Assembly (NCBI GenBank): GCA_020628095.1
Contig: JAHDFP010000005.1
Span: 186,001 to 250,000 of the forward strand
Length of the DNA stretch: 64,000 nucleotides
Reading direction: 5' to 3'
From: Saprospiraceae bacterium
GTDB taxonomy: Bacteria > Bacteroidota > Bacteroidia > Chitinophagales > Saprospiraceae
Shown: positions 1 to 64,000 of the stretch, one piece after another
How positions within the stretch are numbered: the first letter of the stretch is position 1
Layout: each line of letters begins with the position of its first letter
Notes under the pieces: generated by a model
Database searches by the model: none
Seen by the model: the letters and a program-made list of their open reading frames with translations, nothing else
Told to the model about the DNA's origin: nothing
Made by a program: the position numbers and the translations under genes

Positions 1-1324
1 CGAAAAGTTAGATTCCGCCTTTAAAAACCTATCTGGGTCTGGAAAACTTACGGAAATCAATGTTGCACAATCGATTAAAGAGATAAGAAGAGCACTGGTC
101 GCAGCCGATGTCAACTATAAAATTGCCAAAGAATTTACGGATAAGGTCAAGGACAAAGCCATGGGGTCTAAAAACCTCTTGAAAGCGGTCAAGCCTGGTG
201 AAATGATGGTGAAAATCGTCATGGATGAGATGGTCGAGCTAATGGGCGGTCAGAGTGTCGGTATCAATGTAAAAGGAAACCCTGGTGTTGTTTTAATTGC
301 TGGTCTACAAGGGTCTGGTAAAACGACATTCACTGGAAAACTAGCTAAGTTCCTCAAAGAGAAAAAGAGACATAAGGTCTTAGTGGCAGCCTGCGATGTA
401 TACAGACCAGCTGCCATAAACCAGCTAACGGTATTAGCAGAAAGTATCGGTGTAGACATTTATAAAGAAATAGACAACAAAAATCCCATAGATATCGCAG
501 GTAATGCCGTTGCTTACGCGCACCAAAACAACTATAATGTCCTCATAGTAGATACGGCGGGACGTTTAGCTGTGGATGAGGAGATGATGAACGAAATAGA
601 GGGAATAAAAAATGCCATCACACCGACTGAGACCTTATTCGTCGTGGATTCCATGACAGGTCAGGATGCGGTTAATACGGCGGCTGCATTTAACGAAAAG
701 ATCAATTATGACGGCGTGGTCCTCACCAAATTAGATGGGGATACCAGAGGTGGTGCGGCCTTATCTATAAAGTACACCGTCGGTAAGCCAATCAAATTTG
801 CAAGTACAGGTGAGCAAATGGATGCCTTAGATGTATTCCATCCCGAACGTATGGCATCGCGGATACTAGGAATGGGTGATATCGTCTCTTTTGTAGAAAA
901 GGCACAGGAGCAATTTGATGAGAAGGAAGCCAAGAGAATAGAGAAGAAAATCAAGAAGAACAAGTTTGATTTTAATGACTTCTTGGGACAGCTTAATCAG
1001 ATCAAGAAGATGGGAGACATTAAGTCTTTACTCGGTATGATACCTGGTATGAGCAAGCTCAAAGACATTGACATAGATGATAATGCCTTCTCTAAGGTGG
1101 AGTCCATAATACAATCTATGACACCGCACGAACGCGCTAATCCCGATGTCCTCAATATGAGCCGCAAGAAGCGCATATCAAAGGGATGTGGACGTAATAT
1201 CCATGAGATTAACATGTTCATCAAGCAATTCAACCAGATGAGAAAAATGATGCACATGATGTCCAAAGGCAATGGAATGAATCAAATGATGGAAAAACTT
1301 AATAATATGCAGGGTTTTAAGTGA
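1..1324 (+). CDS. ffh: Signal recognition particle protein Ffh, 5' end outside window
   Basis: GTPase of the signal recognition particle, which binds 4.5S RNA and signal peptides and delivers nascent membrane proteins to FtsY and the translocon. The frame is open from position 2, so the start lies upstream of the window; the first ATG seen (161) is internal. The N-domain helices are visible (EIRRALVAADVNYKIAKEF), then the G domain with P-loop GLQGSGKTT, the DVYRPAAI and DTAGRL motifs and TKLDGDTRGG, and a methionine-rich M domain ending in a Met/Asn-rich tail. All family landmarks are present and intact. It stops 28 bp before the next gene on the same strand. Confidence 0.97.
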   Translation, partial: EKLDSAFKNLSGSGKLTEINVAQSIKEIRRALVAADVNYKIAKEFTDKVKDKAMGSKNLLKAVKPGEMMVKIVMDEMVELMGGQSVGINVKGNPGVVLIAGLQGSGKTTFTGKLAKFLKEKKRHKVLVAACDVYRPAAINQLTVLAESIGVDIYKEIDNKNPIDIAGNAVAYAHQNNYNVLIVDTAGRLAVDEEMMNEIEGIKNAITPTETLFVVDSMTGQDAVNTAAAFNEKINYDGVVLTKLDGDTRGGAALSIKYTVGKPIKFASTGEQMDALDVFHPERMASRILGMGDIVSFVEKAQEQFDEKEAKRIEKKIKKNKFDFNDFLGQLNQIKKMGDIKSLLGMIPGMSKLKDIDIDDNAFSKVESIIQSMTPHERANPDVLNMSRKKRISKGCGRNIHEINMFIKQFNQMRKMMHMMSKGNGMNQMMEKLNNMQGFK

Positions 1325-1352
1325 TTTTCCGTACTTTACAATATTAAAATCA

Positions 1353-4300
1353 ATGCACATGAAGAACAAAATTTTACTTTTCTTTCTTTTATCGTTTTCT
1401 GTGACTTCTTATAGCCAGTTGCCTGATGGAGACATTGCTCCCGACTTCTCTTTAGAAGAGGTAGGTGGAAGTTTTTACGGATTATATGATTACTTAGATC
1501 AAGGTTATGCCGCAGTACTTGATTTTTCTGCGACATGGTGTGGTCCATGCTGGAATTATCACCAAGGTGGAACACTAGAATCTGTCTGGGGTAACCTAGG
1601 ACCAGATGGAGAAGACTTAGCGATTGTTTACATGATAGAAGCCGATCCTGGCACTACTCAGCCATGTATCTATGGTCCTGGTGGAGGATGCAGTGGAGGC
1701 TCTATAGGAGACTGGACGTCTGGTACCAGCTATCCTATACTTAACCCTGATGCCAGCTCTGCGGCATCTGTTAATGGTGCATATAGTATCAATTACTATC
1801 CAACACTATACGGTGTTAAGCCAGATAAGACAATCTATGAGATAGGTCAGGCATCTTACAGTGAGTGGGATGATTTTATCAGAACCAGTGCAATGGCTGC
1901 GACGACTTATGAGGTCATCGATGTCTCATGCGAATCTGCAGAAATTGACTTAGAACCAAGGGGTGGCGTAGGACAAATTAGCTTCTTATGGTCTAATGGA
2001 GAAACTACGGAAGATCTATATGATGTACCTAACGGAACTTATTATGTCACGCTAACTGATGATCTTACTGGATCAGCAAGTTGGGCTACAGAGGTAGAAA
2101 TAGGACCTATTGAGGTAACTAACAGTGCTGTCGTTTTCGAGACTGAAATCGAAGAAATGGTAGAGCCAAGTTGCTACAGAGATTCTGATGGAGTCATACA
2201 AGTCCGCACGGATGGTGGTTCTGGATCATTTACTTACAATTGGAGTAATGGTGAGCAGGGTGATAGATTAGAGAATTTAGAGTTCGGTACTTATGATGTA
2301 ACAATCACAGATGATTCTAATGGTTGTACTACAGAAGAAAGTTACTTCTTAGATCATCCAGATCCTTTAGAGGTATATTATCAGTCATTTGACCAAGAAT
2401 GTGGTGACCAATCTGGTTCCGTCGTATTCGAGGTCAATGGTGGGGTAGGACCTTACTATTTTGTTTTCGAATTATTCGAAACAACTGATCCAGAAATAGA
2501 ATTAGAGCCTGGATATTACGAGGTGACTATCGAGGATGTATTCAGTTGTCAGGAGTTCGCTTCATTTGAAATAGAATCTTCTGGCGGGCCAATGGCCGAT
2601 ACGGAAAGTGAAGGAATGCTTAACTGTAGTAACTCTTCCGTATTTATCAATGCTGATAGTTCTTCAGTAGGAAATAATATAGAGTATTTCTGGTTTAATC
2701 CAGATTATATGCCGATAGATACAGGATTCAGAACAAGAGTCAGTGCAACTGGTAATTATATACTGGAGGTAAGAGACTTAGATAATGGTTGTGTTACCGT
2801 AGATAGAGTAGAGGTTATGGAGGATTACACGACGCCTGTTGCCGAATCTAATGCTGCTGGAGATTTAACTTGTGCAGATTATACTACAGTGATCTCAGGT
2901 GACGGGTCTACCGATGACGGCTCTGTAGAATACCTATGGACAACTAACGATGGTGAAATACTAACTAACAATTCTAACATAGAGATAGAAGTAGGATCAG
3001 AAGGTACTTACACACTAGAAGTAACTAATCTGGCGACAGGTTGTGTCGCAACTTCTTCTGTGACCGTTGAGGCGCCAGAAGCTCCAGAAGCTGCTATAGC
3101 TGGCGGTCAGGATTTCTGCGCGGGATCATCTACAGAGGTATGTGCTGATGATGTGACTAACTCAGAATCTATCGAGTGGTATGTAGATGGTACTTATGTA
3201 GGTAGCTCCAGATGTATAGATGTAGATGTTTCTGCGACTGTCGAATTAGTTATTACTAATGATCACAGTCAGTGCGAAGATATGACAAGCATGCGTGTGG
3301 TTGAGTTCGAAAGTCCATCTGGTGTCATCTCTGGTGACAATGCGGTATGCGAAGGTGGTAGCACAAGATTATGTGCTGACGATACGGACAATGTGGATTC
3401 TTATGAGTGGATATTAGATGGTAGTGTCATATCGACTAACAGATGTGTCGATGTAAGTGGCACAGGAGATGTAGAACTAAGACTAATAAGTGCTGATAAC
3501 TGTATCGTGTCAGAAGCGATTTCTGTTACAGAATTAGCAGGACCATCAGTGAGAATAGATGGTGACGTAGAGATATGCGAATCAGAAACTGGTACTATCT
3601 GTGTCGATCTGAGAAATAACGAAACGGCATCATGGAGAATTAATGGACAAGATGCAGGCACTGGAGAGTGTATTGATTTTAATGGTACCTATGACATCTC
3701 AGTAGAGGTGACTAATGCAGACGGTTGTACATCGGAGGATGAGGTGAGAACTTACATAAGTCAGCAGCCATCAGTAAGTATAGCAAGTCCAGAGTTATTG
3801 GATTGTAATAACCAGTCCACGCTTATAGACATTACATTGGATGGTAACTACTCAGTAAGCTGGACAGATGAGTCTGGTGATGTTATTTCTACTCAGGAAG
3901 ATATAGAAGTGACAAGAGCAGGGACATATACTGTAGCTTGTACAAGTGAGCAAGGATGTATAACTGAGGCCACTGTAACTGTAGAAGCTGACGATGCTGA
4001 TATAACTAGAGCAGAACTTAGCTCTTCGCAGACTGACGACTTCTCTTTTGACTTCTCTAATGATTCTAATGGAGAAACAACTGAGATTCTATGGGATTTT
4101 GGAGATGGTAATACATCTACAGACGCTAACCCTTCTCACCAATATGATGAGCCAGGTTACTATACGGTATGCCTTACAGTCAAAAACGAATGTGGTGAGA
4201 GTACAGAGTGTACAGAAGTATTAGCTTACTCTGGTATCAGAATCAGTTCTGATGTCAGTAATGTAAGTTGCTATGGAGAAAGCGACGGAGCGATCAACGT

Positions 4301-4955
4301 AAATATCTCTGGCGGATTGCCATCATTTACTTATGAGTGGAGTGGCCCGACGCAGGGTATATCTGGAGAATCTGTAGACGGATTATTACCAGGTGATTAT
4401 ACATTAGTTATCACTGATGAGACTGGTGCTCAGATTACAGAAAACTATGTTATCTCAGAGCCAGACGCTATTACAGTAACTGACAATGTCAATGGAACTC
4501 CTGCGGGAGAGGCAATGGGTAGCATAGACCTTATGATAGAAGGTGGTAATGGTACTTATACTGTAGAGTGGGATAATGGTATGACAGGTACTTCTATATC
4601 AGGATTGGAGAGAGGCGATTATACTGCCACGATCACTGATAACGAAGGATGTATGGAGATAGTCACTTATTCTGTAAGTGGTACGACTAATGTAGACGAG
4701 CTAGATTTCATTACAGAATTTGTAATGGCTCCTAATCCAGCGAGTGAATATGTGGACTTAAAAGTAGGTGTGAACCAAAACCAAAAAGTCCAGATGACAA
4801 TATTAGACATGAGCGGAAAGTCTGTTCTTAATAGAACATTCTCTGCTAACTATACAGAGCGTATTTCTCTTAATGATCTTTCTGCAGGAATTTATCTTGT
4901 AGAGCTTAGATCAGAAAAGCAAATATCGCTGAAGAAATTATTCGTGACTAAGTAA
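1353..4955 (+). CDS. Giant secreted thioredoxin-fold/SprB-repeat protein with T9SS sorting domain
   Basis: 1200-residue exported protein. A signal peptide (about residues 3-22) ends at SYSQ; ATG at 1359 (MKNK) is an equally good start. Residues about 25-185 form a thioredoxin/TlpA-like domain with the redox motif WCGPC (Cys63, Cys66). The rest is a chain of immunoglobulin-like modules rich in Gly/Asp/Asn: SprB-type repeats of the form GGxGxxxYxWSNG (about 190-410 and 960-1100), Cys-containing modules, and a PKD domain (WDFGDG, about 900-945). The last about 80 residues are a type A sorting domain (MAPNPASEYVDLKV to LFVTK), which sends the protein through the type IX system to the surface. A redox domain fused to adhesin repeats suggests surface anchoring of a disulfide enzyme; its substrate is unknown. 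Confidence 0.85.
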   Translation: MHMKNKILLFFLLSFSVTSYSQLPDGDIAPDFSLEEVGGSFYGLYDYLDQGYAAVLDFSATWCGPCWNYHQGGTLESVWGNLGPDGEDLAIVYMIEADPGTTQPCIYGPGGGCSGGSIGDWTSGTSYPILNPDASSAASVNGAYSINYYPTLYGVKPDKTIYEIGQASYSEWDDFIRTSAMAATTYEVIDVSCESAEIDLEPRGGVGQISFLWSNGETTEDLYDVPNGTYYVTLTDDLTGSASWATEVEIGPIEVTNSAVVFETEIEEMVEPSCYRDSDGVIQVRTDGGSGSFTYNWSNGEQGDRLENLEFGTYDVTITDDSNGCTTEESYFLDHPDPLEVYYQSFDQECGDQSGSVVFEVNGGVGPYYFVFELFETTDPEIELEPGYYEVTIEDVFSCQEFASFEIESSGGPMADTESEGMLNCSNSSVFINADSSSVGNNIEYFWFNPDYMPIDTGFRTRVSATGNYILEVRDLDNGCVTVDRVEVMEDYTTPVAESNAAGDLTCADYTTVISGDGSTDDGSVEYLWTTNDGEILTNNSNIEIEVGSEGTYTLEVTNLATGCVATSSVTVEAPEAPEAAIAGGQDFCAGSSTEVCADDVTNSESIEWYVDGTYVGSSRCIDVDVSATVELVITNDHSQCEDMTSMRVVEFESPSGVISGDNAVCEGGSTRLCADDTDNVDSYEWILDGSVISTNRCVDVSGTGDVELRLISADNCIVSEAISVTELAGPSVRIDGDVEICESETGTICVDLRNNETASWRINGQDAGTGECIDFNGTYDISVEVTNADGCTSEDEVRTYISQQPSVSIASPELLDCNNQSTLIDITLDGNYSVSWTDESGDVISTQEDIEVTRAGTYTVACTSEQGCITEATVTVEADDADITRAELSSSQTDDFSFDFSNDSNGETTEILWDFGDGNTSTDANPSHQYDEPGYYTVCLTVKNECGESTECTEVLAYSGIRISSDVSNVSCYGESDGAINVNISGGLPSFTYEWSGPTQGISGESVDGLLPGDYTLVITDETGAQITENYVISEPDAITVTDNVNGTPAGEAMGSIDLMIEGGNGTYTVEWDNGMTGTSISGLERGDYTATITDNEGCMEIVTYSVSGTTNVDELDFITEFVMAPNPASEYVDLKVGVNQNQKVQMTILDMSGKSVLNRTFSANYTERISLNDLSAGIYLVELRSEKQISLKKLFVTK

Positions 4956-4983
4956 GTCTGACAAGACTAAAACGGAAATACAA

Positions 4984-5014
4984 AAAGGAGGATCAATTAT
5001 TTTGGTCCTCCTTT
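4984..5014. terminator. Bidirectional terminator between convergent genes
   Basis: Arms 4984-4994 (AAAGGAGGATC) and 5004-5014 (GGTCCTCCTTT) pair over 11 bp with one G-T wobble and a 9-nt loop. The arms end in A-runs and T-runs, so it can act on both strands. It lies between the convergent secreted-protein gene and mutS and overlaps the last codons of mutS. Confidence 0.75.
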
Positions 5015-7794
5015 GTTGTTTCTATGATTTCTTTCAGCTTGAGCATACACTCTATAGGTGTCAGAGTGTCGATATGAATGTTCTCTATTATCTCTTCTAT
5101 CTTCTTATACTTTAGTGTGCTTGTATCGAACATATTGAGTTGTATGTTACTACTCTTGGAGGTCTTCAGTTTTTCGCGAGTCTTGTTATTCTTCTCAATG
5201 GATTTGGCTTCTAACTTAACCAGTAGGTCGGTGGCTTTGCTGATTATGGATTTCGGCATACCAGCCAGCTGAGCCACATGCACTCCAAAGCTACTATTAC
5301 TCGCTCCAGCGATCAGCTTCCTGAGGAAGATGATTTTACCATCTATTTCTTTGGTGGCGACATTGTAATTTTTGATACGGTCATAGGTGTTTTCCAGTTC
5401 GCTTAATTCGTGATAATGCGTAGCGAACAACGTCTTGGGTGTAAAGGACTGATTTTCGTGAAGGTATTCGGCAATAGCCCAGGCAATAGATATACCATCA
5501 TAAGTGCTCGTTCCTCTGCCTATTTCATCCAGTATTATCAGACTTCTCTCTGATAGGTTATTAAGGATACTCGCCGTTTCGTTCATCTCTACCATAAAGG
5601 TTGACTCTCCACTGGAGATATTATCTGTGGCACCGACTCTGGTAAATATCTTGTCCGTCAGTCCGATTTCGGCCACTTGAGCTGGCACAAATGACCCGAT
5701 ATGCGCCATCAGTGTGATAATAGCCGTTTGCCTTAATACGGCCGACTTACCTGACATGTTTGGCCCTGTGATTAAGATAATCTGCTGGCTCTGCGTATCT
5801 AAGAAGACATCATTAGGCACATACGGATCGGTCGCCGGAAGATTTTTTTCTATTACAGGATGGCGTCCCGCTTTGATATTAATTTCCTGACTATCTGATA
5901 TGTGGGGTTTTGTATAATCGTTCTTTTCTGCAACATGAGCCAGAGATATATAACAATCTAGTTCGGCAATCAGCTTCGCATTGGAGAGTAGGAGAGGTAC
6001 GTGCTTCTCAGATCGTATGACAAGGTCATCATATATGGTTCTCTCCAGTTCAGCGATCTGCTCATCAGCTTGAAGAATCTTGGCTTCCAGTTCTTTTAGA
6101 GGCTGATTGATATATCTTTCGCTGCCTTTGAGCGTCTGTTTTCTTATCCAATCTTCCGGTATTAGTCCTTGGTCTTTGAACCTGTTAGTAACTTCATAAT
6201 AATATCCGAAGACATTATTGTATCCCACCTTTAGAGAGCTGATGCCTGTTTTTTCAATTTGCTCTTGCTGAAGATTAAGTAGTAAGTCTTTACCATTCTT
6301 AGATATAGATTTCCATTCATCTAGCTTTTCGTGGCAACCTGTTTTTATAACATGCCCTTTTTGTAAAGAAACTGGCGCATCATCGGTTATCGTCTTATCT
6401 ATAAGATCAAACAACTCCTGACATGCACTAAGATGATCTTCTATTTTTTGGAAATTTTCTCCACCTCGATCTTTGAGAAGTAATTTGAGAGTCGATATCA
6501 GGTTCAAGGTATTCTTGATAACTACGTACTCTTTAGGGTTGATCTTCCTGAGTGGTATCTTACTGGCTAACCTTTCTATGTCGCCTATCTTCTTTAGTTC
6601 TGCAATGATTTCTTCTCGCAGAGATTCGTCCATGACAAGGGCATCTACACGATCCAGGCGTCTTTGTATTCTAGTAATATCTATCAGTGGAAGCACTATC
6701 CATTTGACAAGCATCCGAGAACCCATCGGGGTAAGCGTGTAATCAATGATCTCTCTAAGGGAATGCCCAGACGCATGCAAGCTATCCACTAGCTCCAAGT
6801 TCCGTATAGTGAATCGATCTAACCACAGGTATTGATCAGAATGTAGCTTGGATAGCTGATGAATGTGAGTGGTATTAGATTGCTGAATGGTCGATAGATA
6901 ATGTAATATTGTACCAGCCGTGACTTGACTTAGCTTATCACTTTCTATGCCTATACCTTTGAGAGAAATAACATTAAAATGTTTCGTCAGTATATCATAA
7001 TTATACTGCGCTTCATACAACCAATCATCTAATCCAAACAAGTAACCTTCATCCGATAATAAAGATGTAATCTGATCTTTTTGTTTTTTGGAGTAGAGTA
7101 TTTCATTGGGCGAAAATGTTTCTATGAGCTTATCTATATCAATCGTTCTGCCCTGATGGACAACAAATTCGCCAGTTGATATATCCAAAAACGCAACGCT
7201 TGCCTGCTTATCATCCAGATATATTGACGCCAAAAAATTATTTTGCTTTGCACTCAATAAAGAATCGCTACTGGTAACACCAGGGGTGACTATTTCTGTA
7301 ACACCTCTTTTGACGATTTTCTTTTCTTTACTTGGTTTTTCGAGTTGTTCGCAGATTGCTACACGATAACCAGCCCGGACTAGTTTTGGTAAGTATAAAT
7401 CCACAGAATGATAAGGAAAGCCCGCAAGCTCTGTCATGTCCCCTCCGTTATTCCGACTTGTCAAAACTATCCCGAGAATATCAGCACATTTGACAGCATC
7501 CTCGCCGAATGTCTCGTAAAAGTCTCCTACACGAAATAGTAATAAAGCATCAGGATGTTGCTGCTTCACCTCATAATACTGTGTCATAAGAGGTGTCTTC
7601 TTCTTAGCAGGTGATTTTTTCGTCTTTTTCTTGGTTTGAGGTGGATTCAATGCTTGATTTATCTGAGTGGTAGACCTATAAAAGATCCCCGATGATTGAG
7701 TATTAAGTATAGATGGACAAGTTAATAAATATTGTACTATATTTGCGCCGTTAAAACCCTGAGGTTCGATGTACGGATTACTCAGGAATGGCAA
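4993..7794 (-). CDS. mutS: DNA mismatch repair protein MutS
   Basis: Mismatch-recognition ATPase that recruits MutL. The mismatch-binding motif is in FRVGDFYETFGEDA near the N-terminus. The ATPase domain holds the Walker A GPNMSGKSAVLRQ (about residue 673), the DEIGRGTSTYDG box (about 757) and ATHYHEL. The C-terminal about 60 residues match the short MutS dimerisation tail. The longest frame adds about 48 residues unlike the family before a Lys-rich KKKTKKSPAKKKTPLM stretch. Family members usually begin just before such a stretch, so the real start is probably the TTG at 7650 or the ATG at 7587. This also frees the 7650-7813 region for the rpsP promoter, which faces the other way. Confidence 0.96.
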   Translation of the reverse strand: MPFLSNPYIEPQGFNGANIVQYLLTCPSILNTQSSGIFYRSTTQINQALNPPQTKKKTKKSPAKKKTPLMTQYYEVKQQHPDALLLFRVGDFYETFGEDAVKCADILGIVLTSRNNGGDMTELAGFPYHSVDLYLPKLVRAGYRVAICEQLEKPSKEKKIVKRGVTEIVTPGVTSSDSLLSAKQNNFLASIYLDDKQASVAFLDISTGEFVVHQGRTIDIDKLIETFSPNEILYSKKQKDQITSLLSDEGYLFGLDDWLYEAQYNYDILTKHFNVISLKGIGIESDKLSQVTAGTILHYLSTIQQSNTTHIHQLSKLHSDQYLWLDRFTIRNLELVDSLHASGHSLREIIDYTLTPMGSRMLVKWIVLPLIDITRIQRRLDRVDALVMDESLREEIIAELKKIGDIERLASKIPLRKINPKEYVVIKNTLNLISTLKLLLKDRGGENFQKIEDHLSACQELFDLIDKTITDDAPVSLQKGHVIKTGCHEKLDEWKSISKNGKDLLLNLQQEQIEKTGISSLKVGYNNVFGYYYEVTNRFKDQGLIPEDWIRKQTLKGSERYINQPLKELEAKILQADEQIAELERTIYDDLVIRSEKHVPLLLSNAKLIAELDCYISLAHVAEKNDYTKPHISDSQEINIKAGRHPVIEKNLPATDPYVPNDVFLDTQSQQIILITGPNMSGKSAVLRQTAIITLMAHIGSFVPAQVAEIGLTDKIFTRVGATDNISSGESTFMVEMNETASILNNLSERSLIILDEIGRGTSTYDGISIAWAIAEYLHENQSFTPKTLFATHYHELSELENTYDRIKNYNVATKEIDGKIIFLRKLIAGASNSSFGVHVAQLAGMPKSIISKATDLLVKLEAKSIEKNNKTREKLKTSKSSNIQLNMFDTSTLKYKKIEEIIENIHIDTLTPIECMLKLKEIIETTKEDQNN
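7738..7745 (+). promoter_or_regulatory. Candidate -7 box of the rpsP promoter
   Basis: TATATTTG matches the Bacteroidota housekeeping -7 consensus TAnnTTTG exactly, about 70 bp before the rpsP start. No TTG is found at the usual -33 distance, so only the -7 element is supported. It lies inside the longest possible mutS frame, which argues for a later mutS start. Confidence 0.5.
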
Positions 7795-7813
7795 ACCATA
7801 TAAATTTTAACTT

Positions 7814-8701
7814 ATGTCAGTAAAGATAAGACTTGCCCGAAGAGGGCGTAAGAAAAGACCTTTCTATCACGTCGTAATAGCAGACGCAAGAGCTCCAAGA
7901 GACGGAAAATTCATAGAACAAATAGGTAGCTATAATCCCATGACTGTTCCTGCCAGTATAGAGTTGGACAGAGACAAAGCCTATGAGTGGTTAATGAAAG
8001 GAGCGCAACCTACAGATACAGTAAGAGCACTACTTAAGTTCAAAGGAGTATACTATCGTAAGCATCTGATGAGAGGTGTCGCCAAAGGTGCATTCTCTGA
8101 GGAAAAAGCGATGGAAATGTATCAAGAGTGGATAGATAAGAAAGAGGCCGCGATTGCAGCGAGAAAAGAAGATACAGCGCGTAAAAAGGCTGATTTCTGG
8201 AAGATGGTCTCAGGAGAAATAAAGCCAGCTGCAAAATCTGCGGATAAAGAAGCTGGAGAAGCATTCAGAGAAAATGATGGTGGCGAGGCAAGTGCAGAAG
8301 AAGCTGCACCAGCGGAGTCTGCTGAAGAAACAGCTCCTGTAGCAGAAGAGAAAAAAGAAGAAGCACCTGCTGCTGTAGAAGAAGCTGCTCCTGTAGCTGC
8401 TGCACCAGTAGCAGAAGAGCCTAAGCCAGCTGATGACCTTACTAAGATAGAGGGTATCGGTCCTGCTATCAGCAAACTATTAGCGGCACAAGGCATTGTG
8501 ACTTTTGCAGATTTAGGTGGTAAGTCATCTGACGATATCAAAGCTATACTGGATGCGGCAGAAGGAAACTTTGCAGCGCATGATCCAGGGACTTGGCCTA
8601 AGCAAGCTCAAATGGCAGCTGACGGAAAATGGGACGAGCTAAAGAAATGGCAAGACGAACTGGATGGCGGTAAAGTAGCCAATGCTTCTGAGGAAGAATA
8701 A
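7814..8701 (+). CDS. rpsP: 30S ribosomal protein S16 with long C-terminal helix-hairpin-helix extension
   Basis: Residues 1 to about 85 are a normal S16 ([29 protein letters not shown]), a structural protein of the small subunit. S16 is usually 80-100 residues; this frame is 295. After a charged helix (to about 130) comes an Ala/Glu/Pro-rich linker (about 150-200). A compact domain starting [17 protein letters not shown] (about 206-285) follows, containing a helix-hairpin-helix GIGPAI motif and a TWPKQA segment. Such domains are also known fused to L21 in Bacteroidota (from memory). No stop or shift separates the parts. rimM, commonly the next gene in bacteria, is not adjacent here; a terminator follows directly. 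Confidence 0.95.
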
Positions 8702-8743
8702 AAGATATCCCGAAAACAGATTTTAAAAATTTAATGGAAAAAC

Positions 8744-8778
8744 AAACCTAGTAAGGCTTAAATGTCTTACTAGGTTTT
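8744..8778 (+). terminator. Terminator after rpsP
   Basis: A perfect 12-bp stem (8744-8755 AAACCTAGTAAG with 8766-8777) with a 10-nt loop ends in a short T-run. It lies 43 bp after the rpsP stop. Confidence 0.8.
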
Positions 8779-8823
8779 ATAATAATATAGCCTTTACAAT
8801 TTTATCTAATAAGTTAAGACGTC

Positions 8824-10209
8824 ATGAAAGAAGAACTTAACCTCAAATACAAAACGGCATTAGACAATATTAAGAGTAGCATTCAGCTATCTGATGAGCT
8901 AAAGACTTATTTGGATACAGAAGAGGCTGAGGACTATAAGGTGCTTATCCAAAAATTTGAAGGAGAAATACATGAGTTGTACACTCAGGTAGCCAATAAC
9001 AATCCGCTACAGTTGGAATCCTTTGAAAAATATCTGATGCATGAAGAGTTTGAAGGATTATACTTACCTAAAGCACTAGGATATAGTGTCTTAAGGGGGC
9101 ATGTCAATGAAAACGTCAAATACATCAGACCTCAAAATCACTTTAAGGATATCTTGACCTTTATTATCAATTCTGCAAACTTTGAGCAGATCAAACAGCG
9201 CGTAGGTCAATCTATACAGATTGGTTTTGCGCTAAGTTCTGATATCTGGATCACTAATATCATAGAGGCGATCAGCAATAATAAGGTGAAGACTTTTATG
9301 CAAAGTCAGAAGCTACACCACTATCGCGAAAGACAATTACGTAACACTGGATTGGTCAAGTATCGTAAGCAGTTTCAGAGTTTGAATTTTCAGACAGCCT
9401 ATTTTCCTGATAACAATTTCGATCTACAACAGGAGGCAGAGAGTATAAAAAACTTTCTTGTCTACAGAGCAAATGGAGATTATAACAACGAGAGTCTGAC
9501 ACCTGTCCTGAAGACATTTGTATCTAACAAGTCTCTTTACGACAATGCAGATTTCTATCCGATAGCGATATTGATAGGTCTATATTATGACTTGGATGCG
9601 GAAGGGCTTAAATCCCTTTCTGATGCCTTCGATTATATAAGAAGCAATAATCCACAAGCAGAAGACCTGTTCTTTAACATAACCAATGGTATCTACGAAA
9701 ACAAATCGGCGATAACCATCGAGGCAGAAAAGAGACTCTCTACAGCCCTATCTGCGGGTACTGCTGATAAGATATCGCAGTTCAAATCAGTACTAGATGA
9801 GGTCAATGCTAAGGGTTATATACATGAAGATGCCATCAATGCAGTAAGAGAGTATTATTATAAAAACGAAGGTCTGTCAATAGAAAACGTAGCGATAAGA
9901 AACTCAATTCTTTCTAAGATATATCAGTTATTGACAAATCTTAGTGTGACGGATTATAGCGAGTACTTTGAGATAAATAAGACTTTCACGGCATACATGG
10001 ATATATTCAGTAATCAAAAATTCAATCAAGAAATAAAAGATTACTCATTAAGATATATCAAAAAATGTCTCAAGTTCTACAAGGACAAACGAAGCAAGGA
10101 ATATCAGGACATCAAGAAGTTTGTTAAGAGTTCCTTCCTTGACTATGGCTTCATGACCGAAAAACAATTGGTTGAGCTGTTCAAAACGAAGAGAAAACCA
10201 AAGAAATAG
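8824..10209 (+). CDS. Conserved-looking helical protein of unknown function
   Basis: 461 residues, not recognised. There is no signal peptide or membrane segment. The sequence is rich in Lys, Glu, Tyr and Asn and predicted largely helical, with a very basic C-terminus (FKTKRKPKK). Codon use matches the neighbouring core genes. It stands alone after the rpsP terminator and ends 35 bp before the EI24-type membrane gene, so the two may be co-transcribed. Likely a cytosolic protein; no function can be assigned. Confidence 0.8.
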   Translation: MKEELNLKYKTALDNIKSSIQLSDELKTYLDTEEAEDYKVLIQKFEGEIHELYTQVANNNPLQLESFEKYLMHEEFEGLYLPKALGYSVLRGHVNENVKYIRPQNHFKDILTFIINSANFEQIKQRVGQSIQIGFALSSDIWITNIIEAISNNKVKTFMQSQKLHHYRERQLRNTGLVKYRKQFQSLNFQTAYFPDNNFDLQQEAESIKNFLVYRANGDYNNESLTPVLKTFVSNKSLYDNADFYPIAILIGLYYDLDAEGLKSLSDAFDYIRSNNPQAEDLFFNITNGIYENKSAITIEAEKRLSTALSAGTADKISQFKSVLDEVNAKGYIHEDAINAVREYYYKNEGLSIENVAIRNSILSKIYQLLTNLSVTDYSEYFEINKTFTAYMDIFSNQKFNQEIKDYSLRYIKKCLKFYKDKRSKEYQDIKKFVKSSFLDYGFMTEKQLVELFKTKRKPKK

Positions 10210-10244
10210 AAACTACATTTTACCTAGACTTACATTAGATTAAG

Positions 10245-10973
10245 ATGATTGGAGATTTTTTTATTTCCATATCCAATACACTAAAGGCTTTAGGTTATTT
10301 ATTAAAACCTTGGGTCTTTAAATATTTATTTTTATCGGGACTTATCAGTCTTGTAACCTACAGTCTCATATTTACGCTAATCTATTATCAAGGAGATAGC
10401 CTAGGAGGTTTTTTATTTGGTTTTTTGGGTGAGAGTATCCAATATGATTGGTTGCGTAATGTTATAGAATGGCTCAGTCGTATCGTGCTATTTATAGGTG
10501 TTGTCTTTATTGCCAAGTACATCATACTCATAGTCACAGCGCCTATTATGAGCTTGTTGTCTGAGAGCGTAGAGAAACGTCATAGAGGTGATAGCTCCAC
10601 TCCACAGTTAGAGGGAGGCGCTATAAGCAGTATGCTAAGAGGAGTCAGGATTGCCCTCTCTAATCTTTCTCGAGAATTGTTATTGACAATCTTACTTTTC
10701 CTCCTCGGCATCATCCCTGGTTTAGCGATTGTAACCACACCATTAATTTTTGTAGTGCAATCTTATTACGCTGGGTTTGGTAATTTCGATTTCTTCATGG
10801 AGCGACGGTTTAAGGTTAAGGAGAGTAGACGATTCGTCAGCGGCAACAAGGGCATGGCCATCGGTAATGGTGCTATTTTTCTTGGTCTATTTTTGGTTCC
10901 ATTTGTAGGTGCATTTATCGCTCCTGCACTCTGCACGGTGTCTGCTACACTTAGCGCATTAGAAAGAACTTAG
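10245..10973 (+). CDS. EI24/CysZ-type integral membrane protein
   Basis: 242 residues with about four to five hydrophobic segments (around 28-48, 78-105, 142-165 and 200-235). The order of features, with IILIVTAPIMSLLSESVEKR in the first half and PLIFVVQSYYAGFGNFDFFMERR in the second, matches the EI24 domain family, which includes the sulfate permease CysZ and many uncharacterised inner-membrane proteins. Transport of sulfate cannot be claimed from this sequence. The last 15 bases overlap the end of the convergent giant secreted-protein gene. Confidence 0.75.
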   Translation: MIGDFFISISNTLKALGYLLKPWVFKYLFLSGLISLVTYSLIFTLIYYQGDSLGGFLFGFLGESIQYDWLRNVIEWLSRIVLFIGVVFIAKYIILIVTAPIMSLLSESVEKRHRGDSSTPQLEGGAISSMLRGVRIALSNLSRELLLTILLFLLGIIPGLAIVTTPLIFVVQSYYAGFGNFDFFMERRFKVKESRRFVSGNKGMAIGNGAIFLGLFLVPFVGAFIAPALCTVSATLSALERT

Positions 10974-13900
10974 TATGACCAAAGGATAAATAACTCTGGT
11001 CTCAGCGGACATGATCTGAACCCAATATAGCCCTTGAGCTCTTCCTGATAAATCTAACTTTATTTCCGAACTATCAATTTCCTTATAATCAGATATCACC
11101 TGTCCTTGAGTATTAATGATCTTAACAGATTCTATCTTATAACCTTTACTCTTTACGAGTGCATGATCGAAGGCTGGATTAGGGTATAATTCGAAAAGAT
11201 TATTCTTACGATCTATTTCTGTCACAGAATCCGTAATATCAATTGTAAAGAATGTATCTATCTCGCAATTATTCTGATCTGAAATAGTGACAGCGTATTC
11301 TCCTGGCGTCAGATCAGTCACTACCGCGTCTTGCTCAAATGAAATAGGTGCTGCCCAATTATACATAATAGGTGGCGTCCCACCTGATACTGTCAATCTT
11401 ATTATTCCCAAGTTGTTTTGAACTTCTATTTCTGCGGATACTTCTATTTCTGGAGAACCATCTATAATGAGTCCCGTAGTTTCTACGGAGCAACCATTTT
11501 TGTCTTCTATGATGGCTCTATATTCACCTATGGGAAGATCAGAAATAGAAAGTCCTTCCTGACCATCTGACCATACAACTTTATAAGGCGCGTTACCTCC
11601 ATCGGCCTCTAGGGTAATAGAACCATTGCGATCGTACCAGCATTGGTTATTTAGTTTCTGTATAACAGTATAAGTAATCTCATCTGGCGAGTTAATTATA
11701 ATAGAATCAGATATTCCTATACATCCTTCGGCGTCAGTTACCGTAACATTATAGCTTCCACTTATCAAATTATCAGCCGTATCTCTGGATACTGGTCTTA
11801 TAGACTGCCGACCATTACTCCAGTTAATATCATAGGGTGATAGACCATTTTCTACGACAAGCTCGATATTTGCTGTCGAATCTCCAAAACACAACAAGCC
11901 CTCCGCTATACTAACTTGCATCTCTATAGGAACGTTTCTATTTTCTATTTCAAAACTAAAGGGTACAGACTTACAACCAAATTGGTCTACTACTGTCACT
12001 GAATAAATGCCAGCAGAAAGATTGCTTTGTGTGGGTAGATTACTGGTTATGCTTTCTTGTGTACTCCAATTATAAAAATACGGCGGACTACCACCTTGTA
12101 CGGCAATTTCTACATTGCCATTATTACTTGATATGCAGTTAACTGATTCTAATTCTGTAATATCTATGCTCAGTATATCAGGTTCTGATATTTCTATATC
12201 TTCCAATATAGTCTGGCAAGAATTAAAATCGATAACGGTCAGGCTATAGCTGCCAGCCCTGACATTGATAAGATCTTCATTGAATCCGCCATTGGACCAG
12301 AAATAGGAGTAGGGTGGTGTCCCACCATTAGTTATAACATCTATGATTCCACTCGATTCTCCGTAGCAGGTTATATCTTCCACTGATCTTATACCCAGCG
12401 CCACTTTATTAGGTTGACTTACGCGTACATCCTTTATTACGGAAATGCAACCTATATTATCTTCGATAGTGACACTATAGTCTCCTGCCGATAGGTTTCG
12501 ATTAGTCGGACTTGTTTCTCCATTTGACCATGTAATGTTATATGGTGGAGAACCTCCCGCTATTCCTACTTGTAAGAGGCCGTTATCACCTTCATTACAA
12601 TCTACATCCCTGCTGAGCATAATACCTGTCGTCAGAACATTAGAGCCTCTCACGATAATAGAGTCTGTAATAACACTGCACCCATCCACATCCATTATGG
12701 TTGCCTGATACTTACCTGACTCTATATTGGATATGCGATCACCGACCAAGCCATTGGACCATAATACATTATAAGGTGGAATCCCGCCATTGATCAAAAT
12801 AGATATCTCTCCATCATCTAAGCCAAAGCAACTGGGAGAATCAATAGAGGCCACACTGTAGACAAGAATATCATCAAAGGATACTGCAATGGGTTCTGTC
12901 ACCAACAGGCATCCACCATTATCATATATCGTACAGGTGTATATACCTGACTCAAGATTATTGATAGATGGTGTCGATGCACCGTTAGACCACTCGTAGG
13001 TGTACGGCTCTTGACCATTAATGGCTGTTATGGAAATAGAACCATTCGCTTCTCCAAAACAAGATTCAGGTCTAATATTATTGATCTGATAAGAGAGATC
13101 ATCCGTATCTATATCGTCCTGATTACCATTGCAATTTTCGTCTATAAGATTACAACGTATTTCTGTCGCTCTAGGATTAATGTCCGCATTACTATCATCG
13201 CAATCCAGCGAATTCCCACTATAACCAGAGGGCGCAAGTGTCGCACATAGGAACGTCAATCCATCAGGATCACCATAACCATCATTATCCGCATCTACAT
13301 AATATCCTACCAAACTCGTTGTATCTATATCTATCAACTTAATATTATCCAAAGCTATATCACCACGACTACCTGATTCTTCCACTGTGGTAACAAATCT
13401 CAATTTGCTTTTGATAAGCGTTGCTTGTAAGTTAACCGATTCTTGTATCCAATCATTTCCTTGGTTTCCTTCTTTTTCCCAAAAAGTAATCCACTTAGAT
13501 CCTTGAGAATATTGCAACTCTAGTTTGCCGATGTCATTTCCATACATGTGATAGTAAAATGAAATACTGCAGTCCGATGAGTTAACAGATTCTATACATC
13601 GAGATTCTAGTATCGCCAATGTCTCTATACAGGACGTGGAAGAGCTTTCTACGTATATGTAATTGCCTTCGGCCGAGACATCATCATCAGGTCCTGTAAA
13701 ATCAGTGGCCGTGGATCCCCGATTAATTGACCAACCTATCTGTAATGTGTCTACATTAGACCAGAACTCATTTATAGCGCAAATAGTATCGCAGACATTG
13801 TTACATAAATCCCTTTGGTCAAAATCATGACTCTGTAAACTATTACGACAAAGGGTTTTGAAATAAGATATACAAGAAGGTAAGGACTCCTCGTCATCAG

Positions 13901-14939
13901 CGCATTGAGCCGTGATAAAAATCTCATACTCGGTATCTGGCAGCAAATCGGTGATAGTAAATTCTTCAAGGCCGCACTCAATGAACTCAAAGAAATATTC
14001 GTCATCAGGAGCGCCAAGAACTCGATAAGATATCTTTACAAATTCACAGACATCATAAGAATCCCATCTGACATCTATCTGATCACCTTCTATATCGGTT
14101 ATCCGAAAGTCTTGTGGTACTCCGCAGGGTTGCGAATCAAAGATCAACTTTAAGTAGGATAAATACCCAATGTCACCTTGTGCTCTATCGCAAATCGAGA
14201 GGCTCCAAATACCTGAGGCGGATTCACCAGCAAAAATTTCATTCAGATTTTCCTCGGAATTAAATGATCCTATATAAGGAGGAATCCAATCATCTACTGA
14301 GACACAGGCCTCATCTGTAAAAGAGGCTCTCTCTCTGCAAGTGCTATCCGCAGGGTTACCATAGTTATCGATTCCATTACCATTGTTTTCTGATAGTAAA
14401 GCTCTTGTTCCATCAGGCGACTGCAGAATCAATGTAAGGTCTGGAGGCCAGGTATGGGATACAGATAAGTCTACAGCACGGAGCGTTATATCTCTTCCGA
14501 TAATTGCATCGTTTTGCGTAATTACTTCAATCTCAAAATTTTGATAAGTCGGACAATTATTATCCGTGATGCTTAACTCTAATAAGCATCCTTGGTTATT
14601 ACTTATCACAGTGTTAAAAAAATAAGGCCCGTTCCAATCACTGGTTATACTGCCACAAACACTTCTTATATAGACCTCGTAAGTCGTGCCCGTAGAAAGA
14701 TTTGACAATGTATATTCCTTAGAGAAGATGTCGGAGATAACAGGCTCACCTGTTCTTACAAAATTCTTTTGCCCGTATTCTATTTCGAAATAATCCGCAT
14801 TGCCAAGATCAAGCCATGTGATTTTGGCAGAACTTTGGGTAAGACTATCTATAGATGAAAGAATAGGAAGCAAACACGATTGGCCTTTCACTATAATTGT
14901 GATCGTGCATAATAAACATGTTATAATTCCCTTTTTCAT
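10959..14939 (-). CDS. Giant secreted multi-domain SprB-repeat protein with T9SS sorting domain
   Basis: 1326-residue exported protein with a signal peptide ending near IIVKGQS. In order: a fibronectin III-like module (about 25-110); a P-domain like that of proprotein convertases (about 120-265, SHTWPPDLTLILQSPDGT); a second fibronectin III module (about 270-360); a MAM-like lectin fold (about 370-540, CSISFYYHMYGNDIGKLELQ); a MopE-type Cys/Asp metal-binding motif (about 545-590, DADNDGYGDPDG and DCDDSNADINP); at least eight SprB repeats ending in WSNG-like signatures (about 610-1240); and a type A sorting domain (LFELYPNPAFDHALV to the end). It is a probable surface adhesin or gliding-associated protein delivered by the type IX system. 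Confidence 0.88.
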   Translation of the reverse strand: MKKGIITCLLCTITIIVKGQSCLLPILSSIDSLTQSSAKITWLDLGNADYFEIEYGQKNFVRTGEPVISDIFSKEYTLSNLSTGTTYEVYIRSVCGSITSDWNGPYFFNTVISNNQGCLLELSITDNNCPTYQNFEIEVITQNDAIIGRDITLRAVDLSVSHTWPPDLTLILQSPDGTRALLSENNGNGIDNYGNPADSTCRERASFTDEACVSVDDWIPPYIGSFNSEENLNEIFAGESASGIWSLSICDRAQGDIGYLSYLKLIFDSQPCGVPQDFRITDIEGDQIDVRWDSYDVCEFVKISYRVLGAPDDEYFFEFIECGLEEFTITDLLPDTEYEIFITAQCADDEESLPSCISYFKTLCRNSLQSHDFDQRDLCNNVCDTICAINEFWSNVDTLQIGWSINRGSTATDFTGPDDDVSAEGNYIYVESSSTSCIETLAILESRCIESVNSSDCSISFYYHMYGNDIGKLELQYSQGSKWITFWEKEGNQGNDWIQESVNLQATLIKSKLRFVTTVEESGSRGDIALDNIKLIDIDTTSLVGYYVDADNDGYGDPDGLTFLCATLAPSGYSGNSLDCDDSNADINPRATEIRCNLIDENCNGNQDDIDTDDLSYQINNIRPESCFGEANGSISITAINGQEPYTYEWSNGASTPSINNLESGIYTCTIYDNGGCLLVTEPIAVSFDDILVYSVASIDSPSCFGLDDGEISILINGGIPPYNVLWSNGLVGDRISNIESGKYQATIMDVDGCSVITDSIIVRGSNVLTTGIMLSRDVDCNEGDNGLLQVGIAGGSPPYNITWSNGETSPTNRNLSAGDYSVTIEDNIGCISVIKDVRVSQPNKVALGIRSVEDITCYGESSGIIDVITNGGTPPYSYFWSNGGFNEDLINVRAGSYSLTVIDFNSCQTILEDIEISEPDILSIDITELESVNCISSNNGNVEIAVQGGSPPYFYNWSTQESITSNLPTQSNLSAGIYSVTVVDQFGCKSVPFSFEIENRNVPIEMQVSIAEGLLCFGDSTANIELVVENGLSPYDINWSNGRQSIRPVSRDTADNLISGSYNVTVTDAEGCIGISDSIIINSPDEITYTVIQKLNNQCWYDRNGSITLEADGGNAPYKVVWSDGQEGLSISDLPIGEYRAIIEDKNGCSVETTGLIIDGSPEIEVSAEIEVQNNLGIIRLTVSGGTPPIMYNWAAPISFEQDAVVTDLTPGEYAVTISDQNNCEIDTFFTIDITDSVTEIDRKNNLFELYPNPAFDHALVKSKGYKIESVKIINTQGQVISDYKEIDSSEIKLDLSGRAQGLYWVQIMSAETRVIYPLVILSSF

Positions 14940-14992
14940 ATTATATAAAAGGAAGATAGATAACTCCTGACTTATTCTTACTCTTCCCCTAC

Positions 14993-17821
14993 TTACTTAA
15001 CGACAATATTTATCATACGCTTCGGTACGATAATTATTTTTAGGATATTTTTATCATTAGTCCACTTGCTTAGCTCTTCACTGGATCTTATCTCAGCTTC
15101 TATATCATCTTTACTTGCATCAGCTGGAAAGGATTTGAGTGTCTTCTTTTTGCCGTTAATGCAGACAGGGTACTCGATGCTATCTTCTACCAGATATTGC
15201 TCATCACTTATCGGATAGTCAGACAAGTGGACTGACTCGTTATTTCCCATAAGTTGCCATAATTCCTCTGTTGTAAAAGGAGCAAAGGGCGCTAATAAGG
15301 TAATAAGCGGCTCTAGGATTTTTCTTTTATTACATTTTAGTTTTTTTAGTTCGTTGACACAAATCATAAAAGAACTAATCGCTGTATTAAATGAAAATCT
15401 TTCTATATCACCATCTACTTTTTTGATGGTTTGATGTAGTATTTTGTATTCTTCTTTAGTCGGTTCTTCTTCGCTGACACTAAAATTGTCACCCTCAAAA
15501 AACAAGCCCCAAAACTTTCTGATAAACTTAGAGACACCCTCTATACCTTTGGTATCCCAAGGCTTAGATTGCTCTATCGGCCCGAGGAACATCTCATAAA
15601 GCCTAAAAGTATCCGCTCCATATTCTGCGACGACGTCATCAGGATTGACCACATTATAATATCTTTTGGACATTTTGCCTACCTCTGATTTGGTAACAAA
15701 TTTGAAGTCACCAGATCCGTTATAGGCAGAGCCATCCGAGCCTATAATTTTGGCATTTTTATAATCAGGTCTCCAGTCTAAAAACTTGGACATCCCATCG
15801 GCAGAGAGATACGAATCATTAGAACCATAATCCGATACGTAATCTATATGCGTCGGGATATAGGCATATTCTTTACCTTCTTCGATCTTATCGTATGAGA
15901 CAAACGTGAGCGTGTCATCTGAGTTTTTCTCCAAAGGAAGAGACTCAATGACACCTTGTATCATGCCTTGATTAATCAGTTTTTTGAAAGGTTCTTTCGA
16001 ATAGACATAACCTAGATCATAAAGGAACTTATGCCAGAATCGCGCATATAATAAGTGCGCCACAGCATGTTCTGATCCACCCACGTATAGATCTACGGAT
16101 TCCCAATACTTAAGAGATTCTTCTGATGCAAACTGCTCAGAATTATGAGGGTCCATATACCTGAGAAAATACCAAGATGATCCAGCAACGGCGGGCATCG
16201 TATCGGTCTCCCGAGTACCTGCTTCTGTATCTACCCAATCAGCGATTCTGGATAAGGGAGATTGTCCATCACTCGTCGGCTTAAAGTCATCTGTCTTAGG
16301 TAACTGTACAGGCAATTGGTCTAAGGCGATGGAATCGGGAATATCTTCTTCATTAAATACAATAGGAAATGGCTCTCCCCAATACCGTTGTCTACTAAAA
16401 TTAGCATCACGCATCTTGTAGTTGACCTTTATTTGCCCGAGGCCGCGAGATTCTATTTCAGTACACATTTTAGATATGGCTTCTTTTACTTCCAAGCCAT
16501 TGATTAATTCTGAATTTATAATCTTACCTACTTTGTCGTGCATCCCAGCATTTGGATAATCTGATTTATCTACGACTTGTACGATTTCTAACCCAAATTT
16601 CTCAGCAAAGGCATTGTCTCTTTCATCATCAGATGGTACAGCCATAATTGCCCCTGTACCATAATCCATCAGCACATAATCACTTATCCATATCGGCATC
16701 TTCTTTTTAGTAAAAGGATTAGTCGCATAGGCTCCTGTGAATGCTCCAGTAACTTCCTTTACATTGGACTGTCTTTCTCTTTCCGACTTTTGTTTTGATA
16801 AAGATTGGTAGTTTTTTACTTGATCCGATTGGTCCGAGGTCATAATATCTTTGACCAATGGATGCTCTGGCGCCAATACCATAAATGTTGCACCATAGAT
16901 TGTATCAGGACGCGTGGTATATATTTCTATGTTGTGTTCATGACCTTCTACTGAGAAATGAACGGCTGCGCCTTTTGATCTTCCTATCCAGTTTTCCTGT
17001 ATCGTTTTGAGAGATGTAGACCATTCTATATTATCAAGCCCGTATAGCAATCTATCCGCATAAGCGGTTGTCCTTAGATACCATTGAGTCATGGCTTTTC
17101 TTTCTACGGGATGACCTCCCCGTTCTGATAAGCCATCCTTGATTTGGTCATTCGCTAGCACGGTACCCAGTGCCTCACACCAGTTGACATATCCGATCTT
17201 TCGGTAAGCCAGCCTATAGCTTGATAGAATATCTGATTTCTCTTTTTCTGAGTAAGCAGCCCACTGCTTGGCACTGAAATTTTCTTTGTAAGAGGTAAAG
17301 GCGGTGCACTCTTTATTTCCTTTTTCTTCAAACTCAGTTATCAATTCACTTATCGACATGGCCTTATTAGCCTTGGTATCATAGTAATGGCTATATAGTA
17401 ACGTGAATATCCATTGTGTCCATTTGTAATACTCAGGCTCACAAGTCCGCACCTCACGAGACCAATCAAAACTAAAGCCTATGTTGCCAAGTTGCTGCTT
17501 ATATCTTTCTATATTTTTCTCCGTCGAGTCGGCGGGATGCACACCTGTTGCTATGGCATATTCCTCAGCAGGCAATCCGAAGGCATCAAACCCCATTGGA
17601 TGAAGTACGTTAAATCCCTTCTGTCTCTTATAGCGACTATAAATATCTGATGCAATATAGCCGAGAGGATGCCCTACATGTAATCCCGCGCCAGATGGAT
17701 AGGGAAACATATCTAGAACATAGAATTTTGGCTTGGACTGATCTATTTCTACTTTGTATAGATCACTTTCTATCCATTGCTCTTTCCATCTGGCTTCTAT
17801 TGCGGAGTAATCATATTTCAT
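14993..17821 (-). CDS. leuS: Leucyl-tRNA synthetase
   Basis: Charges tRNA-Leu. The class I signature appears as FPYPSGAGLHVGHPLGY near residue 40 (HIGH box equivalent HVGH) and the KMSKR loop near residue 716. Between them are the CP1 editing domain (TTRPDTIYGATFMVLAPEH; DERDNAFAEKFGL), the zinc-less insert and the SSWYFLRYMDP segment. The C-terminal anticodon-binding and LeuRS-tail domains are complete. At 942 residues it is slightly longer than the about 860-930 common in other phyla, as is usual in Bacteroidota. The start codon is ATG with the standard N-terminus YDYSAIEARWK. Confidence 0.97.
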   Translation of the reverse strand: MKYDYSAIEARWKEQWIESDLYKVEIDQSKPKFYVLDMFPYPSGAGLHVGHPLGYIASDIYSRYKRQKGFNVLHPMGFDAFGLPAEEYAIATGVHPADSTEKNIERYKQQLGNIGFSFDWSREVRTCEPEYYKWTQWIFTLLYSHYYDTKANKAMSISELITEFEEKGNKECTAFTSYKENFSAKQWAAYSEKEKSDILSSYRLAYRKIGYVNWCEALGTVLANDQIKDGLSERGGHPVERKAMTQWYLRTTAYADRLLYGLDNIEWSTSLKTIQENWIGRSKGAAVHFSVEGHEHNIEIYTTRPDTIYGATFMVLAPEHPLVKDIMTSDQSDQVKNYQSLSKQKSERERQSNVKEVTGAFTGAYATNPFTKKKMPIWISDYVLMDYGTGAIMAVPSDDERDNAFAEKFGLEIVQVVDKSDYPNAGMHDKVGKIINSELINGLEVKEAISKMCTEIESRGLGQIKVNYKMRDANFSRQRYWGEPFPIVFNEEDIPDSIALDQLPVQLPKTDDFKPTSDGQSPLSRIADWVDTEAGTRETDTMPAVAGSSWYFLRYMDPHNSEQFASEESLKYWESVDLYVGGSEHAVAHLLYARFWHKFLYDLGYVYSKEPFKKLINQGMIQGVIESLPLEKNSDDTLTFVSYDKIEEGKEYAYIPTHIDYVSDYGSNDSYLSADGMSKFLDWRPDYKNAKIIGSDGSAYNGSGDFKFVTKSEVGKMSKRYYNVVNPDDVVAEYGADTFRLYEMFLGPIEQSKPWDTKGIEGVSKFIRKFWGLFFEGDNFSVSEEEPTKEEYKILHQTIKKVDGDIERFSFNTAISSFMICVNELKKLKCNKRKILEPLITLLAPFAPFTTEELWQLMGNNESVHLSDYPISDEQYLVEDSIEYPVCINGKKKTLKSFPADASKDDIEAEIRSSEELSKWTNDKNILKIIIVPKRMINIVVK

Positions 17822-17916
17822 ATATTCTTAATTTACAAAGGATTGATTAACACCAAGTAATCATTATAATCATCTCCCTTTGTGTCTTAACTAGCTACGT
17901 CATAGACGTTTCATAA

Positions 17917-18594
17917 CTATATTTCTATAATCTCTCTGGTAGAGTAGGTGTATGGTACATTGTCTCTATAACCCCACTTCTCTGTCCATCTTTGTTGATT
18001 ATCTTTTTCTGTTATTTTATCGGTCTGTAGTAGGATCAAATCTCCTTCTTTATTGAACACAGAAAAACCTACTTCATTACCATGATCGTCATGTGCGAAT
18101 TTGTAGACGCGATCTATAATGCCATTCTGGTCAATAATAGATTTTTCCTTGAGGTTTCCATTTTCGTCATATTGGTATTGTTCGCCTCTTAAGAACTGGT
18201 CCGTCGCTGCATCGAAGGCCGATTTGAGTTTCAGTATATCATACTCGTACACTAGGTTATAATAGGACATCAGGATGGAGTCCGGTGTAAAATATTGCGA
18301 ATGTTTACTCTCTTTGTTTCTATCTCGATGTTCGACACCTTTGAGCGTGCCTTCCTTATCGAAAAACTCCTGCTTATATAAGAAGTTATTTTCGTCGAAA
18401 TACTTTATCTCCTTATAGGTCATCTGACCCGCCGACACAGTATCCGACACGAGCTTAATAGAATGTACCTCCAGTATTTCTTTTCTGCCTTTCTTATCTT
18501 GCTTACAACTCCCTATGATGAGAGTAGAAACGATTAATAAGATGAATAGTCTCATTATCACTTGTATTAAGGCACGAATATACCACTTGTACAA
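17917..18594 (-). CDS. Lipoprotein with YwqK/RHS-like beta repeats
   Basis: The longest frame has 225 residues, but the real start is probably the ATG at 18555, giving MRLFILLIVSTLIIGSC, a clean lipoprotein signal with the lipidated Cys in IIGSC. The mature part has repeated beta-strand units of the form YxxDENGNLxEKxxxDxNGxIDRVY, like those in MORN/YwqK-type antitoxin-like proteins. It is probably outer-membrane anchored. It lies 17 bp downstream of nothing on its own strand, while the glycerophosphodiesterase gene upstream ends shortly before its start, so the two are likely one transcript. Function unknown. Confidence 0.7.
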   Translation of the reverse strand: MYKWYIRALIQVIMRLFILLIVSTLIIGSCKQDKKGRKEILEVHSIKLVSDTVSAGQMTYKEIKYFDENNFLYKQEFFDKEGTLKGVEHRDRNKESKHSQYFTPDSILMSYYNLVYEYDILKLKSAFDAATDQFLRGEQYQYDENGNLKEKSIIDQNGIIDRVYKFAHDDHGNEVGFSVFNKEGDLILLQTDKITEKDNQQRWTEKWGYRDNVPYTYSTREIIEI

Positions 18595-18611
18595 GGAGAT
18601 ATAAAGGAAAC

Positions 18612-19508
18612 TTAGGACTTGCCTTTGGAAATTTCCTTTGCGACTTTGATGAGTCTATCAGGATAATCAGTAATGATGCCTGTGACTCCTATATCTATTA
18701 GTTTTTTCATATCCACTTCCTCATTGACAGTCCAGGGGATCAGTTGCATATCCAAGACTTTACAGTAATCGACAAGCTGCTTATTTACCAATAAGTAATA
18801 AGGACTATACACAAACGGCGTAAAGCCCAGCTTTTCTATATTGGACTCTGGTGCGTCCTCATTCATTATAAGATAGACAAGTCTGACATGAGGGTACTCG
18901 GCATGAATGTATTGCAGTGTCTCCACATCAAAACACTGGACTGTAGTACGATCCATTACACCCAATTCCTCTAACTCTTTGATCACCAAATCTGCAAAGG
19001 TCTGATAGGATGGATGATGTGTCAGGTCCCATTCTTTCTTTCTCTTGATCTCGATGTTATAAAGGATCTCTGGTGCTAAGAATTCTGCGCGATGGACAAC
19101 ATCTTTGAGTGATGGTTTATGGACTTTGATCTTTTTCTGATCTGGAAATCTTTCTACATACTTAGTTCCGACGTCATACGTCTTGATACCCTCATAATCT
19201 AGTGCGTAGATGTTATGTTCCAACTGATTTTCTTTGGTGATCTCTTGTCCATCGGGGGACGTGGCTATTTCGTGAGACATAAAGGGTTCGTGTGACACGA
19301 TGACTTGATGATCCTTTGATATGACAACATCAAATTCCAAGGTGTTAACCCCCAGTTCTATGGCATGCTCAAAGGCAGGGATCGTATTCTCAGGTAATAA
19401 ACCTCGGCAACCCCTGTGGCCTTGTATATCCAGATTCATAACTATATGTTGTTTATTATTTTGACATCCTACTAATAGAAGAAAACTGATCCAATACTTG
19501 ATCGACAT
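18612..19508 (-). CDS. Glycerophosphodiester phosphodiesterase, lipoprotein
   Basis: Hydrolyses glycerophosphodiesters to glycerol-3-phosphate and an alcohol. The GDPD core is clear: HRGCRGLLPENTIPAFEHA with the catalytic His and the metal-binding Glu in PENT, LEFDVVISKDHQVIVSHEP with Glu/Asp and the second His, and a C-terminal WTVNEEVDMKKLIDIGVTGIITDYPD. The N-terminus MSIKYWISFLLLVGC is a lipobox, so it acts in the periplasm or at the outer membrane. The start is separated by only 2 bp from the end of the upstream secreted-protein gene, which suggests co-transcription. Confidence 0.92.
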   Translation of the reverse strand: MSIKYWISFLLLVGCQNNKQHIVMNLDIQGHRGCRGLLPENTIPAFEHAIELGVNTLEFDVVISKDHQVIVSHEPFMSHEIATSPDGQEITKENQLEHNIYALDYEGIKTYDVGTKYVERFPDQKKIKVHKPSLKDVVHRAEFLAPEILYNIEIKRKKEWDLTHHPSYQTFADLVIKELEELGVMDRTTVQCFDVETLQYIHAEYPHVRLVYLIMNEDAPESNIEKLGFTPFVYSPYYLLVNKQLVDYCKVLDMQLIPWTVNEEVDMKKLIDIGVTGIITDYPDRLIKVAKEISKGKS

Positions 19509-19510
19509 CT

Positions 19511-20098
19511 CTAGGCTTTATTACAGTAGCTTATGGGAGAGATATTATCTATAAGCACGCTGCCCTCGTGCGACACAGGTGTATCAGATATATGAGCCTC
19601 TAGTATGATGTAATACATGTCCGATTCCGGTGTAAACTCAAATCTGAAGTTCTTCCAATCTTCGTTTTTGATCAAAGGAGATTTATACACCATTTGCTCT
19701 CTTTTGTTTTTCTTTGACCCTATCCAGACTCTAAGATGAATCGGTGAATTATATCCTGTATAGTTGTCAGACACAGCTAGGTCAAAAGACATACTGTAAC
19801 AATATCCTTTTTCTAATTTACTACTGAGCCTTTGGGTTATACTCTCAAATGAGGCATCTCCCCGCGTAATTATCCCCAGATAGGTCTCTCCATCAGAAGG
19901 CTCATTATAAACACCCCAATACCCTGGCAATATGTCTGGCGTTGTTCCTTTAGTCGCTGCAAACCAACCAGATGGCATCGTTGCATCTGCTGGAGTCCCT
20001 TCAAAAGAACTATTATCCAACATAATCTGTGCTGTTGCCGAAGTAGAAAAGAAAATAAAGACGAATAGATATAAGATGACGTTATTATAAATGTTCAT
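19511..20098 (-). CDS. Secreted beta-sandwich protein of unknown function
   Basis: 195 residues with a signal peptide (hydrophobic 8-22, cleavage near ATAQ). The mature part opens with LDNSSFEGTPADATMPSGWF and closes with GSVLIDNISPISYC, a pattern seen in jelly-roll carbohydrate-binding-like modules that Bacteroidota attach to surface proteins. It has no catalytic motif and no sorting domain. It begins 14 bp from the divergently transcribed ftsX, so its promoter must overlap the ftsX 5' region. Confidence 0.7.
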   Translation of the reverse strand: MNIYNNVILYLFVFIFFSTSATAQIMLDNSSFEGTPADATMPSGWFAATKGTTPDILPGYWGVYNEPSDGETYLGIITRGDASFESITQRLSSKLEKGYCYSMSFDLAVSDNYTGYNSPIHLRVWIGSKKNKREQMVYKSPLIKNEDWKNFRFEFTPESDMYYIILEAHISDTPVSHEGSVLIDNISPISYCNKA

Positions 20099-20112
20099 AA
20101 TTTTATCGTTCC

Positions 20113-20943
20113 ATGTTCAGGTATCTCAAAGATAACATAAGCCTCAATCTAATATTAGTCCAGAGCATTATCGCTGCTTTTTGTTTGGCTGTGGCTATTC
20201 TTACTCAGATTTCTACTGAAAGCACATCAGAGAAGACTTATTCCTCTTCTAAGCTCTCAGTGGAGGTAGAGAATATAACGGATGTACAACAGGACAGTAT
20301 CATATCATCCATTATTGCTTATCCAGATATAACAAGAGATAGCATATCAGTTATCAAAGGCCAACGTATGAAGGGTTATATACCAGATAGTCTATTATCC
20401 GATAAGACCTTGCAAGGACAACCGTGGGACATGCTTAAGGATGTTTTCGTAGTCAAAGTGAATCAAAAGCACGCACTAAATCTTAAAAAAATGCTCTATA
20501 ATCGATTCCACCACATTATAGTAGATATCACAAGCTCAGATCAAATAACCACACAGACTCAATCAAAGCTCACGAGTTACCTAAAGAAAGGCATCTGGCT
20601 ATTACCCTTGCTCAGTATACTCTTCTTGTATGTGTGCATAGTCAGAGATTTCCGAAAGCATAGTGATAGTCTGATATCATTACTTGGCAAAGGGAATAAC
20701 TTCGACCAGTTACTAGGTGACTACAGAAATAAGTCTATTGCAATGGCGACGATGGCGACGATAATTGGATTAATTCTATGCGTATGTATGTTTTGTCTAA
20801 TTAAATCAGTATTTGAGTGGAATTTTGGCAACTTTACAGTGACTAATGTGATAATAACATGGGTCATTACCGAAATTGTGATGATAGTACTGATTACATC
20901 TTTTGTATCTAAGCAACTTCGGTCACTAATGGTAAAATCATAG
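20113..20943 (+). CDS. ftsX: FtsX-type cell-division ABC permease
   Basis: 276 residues with four membrane segments (about 13-30, 165-180, 215-237 and 248-268) and a periplasmic domain between the first two, the FtsX layout. In Gram-negative bacteria FtsX with FtsE controls peptidoglycan hydrolases at the septum. Sequence similarity to the family is weak by eye; the call rests on topology, size and the conserved Bacteroidota order ftsX-DUF3098-uppP-truB that follows. The stop is 5 bp from the next start. Confidence 0.78.
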   Translation: MFRYLKDNISLNLILVQSIIAAFCLAVAILTQISTESTSEKTYSSSKLSVEVENITDVQQDSIISSIIAYPDITRDSISVIKGQRMKGYIPDSLLSDKTLQGQPWDMLKDVFVVKVNQKHALNLKKMLYNRFHHIIVDITSSDQITTQTQSKLTSYLKKGIWLLPLLSILFLYVCIVRDFRKHSDSLISLLGKGNNFDQLLGDYRNKSIAMATMATIIGLILCVCMFCLIKSVFEWNFGNFTVTNVIITWVITEIVMIVLITSFVSKQLRSLMVKS

Positions 20944-20948
20944 CATCT

Positions 20949-21275
20949 ATGGCAAAGAAAAAGAAAAAAGTCGTCGTATCTCCCAAATCAAAGTCCGAAG
21001 AAACCAAGGTCAAAGCAGTAAAAACCACAACGCGTGCAAGAAAGTCGGCTGTTGCCGCTAAGTCTGTCGAAATGCCTTTTGGTAAGAAAAATTATACATG
21101 GGTTCTGGGGGGCATCGCGCTTATTGCCATAGGCATGTTGCTCATGATGGGTGGATTTAACGAAGATCCCAATGTCTGGGACGAGTCTAAAATCTACGGC
21201 TTTCAGCGCACCGTGCTTGCACCGATAGTCATACTCGCTGGACTGATCGTAGAAATCTTCGCCATATTCAAATAG
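20949..21275 (+). CDS. DUF3098 small membrane protein
   Basis: 108 residues: a Lys-rich cytoplasmic start, the motif MPFGKKNYTWVLGGIALIAIGMLLMMGG, and a second membrane helix at the C-terminus. This two-helix pattern with FGxxNY and GGF...P is DUF3098, whose place between ftsX and uppP is typical of Bacteroidota. Role unknown; the position suggests envelope or division work. Confidence 0.85.
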   Translation: MAKKKKKVVVSPKSKSEETKVKAVKTTTRARKSAVAAKSVEMPFGKKNYTWVLGGIALIAIGMLLMMGGFNEDPNVWDESKIYGFQRTVLAPIVILAGLIVEIFAIFK

Positions 21276-21290
21276 ACTTTCCTTCTCTTT

Positions 21291-22085
21291 ATGAGTGAAA
21301 TATTGGAGGCCCTCATTCTTGGAATTGTTCAGGGCCTAACAGAGTTTTTACCTGTCAGTAGCAGTGGTCATCTTGAGATAATGAAGTATCTAATGGATGA
21401 TGACAGTCTAGCTGAGCAAAGCATGCTTACGACCGTATTCCTGCACTTTGCGACAGCCATAGCGACAATCGTTGTTTTCCGAAAGGACATTATCCAGGTA
21501 ATCAGCAATATACTTAAGCGAGATTCCAATGCTCTTAAATTCGCTATGTATATCATTATCAGTATGATACCAGCGGCCATCATAGGTGTGCTATACGACG
21601 ATATAATAGATGACTACTTCCATCGCAAAATCAAACTGGTTTCATGCATGTTATTAGTCACTGGTGTACTATTATTTATATCAGAACGCATAAGACCTAA
21701 AGAAGCAAAGATGAATGCCGTTAAGTCCTTTATTGTCGGTATAAGCCAAGCCATTGCCATCTTGCCGGGCATATCACGATCTGGGGCGACCATAGCAACC
21801 TCTTTGATTCTTGGTATTGATAAGCGCGAGGCGGCCAGATTTTCTTTTCTTATGGTTATTCCCTTGATCTTCGGCAAGATAGCTAAGGATTTGGTGTCTG
21901 GTGACTTTGTGGAGAACATGCCTTCTGGTATGTATTTATCCGTTGGCTTTATTGCGGCCTTTATAACAGGAGTATTAGCCTGTCTATTTATGATTAAGAT
22001 CGTCCAGCGATCTAAGCTGAGTTATTTTTCTATTTATTGTTTTATAGCTGGTATCGGTATGCTCATCTATAGCAGCTATTTTTAG
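21291..22085 (+). CDS. uppP: Undecaprenyl-diphosphate phosphatase UppP/BacA
   Basis: Inner-membrane enzyme that recycles undecaprenyl pyrophosphate to the monophosphate carrier for cell-wall and glycan synthesis; overproduction gives bacitracin resistance. Both family signatures are present: GIVQGLTEFLPVSSSGHL near the N-terminus and LPGISRSGATIATSLILG in the middle, which hold the catalytic Glu, Ser, His and Arg residues. 264 residues with about eight membrane helices is the normal size. It ends 3 bp before truB. Confidence 0.97.
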   Translation: MSEILEALILGIVQGLTEFLPVSSSGHLEIMKYLMDDDSLAEQSMLTTVFLHFATAIATIVVFRKDIIQVISNILKRDSNALKFAMYIIISMIPAAIIGVLYDDIIDDYFHRKIKLVSCMLLVTGVLLFISERIRPKEAKMNAVKSFIVGISQAIAILPGISRSGATIATSLILGIDKREAARFSFLMVIPLIFGKIAKDLVSGDFVENMPSGMYLSVGFIAAFITGVLACLFMIKIVQRSKLSYFSIYCFIAGIGMLIYSSYF

Positions 22086-22088
22086 TGT

Positions 22089-22814
22089 ATGAAGTTAGTA
22101 GACAAGAGAACTGATATCTCAGATATAGATTTCTTAGAAGGTGCTGTGATTCTGATAGATAAGCCCAAGGATTGGACTTCTTTTGATGTCGTCAATAAGA
22201 TCAGATTCCATCTAAGGGATCTCTACGGTATAAAAAAAATAAAGGTAGGTCATAACGGCACCTTAGACCCATTGGCGACAGGGCTACTGATGATATTTAC
22301 AGGTAAGTATACTAAGTTGATACCGCAACATGACCAATATGATAAGGCCTATAGAGGTATCATCAAGATAGGAGCAACGACAGCCAGCCTAGATGCAGAA
22401 CTTCCCGAAGAAAACATCATGCCTTACGATCATGTTACAGATACACTGATAAAAGAAAAAGCAGAATCCTTCTTAGGCGAAAGCGAACAGGTTATCCCTA
22501 TTTACTCAGCCGTTAAGCAAAATGGTCAGGCGCTCTATAAACTGGCAAGGAAAGGAAAAAAGGTAAAACCAAAATCAAGACTTGTCAAGATAGACTACTT
22601 TAATATTGATGAAATAAATCTACCATATATTAACTTTGACGTGAAATGCTCTAAAGGCACTTACATCAGAGCACTTGCCCGAGATATAGGGGAATGCATG
22701 GAGACGAGTGCTTATCTATATAAGTTGGAGCGAACGGAAATTGGTAATTTTTCGATAGAAAATGCGTTAGATGTACAGACATTTTGCCAGGCTATTAAGA
22801 ACAAAAAGGTATGA
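22089..22814 (+). CDS. truB: tRNA pseudouridine(55) synthase TruB
   Basis: Makes pseudouridine 55 in the T-loop of tRNAs. The family opening is present (GAVILIDKPKDWTSFDVVNKIR). The catalytic motif GHNGTLDPLATGLL carries the nucleophilic Asp, and KGTYIRALARDIGE lies in the second half. 241 residues, typical for Bacteroidota. Its last four bases overlap the start of gldA, so translation is probably coupled. Confidence 0.96.
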   Translation: MKLVDKRTDISDIDFLEGAVILIDKPKDWTSFDVVNKIRFHLRDLYGIKKIKVGHNGTLDPLATGLLMIFTGKYTKLIPQHDQYDKAYRGIIKIGATTASLDAELPEENIMPYDHVTDTLIKEKAESFLGESEQVIPIYSAVKQNGQALYKLARKGKKVKPKSRLVKIDYFNIDEINLPYINFDVKCSKGTYIRALARDIGECMETSAYLYKLERTEIGNFSIENALDVQTFCQAIKNKKV

Positions 22815-23725
22815 GTATAGTAGTCAATAATTTGACTAAGCGATATAACGATCAATTGGCTCTCGATGATATTTCATTCGAGGCACAGCATGGACAAATC
22901 ACTGGATTAGTAGGACCTAATGGTGCTGGAAAATCTACCACGATGAAAATACTCACCTGTTTTATCCCTGCCACTTCTGGTGAGGCTAGAGTCTGCGGAA
23001 AAGATGTCAATGACGACAGCATAGACCTAAGGCAACAGATCGGTTACCTGCCCGAGCACAATCCACTATACAAGAGCATGTATGTCAGAGAATATCTCAA
23101 TTTCGTCTGCAAAATACATCAAATCAAAGATGCCAAATCTGCCATCTCACGAGTCATAGAAAAAGTAGGCCTCACAGAAGAAAGACACAAAAAAATAAAC
23201 CAACTATCCAAAGGGTACAAACAAAGAGTCGGCATTGCACAAGCACTCATACATGACCCCAAAGTGTTAATCCTTGACGAACCTATATCTGGACTCGATC
23301 CTAATCAGCTAGAAGAAATAAGAATGCTCATCAGTGGTCTGAAAGAAGATAAGACTATTATATTCTCATCACATATTCTCCAAGAGGTAGAATCTATCTG
23401 CGATAAAATAGTCATCCTCAACAAAGGAAAAATAGCCGCAGATGACATGCTGGCTAATCTTAAGAGCAAAGGCATACAAGAGCTAATAGAGGTAGAATTT
23501 TTGATGCCTGTAGAGAAGTCCACGCTTCTTTCTTCCTTTCAAGAAATCGGTGTAGAATCGATCTCTAAGACACAATTTATTCTCACACCAAAGACGGAAT
23601 CTGATATACGCGGAGATATATTTGATTTTGCGGTTAAGCATAATAACAAACTCATAGGTCTTCAAAAAAGAAAGTCTTCTTTAGAAAATGTATTCAAGAA
23701 CGTCACCAAATCTCAAGACAATTGA
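22811..23725 (+). CDS. gldA: Gliding-associated ABC transporter ATPase GldA
   Basis: 304-residue ABC ATPase: Walker A GPNGAGKSTTMK, signature LSKGYKQRVGIAQAL, Walker B VLILDEPISGLDP and switch His in SSHILQEVE. The C-terminal about 90 residues match the GldA/DrrA extension. With GldF and GldG it forms the transporter required for gliding in Flavobacterium; in non-gliding species the complex persists with unknown cargo. gldF begins inside its stop codon. Confidence 0.92.
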   Translation: MSIVVNNLTKRYNDQLALDDISFEAQHGQITGLVGPNGAGKSTTMKILTCFIPATSGEARVCGKDVNDDSIDLRQQIGYLPEHNPLYKSMYVREYLNFVCKIHQIKDAKSAISRVIEKVGLTEERHKKINQLSKGYKQRVGIAQALIHDPKVLILDEPISGLDPNQLEEIRMLISGLKEDKTIIFSSHILQEVESICDKIVILNKGKIAADDMLANLKSKGIQELIEVEFLMPVEKSTLLSSFQEIGVESISKTQFILTPKTESDIRGDIFDFAVKHNNKLIGLQKRKSSLENVFKNVTKSQDN

Positions 23726-24453
23726 TCAGCGTCTATTACAAAGAACTTAAGAACTTTCTAAGTTCGCTCACAGGGTATATCGCGATTATCATATTTCTGG
23801 TGGTTTGCAGTCTTTTTGTGTGGGTGATAACTGAGAATAATTTATTCAATTATAACTATGCGAGTATCGCCCAGTTGTTTGACATTGCGCCATTGGTCTT
23901 TATCATCTTGATTCCAGGTATTACCATGAATGCCTTTGCAGAAGAAAAGCAGAATGGTACCATAGAGTTTTTGACTACAAAGCCACTAAGTGATTTTCAG
24001 ATTATATCTGGCAAATATCTGGCGGCAATGACCATCGTATTTCTAGCGATATTGCCCACCTTGATTTATTATTACAGTGTATATCAATTGGGGTCGCCCA
24101 AAGGGAATATAGATACGGGAGCAGTCATAGGGTCCTATGTCGGTCTATTCTTATTGGCAGGTATATTCGCGGCAATAGGAATGTTCATGTCCATCCTGAC
24201 TTCTAATCAAATCGCCGCTTTTATACTGACAGCTTTTGCTTGCTTTTTCTTTTATTGGATATTTGATTTCATATCTGAGTTGCCTGCATTCTACGGCAAG
24301 GTAGATGATATTATAAAAGGAATAGGGATAGACTACCACTACACTAATATCAGTCGTGGAAGAATAGACACCCGTGATGTGGTGTACTTCTTATCCATGA
24401 TATTATTTTTCTTATGGCTCACCTACGTGACATTGGATAAAAGAAAATGGTAA
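23722..24453 (+). CDS. gldF: Gliding-associated ABC transporter permease GldF
   Basis: 243 residues with six membrane segments. The motif FAEEKQNGTIEFLTTKPLSDFQI in the first cytoplasmic loop is typical of ABC-2-type permeases of the GldF group. The start is TTG within TTGA, overlapping the gldA stop by four bases, which indicates translational coupling. The missing fourth partner of a canonical ABC-2 exporter is supplied by GldG. Confidence 0.92.
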   Translation: MISVYYKELKNFLSSLTGYIAIIIFLVVCSLFVWVITENNLFNYNYASIAQLFDIAPLVFIILIPGITMNAFAEEKQNGTIEFLTTKPLSDFQIISGKYLAAMTIVFLAILPTLIYYYSVYQLGSPKGNIDTGAVIGSYVGLFLLAGIFAAIGMFMSILTSNQIAAFILTAFACFFFYWIFDFISELPAFYGKVDDIIKGIGIDYHYTNISRGRIDTRDVVYFLSMILFFLWLTYVTLDKRKW

Positions 24454-24459
24454 GGAGAG

Positions 24460-26166
24460 ATGAAGAATAGAAAAAGATCCATATCACTAATTATTCAGAC
24501 GTTTATCGTAGCGGCTATTGTTGTTGTGGTTAATTTGATCGCTAATCATTTTTACACATATATCGACCTCACTCAGGATAAGCAATTCACACTAGAACCA
24601 GCTACTCAGAAGCTATTGGGGGATGTCGATGATATTATTTTTATAGAAGTTCTGTTAGATGGAGAGATGACAGCGGGATTCAAAAAACTAAAGGAACGGA
24701 CGCTAGAGATTCTCAAACAATTCAAATCCGAAAATCCATCTTTAGAATACAACTTTATCAATCCCTCGGCTGGAACTATCGAAGAGATAAATACAGTAAG
24801 AAGAAACCTGAGTGCCGATGGTATATCACCTGTCAATCTATTTATACAAGAAGGTGACCAACGTGTAGAAAAATTAATATATCCGTATGCCATAATCAAA
24901 TCAGGAAGTCGAAAACTACCTGTCAATCTGCTCGAACCCATCGGTAGGGGAGAGAACGAAATGGATGGCATACAAAAGTCAGTCACACTGATAGAATACA
25001 AACTCGCCAGCGGCATAGCCAAAATCAAAGCAGATAAGATACCTCTGGTGGCATTTACTGCTGGTCATGGTGAGCTATTACCTTCACAGACGGCAACCCT
25101 TGAACAAGAGCTGGGTGCGACAATGGAGTTTGGAAGAATAAATCTGGACACCTTATACAAGGTCAATCAACTCCTTGACGTCCTTATAGTCGCTCGTCCG
25201 CAAGAGGCTTTGAGTCTAAAAGATCAATTCAAAATAGATCAGTACATTATGAATGGGGGTAAGGTTATCTGGCTCATAGATCAGTTTGACATCAAGTTAG
25301 ATAGTCTCAATCGCAATGTCGCTTATGTCCCTCGGAAAATAGATCATGGATTGGATAATCTGTTTTTTAAATATGGGATCAGGATTAATTCGGATCTGAT
25401 TTTGGATTTAGAAAATTCTCAGATCATGCAAGTTGTCGGCGTACAAGGTGGTGAAGAACAGCAAAGACTTTTTAGCTGGGTTTATGATCCGCTACTACAG
25501 GCTAATCGTGATAACAAAATCGTCAAAAGCATAGACAGGGTGAGATCCACGTTCCCTAGTTCTATCTCAGTTCTTAATGAAACTGCAGAAATAAAAGATC
25601 AGGTGTTACTGACAAGTTCTGATTATAGTAGGCGACAGATATATCCTATGCGTTTGAGTTTTGAGATACTCAGATTAGAGCAAAAGATAGAGGCGTATGA
25701 CAAGAAAAAAATTCCTGTGGCGGTATTAATGGAAGGCGAGTTTCAATCCTTTTTCAAAAATAGAGTCACAGAAGAAATGAACAGTACGCTAGATAAGATC
25801 GGCAGTTCTTTCAAAGAAAAAAGTGTACCCACGACTCAGGTGTTCGTATCAGATCCTGACATTATCAAAAACATGTATGACCCTAACAGTTCTAAGATAA
25901 GCCCTATGGGATATAACCCCTGGGATGGAACGGTAAGCAATGGCAACAAGCAGTTCATGGTTAACCTTATAGAATATCTCGTCGATGATTATCAGTTAGC
26001 CGACGCCAGAGCTAAAACATTAAAACTAAGATTACTGGATCAGGTCGAACTAGAAAAAAACAAAACAAAGTGGCAAGTGATCAATGTAGTTATGCCCGTC
26101 CTTGTTATTATGTTATTTGGCTTTTTGTTTAATTATCTCAGAAAAAGAAAATACGGCTCAGTCTAA
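24460..26166 (+). CDS. gldG: Gliding-associated ABC auxiliary protein GldG
   Basis: 568 residues: an N-terminal membrane helix (about 8-30), a large periplasmic domain containing FTAGHGE and the pattern VLIVARPQEALS...DQYIMNGGKVIWLID, and a C-terminal membrane helix (about 538-560) before a basic tail. This is the GldG/DUF4350-like layout. It starts 6 bp after gldF and completes the gldAFG operon. Its last nine bases overlap the convergent SRPBCC gene. Confidence 0.92.
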   Translation: MKNRKRSISLIIQTFIVAAIVVVVNLIANHFYTYIDLTQDKQFTLEPATQKLLGDVDDIIFIEVLLDGEMTAGFKKLKERTLEILKQFKSENPSLEYNFINPSAGTIEEINTVRRNLSADGISPVNLFIQEGDQRVEKLIYPYAIIKSGSRKLPVNLLEPIGRGENEMDGIQKSVTLIEYKLASGIAKIKADKIPLVAFTAGHGELLPSQTATLEQELGATMEFGRINLDTLYKVNQLLDVLIVARPQEALSLKDQFKIDQYIMNGGKVIWLIDQFDIKLDSLNRNVAYVPRKIDHGLDNLFFKYGIRINSDLILDLENSQIMQVVGVQGGEEQQRLFSWVYDPLLQANRDNKIVKSIDRVRSTFPSSISVLNETAEIKDQVLLTSSDYSRRQIYPMRLSFEILRLEQKIEAYDKKKIPVAVLMEGEFQSFFKNRVTEEMNSTLDKIGSSFKEKSVPTTQVFVSDPDIIKNMYDPNSSKISPMGYNPWDGTVSNGNKQFMVNLIEYLVDDYQLADARAKTLKLRLLDQVELEKNKTKWQVINVVMPVLVIMLFGFLFNYLRKRKYGSV

Positions 26167-26607
26167 TTTCTCAAGATACTTTTTAAGCATAATAAGAGCC
26201 TGAGGCCAGCCATCCGCTACGGCCTTGTAGTACCAGTCCCATATAGTGTCTCCTTCTTTCTTAAATCCGTTCTGAGTGACTTTTAAGATAGAATAATTGT
26301 CATGTGCAGCGACATCATATTTGATGGTGAATGGTCCTAATATGGGCTTCTCAGAATTGATATATAAGACATCTTCCAGATATAGGTGACTACGGTAGTT
26401 ATAAAGGTTAATCCTTCCCGTACTGATGAATTTGATACCCTCCGAAGATCTCAGCCAAGTCAAGGTATATAATCCGCCATCTTTTCTTTCTATGAAGCAT
26501 GAATCTACACCCCACCAAGCTTTCAGATGATTTATATCCATAAGAGCCTCGAGAATTTCCTTTGGATCACAATTTATTCTTATCTCTGATACAACGACTC
26601 GCTTCAT
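26158..26607 (-). CDS. SRPBCC/AHSA1-type ligand-binding protein
   Basis: 149 residues with the START/AHSA1 pattern: an N-terminal strand with ILEALMDINHLKAWWG, a central FTIKYDVAAHDNYSILKVTQNGF, and the C-terminal helix (DWYYKAVADGWPQALIMLKKYLE) typical of the SRPBCC helix-grip fold. Members bind hydrophobic ligands or assist Hsp90; no specific ligand can be named. It is the last gene of the minus-strand cluster with the cytochrome and SCO genes (9 bp after the cytochrome stop). Confidence 0.85.
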   Translation of the reverse strand: MKRVVVSEIRINCDPKEILEALMDINHLKAWWGVDSCFIERKDGGLYTLTWLRSSEGIKFISTGRINLYNYRSHLYLEDVLYINSEKPILGPFTIKYDVAAHDNYSILKVTQNGFKKEGDTIWDWYYKAVADGWPQALIMLKKYLEKLD

Positions 26608-26616
26608 ATTAGTTAT

Positions 26617-26979
26617 TTATTGCGACGTGCATTGTGAGAGTAGGGTCTTGGTTCTTTTTATGGTGAGTTCCTCATTCCGTCCATTCATATCTGACATAAT
26701 GTAGTTAGAAATATTGCTTACTTCTACATCACTCAGACCTTCTATCGCGACCATTTCTAATAAGGTTTCTGGATGATTTATACCCTGCGTAATGATACAC
26801 GGTAGCTCATCTATTCTTACATCCATGTCTTTCATAGCAGGGTATAGGTCCTCTACACCCGAACCATCCTCCATGTGACAATGAGCGCAATGTGTTACAT
26901 ATAAGTCTTTTCCTTGTTGGTATTGCACATAATCGCAAGCTGTGAAGAAAACTAATAATATGAGACTAATGCGTTTCAT
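26617..26979 (-). CDS. Monohaem cytochrome c lipoprotein
   Basis: The start chosen is the ATG at 26979, giving MKRISLILLVFFTAC with the lipidated Cys15; a longer frame to 27024 has no signal. Haem attachment is CAHCH (31-35) in GKDLYVTHCAHCHMEDGSG, and the distal Met ligand is probably in LYPAMKDM or MVAIEGLSDVEVSNISNYI. It is a small class I electron carrier in the periplasm. The 5' end overlaps the SCO gene by 14 bases, so the two are translated as a pair and probably work together in cytochrome oxidase assembly or respiration. Confidence 0.9.
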   Translation of the reverse strand: MKRISLILLVFFTACDYVQYQQGKDLYVTHCAHCHMEDGSGVEDLYPAMKDMDVRIDELPCIITQGINHPETLLEMVAIEGLSDVEVSNISNYIMSDMNGRNEELTIKRTKTLLSQCTSQ

Positions 26980-27589
26980 ATTCTTTAAGCAAAACGTCGA
27001 TATGCAATAGTAGCTTGTCCACATCCTCTGGGTCAGTACCTAAGCCAAATGATCGGATACGCCGATGTGTATCTACTAAAGTAATATATCCAGAATGATT
27101 GAATCCACCAGGTGCTTCTGGATCATCAAAGGCACTATTAAAATAGTATTCCGCCAAGTCATGCAACTCGTCCTTATCTCCTGTCAAGAACATCCATTTA
27201 TCCGTATTGATATTGAGGCTTTCTGCGTAGTCTTTGAGCCGAGTAGGGGTGTCTCTTTTGGGGTCTATGGAGTGACTCACTAGTCTTATAAGATCGTTGT
27301 CCTCGTATTTCTTGTATATACGAAGCATCTGCTTTTTTACTTTTGGGCAGATCGTCGGACAGAAAGAGAAAAAGAAATCCGACAAGTATATGTAGTTATC
27401 CAAATCTGCATTGGTAACTGAGACACTATCTTGTGTCAATAGTGAGAACTCTGGTATCGTATGATATACCGTGTCATTATCTATCACTTCTCTATCTCCT
27501 AATATGGGAAGGACATCAGGAATATCCGATCGCTGACACCCCACCAGAAAGCAAGTAATTAGAAGTGCGACTAAGGGATTAATTTTCAT
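26966..27589 (-). CDS. SCO1/SenC-family copper/thiol protein, lipoprotein
   Basis: 207 residues. A lipobox (LVGC, Cys18) places it in the periplasm. The thioredoxin-like fold carries the copper-binding CPTIC (Cys77, Cys81) in DFFFSFCPTICPKVKKQM and the conserved His in GGFNHSGYITLVD. SCO proteins deliver copper to the CuA site of cytochrome c oxidase or act as thiol reductases. It overlaps the unknown lipoprotein upstream by 11 bases and the cytochrome gene downstream. Confidence 0.94.
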   Translation of the reverse strand: MKINPLVALLITCFLVGCQRSDIPDVLPILGDREVIDNDTVYHTIPEFSLLTQDSVSVTNADLDNYIYLSDFFFSFCPTICPKVKKQMLRIYKKYEDNDLIRLVSHSIDPKRDTPTRLKDYAESLNINTDKWMFLTGDKDELHDLAEYYFNSAFDDPEAPGGFNHSGYITLVDTHRRIRSFGLGTDPEDVDKLLLHIDVLLKEYETH

Positions 27590-27977
27590 TGAGAAATTCT
27601 TTTGCTGATTTTATAGAAGCGTACATGTCATCACTGACCTTAGTGATTTTTATCTTTTCGCTCTCCAGATATTTGAGTTTGGACTCTTTAGTAGAATCTT
27701 TGTATGATTTATAGACCTGAAAATCAGACATCCAATCCATCATGCCATCATCGGCTTGTTGTAATCGAGTAATAAGCGATTGTGATATGCTATCCTGAGA
27801 TTCTTGCTTCTTTATTTTTCTTCTTAGTTTGTTAATGGTCGATATCTCTGGCATGACTTCGTCGTGTATTCTTATGACTTCATCATAGAGTGTCTTTACT
27901 TCGCGGTCATGAGGATCACTACGGCATCCTACTATGAAAAGAAATAATATGACATAGGACATTATTTTCATAATCAT
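27579..27977 (-). CDS. Helical lipoprotein of unknown function
   Basis: 132 residues. A lipobox (LFIVGC, Cys18) is followed by a fully helical, charged mature part with heptad-like spacing (ISTINKLRRKIKKQESQDSI). First gene of the four-gene cluster ending in the SRPBCC gene. Similar small coiled-coil lipoproteins accompany SCO/cytochrome genes in Bacteroidota; no function can be assigned. Confidence 0.75.
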   Translation of the reverse strand: MIMKIMSYVILFLFIVGCRSDPHDREVKTLYDEVIRIHDEVMPEISTINKLRRKIKKQESQDSISQSLITRLQQADDGMMDWMSDFQVYKSYKDSTKESKLKYLESEKIKITKVSDDMYASIKSAKEFLNEN

Positions 27978-28003
27978 AAAACCAAATAAATTAAAAGATG
28001 TTT

Positions 28004-28011
28004 CAAAGTTA
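28004..28011 (-). promoter_or_regulatory. Candidate -7 box of the lipoprotein-SCO-cytochrome operon
   Basis: Read on the minus strand the bases are TAACTTTG, an exact TAnnTTTG match, 27 bp before the ATG at 27977. No TTG lies at the usual -33 distance, so support is partial. Confidence 0.4.
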
Positions 28012-28052
28012 CATGCATATATTTAGACTGTCATATTCGATGTAATATCAAG

Positions 28053-29462
28053 ATGAAAAGATCCATTCTATGGTTTAGAAATGATCTAAGGCTACATGAT
28101 AACGAAGCCTTATTAGATGCACTCAAACATAATGAAGAAATCATTCCTGTCTATGTTTTTGATGATCGTTTTTTCAAATCCAAAACTAAATTTGGCTTTG
28201 AGAAAACGGGTGCAGCAAGAAAGAGATTTATAGCCGAATGTGTACAAGATCTTAGACAGAATCTCAAGAAATTATCGACCAACCTTTATGTCCGCGAGGG
28301 TCTGACAGAAGAAATCATACCTGAGATCGCCAGACAATACAAAACCAGTTATGTCTACTGTAATCGGGATCGTACGCAAGAAGAAGTCGACATGCAGGAT
28401 GCATTGGAGAAAAGTCTATGGTCTATAGGTCAGGAGATGCGCTATTATCGCGGCAAAATGCTCTACTATACAGCGGACTTACCCTTTCCTGTGACACATT
28501 GCCCAGATCAGTTTACGCCTTTCCGAAAAGAGGTAGAAAAATTTGTCAAAATAAGGTCTCCTCTCGTAGAGCCGACAGAAAATATCAAACCGCTTTCGGA
28601 AGAATTAGAAGAAGGAGAGATACCATATTTAAGCTCTAACAATTGTAATAATACACACGATAAGGGTTTATATCAGAGCGGTGGTGAAACCGAAGGCCGA
28701 AAATTACTTAATAAATACATCTGGACAGACCAATCAATAGTAGAGTATAAACAATTGAGAAACAATTTATTAGGAGATTCTTTTTCAAGTAAATTTTCAA
28801 GTTATCTATCGCAGGGGTGTCTATCTCCTAAGCTAATCTATGATGAAATAAAAAGGTTCGAATCTGAGAGAGTGTCTAATGAATCAACTTATTGGTTAGT
28901 CTTCCAATTATTGTGGCGAGACTATTTCAGATTTATTGCCAAAAAGCATGGTAACAAGATTTTTTATAAAAAAGGTATCAAAGGCAAACCTCTAAGGAAC
29001 AAACTCTATAGCAATAAGGTCTTATTTGATAAATGGGCGCAAGGGATGACAGGGATTCCTTTTGTGGATGCTAATATGAGAGAGCTCAATGCGACTGGTT
29101 ATATGTCCAACAGAGGACGTCAAAATGTGGCTTCTTTTTTAGTCCATGATATGCACCTCAATTGGCTGATGGGGGCGGAGTATTTTGAGTCAAAACTCAT
29201 AGATTACGACCCCTGTACCAACTATGGTAACTGGAATTATATCGCTGGGGTAGGGACTGATCCCAGACAAGATAGATACTTCAACTTGCCTTTTCAGGTA
29301 AAGAAATATGACCCTAAGGCAGAGTATATCCGATATTGGTTGCCAGAATTAGAAGAAGCGCCTTTAGATTTTTTGGTCAACCCTTTTTCAAGACCTGATG
29401 TCACCAAGTCCGCAGCATTCGACTATCCACAGCCCTGTGTTCATATTAAAAACTGGACTTAA
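28053..29462 (+). CDS. DASH-type cryptochrome / photolyase-family protein
   Basis: 469-residue flavoprotein. The N-terminal alpha/beta domain opens with RSILWFRNDLRLHDNEAL. The C-terminal FAD-binding domain has FQLLWRDYFRF, MTGIPFVDANMRELNATGYMSNRGRQNVASFL and DYDPCTNYGNWNYIAGVGTDPRQDRYFN, all hallmarks of the CRY-DASH group. DASH proteins repair cyclobutane pyrimidine dimers in single-stranded or looped DNA using blue light. The length fits the class. Its last four bases overlap the convergent MFS pseudogene. Confidence 0.94.
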   Translation: MKRSILWFRNDLRLHDNEALLDALKHNEEIIPVYVFDDRFFKSKTKFGFEKTGAARKRFIAECVQDLRQNLKKLSTNLYVREGLTEEIIPEIARQYKTSYVYCNRDRTQEEVDMQDALEKSLWSIGQEMRYYRGKMLYYTADLPFPVTHCPDQFTPFRKEVEKFVKIRSPLVEPTENIKPLSEELEEGEIPYLSSNNCNNTHDKGLYQSGGETEGRKLLNKYIWTDQSIVEYKQLRNNLLGDSFSSKFSSYLSQGCLSPKLIYDEIKRFESERVSNESTYWLVFQLLWRDYFRFIAKKHGNKIFYKKGIKGKPLRNKLYSNKVLFDKWAQGMTGIPFVDANMRELNATGYMSNRGRQNVASFLVHDMHLNWLMGAEYFESKLIDYDPCTNYGNWNYIAGVGTDPRQDRYFNLPFQVKKYDPKAEYIRYWLPELEEAPLDFLVNPFSRPDVTKSAAFDYPQPCVHIKNWT

Positions 29463-30685
29463 GCCGAATGATCGGCTGCTCTGAAGAGCGTTCCTTTAGG
29501 AACAAAAAGGAGAATCGTTGATAGTAATGCTAATCCAATCACAGCAAACAATAATAATCTGGATAGGGTAGGCCAATCATTGATGACATCACTAGCGATG
29601 GACAGACTGAGCAGTACCAAAGTCAAGGAGAAAAACAATCTGGACACAAGGCTTTGAAGCGAAAAGAAACTCGCCCTGATATCCTTAGTTGTCAGAGGGG
29701 CGATGACCGCATTAATCGGAGCCTTGATTAGAGATGAAGAAACACCTCACAACAATATAAGCGGCAGTACCCAAATACTTAATAAAATACCCATCATGGC
29801 TATAAGGAAAAGTTGTAAAGCAATTGCAGTCCAGCATAACATCTTGAGGCCATATCTGTCTCTTAGCCTGATGCTATTAGTCGCGGCAATAGATCCCATC
29901 ACTCTGGTGATAGCGAATATAATTCCTGAGTAAATCGCAGCATCCACAGAAAAGAGTCCATGATCCATCTCTAGTAACTTGAGGTATGGTTGATAAAACT
30001 CGTAAGGGATATGGGTCATGATATAAAGGACTACGGTGAATATAAAAACCCACTTTAGCTCATGCTGACGTAATGTGTGCAGAACGGTTTTGCTCTGATC
30101 TAAAATGCCTTTACTAGTCTTGCTTTCTAACTGATCTGGTTCTACAAAAAGAAAACTTATAATTACTCCAGGTATAACGAGAATAAATGATAATAGGTAG
30201 GCATAGTTAAGGTGCAATGCTCCAATGAATCCTCCCAATAATACAGCTACTGCGGAGGCTAATTCTGTAGCACCCACGACCTTGGCCTCGCGATCTGCAA
30301 ACTCATTCTCCTTTCCTTGTGCTTGTAAGGACTCAAAATAAAAGGCCGTATTAGTACCCGACATAAACGACATGCCAATAGCTAAAGCCACCTGACCCAC
30401 ACAGAAAACAACAAAGTCGGGTTGCGAAAGACCAAAAAGCAAATACCCCACAGCGAAACCCAGTGAAGAAATTATCAATGTGATCTTGCGTCCTATCTTA
30501 TCTGAAAAGTAACCAGATGGAACCTCAAGAAGGACAACACTCATGTAGTATATAGATTCTAATAGAATGACTTCTTTTATCTCAAGCGACTGATTGAAAT
30601 AAAGAAAAAACACGGGCAGCCAGGCCATCATGGATATAGAGGCCCTATAAAGAGGGTAGTACTTTATATTGAAATCCAGTGACAT
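29459..30685 (-). pseudogene. MFS transporter interrupted by one in-frame TGA
   Basis: Read through, this is a 408-residue major facilitator protein with about twelve membrane segments; the motif SDKIGRKITLIISSLGFAVGY is the MFS loop 2-3 signature. A TGA at 29749-29747 (minus strand) stops the frame after residue 312. The same frame then continues without any further stop for 95 residues (GVSSSLIKAPINAVIAP, then three hydrophobic segments) to the natural end. In related transporters an Arg often stands before the equivalent GxSxPxxxxxIN stretch, so CGA to TGA is a likely cause (inference). It starts directly after the LolD-like gene stop. Confidence 0.8.
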
Positions 30686-31345
30686 TTATACCTTAATCTG
30701 TCCATCCACTATCTCTAGCTTTCTGTCACTGAGATTAGCTAACTCCGGATTATGAGTAACGATGACAAAGGTCTGATTGAGTTTATCTCTCAGTGAGATA
30801 AAAAGTTCGTGCAGTTCTTGAGATGTCTGCGTATCAAGGTTACCAGTTGGTTCGTCAGCGAAAATGATTTTGGGGTCATTTATAAGTGCTCTGGCAATGG
30901 AGACGCGTTGTTGTTCTCCTCCTGAGAGCTCCGAAGGCTTGTGACTTATGCGTTCCGCTAGTCCCAGAATACTTAGTAACTCCGTCGCTTTGTCCTTTAT
31001 TTTCTGTCGACTTATATTATTACTGACCAGCGCTGGGATCATCACGTTCTCTATAGCATTAAACTCAGGTATCAGATGATGAAACTGAAATACAAATCCG
31101 ATTTTCTGATTTCTGAATTGCGCTAACTTCTTTTCTGAAAGTTGACTGACATCCACATTGTCGATGATGACGTTTCCCTTATCCGCTTCGTCTAATGTGC
31201 CTAGAATGTGTAACAAGGTACTTTTACCTGTGCCTGATTTACCTACGATACTGGTAATGGTGGATGGCTCTATTTGTAGAGAGATACCCTTGAGCACTTC
31301 CAGACCTTCATAACTTTTATATACTCCGTGAGCCGTTAACATCAA
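30686..31345 (-). CDS. LolD-like ABC transporter ATPase
   Basis: 219-residue ATPase of the LolD/MacB/FtsE group: Walker [17 protein letters not shown]-loop [12 protein letters not shown], signature [15 protein letters not shown], Walker [13 protein letters not shown] and His switch VTHN. LolD powers release of lipoproteins from the inner membrane together with LolC/E; no permease gene is adjacent, so the partner is elsewhere. The stop codon touches the ATG of the MFS pseudogene. Confidence 0.9.
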
Positions 31346-31442
31346 TCTAATCTATGCAAATTAATCGTAATATGTTGATGGTGGCACTTGGATTTTATAA
31401 TATAACTATCTTTCCACCCGAAAATCTGAAAGCATTCGAAAA

Positions 31443-32636
31443 TTGAAGATTCTTCAACTCACTAAAAAGTTTCCTTACCCACCTAAAGATGGAGAATCAT
31501 TAGCCATCTTATCTATGGCAAAGGGCTATCAGCAATGCGGACACCAAGTCACCTTGCTCGCGCTTAATACTAAAAAACACTATGTAGCTACGGCAACAAT
31601 AGATAGAGATGGTTTCTCATATTACCATCACATCCATGATATCTACATAGACACATCTCTTCAGCCTCTTGCAGCGTTCTTTAATCTATTTAGCGATAGA
31701 CCTTATAATACGCAGCGGTTTTACTCCAATGAGTATGCGCAACAGTTGACTCGACTTTTGGCGGACGAGCGGTATGATGTCATTCAGCTAGAGACCTTAT
31801 ATATGCTGGAGTACATAGATATAATCAGACGATATAGCAAGGCAAAAATCGTCTATCGTTCCCATAACAAAGAGGACGAAATATGGGAAAATTTAGCAGA
31901 ACAAGAATCTAATTTTTTAAAGAAAAAATACTTTCAGCTTTGCGCTCGTCGCTTGTCCACATTTGAAAAGCAAAATGTAGATAAGGTGGATACCATTGCA
32001 GTGATCTCAGAAAGTGACCTCAATAAGCATCAACAATTATATCAACATATCAAACAAGTCTCCATATTACCAGGAATGGACATTCAGCCACCTGTGATGT
32101 CTGTCTTGCCCAAATCTATAAAGGTGGGATACATCGGATCATTAGACTGGAAACCGAATATAGAAGGGCTTAAATGGTTCTTTACAGAAATCTGGGACAA
32201 TGAGTCATCACTGACTAATCAGCTACATATCGAATTTCACCTTGCAGGTAGAAATGCCAGTCATCAGGATAAGGACTATTTCGAAGGCCAGACTGTTTTT
32301 CATGGAGAAGTGGAGGACGCCAGTATGTTTTTAGATCTCTTGGACATAATCATCGTGCCTCTAAAATCAGGCAGCGGTATCCGCATCAAGATACTCGAAG
32401 CCATGTCTAAGGGAAAAATTGTCATTGCAACTAAAAAGGGGTTAGAAGGTATACCTTATACTCATGGAGAAAATGCCTTTCTCTTTTCTGATGCTCAAGA
32501 CTTTGCGCAGAACATAAAGAGAATATTTGAGCAAAAGGAAGAATGGACTAACATAGGTCTCAGAGCGCAGGCACTCATCAAAGAGCACTTTTCTCATCAG
32601 GCCAATGCTCATAAACTGATCGACTTTATCTCCTAA
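31443..32636 (+). CDS. GT4-type glycosyltransferase
   Basis: 397 residues with the GT-B fold: an N-terminal domain opening KILQLTKKFPYPPKDGESLAI and a C-terminal domain with VGYIGSLDWKPNIEGLKWF and the nucleotide-sugar site PLKSGSGIRIKILEAMSKGKIVIATKKGLEGI. It transfers sugar from an activated donor to a surface glycan or lipid; the acceptor is unknown. The start is TTG at 31443, the only start that keeps the first beta strand. Confidence 0.92.
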   Translation: MKILQLTKKFPYPPKDGESLAILSMAKGYQQCGHQVTLLALNTKKHYVATATIDRDGFSYYHHIHDIYIDTSLQPLAAFFNLFSDRPYNTQRFYSNEYAQQLTRLLADERYDVIQLETLYMLEYIDIIRRYSKAKIVYRSHNKEDEIWENLAEQESNFLKKKYFQLCARRLSTFEKQNVDKVDTIAVISESDLNKHQQLYQHIKQVSILPGMDIQPPVMSVLPKSIKVGYIGSLDWKPNIEGLKWFFTEIWDNESSLTNQLHIEFHLAGRNASHQDKDYFEGQTVFHGEVEDASMFLDLLDIIIVPLKSGSGIRIKILEAMSKGKIVIATKKGLEGIPYTHGENAFLFSDAQDFAQNIKRIFEQKEEWTNIGLRAQALIKEHFSHQANAHKLIDFIS

Positions 32637-32697
32637 AAATAAAATGAACCTCAAGCAGGCATAAACATTATATTAGCAAATATTAATATGTGACAAT

Positions 32698-33171
32698 ATG
32701 AGTGATTACAAAGAGCCAAATGCATTATCAGATGTAGCTAAATTCCATAACACCTTTGGTCTACCCGTGGTTGCCGAACCAGAAATACCAGCCAAGGAGA
32801 GATGCCAATTACGTATAAATCTATTGCAAGAGGAACTCAACGAACTCAAGCAAGCGATAGAAGATAATGATCTGGTCGAGGTGGCTGACGCTCTATGTGA
32901 TCTCCAGTATGTATTATCTGGAGCCATATTAGAGTTCGGGTTAGCCACTAAGTTCAAATCACTCTTTGACGAAGTACAGCGATCCAATATGAGCAAAACC
33001 TGCAAGACCAAAGAAGAAGCCGAACTAACAGCACAGCACTACCATCAAAAAGATGGCACGGAATCTCAAATCGTACCGAAAGACGGGGAATATCTTGTCT
33101 ATAGATCTGGAGATGGAAAAGTACTGAAGTCTATCAATTATAGCCCCGCTAATCTAGCAGATATGTTGTAA
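32698..33171 (+). CDS. MazG-like nucleoside triphosphate pyrophosphohydrolase
   Basis: 157 residues. The all-alpha NTP-PPase signature is present as EELNELKQAIEDND followed by VEVADALCDLQYVLSGA, giving the EExxE and ExxxD metal ligands. The C-terminal half carries an extra beta segment (VYRSGDGKVLKSINYSPANL) seen in the Bacteroidota version. It hydrolyses noncanonical or excess nucleoside triphosphates to monophosphate and pyrophosphate; the exact substrate is unknown. Confidence 0.88.
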   Translation: MSDYKEPNALSDVAKFHNTFGLPVVAEPEIPAKERCQLRINLLQEELNELKQAIEDNDLVEVADALCDLQYVLSGAILEFGLATKFKSLFDEVQRSNMSKTCKTKEEAELTAQHYHQKDGTESQIVPKDGEYLVYRSGDGKVLKSINYSPANLADML

Positions 33172-33207
33172 CAGAAATTTCTCAGAAAGAGAAGAAAAAA
33201 TACGTCG

Positions 33208-34164
33208 CTATAGAGCTAAGAGCTCTCTCTGTAAGTTCTCCATACTTATGCTTACAGGACTAAGGCTTACTGATTCTTGTGTATCGGTTAGATTAATATC
33301 CTGACTCGAATAATATACCTGACTTTCATCTTCTATAAATGTGATAGAAATAAGTGTCAAATCTGTATCCGTAAAAGGAATATTATCTATGCAATGAGGG
33401 TTTTCTGGACTCGAAAATATCCCGGACTGTATAAATCCATGACTCTTACTTAATAAATAAACTTGTGTATTATCCGTCGTGAAATTTTCGTCAAAGTTTG
33501 CACATAACTGGTTATAAGATTGTACATGTTGATCTACCACTCTTGATAGGCATACCCATCCCGATTTAGAAATTTTTATTTCGTAACCGCTTATCTTATT
33601 ATTATGCGCATCGGTCCATGAGGTATAATTAATGTTATCTTCCTCAGAGCCATTATTAAAGTTCCAGAAGATTCCACTCTCATCAGAGGACACGCCATAG
33701 CCCATCCTTAGCTTACCCGGAAGCATCTCTGAGGGAATCCGTAATACGATGTTTTTAGATTGTCTTATTTCTATTTTTTGATTATCATATTCGGCATGTA
33801 TAAACGCTCCGTATATATTCTCCACCAAACCCAGATTATTATCAGAGGTTGCATTTTGTAATATATAGTCAGAAAATGATCCTAACTCAATGACCTTTAT
33901 GTTATACTCTATATCGTTACTTTCGGAGTTCTCAAAAAATGTACTTGGTCCGATTTCTATTTGTGCATTTAGGTCAGTATTGATCGACACGACTTTCTTA
34001 TTGGACACAACTAAGTCCGTAGAATTAGCTGGTACAACCGATCTTAGTACGGACTCTACATCATTATGATTAAGAGGAGAGAAGGTCTCAGAATCACGAT
34101 TGCACCCAACAACAAACAACAAAGAACACAGTAAAAAGAAATATTTGATATAACTCAAGGTCAA
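33208..34164 (-). CDS. Lipoprotein of unknown function downstream of sigma operon
   Basis: 318 residues. A lipobox FVVGC (Cys21) follows a short hydrophobic stretch. The mature part is beta-rich with few Cys and Lys and contains YNIKVIELGSFSDYIL and WTDAHNNKISGYEIKISKSGWVCLSRV. It lies 45 bp after the sigma/beta-barrel pair on the same strand, so it is likely the third gene of that operon. No family recognised. Confidence 0.75.
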   Translation of the reverse strand: MTLSYIKYFFLLCSLLFVVGCNRDSETFSPLNHNDVESVLRSVVPANSTDLVVSNKKVVSINTDLNAQIEIGPSTFFENSESNDIEYNIKVIELGSFSDYILQNATSDNNLGLVENIYGAFIHAEYDNQKIEIRQSKNIVLRIPSEMLPGKLRMGYGVSSDESGIFWNFNNGSEEDNINYTSWTDAHNNKISGYEIKISKSGWVCLSRVVDQHVQSYNQLCANFDENFTTDNTQVYLLSKSHGFIQSGIFSSPENPHCIDNIPFTDTDLTLISITFIEDESQVYYSSQDINLTDTQESVSLSPVSISMENLQRELLAL

Positions 34165-34209
34165 TCTATTTTGGTATTGATTATTATTTCTAAAAATTAT
34201 TTGATTCGC

Positions 34210-35541
34210 CTACAACCTGTATTTTAATCCAGTCTGTAATCCCATCATAGAATAGGTTTCAGTCACGGGGTTATCAGAGTGTTGAGACATTTTTTGGTAT
34301 TGAAAATTAATACCTGCGTTGATAGACATTCTGTCCGTTAGATCTTTTGATAAGTTGAGACTCGCTGCATAAGCTATACTCATACCGTTATCATAAAGAT
34401 TTTGTGACAGTTCGTCTTCTGCACTATGATTAAAATATACAGGATTGAGCTCAGCACCAATTATTCTACCCGAATTTTCTGAGTGAAAATTTAGTATCGT
34501 ACCAGCCCTCACCGAGAGATTGTAAGAAGGTTTGAGAGGAATCTCATAACCTAAGAAAATCGGCAACCCTATATTGGTATATCTATTGGTGGTTTCATAT
34601 AATATTTCTCCTGGCACACGCACAAGACTAGTGTCTGTAGAGGTTACATTACCATTTTGATCATAATGATTTATAATTTCTTCGACTATCTCATAACCAT
34701 CTCCTTCTACGAACTTGAAGTTAGTCCTGAAGCCATTATAGATAATACCTGTTTCTAAGAAAAATCCACGAGGCAACTCCATGCCTATGCCTAAAGAAGC
34801 CGAATATCCTAAAAGACCACTTTCCGTCGCTTTTCTTCTTTGTAGCCAATTTGGGTGTTCGTTATTTGCTGTAGACAAAGATTGTAGCGGATGATACAGA
34901 CCGACATTAGACCAAGCATATAATGGATTTCTTTTACTCAAAAAAGAAGGACACTTAGGCGAGGAAGAAAATATTTTATTGCCGTCGTTTAGCACTTTCT
35001 GATCAGTACTTACCCTGATGTCCAAACTTGGAATCTCCATAATGTGATCCAAGGTTCCGAACTTCAATAAGACAGAACTTATCGGCTTATTTGTCAGACT
35101 CCATTTATTGTTATCTTCTCCTGAAACTCTATTTCGGATCGGTTCTATAATTCTTTCTATGGTCTCTACCTCTACTAATTCTTCATTAGACGTATTTGGA
35201 ATATTAGCTTGCTCGGTTGTTATAATACTTCTTGGCTGTTTATTTTCTATTGCATCATCTACTGATGATAGAGTAGGGGTCTCTATGGCGTTGCGACTTA
35301 TGTTCGGTCGTTCTTCAGTGACCGCTACACTAGTCTGAGTCATCGATCGGTCACGTTTCATATCCATCGTCGGGAGCAGTATCAATGGCAACACAAATAC
35401 GAGTGACATGATAAGCAACCAGTATCTTGGACTTTCAGGTTTACTATCGATTCTTTGTTCTATTTTATCCCATACAGTAGGGGAGACATGCATCTCTGCA
35501 TCGAACAGTAAATCTTTTATTTTTTCGTCAAATTTTTTCAA
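34210..35541 (-). CDS. Membrane-anchored protein with C-terminal outer-membrane beta-barrel-like domain
   Basis: 443 residues. An N-terminal cytoplasmic segment (KKFDEKIKDLLFDAEMHVSPTVWDKIEQRI) resembles the anti-sigma-like start of many Bacteroidota proteins. A membrane helix (about 41-58), a long Ser/Thr/Glu linker and a C-terminal domain of alternating strands (LGYSASLGIGMELPRGFFLETGIIYNG) ending in YSMMGLQTGLKYRL follow, as in PorT-like/outer-membrane beta-barrel proteins. It overlaps the ECF sigma gene by 4 bases and probably regulates it. Confidence 0.8.
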   Translation of the reverse strand: MKKFDEKIKDLLFDAEMHVSPTVWDKIEQRIDSKPESPRYWLLIMSLVFVLPLILLPTMDMKRDRSMTQTSVAVTEERPNISRNAIETPTLSSVDDAIENKQPRSIITTEQANIPNTSNEELVEVETIERIIEPIRNRVSGEDNNKWSLTNKPISSVLLKFGTLDHIMEIPSLDIRVSTDQKVLNDGNKIFSSSPKCPSFLSKRNPLYAWSNVGLYHPLQSLSTANNEHPNWLQRRKATESGLLGYSASLGIGMELPRGFFLETGIIYNGFRTNFKFVEGDGYEIVEEIINHYDQNGNVTSTDTSLVRVPGEILYETTNRYTNIGLPIFLGYEIPLKPSYNLSVRAGTILNFHSENSGRIIGAELNPVYFNHSAEDELSQNLYDNGMSIAYAASLNLSKDLTDRMSINAGINFQYQKMSQHSDNPVTETYSMMGLQTGLKYRL

Positions 35542-36098
35542 CCTGCCAGTTTTCTTAAGTTCAATAATTTTTCTTTGAGCATAGCCCTTGCCTTTACTAG
35601 CTGAGAACGTGATGTACTTTCTGCTATATTCAGGCTCTTAGCTATTTCCTTATGACTGTAACCTTCTACCACATATAGATTGAATACTATCCTGTAACCC
35701 TCTGGCAAAGCCTGTATCAGTTTCATGATTTCTTCCCTAGAGATTTCGTCTAATATTGTTGGGTTACCATCCAGAGCATGTACATTATCTATATCAGAAT
35801 AATTATGCTTGATAATATGCTTTTGCTTGTACTTTATGGCTGTATTGATAATGACACGACGCATCCAAGCCTCTAAAGCCCCCTCACCACTATACAAGTC
35901 CAACTTATTAAAAATTCTGACGAAACCCTCTTGCAGTATATCCTCTGCTTCGTTCCTATCACGAGCAAATCTGTAGCAAATGGCCATCATCTTACCCGAA
36001 TACAAATCAAACAACTGCTTACAAGACAAAGCATCGCCTTGCATGCAAAGAGTTACTAGCTCTTTTTCAGTGTTTGTATTCAAGCTTAAAGGTGACAT
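35538..36098 (-). CDS. ECF-type RNA polymerase sigma factor
   Basis: 186 residues with region 2 (CMQGDALSCKQLFDLYSGKMMAICYRFARDRNEAEDILQEGFVRIF) and region 4 (LPEGYRIVFNLYVVEGYSHKEIAKSLNIAESTSRSQLVKARAML) linked by a short spacer and no region 3, the ECF layout. It overlaps the membrane-anchored beta-barrel gene by 4 bases, a common sigma/anti-sigma arrangement in Bacteroidota. It probably responds to an envelope signal. Confidence 0.94.
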   Translation of the reverse strand: MSPLSLNTNTEKELVTLCMQGDALSCKQLFDLYSGKMMAICYRFARDRNEAEDILQEGFVRIFNKLDLYSGEGALEAWMRRVIINTAIKYKQKHIIKHNYSDIDNVHALDGNPTILDEISREEIMKLIQALPEGYRIVFNLYVVEGYSHKEIAKSLNIAESTSRSQLVKARAMLKEKLLNLRKLAG

Positions 36099-36153
36099 TA
36101 ATGTATTCTCTTATAAGATACTTAATTATTAATAAATGTTGCCTGAGATATTC

Positions 36154-36975
36154 CTATTCTATATCAGAATCTAAAATAGCGTCGTCTATTATCTCATTAC
36201 CATCACCATCCAAGTCCGTAAAACCCGTGGCTGGTTTACTATTTTCAAAAGTGTTTTTGACATCTTTTATAGGCTCTTCGATGGTTATTTTTCCTTCAGA
36301 AAACGCATCATATTCTCCTGATGCAAACTTGTCTGCCTTAGAGAAAAAGTCATCTTTCCCTTCTAACAAAGAACCACTTGCATCTATAGTGTCATCAGCA
36401 AATTCCTTCTTAGGCTTGGCTTTTTCTGCTTCTACCCAAGCATCTGCTTTGTCCATTGTTTCGTTGAGTTTGACAGATAGGTCTTCCTTGACGTCCTTCG
36501 CCTTATCCATGAGCTTGTCCTTGACATCTAATACTTTTTCGCCAACATCCTCACTGAGCGATTTACCTTTTTCTAACATTTCTCCGCCAGTGTCCATAAC
36601 TTTCGCCCCTATGCCTTCTGTCATTTCGCCCACTTTCTGTGTCAATGATTCACCAGTAGAAAGTACTTTTTCACCTATATTCTCAGAAATATCTTTGGCC
36701 TTATCTACTAATGGATTATCAGATAATCCATCAGTAATGTCCATAAGTTTATCTTTCGACTTACTTATCATATCACTACCACCATCCAATATGGAATCTC
36801 TCAGGCCACTGGTTTTATCTGCGATAACTTCCGCCGAATCTGACAATATATCCTTGCCTTTGTCCAGAAATTCTGCACCTTCTTCTTTGACAAAATCAGT
36901 TGCTTTTTCTGCAGCGTGCTTAGTCACAGAAGACGCACCAAAAAAGATATTCTTCAAATCCTTTAAAATTCCCAT
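36154..36975 (-). CDS. Repetitive LEA/YtxH-like amphipathic protein
   Basis: 273 residues with no signal peptide. Residues about 15-190 are built from imperfect repeats of about 11-22 residues such as GEKVLSTGESLTQKVGEM and GEKVLDVKDKLMDKAKDV, giving long amphipathic helices like those in late-embryogenesis-abundant and YtxH-type stress proteins. The acidic C-terminal part ends TDLDGDGNEIIDDAI, which resembles a calcium-binding DxDGDG loop. It may protect against desiccation or osmotic stress (inference). The opposite strand is also open for over 300 codons, a composition effect. Confidence 0.75.
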   Translation of the reverse strand: MGILKDLKNIFFGASSVTKHAAEKATDFVKEEGAEFLDKGKDILSDSAEVIADKTSGLRDSILDGGSDMISKSKDKLMDITDGLSDNPLVDKAKDISENIGEKVLSTGESLTQKVGEMTEGIGAKVMDTGGEMLEKGKSLSEDVGEKVLDVKDKLMDKAKDVKEDLSVKLNETMDKADAWVEAEKAKPKKEFADDTIDASGSLLEGKDDFFSKADKFASGEYDAFSEGKITIEEPIKDVKNTFENSKPATGFTDLDGDGNEIIDDAILDSDIE

Positions 36976-37021
36976 ACTATTTCTTTGTTTTATTAAATAA
37001 AACTAACTCAATTTTTATAGA

Positions 37022-37049
37022 TTGTCATATCTGCAAAATATTATATTTC
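37022..37049 (+). promoter_or_regulatory. Possible promoter of the coiled-coil gene
   Basis: TTG at 37022-37024 is followed after 17 bp by TATATTTC (37042-37049), seven of eight matches to the TAnnTTTG box, about 38 bp before the next ATG. Confidence 0.3.
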
Positions 37050-37086
37050 TTTTTTGCCATTAATTTGGTAGTTTATCATTATTCGC

Positions 37087-38019
37087 ATGGAATTATCCGC
37101 TATACAGGAGAGAATACGAGAGACCTTAGAAGAATTTGAAACATTACGTAATGTAGACCAACACCTACTGGACCTAGAGGCTGAACTGAAGGAATCTTAT
37201 GATAAGTTAAGAGCACTGGACAAGGTGTTAGATAAGGAACTAAAGGACATAGAAAGTCTCGAAAAATTAGGCGTCAAATCCTTATTCCTGAAAACCTTGG
37301 GGAATAAAGAAAAGCAACTAGAAAAAGAAAGACAGGACTATCTGGAGGCATCTCTCAAGTATAAAGACCTGAAACAAAGTGTCGAATTGTTGGAGTTCGA
37401 AAGGGATGTACTCAAAAAGAAAACAAATAGACTTCCTGTTATCAAAAAGGAACTGGAGCAACTCAAAGAATCACGCAAAGCAGAAATTCTTGCCAGAAAA
37501 GATAGCGCCATCTATAACGAACTCAAAGAAATCCTTCATCTGTCAGATGTCGCCGTAATGCTTAACAAAGAACTGGTAGAAGCGATAGAAGAAGGTGAAA
37601 AATCAATGACCTTACTGGCCCAGTTAGCTCGATATCTGGAAGGTGTAAGAGAGTGGGGGACATGGAATACGGGAGGACGGCGTGGCATGCATCGCAGTGG
37701 AGCAGACAAGGCGCTAAGACACATGAGTAAGACACAGCAGCAACTTAACTCATTTACTAGAGAGTTAAGAGATCTGGGAGAAAACAATATCGTCTTTAAG
37801 CTGGATATGTCTCATTTCAAAAAGTTCTCTAACTTTTTCTTTGATAACTTGATATCAGACTGGATTATAATGCAACGGATCAAATCAACACTAAATAATA
37901 TAGAATCCACTTACGCGCATGTCCATAGAATTGTGTTAAGTCTAAAAAAAGAAAAAACAGATAATCAGCAAAAAATGATTTTTCATAAAAGCAAAATAGA
38001 CAACTTACTCATGCGCTAA
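37087..38019 (+). CDS. Coiled-coil protein of unknown function
   Basis: 310 residues, almost entirely helical and charged. Heptads are dense over about 1-165 (LLDLEAELKESYDKLRALDKV). There is a conserved-looking central island GVREWGTWNTGGRRGMHRSG (about 188-207) and a C-terminal helical part. No signal peptide or membrane segment. Followed after 36 bp by another unknown helical gene, so the two may form one operon. No family recognised. Confidence 0.75.
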   Translation: MELSAIQERIRETLEEFETLRNVDQHLLDLEAELKESYDKLRALDKVLDKELKDIESLEKLGVKSLFLKTLGNKEKQLEKERQDYLEASLKYKDLKQSVELLEFERDVLKKKTNRLPVIKKELEQLKESRKAEILARKDSAIYNELKEILHLSDVAVMLNKELVEAIEEGEKSMTLLAQLARYLEGVREWGTWNTGGRRGMHRSGADKALRHMSKTQQQLNSFTRELRDLGENNIVFKLDMSHFKKFSNFFFDNLISDWIIMQRIKSTLNNIESTYAHVHRIVLSLKKEKTDNQQKMIFHKSKIDNLLMR

Positions 38020-38055
38020 TGTGATGAGTACCTTAAAAAAAAGAAGTAAAGAGTT

Positions 38056-38808
38056 ATGGAAGATAAAATCAAAGAGCTATTCGAACTAAGGAAAATACCT
38101 AATCTACTCAAGTATTTCGATAAAGAAGATAGGAAATGGCTCTATAGCAAATTAGTCAGGATACAATCCAGAATATACGATCTAGACCATTATCTGGAGA
38201 CTAATTGGGAACTAAAAGAAAAGAAGCTCAATAAACTGTGGAGCAAAATATATGGAGAGTTCCGCATACTCAATATCAGCACGGAGGAAACAGAAAAAAT
38301 GACAGCGCATATCCGCAAATATCAACTGCACGAAGCACAACTCCGAGAAGGAAAGCTACCCACAAGACTCAAGATGGAGTACTACTATTATTATAAGTCT
38401 TGCGATGTGCGACTGATGAGACAGCTCTTATATACTCTTAACGACGAGATAGATAATGAGTATACGCTTGCGGATTGGCGATACTTTGATCTGATAACTG
38501 AGTTCTATGATGACATAGAGGATGTCTACGAGGATCAAAAGTCCATCAATGGGAATTACTTTATGATTAGTATCAAGCAAATAGGAATAGGGAAGACCTA
38601 CAAACTTTTCTCAGAAGAACTGAATAATTATAAAAACAAAGCTAAAAACAGATTTAACAGATCCAATAAGAAGGGTAAAGCTCAAATACTGAAATGGACG
38701 ATCAAGTCTGCACAAGAAACTCAAGCATTACTGGATAAGAGAAAGAAAAAAATTGCAAAAAAGCCCATCAAAAAAGAGCCGTTATTATTCAAATTAATAA
38801 CTGATTAG
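38056..38808 (+). CDS. Helical basic protein of unknown function
   Basis: 250 residues, rich in Lys, Glu and Tyr, with a very basic C-terminus (LDKRKKKIAKKPIKKEPLL). No membrane segment or known motif. The only partner in view is the coiled-coil gene just upstream on the same strand. It ends the core segment: the next gene start is about 500 bp away. Confidence 0.72.
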   Translation: MEDKIKELFELRKIPNLLKYFDKEDRKWLYSKLVRIQSRIYDLDHYLETNWELKEKKLNKLWSKIYGEFRILNISTEETEKMTAHIRKYQLHEAQLREGKLPTRLKMEYYYYYKSCDVRLMRQLLYTLNDEIDNEYTLADWRYFDLITEFYDDIEDVYEDQKSINGNYFMISIKQIGIGKTYKLFSEELNNYKNKAKNRFNRSNKKGKAQILKWTIKSAQETQALLDKRKKKIAKKPIKKEPLLFKLITD

Positions 38809-38870
38809 AAGATTTTCAATGAATTTGTATTTCTATTTGTCGGTATACGACAAAAAAGTCCTGATGTTAG

Positions 38871-38901
38871 TTGAAAATAAATAAAGAATACTTTATGTTT
38901 G
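38871..38901 (+). promoter_or_regulatory. Promoter of small RNA copy 1
   Basis: TTG at 38871-38873, 20-bp spacer, then TATGTTTG at 38894-38901, an exact TAnnTTTG box. The repeat that forms the small RNA starts five bases later. Confidence 0.7.
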
Positions 38902-38905
38902 TGTC

Positions 38906-38967
38906 ACTAATGGAAGTTGTTCTATAATGATTGGCTAGTGTCGGTGTCTACTGACACTAGTTTTTTT
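38906..38967 (+). ncRNA. Candidate small RNA, tandem copy 1
   Basis: About 60 nt between a full promoter and a terminator. A 27-nt unpaired 5' part (ACTAATGGAAGTTGTTC...) precedes a perfect 8-bp hairpin CTAGTGTC/GACACTAG (38935-38942 with 38953-38960, 10-nt loop) and seven Ts. It holds no open reading frame. The second copy 168 bp downstream differs by one loop base and two extra Ts, while the DNA between the copies is unrelated, so the transcribed part and the promoter spacing are what is conserved. Confidence 0.65.
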
Positions 38968-39037
38968 ATTTACACTAATTTTAACGTTCACGAACTACTC
39001 TTCGCTTCCTCCTCTCAAAAAATATTTTTTCTAAAGT

Positions 39038-39069
39038 TTGGTTTTTTAAAACTAATAGTATTATATTTG
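39038..39069 (+). promoter_or_regulatory. Promoter of small RNA copy 2
   Basis: TTG at 39038-39040, 21-bp spacer, TATATTTG at 39062-39069 (exact TAnnTTTG). The distance from the box to the repeat (4 nt) is the same as in copy 1. Confidence 0.7.
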
Positions 39070-39073
39070 AACT

Positions 39074-39137
39074 ACTAATGGAAGTTGTTCTATAATGATT
39101 GGCTAGTGTCGGTATCTACTGACACTAGTTTTTTTTT
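39074..39137 (+). ncRNA. Candidate small RNA, tandem copy 2
   Basis: Same sequence as copy 1 except G to A in the hairpin loop and a nine-base T-run. Hairpin arms are 39103-39110 and 39121-39128. The identity continues for eight bases beyond the T-run (ATTTACAC), which marks a recent duplication of about 70 bp. Confidence 0.65.
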
Positions 39138-39192
39138 ATTTACACCTATCCTAACTTCTCATTTTCTCGCCATCTTCTTTATTTCTTTTACA

Positions 39193-39295
39193 TAGTTAAG
39201 GCTTAATTCATATACTGGCAATGTAATTTTCAACATAAATTATATGCCGTATACCAGAAACATATAACTTTATACTATATGTAACACCTTAACTA
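39193..39295 (+). promoter_or_regulatory. Possible structured leader (three nested stems)
   Basis: Outer stem TAGTTAAGG (39193-39201) with CCTTAACTA (39287-39295) encloses two further stems: 39211-39220 with 39245-39253 (TATACTGGCA / TGCCGTATA, one bulged base) and 39260-39266 with 39276-39282 (ACATATA / TATATGT). This makes a three-way junction 12 bp before the original ATG of the disrupted gene. AT-rich sequence makes chance pairing possible. Confidence 0.35.
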
Positions 39296-39307
39296 TTAGC
39301 TCTATAC

Positions 39308-39340
39308 ATGAGAGAAATTATATCTTCTATTATAAAAAAT
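39308..39340 (+). pseudogene. First 11 codons of the gene split by the transposon
   Basis: ATG at 39308 opens MREIISSIIKN and runs into the left target duplication (39333-39340). If the transposon and one duplication are removed, the frame joins exactly to 42815 (YNSHFRNDTSDLIV...). This gives a 454-residue protein with no stop. Confidence 0.85.
39333..39340 (+). repeat. Target site duplication, left copy
   Basis: TAAAAAAT, identical to 42807-42814; 8 bp is the length produced by IS1595-family transposition. Confidence 0.9.
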
Positions 39341-39368
39341 GGCAGTGATATATCTGTGTAACCCAAAA
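39341..39368 (+). repeat. Left terminal inverted repeat
   Basis: Starts GGCAGTGATATATCTGTG and ends in CCCAAAA; pairs with 42779-42806 with one mismatch at the fifth base. Confidence 0.92.
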
Positions 39369-39576
39369 TTAGATTAGTTTTTTATCAATTTACACGTCTC
39401 CGAAATTCTGAAAATGTTAGTAATGAAGTAAAAGCTGTTAGTAACCTCAAATATCACTTAAGTAATCCTTAATAAACATTCTACATAAATGCCTAATTAG
39501 CAATACATTTCTCTTCGTTTTCCCTTACCAAATTTCGATACCTACTTCACGAATTATTATTAACATGCAGTTAATA

Positions 39577-39747
39577 ATTACAAAGACGTATTAAAATTAA
39601 TCCTAATAAGAAATGCGTACCTTTGTAATGCCTTATGGGGTATAAAAAATGCCCCCGAGTTAGTGGCTCGAAGGCATATTATTTTACAACATCTTTGCAG
39701 ATGAGTTTGTCTCTTTACACAGATTGAGTCAAAGACAATGCAAAGAT
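39577..39747 (+). promoter_or_regulatory. Promoter and structured leader of the BRO gene
   Basis: An exact -7 box TACCTTTG (39618-39625) lies in the right arm of a 9-bp inverted repeat ATTACAAAG (39577-39585) / CTTTGTAAT (39621-39629), a likely operator. Downstream, ATGCC (39648-39652) pairs with GGCAT (39673-39677) around an inner CGAG/CTCG stem. A further hairpin joins ATCTTTGCA (39691-39699) plus TTGTCT (39707-39712) to AGACAA and TGCAAAGAT (39733-39747). The start of the BRO gene is 17 bp later. No open frame lies in 39369-39764. Confidence 0.5.
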
Positions 39748-39764
39748 ACTAAACTTATACATAG

Positions 39765-40544
39765 ATGAAAGACGAAAGAAAAGTATCTTTAAACAAATTC
39801 ACCTTTCCGAATGACTCGGAATCCCACATTATTAGAACTGTTAACATTGATGGCGTAGTTTGGTTTGTCGCCAAAGATTTACTTGACGCTTTGAGCTTAA
39901 CAAATACGACTGAATCTACAAAATCACTTGATGAGGACGAAAAGCTGTATTCAGTAATACTGAACGCAGGTCAAAAAAGGAATACTTTATTTGTTTCAGA
40001 AAGCGGCATGTATGCCTTGATATTCAAAAGCAGAAAACCTATAGCTAAGAAGTTCCGTAAGTGGGTAACATCAGATGTTTTGCCTAAGATTAGGAAAACG
40101 GGAAGTTATAGTTCTACCCCTCAATTGGGCAAATGTTTAAGAAGAATGGTTCTAAACGCCAACAGAACAGACGCAGGGTATTTTAGTGTAATACAAGAAA
40201 TGTATAACACTATTTACATTAGGCTTGAAGCCGAAGGATATATTATGCCTGACGCAACTTTAGATGGAACTGAATTAAGACCTGACGTAAGTATAGGACG
40301 TGGATTTGCCAATTATTTAAGAGATTATTATCCAAGTCTGAAGACACATTTTAAAACCTATAAGCACCATTTTCTCAATGGCGTAATCGTCGATGCAAGG
40401 CAATATCCAGATGAACATTTAGTCTTATTTAGAGAATATGCACTTAATGTTTGGTTGCCAGAAAAGGGGATGGATTATTTTAAAGATAGAGACCCTAAGG
40501 CATTGGATTACTTACCAAGACTGCTATCTAAAAAAGCTAGCTAA
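39765..40544 (+). CDS. BRO-N / phage antirepressor-like protein (transposon cargo)
   Basis: 259 residues. Residues about 15-115 form a BRO-N domain (VWFVAKDLLDALSLTNTTESTKSL, LFVSESGMYALIFKSRKPIAKKFRKWVTSDVLPKIRKTGSY), found in phage antirepressors and baculovirus BRO proteins, usually DNA-binding. The C-terminal part (FANYLRDYYPSL...VWLPEKGMDYFKDRDPKALDYLPRLL) is a less known domain typical of such proteins in Bacteroidota. It is the first cargo gene and may regulate the element; inverted repeats around its promoter fit self-regulation. Confidence 0.85.
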   Translation: MKDERKVSLNKFTFPNDSESHIIRTVNIDGVVWFVAKDLLDALSLTNTTESTKSLDEDEKLYSVILNAGQKRNTLFVSESGMYALIFKSRKPIAKKFRKWVTSDVLPKIRKTGSYSSTPQLGKCLRRMVLNANRTDAGYFSVIQEMYNTIYIRLEAEGYIMPDATLDGTELRPDVSIGRGFANYLRDYYPSLKTHFKTYKHHFLNGVIVDARQYPDEHLVLFREYALNVWLPEKGMDYFKDRDPKALDYLPRLLSKKAS

Positions 40545-40599
40545 ACACAAAAATTTAACACATTTTAGACTAATTATGTAAGATATGTTTTGCTTTAAA

Positions 40600-40615
40600 G
40601 TAAGATATATCTTAC
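40600..40615 (+). promoter_or_regulatory. Palindromic operator candidate before the transposase
   Basis: Perfect 16-bp palindrome GTAAGATATATCTTAC, 25 bp before the transposase ATG. A half site GTAAGATAT lies at 40578-40586. A near copy is found before the lipoprotein gene (41823-41838). Confidence 0.5.
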
Positions 40616-40640
40616 ATTTATATCGTAATTCGTAGCTAAT

Positions 40641-41582
40641 ATGTGTAAATCAAGACAGATCAGGGACTTCGATTCATTGTTTGAATTAATCTCATACTTT
40701 GACACAGAAGAAAAATGTGTTGACCATCTTATCAAGTGGAGATGGAACGGAGAACCTACGTGTCCATATTGCGCTTCTAAAAAGGTAGGTGAATTAAAAG
40801 GAAAGACTAAAAGGTATAAGTGTTACGGATGCAGAAAGCAGTTTGGTATTCGTGTTGGCACTATCTTCCATGACTCTAAACTTTCATTAAGAAAGTGGTT
40901 TATTGCGATCTTCATTTTTACTGCACATAAGAGAGGGATTAGCTCTCACCAGTTAGCAAGGGATTTGTCTATAACGCAAAAGACGGCTTGGTTTGTACTT
41001 CATAGAATCAGAGAGGTTTTTAAATCAGAAAGACCTACTTTATTTGGTGAGGTGGAAATAGATGAAACTTACATCGGTGGTAAAGAAAAGAACAAACACG
41101 CCAATAAGAGAACTAAAGGAACGCAGGGCAGATCAACGAAAACAAAAACGCCTGTAGTTGGAATTATAGAAAGAGGTGGAAAAGTTTACGCATTGCCAGT
41201 TAAAAAGGTCAATGAAGAGGTTTTGACGGCTTTAGTTAACACTACTGTAGCAACTGGTACAAAAATCTATACAGACGAATTTAGAGCCTATAGAGCCTTA
41301 GATAAATCATTTGAAAGAGAGGTCGTAAATCACGGTGCAGGGGAATATGTCAGAGGTAACGCGCACACAAATAGTATTGAAAACTTTTGGTCTCACTTTA
41401 GCAGAACGATTATAGGAACTTATTTTAAAATTTCAAATCATCATTTATCATCTTACGTTAATGAATTTTCATATAGATATAACAATAGAGATTTATCCGA
41501 TGGAAGTAGATTTGACATAACTTTAGCGAATGCCGAAAAAAGACTCACATACAAAGAACTCATTGGAAGAAAATCTGCGTAA
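40641..41582 (+). CDS. IS1595-family transposase (ISXO2-like DDE)
   Basis: 313 residues. An N-terminal zinc ribbon (CPYC at about 34-37 and CYGC) is followed by an HTH (RDLSITQKTAWFVLHRIR) and the DDE core: Asp in VEIDETYIGG, Asp in IYTDEFRAYRAL, and Asn/Glu in NSIENFWSHF. It cuts and joins the element's ends, generating 8-bp duplications as observed at 39333 and 42807. No frameshift or stop; it should be active. Confidence 0.95.
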   Translation: MCKSRQIRDFDSLFELISYFDTEEKCVDHLIKWRWNGEPTCPYCASKKVGELKGKTKRYKCYGCRKQFGIRVGTIFHDSKLSLRKWFIAIFIFTAHKRGISSHQLARDLSITQKTAWFVLHRIREVFKSERPTLFGEVEIDETYIGGKEKNKHANKRTKGTQGRSTKTKTPVVGIIERGGKVYALPVKKVNEEVLTALVNTTVATGTKIYTDEFRAYRALDKSFEREVVNHGAGEYVRGNAHTNSIENFWSHFSRTIIGTYFKISNHHLSSYVNEFSYRYNNRDLSDGSRFDITLANAEKRLTYKELIGRKSA

Positions 41583-41817
41583 GAATTACCCGAATGATCT
41601 AAGGCTGGAAGGTGGCTTTAATGCTCAATTAGATAAAGCCATCGAAAAGAACACTTTAGACATAAAGCAGATCAAAAAGGAATTGGGAATTACTAATGCT
41701 GACATAGCGGACGCCTTTGGCTATAAAAATGAAGCATCATACCGTAATGCAAAAGAAGGTAAGAAAAGGCTTGAGCGTGGGATAGAATGGTTATATGGAC
41801 TAATTATTGATAAATGA
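41530..41817 (+). CDS. Small HTH-like protein overlapping the transposase end (transposon cargo)
   Basis: 95 residues. The C-terminal half IKKELGITNADIADAFGYKNEASYRNAKEGKKRLERGIEWLY reads like a helix-turn-helix (ITNADIADAFGYKNEASY). The ATG at 41530 lies 53 bases inside the transposase gene in another frame; a shorter product from within is possible but no other ATG is well placed. The GTAAG palindromes flanking this gene (40600, 41823) are candidate binding sites, suggesting it regulates the transposase and cargo. Confidence 0.7.
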   Translation: MPKKDSHTKNSLEENLRKNYPNDLRLEGGFNAQLDKAIEKNTLDIKQIKKELGITNADIADAFGYKNEASYRNAKEGKKRLERGIEWLYGLIIDK

Positions 41818-41822
41818 ACTAA

Positions 41823-41838
41823 GTAAGGTATTTCTTAC
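41823..41838 (+). promoter_or_regulatory. Palindromic operator candidate before the cargo lipoprotein
   Basis: GTAAGGTATTTCTTAC, 14 of 16 bases as in 40600-40615, three bases before the lipoprotein ATG, so binding here would block translation or transcription start. Confidence 0.45.
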
Positions 41839-41841
41839 GTT

Positions 41842-42072
41842 ATGATAATAAAAACATTACTTTTCTATATATTTATAGTAGGATGCGCCACAATGGAAGA
41901 ATACAAAAACAATATTATAGACTTTGACAAAGCAATAGCCTCTAAAGAAGGTAGCCTGTCTTGGGATATTGATACATTCTTTAAAAGGCCCTCCGTTCAG
42001 GAACAAATAGAGGAAATAGACAAAATAGACCTCTCTCCACGTTCTGAAAAACCTACCAAACCAAGGGACTAA
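41842..42072 (+). CDS. Small lipoprotein (transposon cargo)
   Basis: 76 residues with lipobox FIVGC (Cys15) after a short hydrophobic stretch, then an acidic mature part (IDFDKAIASKEGSLSWDIDTFF) and a Lys/Pro C-terminus. It ends 6 bp before the membrane-protein gene. No family recognised. Confidence 0.65.
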   Translation: MIIKTLLFYIFIVGCATMEEYKNNIIDFDKAIASKEGSLSWDIDTFFKRPSVQEQIEEIDKIDLSPRSEKPTKPRD

Positions 42073-42078
42073 TCCTTT

Positions 42079-42774
42079 ATGCCTTCATGGAACTTTCTAA
42101 TCATACCTGTAGTTGCAGGCTACTATATAATAACGAGGTGCAAGCTCTACAAATTCAAGCAACAAAGATTAGATAAACAACGTCTGATATTCGATAGTAT
42201 ATTTTATGGGATTATGCTGTTGGTTCTTACCTTTTTTGCTAAAAACTTATTGTGCAAAATAAGTTTTATTAACGATTGGGTCACCAACCTACACAGCTTG
42301 CTTCCGATTAAAGAAAATCATTTTGGGACTACGTGTTTTAGTTTTGCTTTTGCCTTGATTTACGTATGGTTTTTCAACAAAAGAAAAAGTGATAATGAAG
42401 AAATCACAAAGGCAATTTACGAAATAGGTAGTGAATTAGAAAAGATGCTAATGGAGTCTTTCTGGAAGTCAATACCACTGCAATTCACCTTAGATACTGG
42501 GAAGGTTTACATTGCTATGGTTACAAAATTGCCAATTCCAATTATTACTAATTACATAAAAGTAATACCACTGCTTAGTGGATTTAGAGGAGAGGATAAG
42601 TCGTTACTATTAACAACAAAGTATACAACTGTATACAAGCAGTATTTTGGGAAAAACATAACAGAGGCAATTAAGCATAACGACTTGGCACTAATAATAA
42701 CGTTAGACAATATTGTTAGTGTTTCATACTTTAATTCAGGACTTTATAACCAGTTTAAAAAAGAGTATTTATAA
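42079..42774 (+). CDS. Integral membrane protein of unknown function (transposon cargo)
   Basis: 231 residues with three hydrophobic segments: about 5-20 (FLIIPVVAGYYIITR), 38-56 (LIFDSIFYGIMLLVLTFFA) and 87-103. The C-terminal half is soluble, with strands such as LALIITLDNIVSVSYF. It forms a pair with the lipoprotein gene and ends 4 bp before the right inverted repeat, so it is the last gene of the element. Not recognised; a lipoprotein plus membrane protein suggests an envelope function. Confidence 0.7.
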   Translation: MPSWNFLIIPVVAGYYIITRCKLYKFKQQRLDKQRLIFDSIFYGIMLLVLTFFAKNLLCKISFINDWVTNLHSLLPIKENHFGTTCFSFAFALIYVWFFNKRKSDNEEITKAIYEIGSELEKMLMESFWKSIPLQFTLDTGKVYIAMVTKLPIPIITNYIKVIPLLSGFRGEDKSLLLTTKYTTVYKQYFGKNITEAIKHNDLALIITLDNIVSVSYFNSGLYNQFKKEYL

Positions 42775-42778
42775 TATT

Positions 42779-42806
42779 TTTTGGGTTACACAGATATATC
42801 ATTGCC
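42779..42806 (+). repeat. Right terminal inverted repeat
   Basis: Reverse complement begins GGCAATGATATATCTGTG and matches the left end at 27 of 28 positions. Confidence 0.92.
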
Positions 42807-42814
42807 TAAAAAAT
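42807..42814 (+). repeat. Target site duplication, right copy
   Basis: TAAAAAAT, identical to 39333-39340. Confidence 0.9.
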
Positions 42815-44146
42815 TATAATTCGCATTTCCGCAATGACACCTCAGATCTAATAGTCAATAATCTTCCATCCAAGCAAAAAGAACTATTTGATCTAATAGG
42901 AGAGGGCAAATCAGAGAGATATGTTGCTAAGAAGTTGTACAATTCTATACCATCTAGTCAGAACTACCAGCAACTACAGAAGCGTTTGTTTCCTAAGTTG
43001 ATAGATGTTGTTAATACTATTAAGGGGGTTGATAATTATGATAGAATTAGATTTAAGCTCTGGAAGCAAATGCTTTCCGTAAGAATATACAGAAACCTTG
43101 GTTTGCGGAGTGCAGCAATTGATTTGGCATTAAAATCTTTCAAAACCGCATATAAGTATAAACTTTGGTATGACTTAATATACTTATCTAGAACACTGGC
43201 AATACATTATACATTATATGATGTTGATAATGAGAAGTCTAGTTACTATAAGAAGATTGGCCTGAAGGCTCACCGATTGAATCGATTAGAAACCGAAATT
43301 GAATTACAAAGAGCTAAGATTCTAAGAGTTATAAATGACAAACGCACCTCTTCAATTACTTTATTAAAAAAGGAACTCGCAACACTTGCAGGCAAAATGG
43401 AAATAGAATCGCCTAGAGCGGAAATGAACTACTTTATGGCTCTATTAGAATTATATAAATTCGATCAAGATCATGTTAAGTTCGAAAAGACATTGAAAGA
43501 GGCATATAATTTTAATCATCACTTGGATTTCGGAAGTAGCACTTTTCTAAGTATGCTGAATTACTCAAAGGCAGAATACTTAATAAAAGTTGGCAGACTA
43601 AATGAATCTGAACATTATCTGAAGGACTTAATCTCTAAAAGCGACAAGAAAAGAACCTACTACGACACATATATTGAATTTTATTTTAAGTGTTTAATGC
43701 TAAATGAGAAATTCCTTAGTGCTAAGGAAGAATTACTTTTCATGATTAAACTTGAAAAAAAGAAGAAATTCAAAATAAGACAGGACAGGATTGAGGTCTA
43801 TAAAGTATTCTCAGATTTATCTCTATACAAAGAACCAAATATCAAGAAAGCCAAAAGAGCAATTTCGGGGCCTTTAGATAAATTATATATCCAAATTCCC
43901 TTGAAAGTAGCAGAAGTATGTATCACCTATAACCAAACTAATGACAAATTCATAGATCAAATAGAATCCTTGAAGCAATATATGTCTAAGAATCTCAAAG
44001 ACCTTCCAAGAACGAAACAATTCTTCTATGCACTGATACAAACGGCTCAGGGACAAAAAGTAGATCCGCAATCTCTAAAGGGATTACCTGCCGAAGAAGA
44101 AATTATCGCTTATGATAAGCTTTATGAGATCGTTACCAGAACATAA
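42815..44146 (+). pseudogene. TPR-like helical protein, main part, separated from its start by the transposon
   Basis: 443 residues starting YNSHFRNDTSDLIVNNLPSKQKELFDLIGEGKSERYVAKKLYNS. The rest is repeated helix pairs with Leu/Lys/Tyr periodicity (about 90-420), a TPR-like solenoid. The original start is at 39308. In the present DNA the frame is also open into the transposon, where ATG 42713 would give a product with 34 foreign residues, so a chimeric protein may still be made. Nothing else in the body is damaged. Function unknown. Confidence 0.75.
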
Positions 44147-44646
44147 TAACTCTTGTAGACAAGCAGCCCTTTCTGAAGAAGACATTATTCCTATAATTTA
44201 TATTATGTTAAGTAGCATTCTGGAACGCCCGTTTTATCGTCGTTAGAACTATCCCCTATAAATCCATCAGTTATACATTATAACTATCTGAATATCAAGT
44301 TTATAACGTACGTTATAAATAGAAAGGATTGACCATATATATAGATTTTCGTATCTTGAAATCGAAACTATATCGAAACTGTTTGATGTGATTGATGTAT
44401 TGTTACAGGAATTGATTTGTTGATTCGATTAAGGTGTTGCTGATTCGGGGGCTTATTTCTGAGCCGACCACGCTTTCCCCCGAAACAATTACGTATAAAT
44501 CGAAACTGTTGTCATATAATTCCGAATAGTTATAACGTAATAGTACGTTGAACCCCCGTAACTACTACATCTTCACCTGTAAACACTAAGACATAGCATT
44601 ATTAACCAAGTACGAAGGCATTCGTATATAAAATTGCTTATATCCT
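44147..44646. other. Non-coding 500 bp before the integrase, with palindrome and short repeats
   Basis: No gene seen. It holds a perfect 20-bp palindrome TTTATAACGT/ACGTTATAAA (44300-44319), three copies of ATCGAAACT (44361, 44372, 44499), a partial palindrome at 44531-44549 and the inverted pair TTCGGGGG (44444-44451) / CCCCCGAA (44477-44484). Position beside the recombinase gene suggests integrase arm or core sites or an origin-like region; no attachment duplicate could be identified within the window. Confidence 0.45.
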
Positions 44647-45900
44647 ATGCCAACAAGATTTGTAATAGCACCGTCGGGAAAGATTCAAATGAAACATGAA
44701 TACTTAGGTAATGGTAAGAACAAAAATTCATGGACATTACCATACCATGTTCAGAAAAAGTATTGGGATAAGTCTAAAGGTAGACTTAAAGAAAACACGA
44801 GGAATAAAGAAAGGGATGAAGAACATAGGAACATTAATGATATTCTGACAGCCAAAGAACGGCAACTAACCAAGATAGAACAGATACTATATGAGTCTGT
44901 ACGTGTAAGTAAACAGAACATACGTGATGCCTATGATGAAGGTGTTGGATTGGAACGTGATGTACCCTATTTCAGGGATGAATTGGAGATGTGGATTAAA
45001 AATGAAGCAGAGATAAACGCATACCAGCGTATGTTGGATAAAGATTATGAACCACATATCTATTGGGGTGAGCGTACAGGACTTCTAAAGTTTCTTAAAA
45101 AAGGCATTAAGGATAAAGCAATTGAAGATATTGACACCATATATGTTAGGATGATACAGGAGGAATTAAAGACCACACCACGCATTTTATATTGTCCTAA
45201 GAAGAAACATTCACTGATGTACAGTAAATCCACTCAGATAGCTTATTTCGGTGCATTTAAGCGATTTCTGGATGAATGTTACGTCAAATACAAAATAGAT
45301 AAGAATAGCCGTATGTTCTACGCACCTAAAATTAAAGCCCCCGTACTGCAACACGTCGCTTTTACCAACGATGAAGTAGATTTACTTTGGAATGCAAAGC
45401 TCGAAGGTAAGGAAGATTATCACCGTGATTTGTTACTAATCCTATGTTATACAGGTGCAAGGTATTCAGATGGCTATAAGATGGATTCTAACAACATAAG
45501 TTCTGATATGGAACTCAATTACGTAGTAAAAAAGACTGGTATTGTGGTAAAGTGGAAGATAAGTGTTGATGATAGGATATTCACGTTATTAAATCGTATC
45601 ACTTCGAAAAAGAAGAAACACTATAAGCATAATTGTACCATGAAGCATAACCAAGATGTATTTGATAAGTCACTACCCTCTTTATGTCGTAAGGTTGGAA
45701 TAACATCTGAGGTTAAGGTTTCACAACATGGTGATAATCTAATACCCAAATGTGATTTGGTTGGAACTCACACTGGACGTAGAACATTCATATACCATAA
45801 TATCAAGGATAATGGTATGAGATATGATACTGCACGTGAAATAGTAGGACATCATTCGATTCTAATGACTGAAAGATATGTAAAGAACACTATAAGATAA
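44647..45900 (+). CDS. Tyrosine recombinase / integrase
   Basis: 417 residues with the Bacteroidota phage-integrase layout: an N-terminal arm-binding part (SGKIQMKHEYLGNGK), a SAM-like core-binding domain (about 95-215) and the catalytic domain. Active-site residues: Arg272 in GARYSDGYKM, a Lys in the beta hairpin (VVKKTG), His375 and Arg378 in THTGRRTF, His402 or His403 and the nucleophile Tyr411 in GHHSILMTERY. It should integrate or excise the island to its right. No tRNA gene is adjacent. Confidence 0.93.
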   Translation: MPTRFVIAPSGKIQMKHEYLGNGKNKNSWTLPYHVQKKYWDKSKGRLKENTRNKERDEEHRNINDILTAKERQLTKIEQILYESVRVSKQNIRDAYDEGVGLERDVPYFRDELEMWIKNEAEINAYQRMLDKDYEPHIYWGERTGLLKFLKKGIKDKAIEDIDTIYVRMIQEELKTTPRILYCPKKKHSLMYSKSTQIAYFGAFKRFLDECYVKYKIDKNSRMFYAPKIKAPVLQHVAFTNDEVDLLWNAKLEGKEDYHRDLLLILCYTGARYSDGYKMDSNNISSDMELNYVVKKTGIVVKWKISVDDRIFTLLNRITSKKKKHYKHNCTMKHNQDVFDKSLPSLCRKVGITSEVKVSQHGDNLIPKCDLVGTHTGRRTFIYHNIKDNGMRYDTAREIVGHHSILMTERYVKNTIR

Positions 45901-45955
45901 TCAATGTAATGGTGCTGTAATCTGTGTTTTTTTGATTCCGTTTTCAGGTGTCCTT

Positions 45956-46007
45956 TAATCCACTTTGGCATTATTTTCTTTAAGGATAAAAAACCCAAAG
46001 TGGATTA
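45956..46007. terminator. Hairpin between convergent integrase and helicase genes
   Basis: Perfect 13-bp arms TAATCCACTTTGG (45956-45968) and CCAAAGTGGATTA (45995-46007), 26-nt loop. A clear T-run is missing on both sides, so termination is inferred from its place between two converging genes. Confidence 0.5.
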
Positions 46008-46010
46008 TTA

Positions 46011-48311
46011 TTACATTATTTTATATACTTTATGACTTACCCCGTTTCGTATCATTGATGTACGTTTAGCATCCACAACAGACATTAGTAACATTGCTCT
46101 GGACGTAGGTTTGGTTATGTCCATTTTCAAATTTAATTCCTTTAATTCCCCGTACAGATTGCGCAATTCTCTATGATTATCCATATAAAATGTGTTCTTC
46201 TTTGGTTTATTATCATTTATAAACTTATCTTCTGATTCAAATGACTTAACCCACTCACTTAGCACCGTTAGGTCACATAATTCAACTGTAAGTGCTGGAT
46301 ACTCATTATATATCCTTTCATAATGATTAGGATTATTGCTTTCTATAAACCTTTGTATTATGTCCTTAATGCATAACCTATTAATATCCTTATTTACATC
46401 AGATTTGCGTCTGACAAGCCCTAATCTATTTTTACGATAAGTACCACCTAATATATCTTCTTTTGTCTGTACGTAGTCTTTTGTTATTAATAGCTTCCTA
46501 AGTTCCTGTTCGGTAAACTCCATTGGTAGGTCATCAATCACCTTATATGTATCCAGCAAATCAATAATGTACTTACGTTGAACCTCTGAATGAATTTGGT
46601 TTAACCAATGCTTATTCTTTTCTCTAAGCTCTGAAATTTTACTATTAATTTCCTTTTTTGTCAAATCAGGAAACTGTTCTTTCAGTTCTTTTCTTAATAT
46701 ACCTCTTGGTTTCCATTCGTATTCCTCAAATTCATGTTCCCAATTGGATTCTCTAAGTATAATGAGTTCGTTAAGGGTTTCCAGCGAAAAGTATTTGTTT
46801 ATCTTCTCTCCTATGTCTCTCTCTATCTCTTTATCCTGTTTAGTTAATCCGTTGCCTTTCGGCATCGGAGTTTCTTCCAATTGTAGATTATCCTCAACAA
46901 TGTTAATAGTATCACCAAATTGACGTATTAGTTCGTTTCTAAGGTTGGTGATTCCAATAACCTTATTAACCATTTCTTTATGTGTATTCTGTGCAGCCAA
47001 CCAATTGGTTATCATACATTCACTATTATCTTCCAAACCATGTGTATAGAATCTTCTGATTGACTCCTTTTCAGTTTCAGTCATGTTATCATTAATAATC
47101 ATATTTACACGTTCCATTCGTCTATCAAAAAGCCTTGATTGCTTATCCACCAATTTTTTTCTGTTCCAGTTGAAATTACCATCATACATCGACTGTAAAC
47201 TATGTGGTGAAAAGTCTGTTTTATAACGTTCACCAAATTCTTCCGATGGTGCAGACTTCTTAATGATTATATGAAGGTCAATTTCCTCTTTTTCTCTGAA
47301 CCTGCCACAGAATTGTTTTAAACCATACACGTTTAGAAAATATTCCTCTGCTACCACATACAGAACCGTTACATCACGTGATGTACGAAAATCAATACTA
47401 TCTTCTGATATAGAAGTCGTTAGAACTATCTTTACTTTTTTATCAAATGATTCTTCATCAGAACCAGCGTTAATAATAAGCTCAAAGTAATCTTCGTGTT
47501 TATGATTTCTGGTTAGTAAAATAGATGATGCATAACCAGATTTACTTTCAATATCTCCTCTAATCTTATTAAGTTCCTTAGTGCTATTAAAAAAAACAAA
47601 TAGTAATGGTATTTCTTCCCCATTATTACTATACCTATTCTTAAAATGATTTCCACAAAAATCAATAATGGTCTGCGAGAAATTACGATTACCCATTTTG
47701 TTGAGGGTTGTATTTATCTTTCTTTTAGCCAACCTTTTGAACTCCACAATATGACTATTTCTAAGAAAAGATTTTTCCATTGTTGCAGAAAGATTCATTA
47801 TAGTCATTGGTGGATGTATTTTTATAATTCTTGATAGCTTCTTTAAATCCTTGTTCTTGTATTGATATAGACACAGAGTATGGATTTCGTCGAAAATCAA
47901 ACTGTAATTCAAACCAAGTTCATTTAGTACAGTTATCACCTGTACAGCATATGCATAGTTAGTTACAATTACCTTATCCTGATAAGAATATTCGAATTCA
48001 CCATTCATTAGTTTTTTAATATCTGGAACAGATACACCTTTTCTGCCACAGAATAAATTGATGTGTTGGTAAGTCCTATTGTCCTTTTCCTGTTTGATGG
48101 TGGTTGTTTCCAACATAACGGTGATATGATTATCACCATGTTCTTCATTTAGCATTTGGAAGATTGGCTTACCATATTCTTTGCTAAAGATTGTGCTGGA
48201 TTTTCCGCTACCCGTTGGTGCTATAAATGTAAGGTTATTGTGTTCCTGTACCGTTTTTTGAATAGTATCGGCAGCTTCGCCAATGTAATTTTTGATTTTT
48301 AATTCTTTCAC
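46011..48311 (-). CDS. DEAD/DEAH-like superfamily 2 helicase of the integrated element
   Basis: 766 residues. SF2 motifs are clear in the first half: Walker A APTGSGKSS (31-39), DEIH (141-144), SAT (175-177), LTTSISEDSIDF (motif V, about 298) and QFCGRFRE (motif VI, 333-340). Residues about 370-766 form a helical, Lys/Glu-rich region without known motifs. It lies tail to tail with the integrase. Such helicases occur in Bacteroidota integrative elements and may serve replication or excision; a defence role is also possible. Confidence 0.82.
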   Translation of the reverse strand: MKELKIKNYIGEAADTIQKTVQEHNNLTFIAPTGSGKSSTIFSKEYGKPIFQMLNEEHGDNHITVMLETTTIKQEKDNRTYQHINLFCGRKGVSVPDIKKLMNGEFEYSYQDKVIVTNYAYAVQVITVLNELGLNYSLIFDEIHTLCLYQYKNKDLKKLSRIIKIHPPMTIMNLSATMEKSFLRNSHIVEFKRLAKRKINTTLNKMGNRNFSQTIIDFCGNHFKNRYSNNGEEIPLLFVFFNSTKELNKIRGDIESKSGYASSILLTRNHKHEDYFELIINAGSDEESFDKKVKIVLTTSISEDSIDFRTSRDVTVLYVVAEEYFLNVYGLKQFCGRFREKEEIDLHIIIKKSAPSEEFGERYKTDFSPHSLQSMYDGNFNWNRKKLVDKQSRLFDRRMERVNMIINDNMTETEKESIRRFYTHGLEDNSECMITNWLAAQNTHKEMVNKVIGITNLRNELIRQFGDTINIVEDNLQLEETPMPKGNGLTKQDKEIERDIGEKINKYFSLETLNELIILRESNWEHEFEEYEWKPRGILRKELKEQFPDLTKKEINSKISELREKNKHWLNQIHSEVQRKYIIDLLDTYKVIDDLPMEFTEQELRKLLITKDYVQTKEDILGGTYRKNRLGLVRRKSDVNKDINRLCIKDIIQRFIESNNPNHYERIYNEYPALTVELCDLTVLSEWVKSFESEDKFINDNKPKKNTFYMDNHRELRNLYGELKELNLKMDITKPTSRAMLLMSVVDAKRTSMIRNGVSHKVYKIM

Positions 48312-48475
48312 TTTTTTTCATGTTAATTGTGTTTGTGTCCAATGATGGACGGTTTTCAAATATTCATTTCAATATGTGCAGTATTTCACTTTTAGTTAAA
48401 GAGGGATGGTAGCTACCCCACCCCATTCTTAATTAACATGAAGTGAAATTCTTCTTTAATAAATAGACTTTAACA

Positions 48476-48883
48476 TCACAGAAGTATTCTGTAATTATGC
48501 TTATCTGTATCTTTCATGGCTGCTTCAAAACTATCCAGTCCATAATCTTTCTCGATATAAAAGATGTTGATTGAATCTTCATCATCTCCATTCGAGAAGA
48601 AGATACTTGCATCATCATCTTCTATATCGACATCTCCAAAAATCCCGTGAACAGTAATTGTCTTATCATCTTTTTGCATAGTAAACTTCGTCCCATAATA
48701 AACACTCTCTTCTCCTTGCATTCTTAGTAGTCCATAATTTTGCATCTCGACATTACTGTATTCTAACTGTTGTGCAATTTGTTCTACTTGTTGAATTGCT
48801 GCATCATTTAGTTCGGGTCTGCAATCATCAACGTCAAAAGGAAATTCATAAGGTGAAACTGGATAATAAGTAAGGCTTTTCAT
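48476..48883 (-). CDS. Acidic protein of unknown function
   Basis: 135 residues, strongly acidic (IEDDDASIFFSNGDDEDSINIF), no signal peptide. It precedes the helicase gene on the same strand with a 164-bp gap and faces away from the Xre regulator, sharing a 184-bp divergent intergenic region with it. Strong acidity could mean DNA mimicry, but nothing proves it. Confidence 0.65.
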   Translation of the reverse strand: MKSLTYYPVSPYEFPFDVDDCRPELNDAAIQQVEQIAQQLEYSNVEMQNYGLLRMQGEESVYYGTKFTMQKDDKTITVHGIFGDVDIEDDDASIFFSNGDDEDSINIFYIEKDYGLDSFEAAMKDTDKHNYRILL

Positions 48884-48901
48884 GATATAAGTTTTTAGTT
48901 A

Positions 48902-49065
48902 TAAAATTGACTTACTCTGTCTATCCACTCAATTATAATTTTTCATTTCCACATAGCGACAGTTGAATCTGACTATTCTTGTTAAAGTTTCCTTAATAAT
49001 TTCACTCAATTTTATCTCAAAAAATGATATAAAATAGTATCTTCCGCATCCCCAATAAAATTGAG
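48902..49065 (+). promoter_or_regulatory. Operator cluster between the acidic gene and the Xre regulator
   Basis: Four half sites of one motif: TAAAATTGAC (48902-48911, one change), CTCAATTATA (48928-48937), CTCAATTTTA (49005-49014) and TAAAATTGAG (49056-49065). The last two are a perfect 10-bp inverted repeat ending two bases before the regulator's ATG. This fits autoregulation by the adjacent Xre protein. Confidence 0.5.
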
Positions 49066-49067
49066 CT

Positions 49068-49283
49068 ATGAATAGGATTAAAGAAGTCTTAGCGCAAAAA
49101 GGATGTTCGCAGACTTGGCTATGTGAAGAACTTGATAAAAGTTACAATATGGTCAATTCATATGTCCAAAACAGGCGACAGCCAAGATTGGAAGTGTTGT
49201 ATGAAATTGCAGAGATTCTGGATGTCGATGTGAAAGATTTAATTGTAAGTAACAGAACGAAAAAAAAGAATAAGCGTAATTGA
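49068..49283 (+). CDS. Xre-family HTH regulator
   Basis: 71 residues, a lone helix-turn-helix: IKEVLAQKGCSQTWLCEELDKSYNMVNSYVQNRRQPRLEVLYEIAEILDVDVKDLI with a Lys-rich tail. Such small proteins act as controllers (C proteins) of restriction-modification genes. The next gene starts inside its stop codon, so it leads the helicase-RhuM-Mod-Res operon and likely controls it through the upstream half sites. Confidence 0.92.
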   Translation: MNRIKEVLAQKGCSQTWLCEELDKSYNMVNSYVQNRRQPRLEVLYEIAEILDVDVKDLIVSNRTKKKNKRN

Positions 49284-52200
49284 ATGAACTAATCAACATA
49301 ATTAACAACAAAGACAGCATCTTAATTGATGAACTGGCGAATCAGATAAAACCAACATCGGAAGTTTACATCGCATGTGACTACGTTACCGCATTTGCTC
49401 TATTTGATTTGTTCAAGGTCATTAAAGAATTATCTGGTCTAAAAGTATTAGTATCTTATCACTCTGATGAAGATGATTTCAGGTTTATCCAAAGTGCCAG
49501 AGAAGGGAAACGGAATCTGAAATTATCCAGAAGATTTAGTGCGGGGAAGGTCATCAAGTTGTTAGAAGAAAAAATAGAAATTAGGTCTGGTAACTTAGGA
49601 CAACAAAACATCATCATTGTCAAGAACGGTGAAAGCTGTACGAACTTTTTTCTGACACCGCAATCTCCTGATAGCATAACATTGGGTACAGTTGCATCTA
49701 CGGATTTGATTATGATAAACGCTATGTCAGATGCGTCAGGTCAATATCTAAGTTTATTTAATCAAGTTTGGGAACAAAGTCCCAATAAACTGAATAGTCA
49801 TGTTGTCAATTTGATTGCTAAAGCGACTAAGGATTATTCGGGGGAAGAAATATACAAATACTGTTTACGTCACATCTTTCAATATTCTACTATTGATGAA
49901 CGGGCAGATGAGAAATTGCAGAAAGTTGGTTTTAAAGATTCTAAGGTATGGGACTTACTTTACAATTTCCAAAAAGATGCGGTCATAGGTGCTATCGAAA
50001 AAATAGAAACTTACGGTGGTTGCATTATTGCTGATTCCGTAGGTCTTGGAAAAACTTTCGAAGCTCTTGCCGTTATCAAGTATTACCAGCTTAGAAATTT
50101 TAGGACACTGGTGCTTGCCCCGAAGAAGTTAAGAGAGAATTGGACAGTGTATCGAATGAACGATAAGCGGAATATCTTATCAGAGGATAGAATGAATTAT
50201 GATGTACTTAATCACACTGACTTATCCAGAGTCAGAGGTAAATCTGGTGACATAGATTTAGAAATGATTAACTGGGGCAACTATGATTTAGTGGTCATAG
50301 ATGAGTCGCATAATTTTAGAAACAACCCCACCAAGAAAGGTATGACCCGCTACAAGCGACTCATGCAAGATGTTATTCAGTCCAACATTCGTACTAAGGT
50401 TTTAATGTTATCTGCGACACCTGTGAATAACAGGATGAATGACCTAAAGAACCAAGTAGCATTTATTACTGAGGGCGATGATGAAGCATTCATATCACAT
50501 GGTATTGAAAGTGTTGGTCAGGTGATGAAAGATGCCCAACGGAAATTTACCCAGTGGTTCAGAGACAGTGACCCAGATGAAGCAGACCTGAATAAATTAA
50601 TGGAGTCGCTGGACGGGGGCTATTTTCGAATATTAGATATGTTGACTATTGCACGGTCACGTAAGCATATCGAAAAATATTACGACACCAGTGATATAGG
50701 CAAGTTCCCCGAACGATTAATTCCTATCACTATCAAACCGAAAATTGATTCCCAAGAACAATTCCGAGACATCGGACAAATCTATGATGAGATAAGCACA
50801 TTAACCTTAGCGTCATATACTCCACTGGCATACGTGAGAGCAGACAAGCGACCAGAGTACGAAGCCAAATATGATATGACCACCAAGACAGGTAGCATAT
50901 TCAAGCAGGTAGATAGAGAGCAGAGTTTGATACATCTGATGCGGGTGAACTTATTGAAGCGTTTGGAAAGTTCTATTCACTCATTTAAGTTGACCACTGA
51001 GAAATTAATTTTCACCATAGAAAAGAATCTACAAAAGGTAGAAAACTATAAGTCCAGTGAATTTGATTATGATGTCAATATCACCGAGATAGATATAGAT
51101 GATACGGAGTTAGAAGATTTGTTAGCTGGTGGTAAGACGAAGGTGCTTATCCAAGACTTAGATATTATCAGATGGCGACAGGACTTACAGAATGATAAAG
51201 ATGTATTGCAACATCTATTATCAAGAATCGAATTGATAGATGTAGACCGAGATGCTAAATTATCTAAGCTCTATGAGTTGGTCACTGGTAAAATTCAGAA
51301 CCCCATCAATGAAGAAAATAAAAAGGTAATTGTCTTTACCGCATTCGCTGATACAGCTAATTATCTCTACAAGAACTTATCAGACAAGTTATCCAAGAAT
51401 CACAAAACTTTCTCTGGGCTGGTGACTGGTGGTGGTACGAATAAGACCAACATGCCTAACTGCCGTACCGACCTGATGTCATTACTCACCAACTTCTCAC
51501 CTATCTCCAAGAGCAGAAATAATATCTATCCAGATGAGACCAATGAGATAGATGTTTTGTTTTGCACTGACTGTATTAGCGAAGGTCAGAACTTACAAGA
51601 TTGTGATTACCTAATCAACTACGACATACATTGGAATCCCGTCAGGATTATACAACGTTTTGGACGTATAGATAGAATAGGTTCTCAGAATGAAAAGATA
51701 CAACTGGTTAATTTCTTCCCGTCAATGGAACTTGACCAGTTTATAGATTTAGTGGCAAGAGTGCAAGGTCGTATGGTGATGCTCGATGTATCTGCAACGG
51801 GGGAAGATAATATCATCTCTAAGAACAGTAAGGAGATGCAAGATTTAGAATATCGTAAACGACAACTAAAACAACTGCAAGACCAAGTAATAGACTTAGA
51901 AGATGTGCAAGGTAATATTTCCATTACAGATTTGACCTTCAATGACTTTAAGATGGACTTGGAGAAGAGTACAGATAATCAACTGGAAGCCATTGATGAT
52001 ATTCCACCTGCTTGTTTCTCTATTGTTCCGACCAATACTGAACACATACGACAAGGCGTTATCTACTGCCTGAAAGACACCAGTGATGATTTTGCTAACC
52101 AATTAAAAAACAACATTCTTTATCCATACTTCTTAGTTTATGTAAGTCATGACGGTACACAGATGGTCAAGGCTTCGCAATCCAAATTAGCACTTGATTA

Positions 52201-52453
52201 CTTCCGTAAACTATGCATGGGCAATCAAAAAATATTTCCAGAATTGATTGCGGAATTTGAAAAAGAAACCAACAGGTGTAAGAAGATGGATAAGTACGTG
52301 AACTTACTTAACCATGCCATAGAAGATATTATCGGTGTTCAAGAGACCATAGGTCTGGACTCATTAGCTACCGTAGGTGGTACTACCTTGTCAGGGAATA
52401 AGGCACTCCAAAAAGAGAACTTAGAATTAATCGCATACTTAATCATACGGTAA
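49280..52453 (+). CDS. SNF2-type helicase with degenerate PLD-like N-terminus, type III RM-associated
   Basis: 1057 residues, TTG start overlapping the regulator stop (TTGA). Residues about 10-190 resemble the phospholipase D-like domain of this helicase group, but the HxK catalytic motif is not visible. The SNF2 core has ADSVGLGKTFEA (about 252-263), DESHNFRN (about 340), LSATPVNN, and VIVFTAFADTANYL with QRFGRIDRIGSQN (about 791). This gene and DUF4391 are known neighbours of type III restriction-modification genes; the accessory role is not established. Confidence 0.88.
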   Translation: MNELINIINNKDSILIDELANQIKPTSEVYIACDYVTAFALFDLFKVIKELSGLKVLVSYHSDEDDFRFIQSAREGKRNLKLSRRFSAGKVIKLLEEKIEIRSGNLGQQNIIIVKNGESCTNFFLTPQSPDSITLGTVASTDLIMINAMSDASGQYLSLFNQVWEQSPNKLNSHVVNLIAKATKDYSGEEIYKYCLRHIFQYSTIDERADEKLQKVGFKDSKVWDLLYNFQKDAVIGAIEKIETYGGCIIADSVGLGKTFEALAVIKYYQLRNFRTLVLAPKKLRENWTVYRMNDKRNILSEDRMNYDVLNHTDLSRVRGKSGDIDLEMINWGNYDLVVIDESHNFRNNPTKKGMTRYKRLMQDVIQSNIRTKVLMLSATPVNNRMNDLKNQVAFITEGDDEAFISHGIESVGQVMKDAQRKFTQWFRDSDPDEADLNKLMESLDGGYFRILDMLTIARSRKHIEKYYDTSDIGKFPERLIPITIKPKIDSQEQFRDIGQIYDEISTLTLASYTPLAYVRADKRPEYEAKYDMTTKTGSIFKQVDREQSLIHLMRVNLLKRLESSIHSFKLTTEKLIFTIEKNLQKVENYKSSEFDYDVNITEIDIDDTELEDLLAGGKTKVLIQDLDIIRWRQDLQNDKDVLQHLLSRIELIDVDRDAKLSKLYELVTGKIQNPINEENKKVIVFTAFADTANYLYKNLSDKLSKNHKTFSGLVTGGGTNKTNMPNCRTDLMSLLTNFSPISKSRNNIYPDETNEIDVLFCTDCISEGQNLQDCDYLINYDIHWNPVRIIQRFGRIDRIGSQNEKIQLVNFFPSMELDQFIDLVARVQGRMVMLDVSATGEDNIISKNSKEMQDLEYRKRQLKQLQDQVIDLEDVQGNISITDLTFNDFKMDLEKSTDNQLEAIDDIPPACFSIVPTNTEHIRQGVIYCLKDTSDDFANQLKNNILYPYFLVYVSHDGTQMVKASQSKLALDYFRKLCMGNQKIFPELIAEFEKETNRCKKMDKYVNLLNHAIEDIIGVQETIGLDSLATVGGTTLSGNKALQKENLELIAYLIIR

Positions 52454-53220
52454 TGGGCTGGGACATCATCAACATATTGTCGCCCCCCGAAAAGAGTCTA
52501 CTCCAACGTAGATTGACGAAAGTATTTTTTACAAAAAACTTCCAACTCAAAGCAGGGGAAAAACGACTGCTGAACAATAATATAAAATCAATGCAATGGT
52601 TAGCCAGTCTAAAACCAGCGACTTGTAATGTTGCTGCATCTATGACAGATGAATATGCTTTTGATGAGATACAGATTTTTACAGTACAACTGGATGATAG
52701 TGACTTTGAAAAACAATGCAAGGCAGTATCAGAATTTATTCAACGTCATGTGCCATATCAAATATTGATGGTCATAGAATCAGAAAACCAATTAGCATTT
52801 TCTACTACGGATAAACGCATCAATCAATCTGATAAGTCCAAACGAACCATAGAATCCTTTTATCATACACCAGCCATTAATAAACTTTATAAGCGAGATG
52901 TAGATTCATCATTCACAGATGCTTTACATTTTAGACAGGTGCAAAAAGATTCATTAGCTACCGTGTATCAGTCCTATATCAATGCTATTATCCAATATCA
53001 GGCTGCATGTATCACAGGTACTTACATTACTCATGACCATAAGAGAACCACAGAGGATATGGCGGTGCTGAAAGAAATACAAAACATAGAAACAGAAATC
53101 ATTAGCCTGAAAAGTCAGCTAAAGAAGGAATCCCAATTTAATCGAAAGATGGAGAAGAATGTGGAGCTGCAAAAGAAGAAAAACCATATTGAAGAACTTA
53201 AAGCTAAGTTGTCCCTATGA
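52453..53220 (+). CDS. DUF4391 protein
   Basis: 255 residues. The opening LQRRLTKVFFTKNFQLKAGEKRLLNNNIKSMQWLASLKPAT and the IFTVQLDDSDF...VPYQILMVIESENQLAFS segment match DUF4391, regularly found between a helicase and type III Mod/Res genes. The C-terminus is a coiled coil (about 205-255). Its ATG overlaps the final base of the helicase stop codon and its stop overlaps the RhuM gene by 4 bases, so all are one operon. Confidence 0.85.
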   Translation: MGWDIINILSPPEKSLLQRRLTKVFFTKNFQLKAGEKRLLNNNIKSMQWLASLKPATCNVAASMTDEYAFDEIQIFTVQLDDSDFEKQCKAVSEFIQRHVPYQILMVIESENQLAFSTTDKRINQSDKSKRTIESFYHTPAINKLYKRDVDSSFTDALHFRQVQKDSLATVYQSYINAIIQYQAACITGTYITHDHKRTTEDMAVLKEIQNIETEIISLKSQLKKESQFNRKMEKNVELQKKKNHIEELKAKLSL

Positions 53221-54221
53221 GCGAAAGTCAATTGATTATATATGAGAATGAGGATGGTAACATCAGACTGGATGTAATACTGGAAAATGAGACCGTATGG
53301 CTGAATAGACAGCAAATGGCAAAGCTATTTGATAGAGATGTTAAGACCATTGGTAAACATGTAAATAATCTGTTTGATGAAGGAGAGTTGACTAAAGATT
53401 CAGTTATCGCAAATTTTGCGACAACTGCCACAGATGGTAAAACCTACAATGTAGACCATTATAATCTGGACGTTATCATATCCGTCGGATATAGAGTCAA
53501 GTCTAAGCAAGGTACAGCTTTCAGAATATGGGCAACCCAAAGACTCAGAGAATACATCGTCAAAGGCTTTGTGCTAAACGATGCCAGATTCAAGTCTGGT
53601 AACTCTATGAACTACTTTGATGAGTTACAGGAGCGGATAAGAGAGATACGCTTATCAGAGCGATTTTTTTATCAAAAGATTAAGGACATCTACACCACAA
53701 GTATAGACTATGATGCTAAAGACCCTAAGACCGTAGAGTTCTTTAAGGTAGTCCAGAATAAACTCTTGTGGGCTATCAGCGAACATACCGCAGCAGAACT
53801 GGTGTATCGTAGAGTGGATGCTACACTACCCTTGATGGGTATGCTATCCTATGATAAGGAAGGCACAAAATCCATCAGGAAATCTGATGTAAGTGTGGCT
53901 AAGAATTACCTGAACGAAGATGAAATGAAACTGCTTGGCTTACTGGTCGAACAATATCTGGCATTTGCAGAGACGATGGCACAGCAACGTCAACCCATGT
54001 ATATGAAAGACTGGACAGAGCGACTGGATAACATCTTACAGCTCAATGGTCGTGAACTGCTCAACCATGCAGGTAATATCAGTCACCAGATGGCAGTGGA
54101 TAAATCAACAGAAGAATACAGCAAGTATAGAGCTGAACAAAAGAAAATAGAATCTGAATCTTCACTGAAAGAATTGGAATCAGATATTATAAAATTGAAG
54201 AAGAATAATCCTGATAAATAA
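53217..54221 (+). CDS. RhuM-family protein
   Basis: 334 residues with the RhuM core: WLNRQQMAKLFDRDVKTIGKHVNNLFDEGELTKDSVIANFATTATDGKTYNVDHYNLDVIISVGYRVKSKQGTAFRIWATQRL. First described as a virulence-associated protein in Salmonella, the family is widely embedded in restriction-modification and other defence operons. The N-terminal part reads like an HTH. It overlaps DUF4391 by 4 bases and ends 1 bp before mod. Confidence 0.92.
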   Translation: MSESQLIIYENEDGNIRLDVILENETVWLNRQQMAKLFDRDVKTIGKHVNNLFDEGELTKDSVIANFATTATDGKTYNVDHYNLDVIISVGYRVKSKQGTAFRIWATQRLREYIVKGFVLNDARFKSGNSMNYFDELQERIREIRLSERFFYQKIKDIYTTSIDYDAKDPKTVEFFKVVQNKLLWAISEHTAAELVYRRVDATLPLMGMLSYDKEGTKSIRKSDVSVAKNYLNEDEMKLLGLLVEQYLAFAETMAQQRQPMYMKDWTERLDNILQLNGRELLNHAGNISHQMAVDKSTEEYSKYRAEQKKIESESSLKELESDIIKLKKNNPDK

Positions 54222-54222
54222 T

Positions 54223-56100
54223 ATGAGTATAGACAAAATAGAAAAAGGCGACCCAGCATCCCAGAGTCAAGATATAGTAGCCGATAATATATCTAAGCTC
54301 AAAGAGCTTTTCCCCGAAATAGTGACCGAAGGAAAAATAGACTTTACTGCACTACAAGAGATACTGGGTGAAGAAGTAGAATCAGGTGAAGAATATTATA
54401 GGTTTACGTGGGCAGGTAAAGCACAAGCCAGAAGAGAAGCCCATAAGCCATCGACTGGTACGCTGAGACCTTGCAAGGAAGAAAGTGTAGACTGGGATAG
54501 TACACAGAATTTATACATCGAAGGTGATAATCTGGAAGTATTAAAACTACTCCAAAAGTCCTATGCTGGTAAAATCAAGATGATATACATAGACCCACCA
54601 TACAACACAGGGAAAGATTTTGTGTACAAGGATAACTATAAAGACAATCTAAAGAACTATCAAGAGATAACAGGTCAGGTTGATAACGATGGAATTATGG
54701 TTAGCACCAATACCGATAGCGATGGTCGCTACCATTCTAATTGGCTCAATATGATGTATCCAAGATTGAGGTTAGCAAGAAATCTTTTGAAAGATGATGG
54801 TATAATCTTCATAAGTATTGATGATAACGAACTGAACAATTTGCAAAAATGTTGTAACGACATTTTTGGTCAATCCAACTTTGTATTAAACATAATTTGG
54901 AAGAAAAGGAATACACCACCCAATGACCAAATAATAGGAACACAACACGATTATATAGTATTATTCTCGAAGAACAATAATTCTAAAGTATTGTATAGCA
55001 AACCAAGAACTGAAAAACAATTAAGCACATTCAAGAATCCTGATAATCACCCTAAAGGTAGATGGACTACTGGTGACTTGTCAGCAAACGTTAAAGGGGG
55101 TAGATATAGTCAAGCGTTAGATTATGAAATAGTGAACCCGAATACAGGACAAGCATTTAAATCTGCAACAGGAAATTGGCGATTTAACCAACAAAAAATT
55201 GAACTATTAATTTCAAATAATGAACTGTATTTTGGTAAAGATGGTAAAGGAAGTCCAAAACTTAAACGGTTTTTATGTGATGTAAAAGATGGTGTTACTT
55301 GGTCATCATTATGGGATTTTGTACCATTTAACACATCTGGTTCAAATGAGATGAAAGAAATATTTGGGGTTTCAAACATTTTTGAAAACCCAAAACCATC
55401 TGGTGTAATCAAGGAATTACTACGATGTGGTTCATAGGATGATGATTTAATTATTGATTTTTTCTCTGGTGCTGCTACCACTGCTGATAGTTTATTCAGT
55501 TTAAATATTGAAGATGGCAGTCAACGCAAATTTATTTTAGTGCAGCTTCCTGAGAAAACAAAAGAAAAAAGTGAAGCCTATAAGGCAGGTTATAAAACTA
55601 TTGCTGAAATAGGAAAAGAACGCATCCGCAGGGCAGCCAAAAAAATACTTGAAGAACATCCAGAAAAAGCTAAGGATTTAGATTTAGGATTTAAAGTATT
55701 CAAATTGGACACGTCCAATATCAATGCATGGGACGGCACACCAGATAACTTAGAAGGTGAGTTGCAGTTTGCCGTAGACAATATTAAGAATGACAGGTCA
55801 GAAGAAGATGTGCTGTATGAGATATTATTGAAGTATGGACTTGACCTTACCCTACCCATAGAGCAAAAAGAGATAGCTGGTAGTCAGGTTTATAATGTTG
55901 GTTATGGTGCATTATTTATTTGCTTGGCAGATAATATCACAAAGGAAATATCGGAAGGTATAGGGGCTTGGAAAGATAAACTTACACCTGAGATTTGTCG
56001 AGTGGTATTCAAGGATAGTGGATTCAAGAGTGATGCTGACAAGAGCAATGCTGTACAGACCTTGAAACGGTTTGGTATCACGGAAATAAAGTCCATCTGA
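54223..56100 (+). pseudogene. Type III DNA methyltransferase Mod, interrupted by in-frame TAG
   Basis: Mod methylates adenine and gives target recognition to the Mod-Res complex. Read through, it has 625 residues in beta-class order: motif IV DPPYNTG (about 124-130), recognition domain, then DDDLIIDFFSGAATTADS (motif I, about 406-422) and the family ending SEAYKAGYKTIAEIGKERIRRAAKKI. A TAG at 55435-55437 (codon 405) stops the frame directly before motif I; the frame then continues without another stop to 56100. A truncated protein would lack the S-adenosylmethionine-binding motif. Confidence 0.9.
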
Positions 56101-56102
56101 TT

Positions 56103-59100
56103 ATGAAGATAAAATTTGATGGCAACTTAGATTATCAGCAACGGGCGATTCAGTCTTTGGTTAATATATTTCAAGGACAAGAAATCTGTACCAGTAACTT
56201 CACCGTCTACTCCCCTTCCTATATTGCCAAGCAACAGACCTTAGACCTAAATGATATAGGTTATGGCAACAGATTGACTTTGACCGAAGGTACTATTGTA
56301 GAAAATGTACAGAACATACAATTGGCTAACGGATTGAAACCATCCGTACGGGGAGAAGTAGATAGAGATAAGTTGGACTTTACCTGCGAGATGGAAACTG
56401 GTGTCGGTAAGACCTATGTGTATCTGCGTACCATTATGGAACTATATCAGGATTATGGATTCAGCAAGCACATCATTGTTGTGCCATCTATCCCTATTAA
56501 AGAAGGTGTCTACAAGTCTTTACAGATTACCGAGACCCACTTCAAGGAACTGTATGATAATGTGGACTATCACTACTTTATCTATGACAGCAGCAAGTTG
56601 AATGAAGTTCGAGACTTTGCCATTAATCCTAAGTTGGAAATTATGGTCATCAATATTGATGCCTTCCGAAAGAGTTTCGAGAATCCAGATGATGCATCCA
56701 AAAAAGCCAACATCATACACCGTTATAATGACAAGCTGGGTTACAAGCCAATTGACCTAATAAAAAATACTAACCCTATTGTGTATGTAGACGAGCCACA
56801 GTCATCTATTAATACACCATTGGCAAAGAAAGCTGTTGCAGGACTTAATCCAATGATGTTAGTCCGCTACTCAGCTACCCATAAAGAAAAGGTCAATCTA
56901 ATGTACAAGTTAGATGCCGTCGATGCCTATGAAAAGAAGTTGGTAAAGCAAATCGAAGTCGCATCAGTAGAAGCAGAAGGTGCTACCGATATGGCATACC
57001 TATGTTTATTAAATGTCAGGAACAAGAATGGCAGTATCGAAGCCCAAGTAGAATTTGATAAACTCCAAAATGGGAAGATAAAGCGTCAGAAAAAATGGCT
57101 AAAACAAAACGATGACTTAGAATCTATTACAGGACGAGAAGAATACGAAGGGTATATTATACAGGACATCTATCTGGGAGAAGGCAATGAATATATAGAC
57201 TTCACCAGCAGACAAGATGTATTAAAATTAGGTGAAGCCATAGGTGCGGTAGATGATAAACAAGTTAAGACCTTACTCATCCGTAAGACCATAGAAGAGC
57301 ATCTGGATAAGGAACTGATACTAAATCCTAAAGGCATCAAGGTGCTAAGTCTGTTCTTCATAGATGCTGTGAAAAATTATCGGGAATATGATGGAGAGGG
57401 AAATCCGACGAATGGGTTATATGCAGAAATATTTGAAGAAGAATACAAACGTGCTATCAATAAACCAAAGTATCAAAGTCTATTCGGAGAGATAAAGAAT
57501 AAAGATGTTTTTGCCACTGAGGTTCACAATGGTTACTTCTCCATAGATAAAAAAGGCAAAGCCAGTAACACAAAAGATAAGTACGAATATTTCAAAGACA
57601 CCAAAGGAAATACCAAAGCAGACGAGACCACTTATAATCTCATTATGAAGGATAAAGAAAAACTACTGAGCTTTGATTCTAACCTTCGGTTCATCTTCTC
57701 TCATTCAGCATTGAAAGAAGGTTGGGATAATCCCAACGTATTCCAAATATGCACCTTGAAAGAAGCTGGTGCATCAGAGATAAGACGTAGACAAGAAATT
57801 GGTCGGGGGCTACGATTATGCGTTAACCAAGATGGAGAACGTGTTTATGGACATGATGTAAATACCTTGACGGTGATGGCTACGGAATCATACAAAGACT
57901 TTACGGATAACCTACAAAAAGAAATAGAACAAGATACAGGCATCAGGTTCGGTGTCTTGCAAACCCATAGTTTCAATAATATCGTCAAAGCCATTAATGA
58001 AGATGATGATGTAGAGTTATTAGGTCAAGAACATTCTGAAACTTTATTCGACCACTGCTTACTAAAAGGATATATTGATAGAAACGGAAAGGTACAAGAC
58101 TTACTTCGTATTGCCATCAAGGAAGGCAATGTAGAACTCCCCGAACAGTACACCGAAGATGTCAAGATTAAAAATCAGATTATCGAGGTACTTAAAAAGG
58201 TAGCTGGCAAATTAGAAATTAAAAACAATGCTGATAAGCAGAAGGTAAAGATAAATACCACTGTATTAGAATCACCAGAGTTCAAGGCTTTATGGGAACG
58301 GGTTAAGTATAAGACCATATTCTCTGTGGACTTTGATAGTGCATCGTTGGTCAAGGCATGTATCGCAGCTCTTGATGAAGGCTTGAAATTGGTTCGGGGG
58401 AAATTGGTTTATACAAAGACAGCATTGGACATTAACGAAGGTGGTGTAGAAGCAGATGAAGATAACCTGCAACGCAGTGTTAGCAATCTCGATGTAGAAG
58501 TAACACAATTACCAGACATAGTTGGCTACCTGCAAAACGAAACCAATCTTACCAGAAGGTCAATAGTTGATATTCTACTGGGAACAAAGAAGCTCCGCTT
58601 CTTCAAAATTAATCCCCAGAAATTCATAGAAGAATGTATTAAGATTATCAATGAGCAGATGCAGCTACATATTGTAGATGGTATTAAATATGAGAAGATA
58701 GGCGATGCATCTTTTTATAGTCAGGAGCTATTCGAAAACCAAGAGCTGTTCGGATATATAGAATCCAATTTAAAAGAAAGCATAAAGACACCATACGAGT
58801 ATGTGGTCTATGATAGTAATGTAGAGTCATCACTTATCCAAGAGTTCGAAAACCATGATAACATATCCGTGTATGCGAAGCTGCCGTCATGGTTCAAAAT
58901 AGATACACCATTAGGCACTTATAATCCAGACTGGGCTATCCTATGGAATGACGGGAATGATGAGAAGTTATACTTTGTGGTGGAGTCAAAGGGAACAACT
59001 GGTCTATTTGATTTACGTACAAAAGAAACGGCTAAGATTAAATGTGGTAAGAGACACTTTGATGCTATCGGGACGGAGATGTTGGTGGTGAATGATATTA

Positions 59101-59135
59101 ATGGTGTTGAGGATTATGTGATGGGGAAAGAGTGA
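56103..59135 (+). CDS. Type III restriction endonuclease Res
   Basis: 1010 residues: SF2 helicase with METGVGKTYVYLRT (about 98-110), DEPQ (about 228), RYSATH, REEIG-like RRRQEIGRGLRLCVN (motif VI), and a C-terminal PD-(D/E)XK nuclease with NPDWAIL (about 940) and VVESKGTTG (about 960). It cuts DNA after translocation and needs Mod for target recognition. It starts 2 bp after the mod stop and is intact. Confidence 0.93.
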   Translation: MKIKFDGNLDYQQRAIQSLVNIFQGQEICTSNFTVYSPSYIAKQQTLDLNDIGYGNRLTLTEGTIVENVQNIQLANGLKPSVRGEVDRDKLDFTCEMETGVGKTYVYLRTIMELYQDYGFSKHIIVVPSIPIKEGVYKSLQITETHFKELYDNVDYHYFIYDSSKLNEVRDFAINPKLEIMVINIDAFRKSFENPDDASKKANIIHRYNDKLGYKPIDLIKNTNPIVYVDEPQSSINTPLAKKAVAGLNPMMLVRYSATHKEKVNLMYKLDAVDAYEKKLVKQIEVASVEAEGATDMAYLCLLNVRNKNGSIEAQVEFDKLQNGKIKRQKKWLKQNDDLESITGREEYEGYIIQDIYLGEGNEYIDFTSRQDVLKLGEAIGAVDDKQVKTLLIRKTIEEHLDKELILNPKGIKVLSLFFIDAVKNYREYDGEGNPTNGLYAEIFEEEYKRAINKPKYQSLFGEIKNKDVFATEVHNGYFSIDKKGKASNTKDKYEYFKDTKGNTKADETTYNLIMKDKEKLLSFDSNLRFIFSHSALKEGWDNPNVFQICTLKEAGASEIRRRQEIGRGLRLCVNQDGERVYGHDVNTLTVMATESYKDFTDNLQKEIEQDTGIRFGVLQTHSFNNIVKAINEDDDVELLGQEHSETLFDHCLLKGYIDRNGKVQDLLRIAIKEGNVELPEQYTEDVKIKNQIIEVLKKVAGKLEIKNNADKQKVKINTTVLESPEFKALWERVKYKTIFSVDFDSASLVKACIAALDEGLKLVRGKLVYTKTALDINEGGVEADEDNLQRSVSNLDVEVTQLPDIVGYLQNETNLTRRSIVDILLGTKKLRFFKINPQKFIEECIKIINEQMQLHIVDGIKYEKIGDASFYSQELFENQELFGYIESNLKESIKTPYEYVVYDSNVESSLIQEFENHDNISVYAKLPSWFKIDTPLGTYNPDWAILWNDGNDEKLYFVVESKGTTGLFDLRTKETAKIKCGKRHFDAIGTEMLVVNDINGVEDYVMGKE

Positions 59136-59141
59136 TAAAAA

Positions 59142-59210
59142 ATGAAATTAACCTATTTGAAATTAACGAATTTTCGAAATCTTGATGGACTTACAATTTT
59201 CTTTAATTAA
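59142..59210 (+). pseudogene. Remnant N-terminus of an AAA/OLD-type ATPase
   Basis: 22 codons MKLTYLKLTNFRNLDGLTIF then FN and stop. This is the standard opening of OLD-family or RecF-like ATPases (KIKxLKIxNFRNFxxL), just before where the P-loop would follow. The rest of the gene is missing, so it is probably left from a deleted defence gene. Confidence 0.55.
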
Positions 59211-59261
59211 AATAAAAGCGAAAGAATAACCATATAAATAATTATAAAGTAAACTTCATTA

Positions 59262-59519
59262 ATGGAAAAAATAGGTATGGGTTTAAACAGGAAAGGAATA
59301 GAAACTAAGAACAAGTATTATCCATTACTTCATGCCGTATACGGTTATATGTCCACTTTTAATCTTTCTCCTTCCAATATCGAGGAAGATGCTAATTTAA
59401 AATTATCAACGGAGACTTGGAGTAAAATTAAAAGACTGGGTAGGGGTAATGTGGAAGAGCATATATCTCCGACAGAATACAATAGGTTGCTGACACTAAC
59501 AAGTTCTTTTGCCAAATAA
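59262..59519 (+). CDS. Small protein of unknown function
   Basis: 85 residues, no signal peptide, basic and helical, with TWSKIKRLGRGNVEEHISPTEYNRLLTL at the C-terminus that could be a DNA-binding helix pair. It stands between the Res operon and the TPR gene. Not recognised. Confidence 0.55.
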   Translation: MEKIGMGLNRKGIETKNKYYPLLHAVYGYMSTFNLSPSNIEEDANLKLSTETWSKIKRLGRGNVEEHISPTEYNRLLTLTSSFAK

Positions 59520-59803
59520 ACTTAAAGAGATGAGGTCTGTTTTAAGACAAAAAAATCCCAAAAAAAAATTTCGCCTGAGCAAAAATTATGGTATGATTAA
59601 AATTAGTGATAAAAAAAAATAAAAAAAATTGGATGTGAATATATTCAGATGTACTCCGATGAGCTTTAAGAAAAGGTCAAAATAGGGGGGAAGGAAGGGG
59701 ATACTGATAGAAATATCTCAGGAAAGAGCCACTCCCCTGCTATTGATAAGATTTCAAGGTTTTTAAAATATATTCCAATTCTGAACAATTGAAATAAAAT
59801 AAA
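59520..59803. other. AT-rich intergenic stretch with A- and G-runs
   Basis: 284 bp with several A-runs of seven to nine bases and a GGGGGGAAGGAAGGGG tract (about 59685-59700). No gene or clear promoter box seen; presumably holds the promoter of the TPR gene. Confidence 0.5.
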
Positions 59804-61582
59804 TTGAAAGAGATAATTAGATTATGTGAAAGGCAACAATTTGATAAAGCACTAAAGCTAATAGATGATGCTATTCGAAAGGGTACTGCTGCATCTGAAC
59901 ATCATAGAATAAAGGGGCAAATACTATTTGAGAAAGAGGCTATTGACGAAGCAATTAATAGTCTAACAGACAGTCTAAAACTGGATTCCAAAAATGAAAA
60001 TGCACTAATTCTTATTGGTAATATTTATGCCAATGCTAAGAATGATGTGAACACTGCAATGAAATACTTTGACCAAGTATTGGAATTGAACTCAACGAAT
60101 CACATCAGTTTAAATAATATAGCTGGGCTAATTGCTCGCAGTGGTGATTTTGAAACTGCACTACCCTACTTCGATAAAAGTATAGCGTTAGAACCTAAGT
60201 ATGCCAATGCACACTACAGTATAGCGTTAAGCAATTTTTATCTAAAGAAATATATCGAGGCTTTTGAAACCTGTATTAATGCTCTGACCCATTCGAATCA
60301 TAGGAAGAATGATGAAGAAAAAAATGTGTACCAACAAGCATTCAACTTATCAAAGCAGATATGTGATGGATATTTAAGCACCATTAACGAAGAAGAAATT
60401 TATCACTCATTTATTGAGGAATTAAGCAAATTGTCAGATTTGCCCATAGAGATAGAAATAGATTCTAAGATTGCTACACCAGCTAAAATTCTAATTGGCG
60501 AGTATCACAACAAGACGAAACATCAAGTTCTTTTACGAAACAAGAATGTAGGTCATAGCTATTATGTGATGCATGAGTTGATGCACTTGGCTATGGTGTT
60601 TGAAGCCAGAGCAGAACAACAGAATGAATTGTTCAAATCGAACCTAATTACTCGGAGAAAATTTGATGAAAAGTTCTTTAGTTACAAGAAGGTCTTTGTA
60701 AAGAATGGTTTGGACGAAAATGCTCAGAGAGGATTAGCAGACCAGATGTATAATGCCCCATTGGACTTAGTGATTGAGTTTAGACTCTATAATGAATATT
60801 CAGTATTACGACCCATCCAATATTTAGGCTTAGTAGAATTAACGAAACCAGCCATTGATGGTGCAACAAATCCCACTTTAAAGAAGGTAATACCACCATT
60901 TATCAGAGAAGCCAACATCAAGATGAATGTGACCCAGTTTATCCTTTTGAAGGAATTGTATGGAGTTGATTTTCTAAATACGATTAAAGAGAAACATTTA
61001 AAGAACGCAGGGAAAAAGTTATATGATGATTTCTTGGAAATCAGAGATGACAAATCTGCTGGTGAAGAATATGATGTTGTAAGATGGTGGGCGGATGAAA
61101 TGAACCTATCCAGTTACTTCATATTGGACAAAGAGAATTTTCATAGTTCAAAGCAGAGAGATAAGAACCAAGTCTACCCTACTGATGAATGGTTGTCTAA
61201 ATTAGAAGCTGACCCATTTGGACTACATGCAGCGAATCCAATAGAAAATGCCGAAATGCAGAAGTTCATCGAAGCAAACCAAGATGGGAATATCAATATG
61301 GCAGTGGTTATGTATATGCAATCATCACTAAAATATTTAGCAGCCTTATCCCCCGAAAAAATTAAAGAAATAAGTTTCGAGATTGCTCATCTTGGTAGGA
61401 CTGGGATAGACCCTAACTCAACAGATACTTATAGCCTTGCAACAGTACCAAATCAAAAATTTACAGGTTGGAAATTATTAGCATGGATGTACACCAGTTG
61501 GTACAAGCATCAACCGTCAATGGTCAAAGAGCTGGGATTAAATTTTGATAATGAATTTAAACTGGCTCAGAAAGTAGTTTAA
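59804..61582 (+). CDS. TPR protein with HELMH metallopeptidase-like motif
   Basis: 592 residues, TTG start. Residues about 5-165 are four or five TPR units (AINSLTDSLKLDSKNENALILIGNIYA, ALPYFDKSIALEPKYANAHYSIAL). Then a second domain carries VMHELMHLAMVFEARAEQ (HELMH at 257-261), the HExxH zinc-peptidase motif. A third ligand may be the Glu in VFEAR. The rest (about 300-592) is helical and unknown. It is followed 15 bp later by an AddB-like nuclease, so the two likely act together. The TPR part may sense a partner and the peptidase act on it (inference). Confidence 0.85.
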   Translation: MKEIIRLCERQQFDKALKLIDDAIRKGTAASEHHRIKGQILFEKEAIDEAINSLTDSLKLDSKNENALILIGNIYANAKNDVNTAMKYFDQVLELNSTNHISLNNIAGLIARSGDFETALPYFDKSIALEPKYANAHYSIALSNFYLKKYIEAFETCINALTHSNHRKNDEEKNVYQQAFNLSKQICDGYLSTINEEEIYHSFIEELSKLSDLPIEIEIDSKIATPAKILIGEYHNKTKHQVLLRNKNVGHSYYVMHELMHLAMVFEARAEQQNELFKSNLITRRKFDEKFFSYKKVFVKNGLDENAQRGLADQMYNAPLDLVIEFRLYNEYSVLRPIQYLGLVELTKPAIDGATNPTLKKVIPPFIREANIKMNVTQFILLKELYGVDFLNTIKEKHLKNAGKKLYDDFLEIRDDKSAGEEYDVVRWWADEMNLSSYFILDKENFHSSKQRDKNQVYPTDEWLSKLEADPFGLHAANPIENAEMQKFIEANQDGNINMAVVMYMQSSLKYLAALSPEKIKEISFEIAHLGRTGIDPNSTDTYSLATVPNQKFTGWKLLAWMYTSWYKHQPSMVKELGLNFDNEFKLAQKVV

Positions 61583-61597
61583 TCGAATGAGCGAATT

Positions 61598-64000
61598 ATG
61601 GAACAACAAAAAGCAAAACAAATGATAATTCATTTTTCTTCTTCATTCGGTTACGATTATGTCTATGCACCTATCCCAAATACGGAAAAGATAGTATTGG
61701 GCAATGTTTATCTTGGCACAAGAGGGTTGCTGGAATTTTTAGAAACTCATTTGGGTCTATATCAGAAAGAAAATCATAATGCCTTACGCATAGCAAACTA
61801 TGAACAAGCAATCAATAAATCATTAGTCGAGCATCCTGACCTATATATCCAAAAATCCTTTGCAGTAGATTCTTGGGGAGTTGCCCAAAAATTATTGGCA
61901 TTGCGAGATGAATTGGTCTTTGCTGGATTTGAATTTAATACTAAACAGGTAATTTCAATATCCAAAAGATTACATGTATTGTCAGTCATTGAAGAGCATG
62001 TAAATGGAATGCCAAAAGGTGAAGCTGATAGATGGATATTTCTGCTTGAACATATTTCTACTGTAAAAGAACTTCCTGTTACCGAAGTCAAAATCTATGA
62101 ACCTAAAGATTTCTTACATCCATTTTTTGTTGACTTGTTTCAGAAATTAGAATCCAAATCTGTAAATGTTACTTGGGTCAATTTCGAATATGATTTGGAT
62201 AATTCTGATTTAGGAAATTTTAAAAGGAAGTTATTAAATCCAGATTGCGAAAAAGTAACACTGGTGGATGATGGCAGTCTAATAGTTCTACGTGCAAGTA
62301 ATGACTTTATATTATCAGAATGTATTGGTGAGTATTTGGTTATGGCTTCTGATTTGAATCCATTATTGATAATTCCAGATAGAGGCGAATTATTAGAAGA
62401 AGCGATAATCAGTCGAGGTCTACCAGCCATCGGTTATAGAGGTGTGGAAAGTGATGGTACAATCGAACAGTTGTTACACCTTATAACAGTATTCTTGTGG
62501 AATCCCATCCATCCGAATAAATTACTGCAATACTTGCTACATCCGATTGCTCCTATTTCAAAGTCATTGCGTTTAGATTTAGCCACGACCTTTGCTAAAA
62601 AATCATCAATCAAGAGTAACGAATGGCAAGACACTATTGATAAGCATTTTGAGAAATGGTCTGATAGTGCAAGTACCAATCAAAAAGCCCTTAAAAAATG
62701 GTTTGACAGACCGAAAGCCAGTTTAGAAGATGGAGCTGGAATTGACCAAATTATCTCTATTTATACAGATTTGTCTAAGTGGGCTGGCACACTAAGTTCA
62801 ATGGAAGAAAGGTCTGATTATGAGAAAAGAGCCTTTCAAGAACTTGCCAATCAATGCAATCAATTGATTTCCGTTGTAAAAACATTTGAAGGTAAAGGAG
62901 AAAAAATTAGTGAGCAACAACTAAATAAATGGATAGAAGCAATAGATATTGAATATTCATCAGTTCAGAATATTAGAGAAATTGGCTCTTGCACATATAT
63001 TTCAAAACCTTCGAATTTAACTTCAAAATCCAATGCTACCCTTTGGTGGAATTTTGTAAATGAAACTAACCCTGTTAAGTATGCGACAGATTGGTCAAGA
63101 GAAGAATTAGAATTATTGACAGGTAAAAATATTCATTACAAATCAAGTATAATTAATCAATGGTTCTGGCAACAGTGTCATGCGATATTAATGACAAACA
63201 AAAAGTTGGTTTTGTGCTTGCCAGAATCTGTAAATGGTGACGTAAAAGAAGCACATCCTCTTTATTATGATTTACAACAGGCTTTTATCAATCCTGATGT
63301 CATTGAGAAAAGTATTTCCCTTAGTGAATCTACCCAAATAGATGATAGAGCAATTGAATTAATCAATTACCCACAAAAGGATTTGCCAAGTGTTTCTACT
63401 CATTGGCAATTTAGCCTTGACAAACAGCTTACTAATAGAGAGCATGAGTCTTATAGCTCGTTAATTAAGCTATTCTATTATCCACATGATTATCTCCTAA
63501 ATTATCAATTAGGAATACGACCAGTTGATATAGATAATATTGAAGTTTCAAATAAGCTATTTGGAAATCTTGTCCATAGTGCAGTCCATCAGTTATGGTC
63601 AGATACAAACATATTAAAGTATCCACCCGATGAACGGTCAAGAAGAATTGGTGAACAATTAGAAATTACTATCAAAGAAGAAGGGTCAATATTATTACTC
63701 CCAGAACATGAATTATCCCTATCGCAGTTTCGACTCATTGCTAATAAATCAATTGTGAAATTGTTCAAAGATATAAAAGCTAATGATTGGACATTTGTAG
63801 AGTCTGAGGAACATCATAAAACAATTGACGAAATTGGGATTCAAGGTGATATAGATTTGGTTCTTAGAAGAGGGCAAAATGAATATGTGATTGTTGACCT
63901 AAAATGGGGTGGATTTAAGGCAAAACGTGAAGAGTTAATCAATGAGCAAGAGTTGCAATTAATAATATATAATAGGTTGTTGTCAGCGAAAGGAAGAACT
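61598..64000 (+). CDS. AddB/RecB-like PD-(D/E)XK nuclease, 3' end outside window
   Basis: Open from ATG at 61598 through the right edge: 801 codons, no stop. The N-terminal part resembles the inactive helicase half of AddB-like proteins (LGTRGLLEFLETHLGLYQ) with no P-loop. The C-terminal nuclease part has SLIKLFYYPHDYLLNYQLGIRP, NLVHSAVHQLW (His motif), GDIDLVLRR (about 750) and IVDLKWGG (about 766), then QLIIYNRLL, the RecB-type order. The Cys residues of the AddB iron-sulfur cluster are absent. A UvrD-like helicase gene would be expected next, beyond the window. Confidence 0.85.
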   Translation, partial: MEQQKAKQMIIHFSSSFGYDYVYAPIPNTEKIVLGNVYLGTRGLLEFLETHLGLYQKENHNALRIANYEQAINKSLVEHPDLYIQKSFAVDSWGVAQKLLALRDELVFAGFEFNTKQVISISKRLHVLSVIEEHVNGMPKGEADRWIFLLEHISTVKELPVTEVKIYEPKDFLHPFFVDLFQKLESKSVNVTWVNFEYDLDNSDLGNFKRKLLNPDCEKVTLVDDGSLIVLRASNDFILSECIGEYLVMASDLNPLLIIPDRGELLEEAIISRGLPAIGYRGVESDGTIEQLLHLITVFLWNPIHPNKLLQYLLHPIAPISKSLRLDLATTFAKKSSIKSNEWQDTIDKHFEKWSDSASTNQKALKKWFDRPKASLEDGAGIDQIISIYTDLSKWAGTLSSMEERSDYEKRAFQELANQCNQLISVVKTFEGKGEKISEQQLNKWIEAIDIEYSSVQNIREIGSCTYISKPSNLTSKSNATLWWNFVNETNPVKYATDWSREELELLTGKNIHYKSSIINQWFWQQCHAILMTNKKLVLCLPESVNGDVKEAHPLYYDLQQAFINPDVIEKSISLSESTQIDDRAIELINYPQKDLPSVSTHWQFSLDKQLTNREHESYSSLIKLFYYPHDYLLNYQLGIRPVDIDNIEVSNKLFGNLVHSAVHQLWSDTNILKYPPDERSRRIGEQLEITIKEEGSILLLPEHELSLSQFRLIANKSIVKLFKDIKANDWTFVESEEHHKTIDEIGIQGDIDLVLRRGQNEYVIVDLKWGGFKAKREELINEQELQLIIYNRLLSAKGRT

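Follow-up and report, generated by a model that had tools for sequence, protein, structure and literature searches.

An IS1595-family transposon of a Saprospiraceae bacterium with a predicted self-repressing core and exchangeable cargo including a BRO-N/BstA fusion gene

The element and its target site

The window analysed here is a stretch of 64,000 nt from a Saprospiraceae bacterium (GCA_020628095.1, contig JAHDFP010000005.1, positions 186,001-250,000, forward strand), and between its positions 39341 and 42806 lies a complete IS1595-family element of 3.5 kb. Besides the transposase, it contains a short HTH-like gene overlapping the transposase gene, a gene coding for a BRO-N/BstA fusion, a lipoprotein-like ORF and a membrane protein gene (Table 1). 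An earlier note, made from the sequence alone, had proposed both boundaries with 28-bp inverted ends, an 8-bp target duplication and an intact DDE transposase: the arms were re-derived with the same complementarity, TAAAAAAT is found identical on either side, the three catalytic residues are present, and the further ORFs sit in the ORF list where that note had placed them.

Table 1. Features of the element and of the gene that it interrupts (window coordinates)
Feature	Position	Strand	Remarks
Host gene, 454 aa without the element	39308..44146	+	Cut after codon 11
Target duplication, left copy TAAAAAAT	39333..39340	.	Direct sequence reading and end search
Left terminal inverted repeat (TIR)	39341..39368	+	28 nt, 27/28 (96%) complementary to right arm
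Candidate promoter box TACCTTTG (39618-39625) and structured leader (39628-39677) of the BRO-N/BstA gene	39618..39677	+	RNA fold
Passenger 1, 259 aa, BRO-N (aa 23-107) and BstA C-terminal domain (aa 121-254)	39765..40544	+	Profile matches, alignment
Candidate operator region, transposase promoter	40578..40615	.	Perfect palindrome and degenerate copy
IS1595-family DDE transposase, 313 aa	40641..41582	+	Profile matches; D141, D212, E247
Core gene 2, HTH-like, 95 aa	41530..41817	+	Overlaps transposase by 53 nt; homologues in Saprospiraceae loci
Second operator-like palindrome, 14/16	41823..41838	.	Precedes lipoprotein-like ORF
Passenger 2, lipoprotein-like, 76 aa	41842..42072	+	Signal with ...IVGC, judged by eye
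Passenger 3, membrane protein, 231 aa	42079..42774	+	phrog_3630, 8.8e-22
Right TIR	42779..42806	-	28 nt, 27/28 complementary to left arm
Target duplication, right copy TAAAAAAT	42807..42814	.	Direct sequence reading and end search

The transposase matches the Zn_ribbon_IS1595 (1.9e-10), DDE_Tnp_IS1595 (1.9e-43) and NCBIfam IS1595 (1.3e-60) profiles, confirming the family assignment, and its D-D-E triad is invariant across 45/45 aligned transposases (those shorter than 281 aa were omitted from this check and from the tree). The inverted ends start with GG, as they also do in IS1595 relatives retrieved by the end search; in the part of PMC8101967 available to us, GG ends are given for Merlin, 8-bp duplications are a feature of the IS1595 family, and the subgroups named are ISPna2, ISH4, IS1016, IS1595, ISSod11, ISNwi1 and ISNha5.

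The end search covered 68 transposase-bearing loci, with a candidate pair of ends in 66 (none in the other 2); 46 elements of 1,529-5,604 bp passed the filter and 20 loci failed it. The target duplication matched at 7/8 positions or more in 39 of the 46 elements and at 8/8 in 37, and a chance inverted repeat was rejected on these counts. A prophage remnant was likewise rejected, the ORFs including no phage structural gene, and Rfam gave no match across 38000-44000. The nucleotide search for further copies that the earlier note had suggested found the element once in its own genome, with no second copy; on contig C23 the genome has another, distinct IS1595 element, 2,049 bp long, with 8/8 duplications.

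The insertion interrupts a host gene. When the flanks were joined by script with one TAAAAAAT, a 454-aa frame was restored, reading MREIISSIIKN/YNSHFRND across the joint. Distant homologues of its product occur in seven other genomes of the same genus, and a comparable start was seen in 4 of the 8 translated homologue loci (L088, L089, L091, L095); the script chose a different ORF in L090, and in L092-L094 the divergence is too great for a judgement. Since these homologues share only 20-30% identity, no relative with matching flanks, and so no empty site at the nucleotide level, was found, and the restored frame was used instead: the empty-site check proposed in the earlier note thus holds at the protein level only. 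The recent jump claimed in the earlier note agrees with the perfect duplication and with a host gene that is otherwise open, although no date can be assigned to it; the transposon is probably still mobile.

A core of transposase and HTH-like gene

A homologue of the HTH-like gene lies behind the transposase in all 14 Saprospiraceae loci examined (nine bounded elements and five unbounded loci) and in none of the eight loci tested from other Bacteroidota; in one of the loci, L030, the matches were split into two pieces. Eight of the nine bounded elements could be placed in the transposase tree, where they form one clade (support 100/99). The gene being constant behind Saprospiraceae transposases, the element has three passengers, and not the four previously counted. 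As a candidate XRE/lambda-repressor-like regulator, the ORF gave weak profile matches (best E 0.015-0.1); its model shows helices at residues 45-93 (pLDDT mostly 82-91), and Foldseek returned mostly DNA-binding HTH proteins, none of them significant (best E 2.9).

The candidate operator region before the transposase consists of the perfect palindrome GTAAGATATATCTTAC at 40600-40615 and a degenerate copy of it (40578-40593, 13/16). Palindromes of 16 nt in which 7-8 of the 8 pairs match were found in the 110 nt upstream of the transposase in 8/9 bounded elements with the HTH-like gene, against 3/37 of the others (Fisher 5e-6); the count omits elements with less than 40 nt before the transposase, and when only the others with the full 110 nt are compared, the figure is 3/12 (p 0.008). 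Taken singly, three of the eight palindromes (L025, L026, L031) are not significant against shuffles (0.09-0.21), and the site is not enriched in the element's own genome (4 occurrences against 3 of the reversed control, two mismatches allowed). From its overlap with the transposase gene, its constancy in Saprospiraceae and the promoter palindrome, the HTH-like protein is probably a repressor of the transposase operon.

Passengers and exchange of cargo

Passenger 1 had been described as a BRO-N protein. The BRO-N domain is indeed present (PF02498, 6.4e-23), but the C-terminal part belongs to the BstA family, as indicated by matches to phrog_6287 (1.1e-19) and PADLOC BstA (4.1e-10) and by the alignment of its C-terminal 137 aa with BstA of phage BTP1 (27.9% identity, E 1e-5). 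In the available part of PMC8585504, BstA is an abortive-infection protein of prophages (phage BTP1 and relatives) whose C-terminal domain spans about residues 156-307, and passenger 1 possesses the homologous domain. Ten residues, R127, F140, S141, G158, D174, S176, G178, H201, Y214 and Y238, are invariant in nine aligned proteins with differing front halves. The N-terminus is BRO-N and not KilA-N-like, so the protein is filed as a BRO-N/BstA-C fusion rather than as BstA. Like BTP1 BstA it combines a DNA-binding-type front half with carriage on a mobile element; unlike it, the gene is borne by a transposon and not by a prophage. With the phage anti-repressor Ant/BRO-N proteins (phrog_130, phrog_245) it shares the BRO-N domain (aa 11-119), whereas its C-terminal half is BstA-like. 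Matches to passenger 1 were found in 1,074 phage records and at eight loci on viral contigs, seven of the latter matching only about the BRO-N part. The protein model (pLDDT 58.9) was too poor for a structure search.

Upstream of this gene, the leader is predicted to fold into a stem with two inner hairpins; for 39600-39770 the fold has z = -4.17, and none of 200 shuffles was equally stable. Hairpins are also predicted upstream of several homologues, not upstream of L165. The self-immunity element aba of BTP1 spans the start codon, according to the consulted part of PMC8585504, so the position of the leader does not match it, and the putative structured leader is to be taken as a lead only.

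Passenger 2 gave no convincing family match among the Pfam, PHROG, PADLOC and NCBIfam profiles. Passenger 3 has distant homologues in Peduoviridae phages.

The cargo around the core is exchanged. The window element and its close relatives L024 and L025 have in common only the transposase-HTH block and the ends, the three passengers being absent or replaced in relatives with good ends, and L031 and L035 carry different cargo between common ends, even though they are 90% identical over 1,282 nt of transposase and HTH-like gene. The earlier note had considered such cargo unusual for the family, for which a single transposase gene is usual in the accessible part of PMC8101967; in this part of IS1595, however, cargo is the rule, as the lengths of the 46 filtered elements show. 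Cargo-bearing IS1595 elements (tIS) are already known, and the window element is a variant of them; titles cited in the portion of PMC5704250 at hand describe tISCpe8 as an element of lincomycin resistance and MTnSag1 as a mobilizable transposon of small size. With these it shares the Zn-ribbon and DDE_Tnp_IS1595 transposase, passenger genes, GG-ended inverted repeats of about 25-28 bp and an AT-rich 8-bp duplication; it differs in the overlapping HTH gene with its promoter palindrome and in the kind of cargo.

By profile matching, recognisable cargo is richer in putative defence families than length-matched flanking ORFs: 106 cargo ORFs matched 213 PADLOC families and 106 flanking ORFs matched 21, counts that refer to families and not to distinct proteins and are inflated, since a single methyltransferase can hit many of the models. 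The scan omitted cargo ORFs shorter than 85 aa and 11 of 117 cargo ORFs (seven of L066, three of L067, one of L070), and L060 and L078, which failed the end filter, were retained by hand in the cargo list. The largest cargo families were BstA with five members, mads_2 with four, and the type IIG and type II methyltransferase models with at most three; flanking families had at most two members each. Defence or toxin-antitoxin-type matches are also seen in the flanks (mads_3, 4.2e-26; PIN in three ORFs). Most of the apparent bias comes from elements of other groups: among 20 cargo ORFs scanned singly, the majority of them from Bacteroidota, 13 lacked any Pfam match and two gave only odd ones below threshold.

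BstA-family genes in other IS1595 elements

Genes of the BstA family lie beside IS1595 transposases also elsewhere. In L058, L082 and L083 the transposase gene shares 4-11 nt with a gene for full-length BstA (E 1.7e-117 to 3.0e-116), and in L042, L048, L056 and L060 it shares 8 nt with that of a P63C-type relative; all seven belong to lineages other than that of the window element. Another genome (G125) contains four copies of a 1,904-bp element with only two genes, transposase and KilA-N/BstA. When BstA was searched irrespective of transposases, an IS1595 transposase was found within about 1.5 kb of the BstA domain in 4 of 18 evaluable genomes, and it was missing in the other 14; among the four, the transposase of G288 is 32% identical with no ends found, and G1262 is decayed. 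On the transposase tree, the distribution of BstA needs five changes, at least four of them forced by supported branches; thus the pairing recurs. Clustering of BstA on the tree was not significant (134/500 shuffles as low).

No BstA was found in 369 genomes of the class of G073, the transposases of Entomospira and G1352 showed no ends, and no transposase is among the listed neighbours in three plasmid regions with homologues of the L058 BstA; one of these regions falls in a phage-like stretch. In the open-access library that was searched, we found no paper describing BstA-like genes as a recurring partner of IS1595; the text of PMC8585504 available to us never mentions IS1595 and has "transpos" a single time, within a reference.

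Proposed mechanism and alternatives

The reading that we favour, and consider fairly likely, is that of a mobile IS1595 transposon with a self-repressing core of transposase and HTH-like gene, flanked by exchangeable cargo and ends of about 28 bp, whose BRO-N/BstA fusion would work as a BstA-like phage defence. The HTH-like protein would most likely bind the palindrome in the transposase promoter, keeping transposase and HTH levels low, and the second palindrome would offer a site before the lipoprotein/membrane pair. The DNA-binding front half of the fusion would, most likely, guide the BstA C-terminal domain to foreign DNA that is being replicated, and this domain would block the replication; we therefore propose that the transposon may repay its host through phage defence, the antiphage activity being deduced from the likeness to BstA.

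The fusion could instead serve the transposon itself, as an accessory controlling transposition that, for instance, senses replicating phage or plasmid DNA and steers or times the jump. The overlaps with the transposase gene in seven elements, the two-gene element in four copies and the recurrence of the pairing on the tree would all agree with this, but in the window element and in L026 the BstA-type gene precedes both the transposase and its operator region, and L024 and L025, close relatives devoid of the gene, keep good ends and 8/8 duplications, so that it is dispensable for movement; we regard an accessory role as unlikely. As a separate observation, prophages employ the BstA domain for exclusion.

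That the element is an ordinary passenger IS1595 with miscellaneous phage-like genes (an anti-repressor-type BRO and a phage moron membrane protein) with no selected host function appears still less probable: the frequency of BRO-N proteins in phages and the many cargo ORFs with no Pfam family speak for it, but the C-terminal domain of passenger 1 is specifically BstA-like and turns up again in independent elements, defence families are commoner in recognisable cargo than in the flanks, and the cargo frames are open. A module of anti-defence or toxin-antitoxin type, stabilising the element instead of defending against phages, would recall the cargo found elsewhere (DUF433 in L077; DarT, Macro and SocA_Panacea among the cargo ORFs), but passengers 1-3 show no significant toxin or antitoxin match in the Pfam, PHROG, PADLOC and NCBIfam profiles, and this reading seems to us very improbable.

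Extending the defence reading beyond this element is more tentative, and we would sooner doubt than assert it: IS1595 transposons in several phyla may be carriers of exchangeable antiphage defence, with the BstA family (BRO-N, KilA-N, P63C) as a recurrent and often transposase-coupled partner. The BstA domain would then be common to transposons and prophages, with the front half swapped, and the pairing might tie the detection of replicating foreign DNA to defence and to transposition alike.

Significance

BstA is known as a prophage protein. Its C-terminal domain, found here with swapped DNA-binding domains beside IS1595 transposases, provides a natural set of fusions for probing domain function, and in one clade the short ORF that overlaps the transposase gene becomes a predicted repressor with a predicted operator. 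The findings suggest that exchangeable defence genes are spread by small transposons of a kind readily taken for plain insertion sequences.

Element and interrupted gene

The element occupies window 39341-42806 and is real, as the earlier note had proposed: its ends are 28-nt inverted repeats with complementarity of 27/28, TAAAAAAT adjoins it directly at both outer sides, and its transposase shows matches to both the DDE and the zinc-ribbon domain of IS1595, with D141, D212 and E247 invariant in 45/45 aligned relatives (minimum length 281 aa). The recommended search for further copies in its own genome gave one full copy, and also a distinct IS1595 element 2,049 bp long (contig C23, locus L018); the latter has duplications of 8/8, falls in the same clade, carries the HTH gene and has a 140-aa ORF in common with locus L030.

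The empty site was reconstructed from the flanks, not from a relative's DNA: removal of the element and one TAAAAAAT rejoins them, with a single TAAAAAAT, as a 454-aa open frame that begins MREIISSIIKN and continues, past the insertion point after codon 11, with YNSHFRND... The interrupted gene has distant homologues (20-30% identity) in 8/14 genomes of the genus, its own included, and a comparable start was present in four of the eight translated homologue loci; its present downstream part is an ORF listed with a TTG start located within the element. Inspection of the translations by eye suggests tyrosine-recombinase-like and helicase-like ORFs to its right, as well as large ORFs that resemble a helicase/RhuM/DNA-methyltransferase defence island, where a methyltransferase-like reading seems split. 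A 75-nt direct repeat with hairpin and T-run lies left of the element; its copies are 92% identical and separated by 168 nt.

Coordinates of features, and palindromes 5' of the transposase (window coordinates, except for locus coordinates in L018 and element coordinates in L052 and L071)
Feature	Locus	Position or sequence
BRO-N/BstA gene, 259 aa	window	39765-40544
Transposase	window	40641-41582
HTH gene, 95 aa	window	41530-41817
Possible leader hairpins	window	39618-39677
Direct repeat	window	38893-38967, 39061-39135
Tyrosine-recombinase-like ORF	window	44647-45900
Helicase-like ORF	window	46011-48311
Defence-island-like ORFs	window	49280-56100
Split methyltransferase-like reading	window	ORF ending 55437, ORF starting 55540
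Second IS1595 element	L018	2655-4703
Cluster c8 ORF	L052	897-1775
Cluster c8 ORF	L071	997-1923
Palindrome	window, L024	GTAAGATATATCTTAC
Palindrome	L025	ATAAGATATGTCTTAT
Palindrome	L026	ATAAGTATATGCTTAT
Palindrome	L018	ATAGGCAATTGCCTAT
Palindrome	L030	ATATGCAATTGCATAT

Core gene and predicted operator

The description of an IS1595 element with passenger genes is supported; the HTH ORF, which had been counted among the passengers, is instead part of the core, because it is kept behind the transposase while the other genes are exchanged. The same small gene lies 3' of the transposase in nine bounded elements (both ends found), all from Saprospiraceae genomes, with an overlap of 53 or 35 nt in seven of them; L030 has the HTH match split into two pieces, and L077 carries a broken transposase. 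It also occurs in five unbounded Saprospiraceae loci (L020, L027, L028, L029, L040) and was absent from the eight other Bacteroidota loci tested (L032, L033, L034, L036, L037, L038, L039, L064). On the transposase tree 8/9 bounded HTH elements are represented, and these form one clade with support 100/99. L031 and L035 have common ends and a transposase-HTH block 90% identical over 1,282 nt, whereas their cargo is different; the window element has only this block and the ends in common with L024 and L025, and additionally the BRO-N/BstA gene, 50% identical, with L026. In L052 and L071 the end of the transposase is overlapped by an ORF of a different family, ~300 aa long (cluster c8), possibly one more partner type.

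A 16-nt palindrome (7-8 of 8 pairs) is found within 110 nt 5' of the transposase in 8/9 HTH elements vs 3/37 others (Fisher 5e-6), many of the latter having a shorter upstream stretch; against only those with the full 110 nt the count is 3/12 (p 0.008). L035, the ninth, has a transposase start call that lies too far upstream, with a palindrome present before the likely true start. The palindromes vary by subclade and most are flanked, by eye, by a TTGC/TTGA box on one side and a TAnnTTTG-like box on the other, a pair that we take to be the Bacteroidota promoter pattern. The window holds a second copy (14/16) 5' of the lipoprotein-like ORF; at up to 3 mismatches the 64 kb contain three sites, including the one from which the search pattern was taken, vs 0.63 expected, all inside the element, and across the whole genome the palindrome is not enriched (4 sites vs 3 with the reversed control). 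We infer autorepression by the HTH protein through this palindrome.

Passenger genes and BstA

The label "BRO-N protein" proved incomplete: residues 23-107 are BRO-N, while residues 121-254 align with the C-terminal half of the prophage abortive-infection protein BstA (phrog_6287 1.1e-19; PADLOC 4.1e-10), and the C-terminal 137 aa match BstA of phage BTP1 directly (27.9%, E 1e-5); judged from its sequence, the protein is half BstA. As described in one report (PMC8585504), BstA has a KilA-N-like front half with a domain boundary near residue 155, inhibits phage DNA replication and owes its self-immunity to a DNA element, aba; 15/72 homologues were classified there as prophage-independent. Hairpins lie ~105-200 nt 5' of BRO-N or KilA-N/BstA gene starts in the window and in L026, L103, L122, L159, L160, L161 and L164, several directly after a promoter-like box, and the RNA fold of window 39600-39770 is far more stable than shuffles (z -4.17); they could be a regulatory leader. 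The 76-aa ORF is lipoprotein-like by eye. The 231-aa membrane protein is a phrog_3630 member (8.8e-22) with distant matches in six phage records; in the two that were opened the homologue sits behind a replication gene, in one of them two genes from a SEFIR-domain gene.

Elements of other lineages have, as the ORF that overlaps the transposase (by 4-11 nt), a full-length BstA (L058, L082, L083; PADLOC E 1.7e-117 to 3.0e-116) or a related P63C protein (L042, L048, L056, L060), with duplications of 8/8, or 5/8 in L060. BstA-domain searches that ignored the transposase covered 385 genomes of the class of G083, 395 of the window's own class, 299 of the order of G125 and 395 of the window's own phylum; 369 genomes of the class of G073 gave no match. 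With G000 and G083, known via the transposase, set aside, 20 genomes matched, 18 being evaluable, as in G101 and G1365 the match starts at a contig edge. An IS1595 transposase lies within ~1.5 kb in four of the 18 (G125, G1352, G288, G1262), and none was nearby in the other 14, a few of whose loci are short; chance adjacency is estimated at well under 1%, assuming 1-2 IS1595 elements per 4-Mb genome. G125 has four copies (L118-L121) of a 1,904-bp element with transposase and KilA-N/BstA only (duplications 8/8 in three, 5/8 in one); the G288 transposase has 32% identity and a search for ends found none, and G1262 is decayed, with transposase fragments at two of three BstA matches. BstA requires 5 changes on the transposase tree, of which supported branches force at least 4, and is not significantly clustered (134/500 shuffles gave as low a number), a pattern consistent with repeated gain or loss. 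Eight regions with further BRO-N or KilA-N/BstA genes were examined, seven from plasmids and one from a phage record; a methylase, restriction-type or antiphage gene is near in four (L160, L161, L163, L164), and an IS1595 transposase in one, ~1.1 kb away on the Entomospira plasmid L161.

Cargo across the family

The transposase query gave 63 related loci in genome contigs. The end search, run on 68 loci including those from whole-genome searches, found candidate ends in 66, and 46 passed the filter, 39 of them with a duplication of at least 7/8; the A+T of these exceeds that of their own locus in 39/39 (mean 89% vs 55%). The 46 elements measure 1,529-5,604 bp, of which the transposase takes ~1 kb, and therefore cargo is the rule in the surveyed set.

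Comparison of 106 of the 117 cargo ORFs of at least 85 aa with 106 length-matched ORFs outside elements gave 213 vs 21 matched PADLOC families, a count that overstates the effect because one methyltransferase matches many models. BstA has five cargo members, mads_2 four, and type IIG and type II methyltransferase models up to three, vs at most two for any control family; the BstA and P63C matches include transposase-coupled genes. Pfam families number 37 in cargo vs 117 in flanks: among the 25 shown for cargo P63C, DUF3800, DNA methylases, Bro-N and SocA_Panacea lead, with DarT, Macro, MvaI_BcnI, Vsr and Methylase_S also present, and the 25 shown for flanks are mostly metabolic or regulatory, with PIN domains in 3 ORFs. 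Single Pfam scans of 20 cargo ORFs left 13 without a match.

The IS1595 family was reportedly defined by Siguier et al. in 2009. Two papers describe IS1595 elements, two passenger-carrying ones included (PMC5704250, PMC8101967). In the open-access literature no paper was found with BstA, transposase and KilA-N together, nor one joining IS1595 with defence cargo; novelty is provisional, because subscription literature fell mostly outside the search. The element is an IS1595 tIS, an insertion sequence with passenger genes, and its new part, provisionally, is the HTH core gene with its predicted operator, together with the BstA connection.
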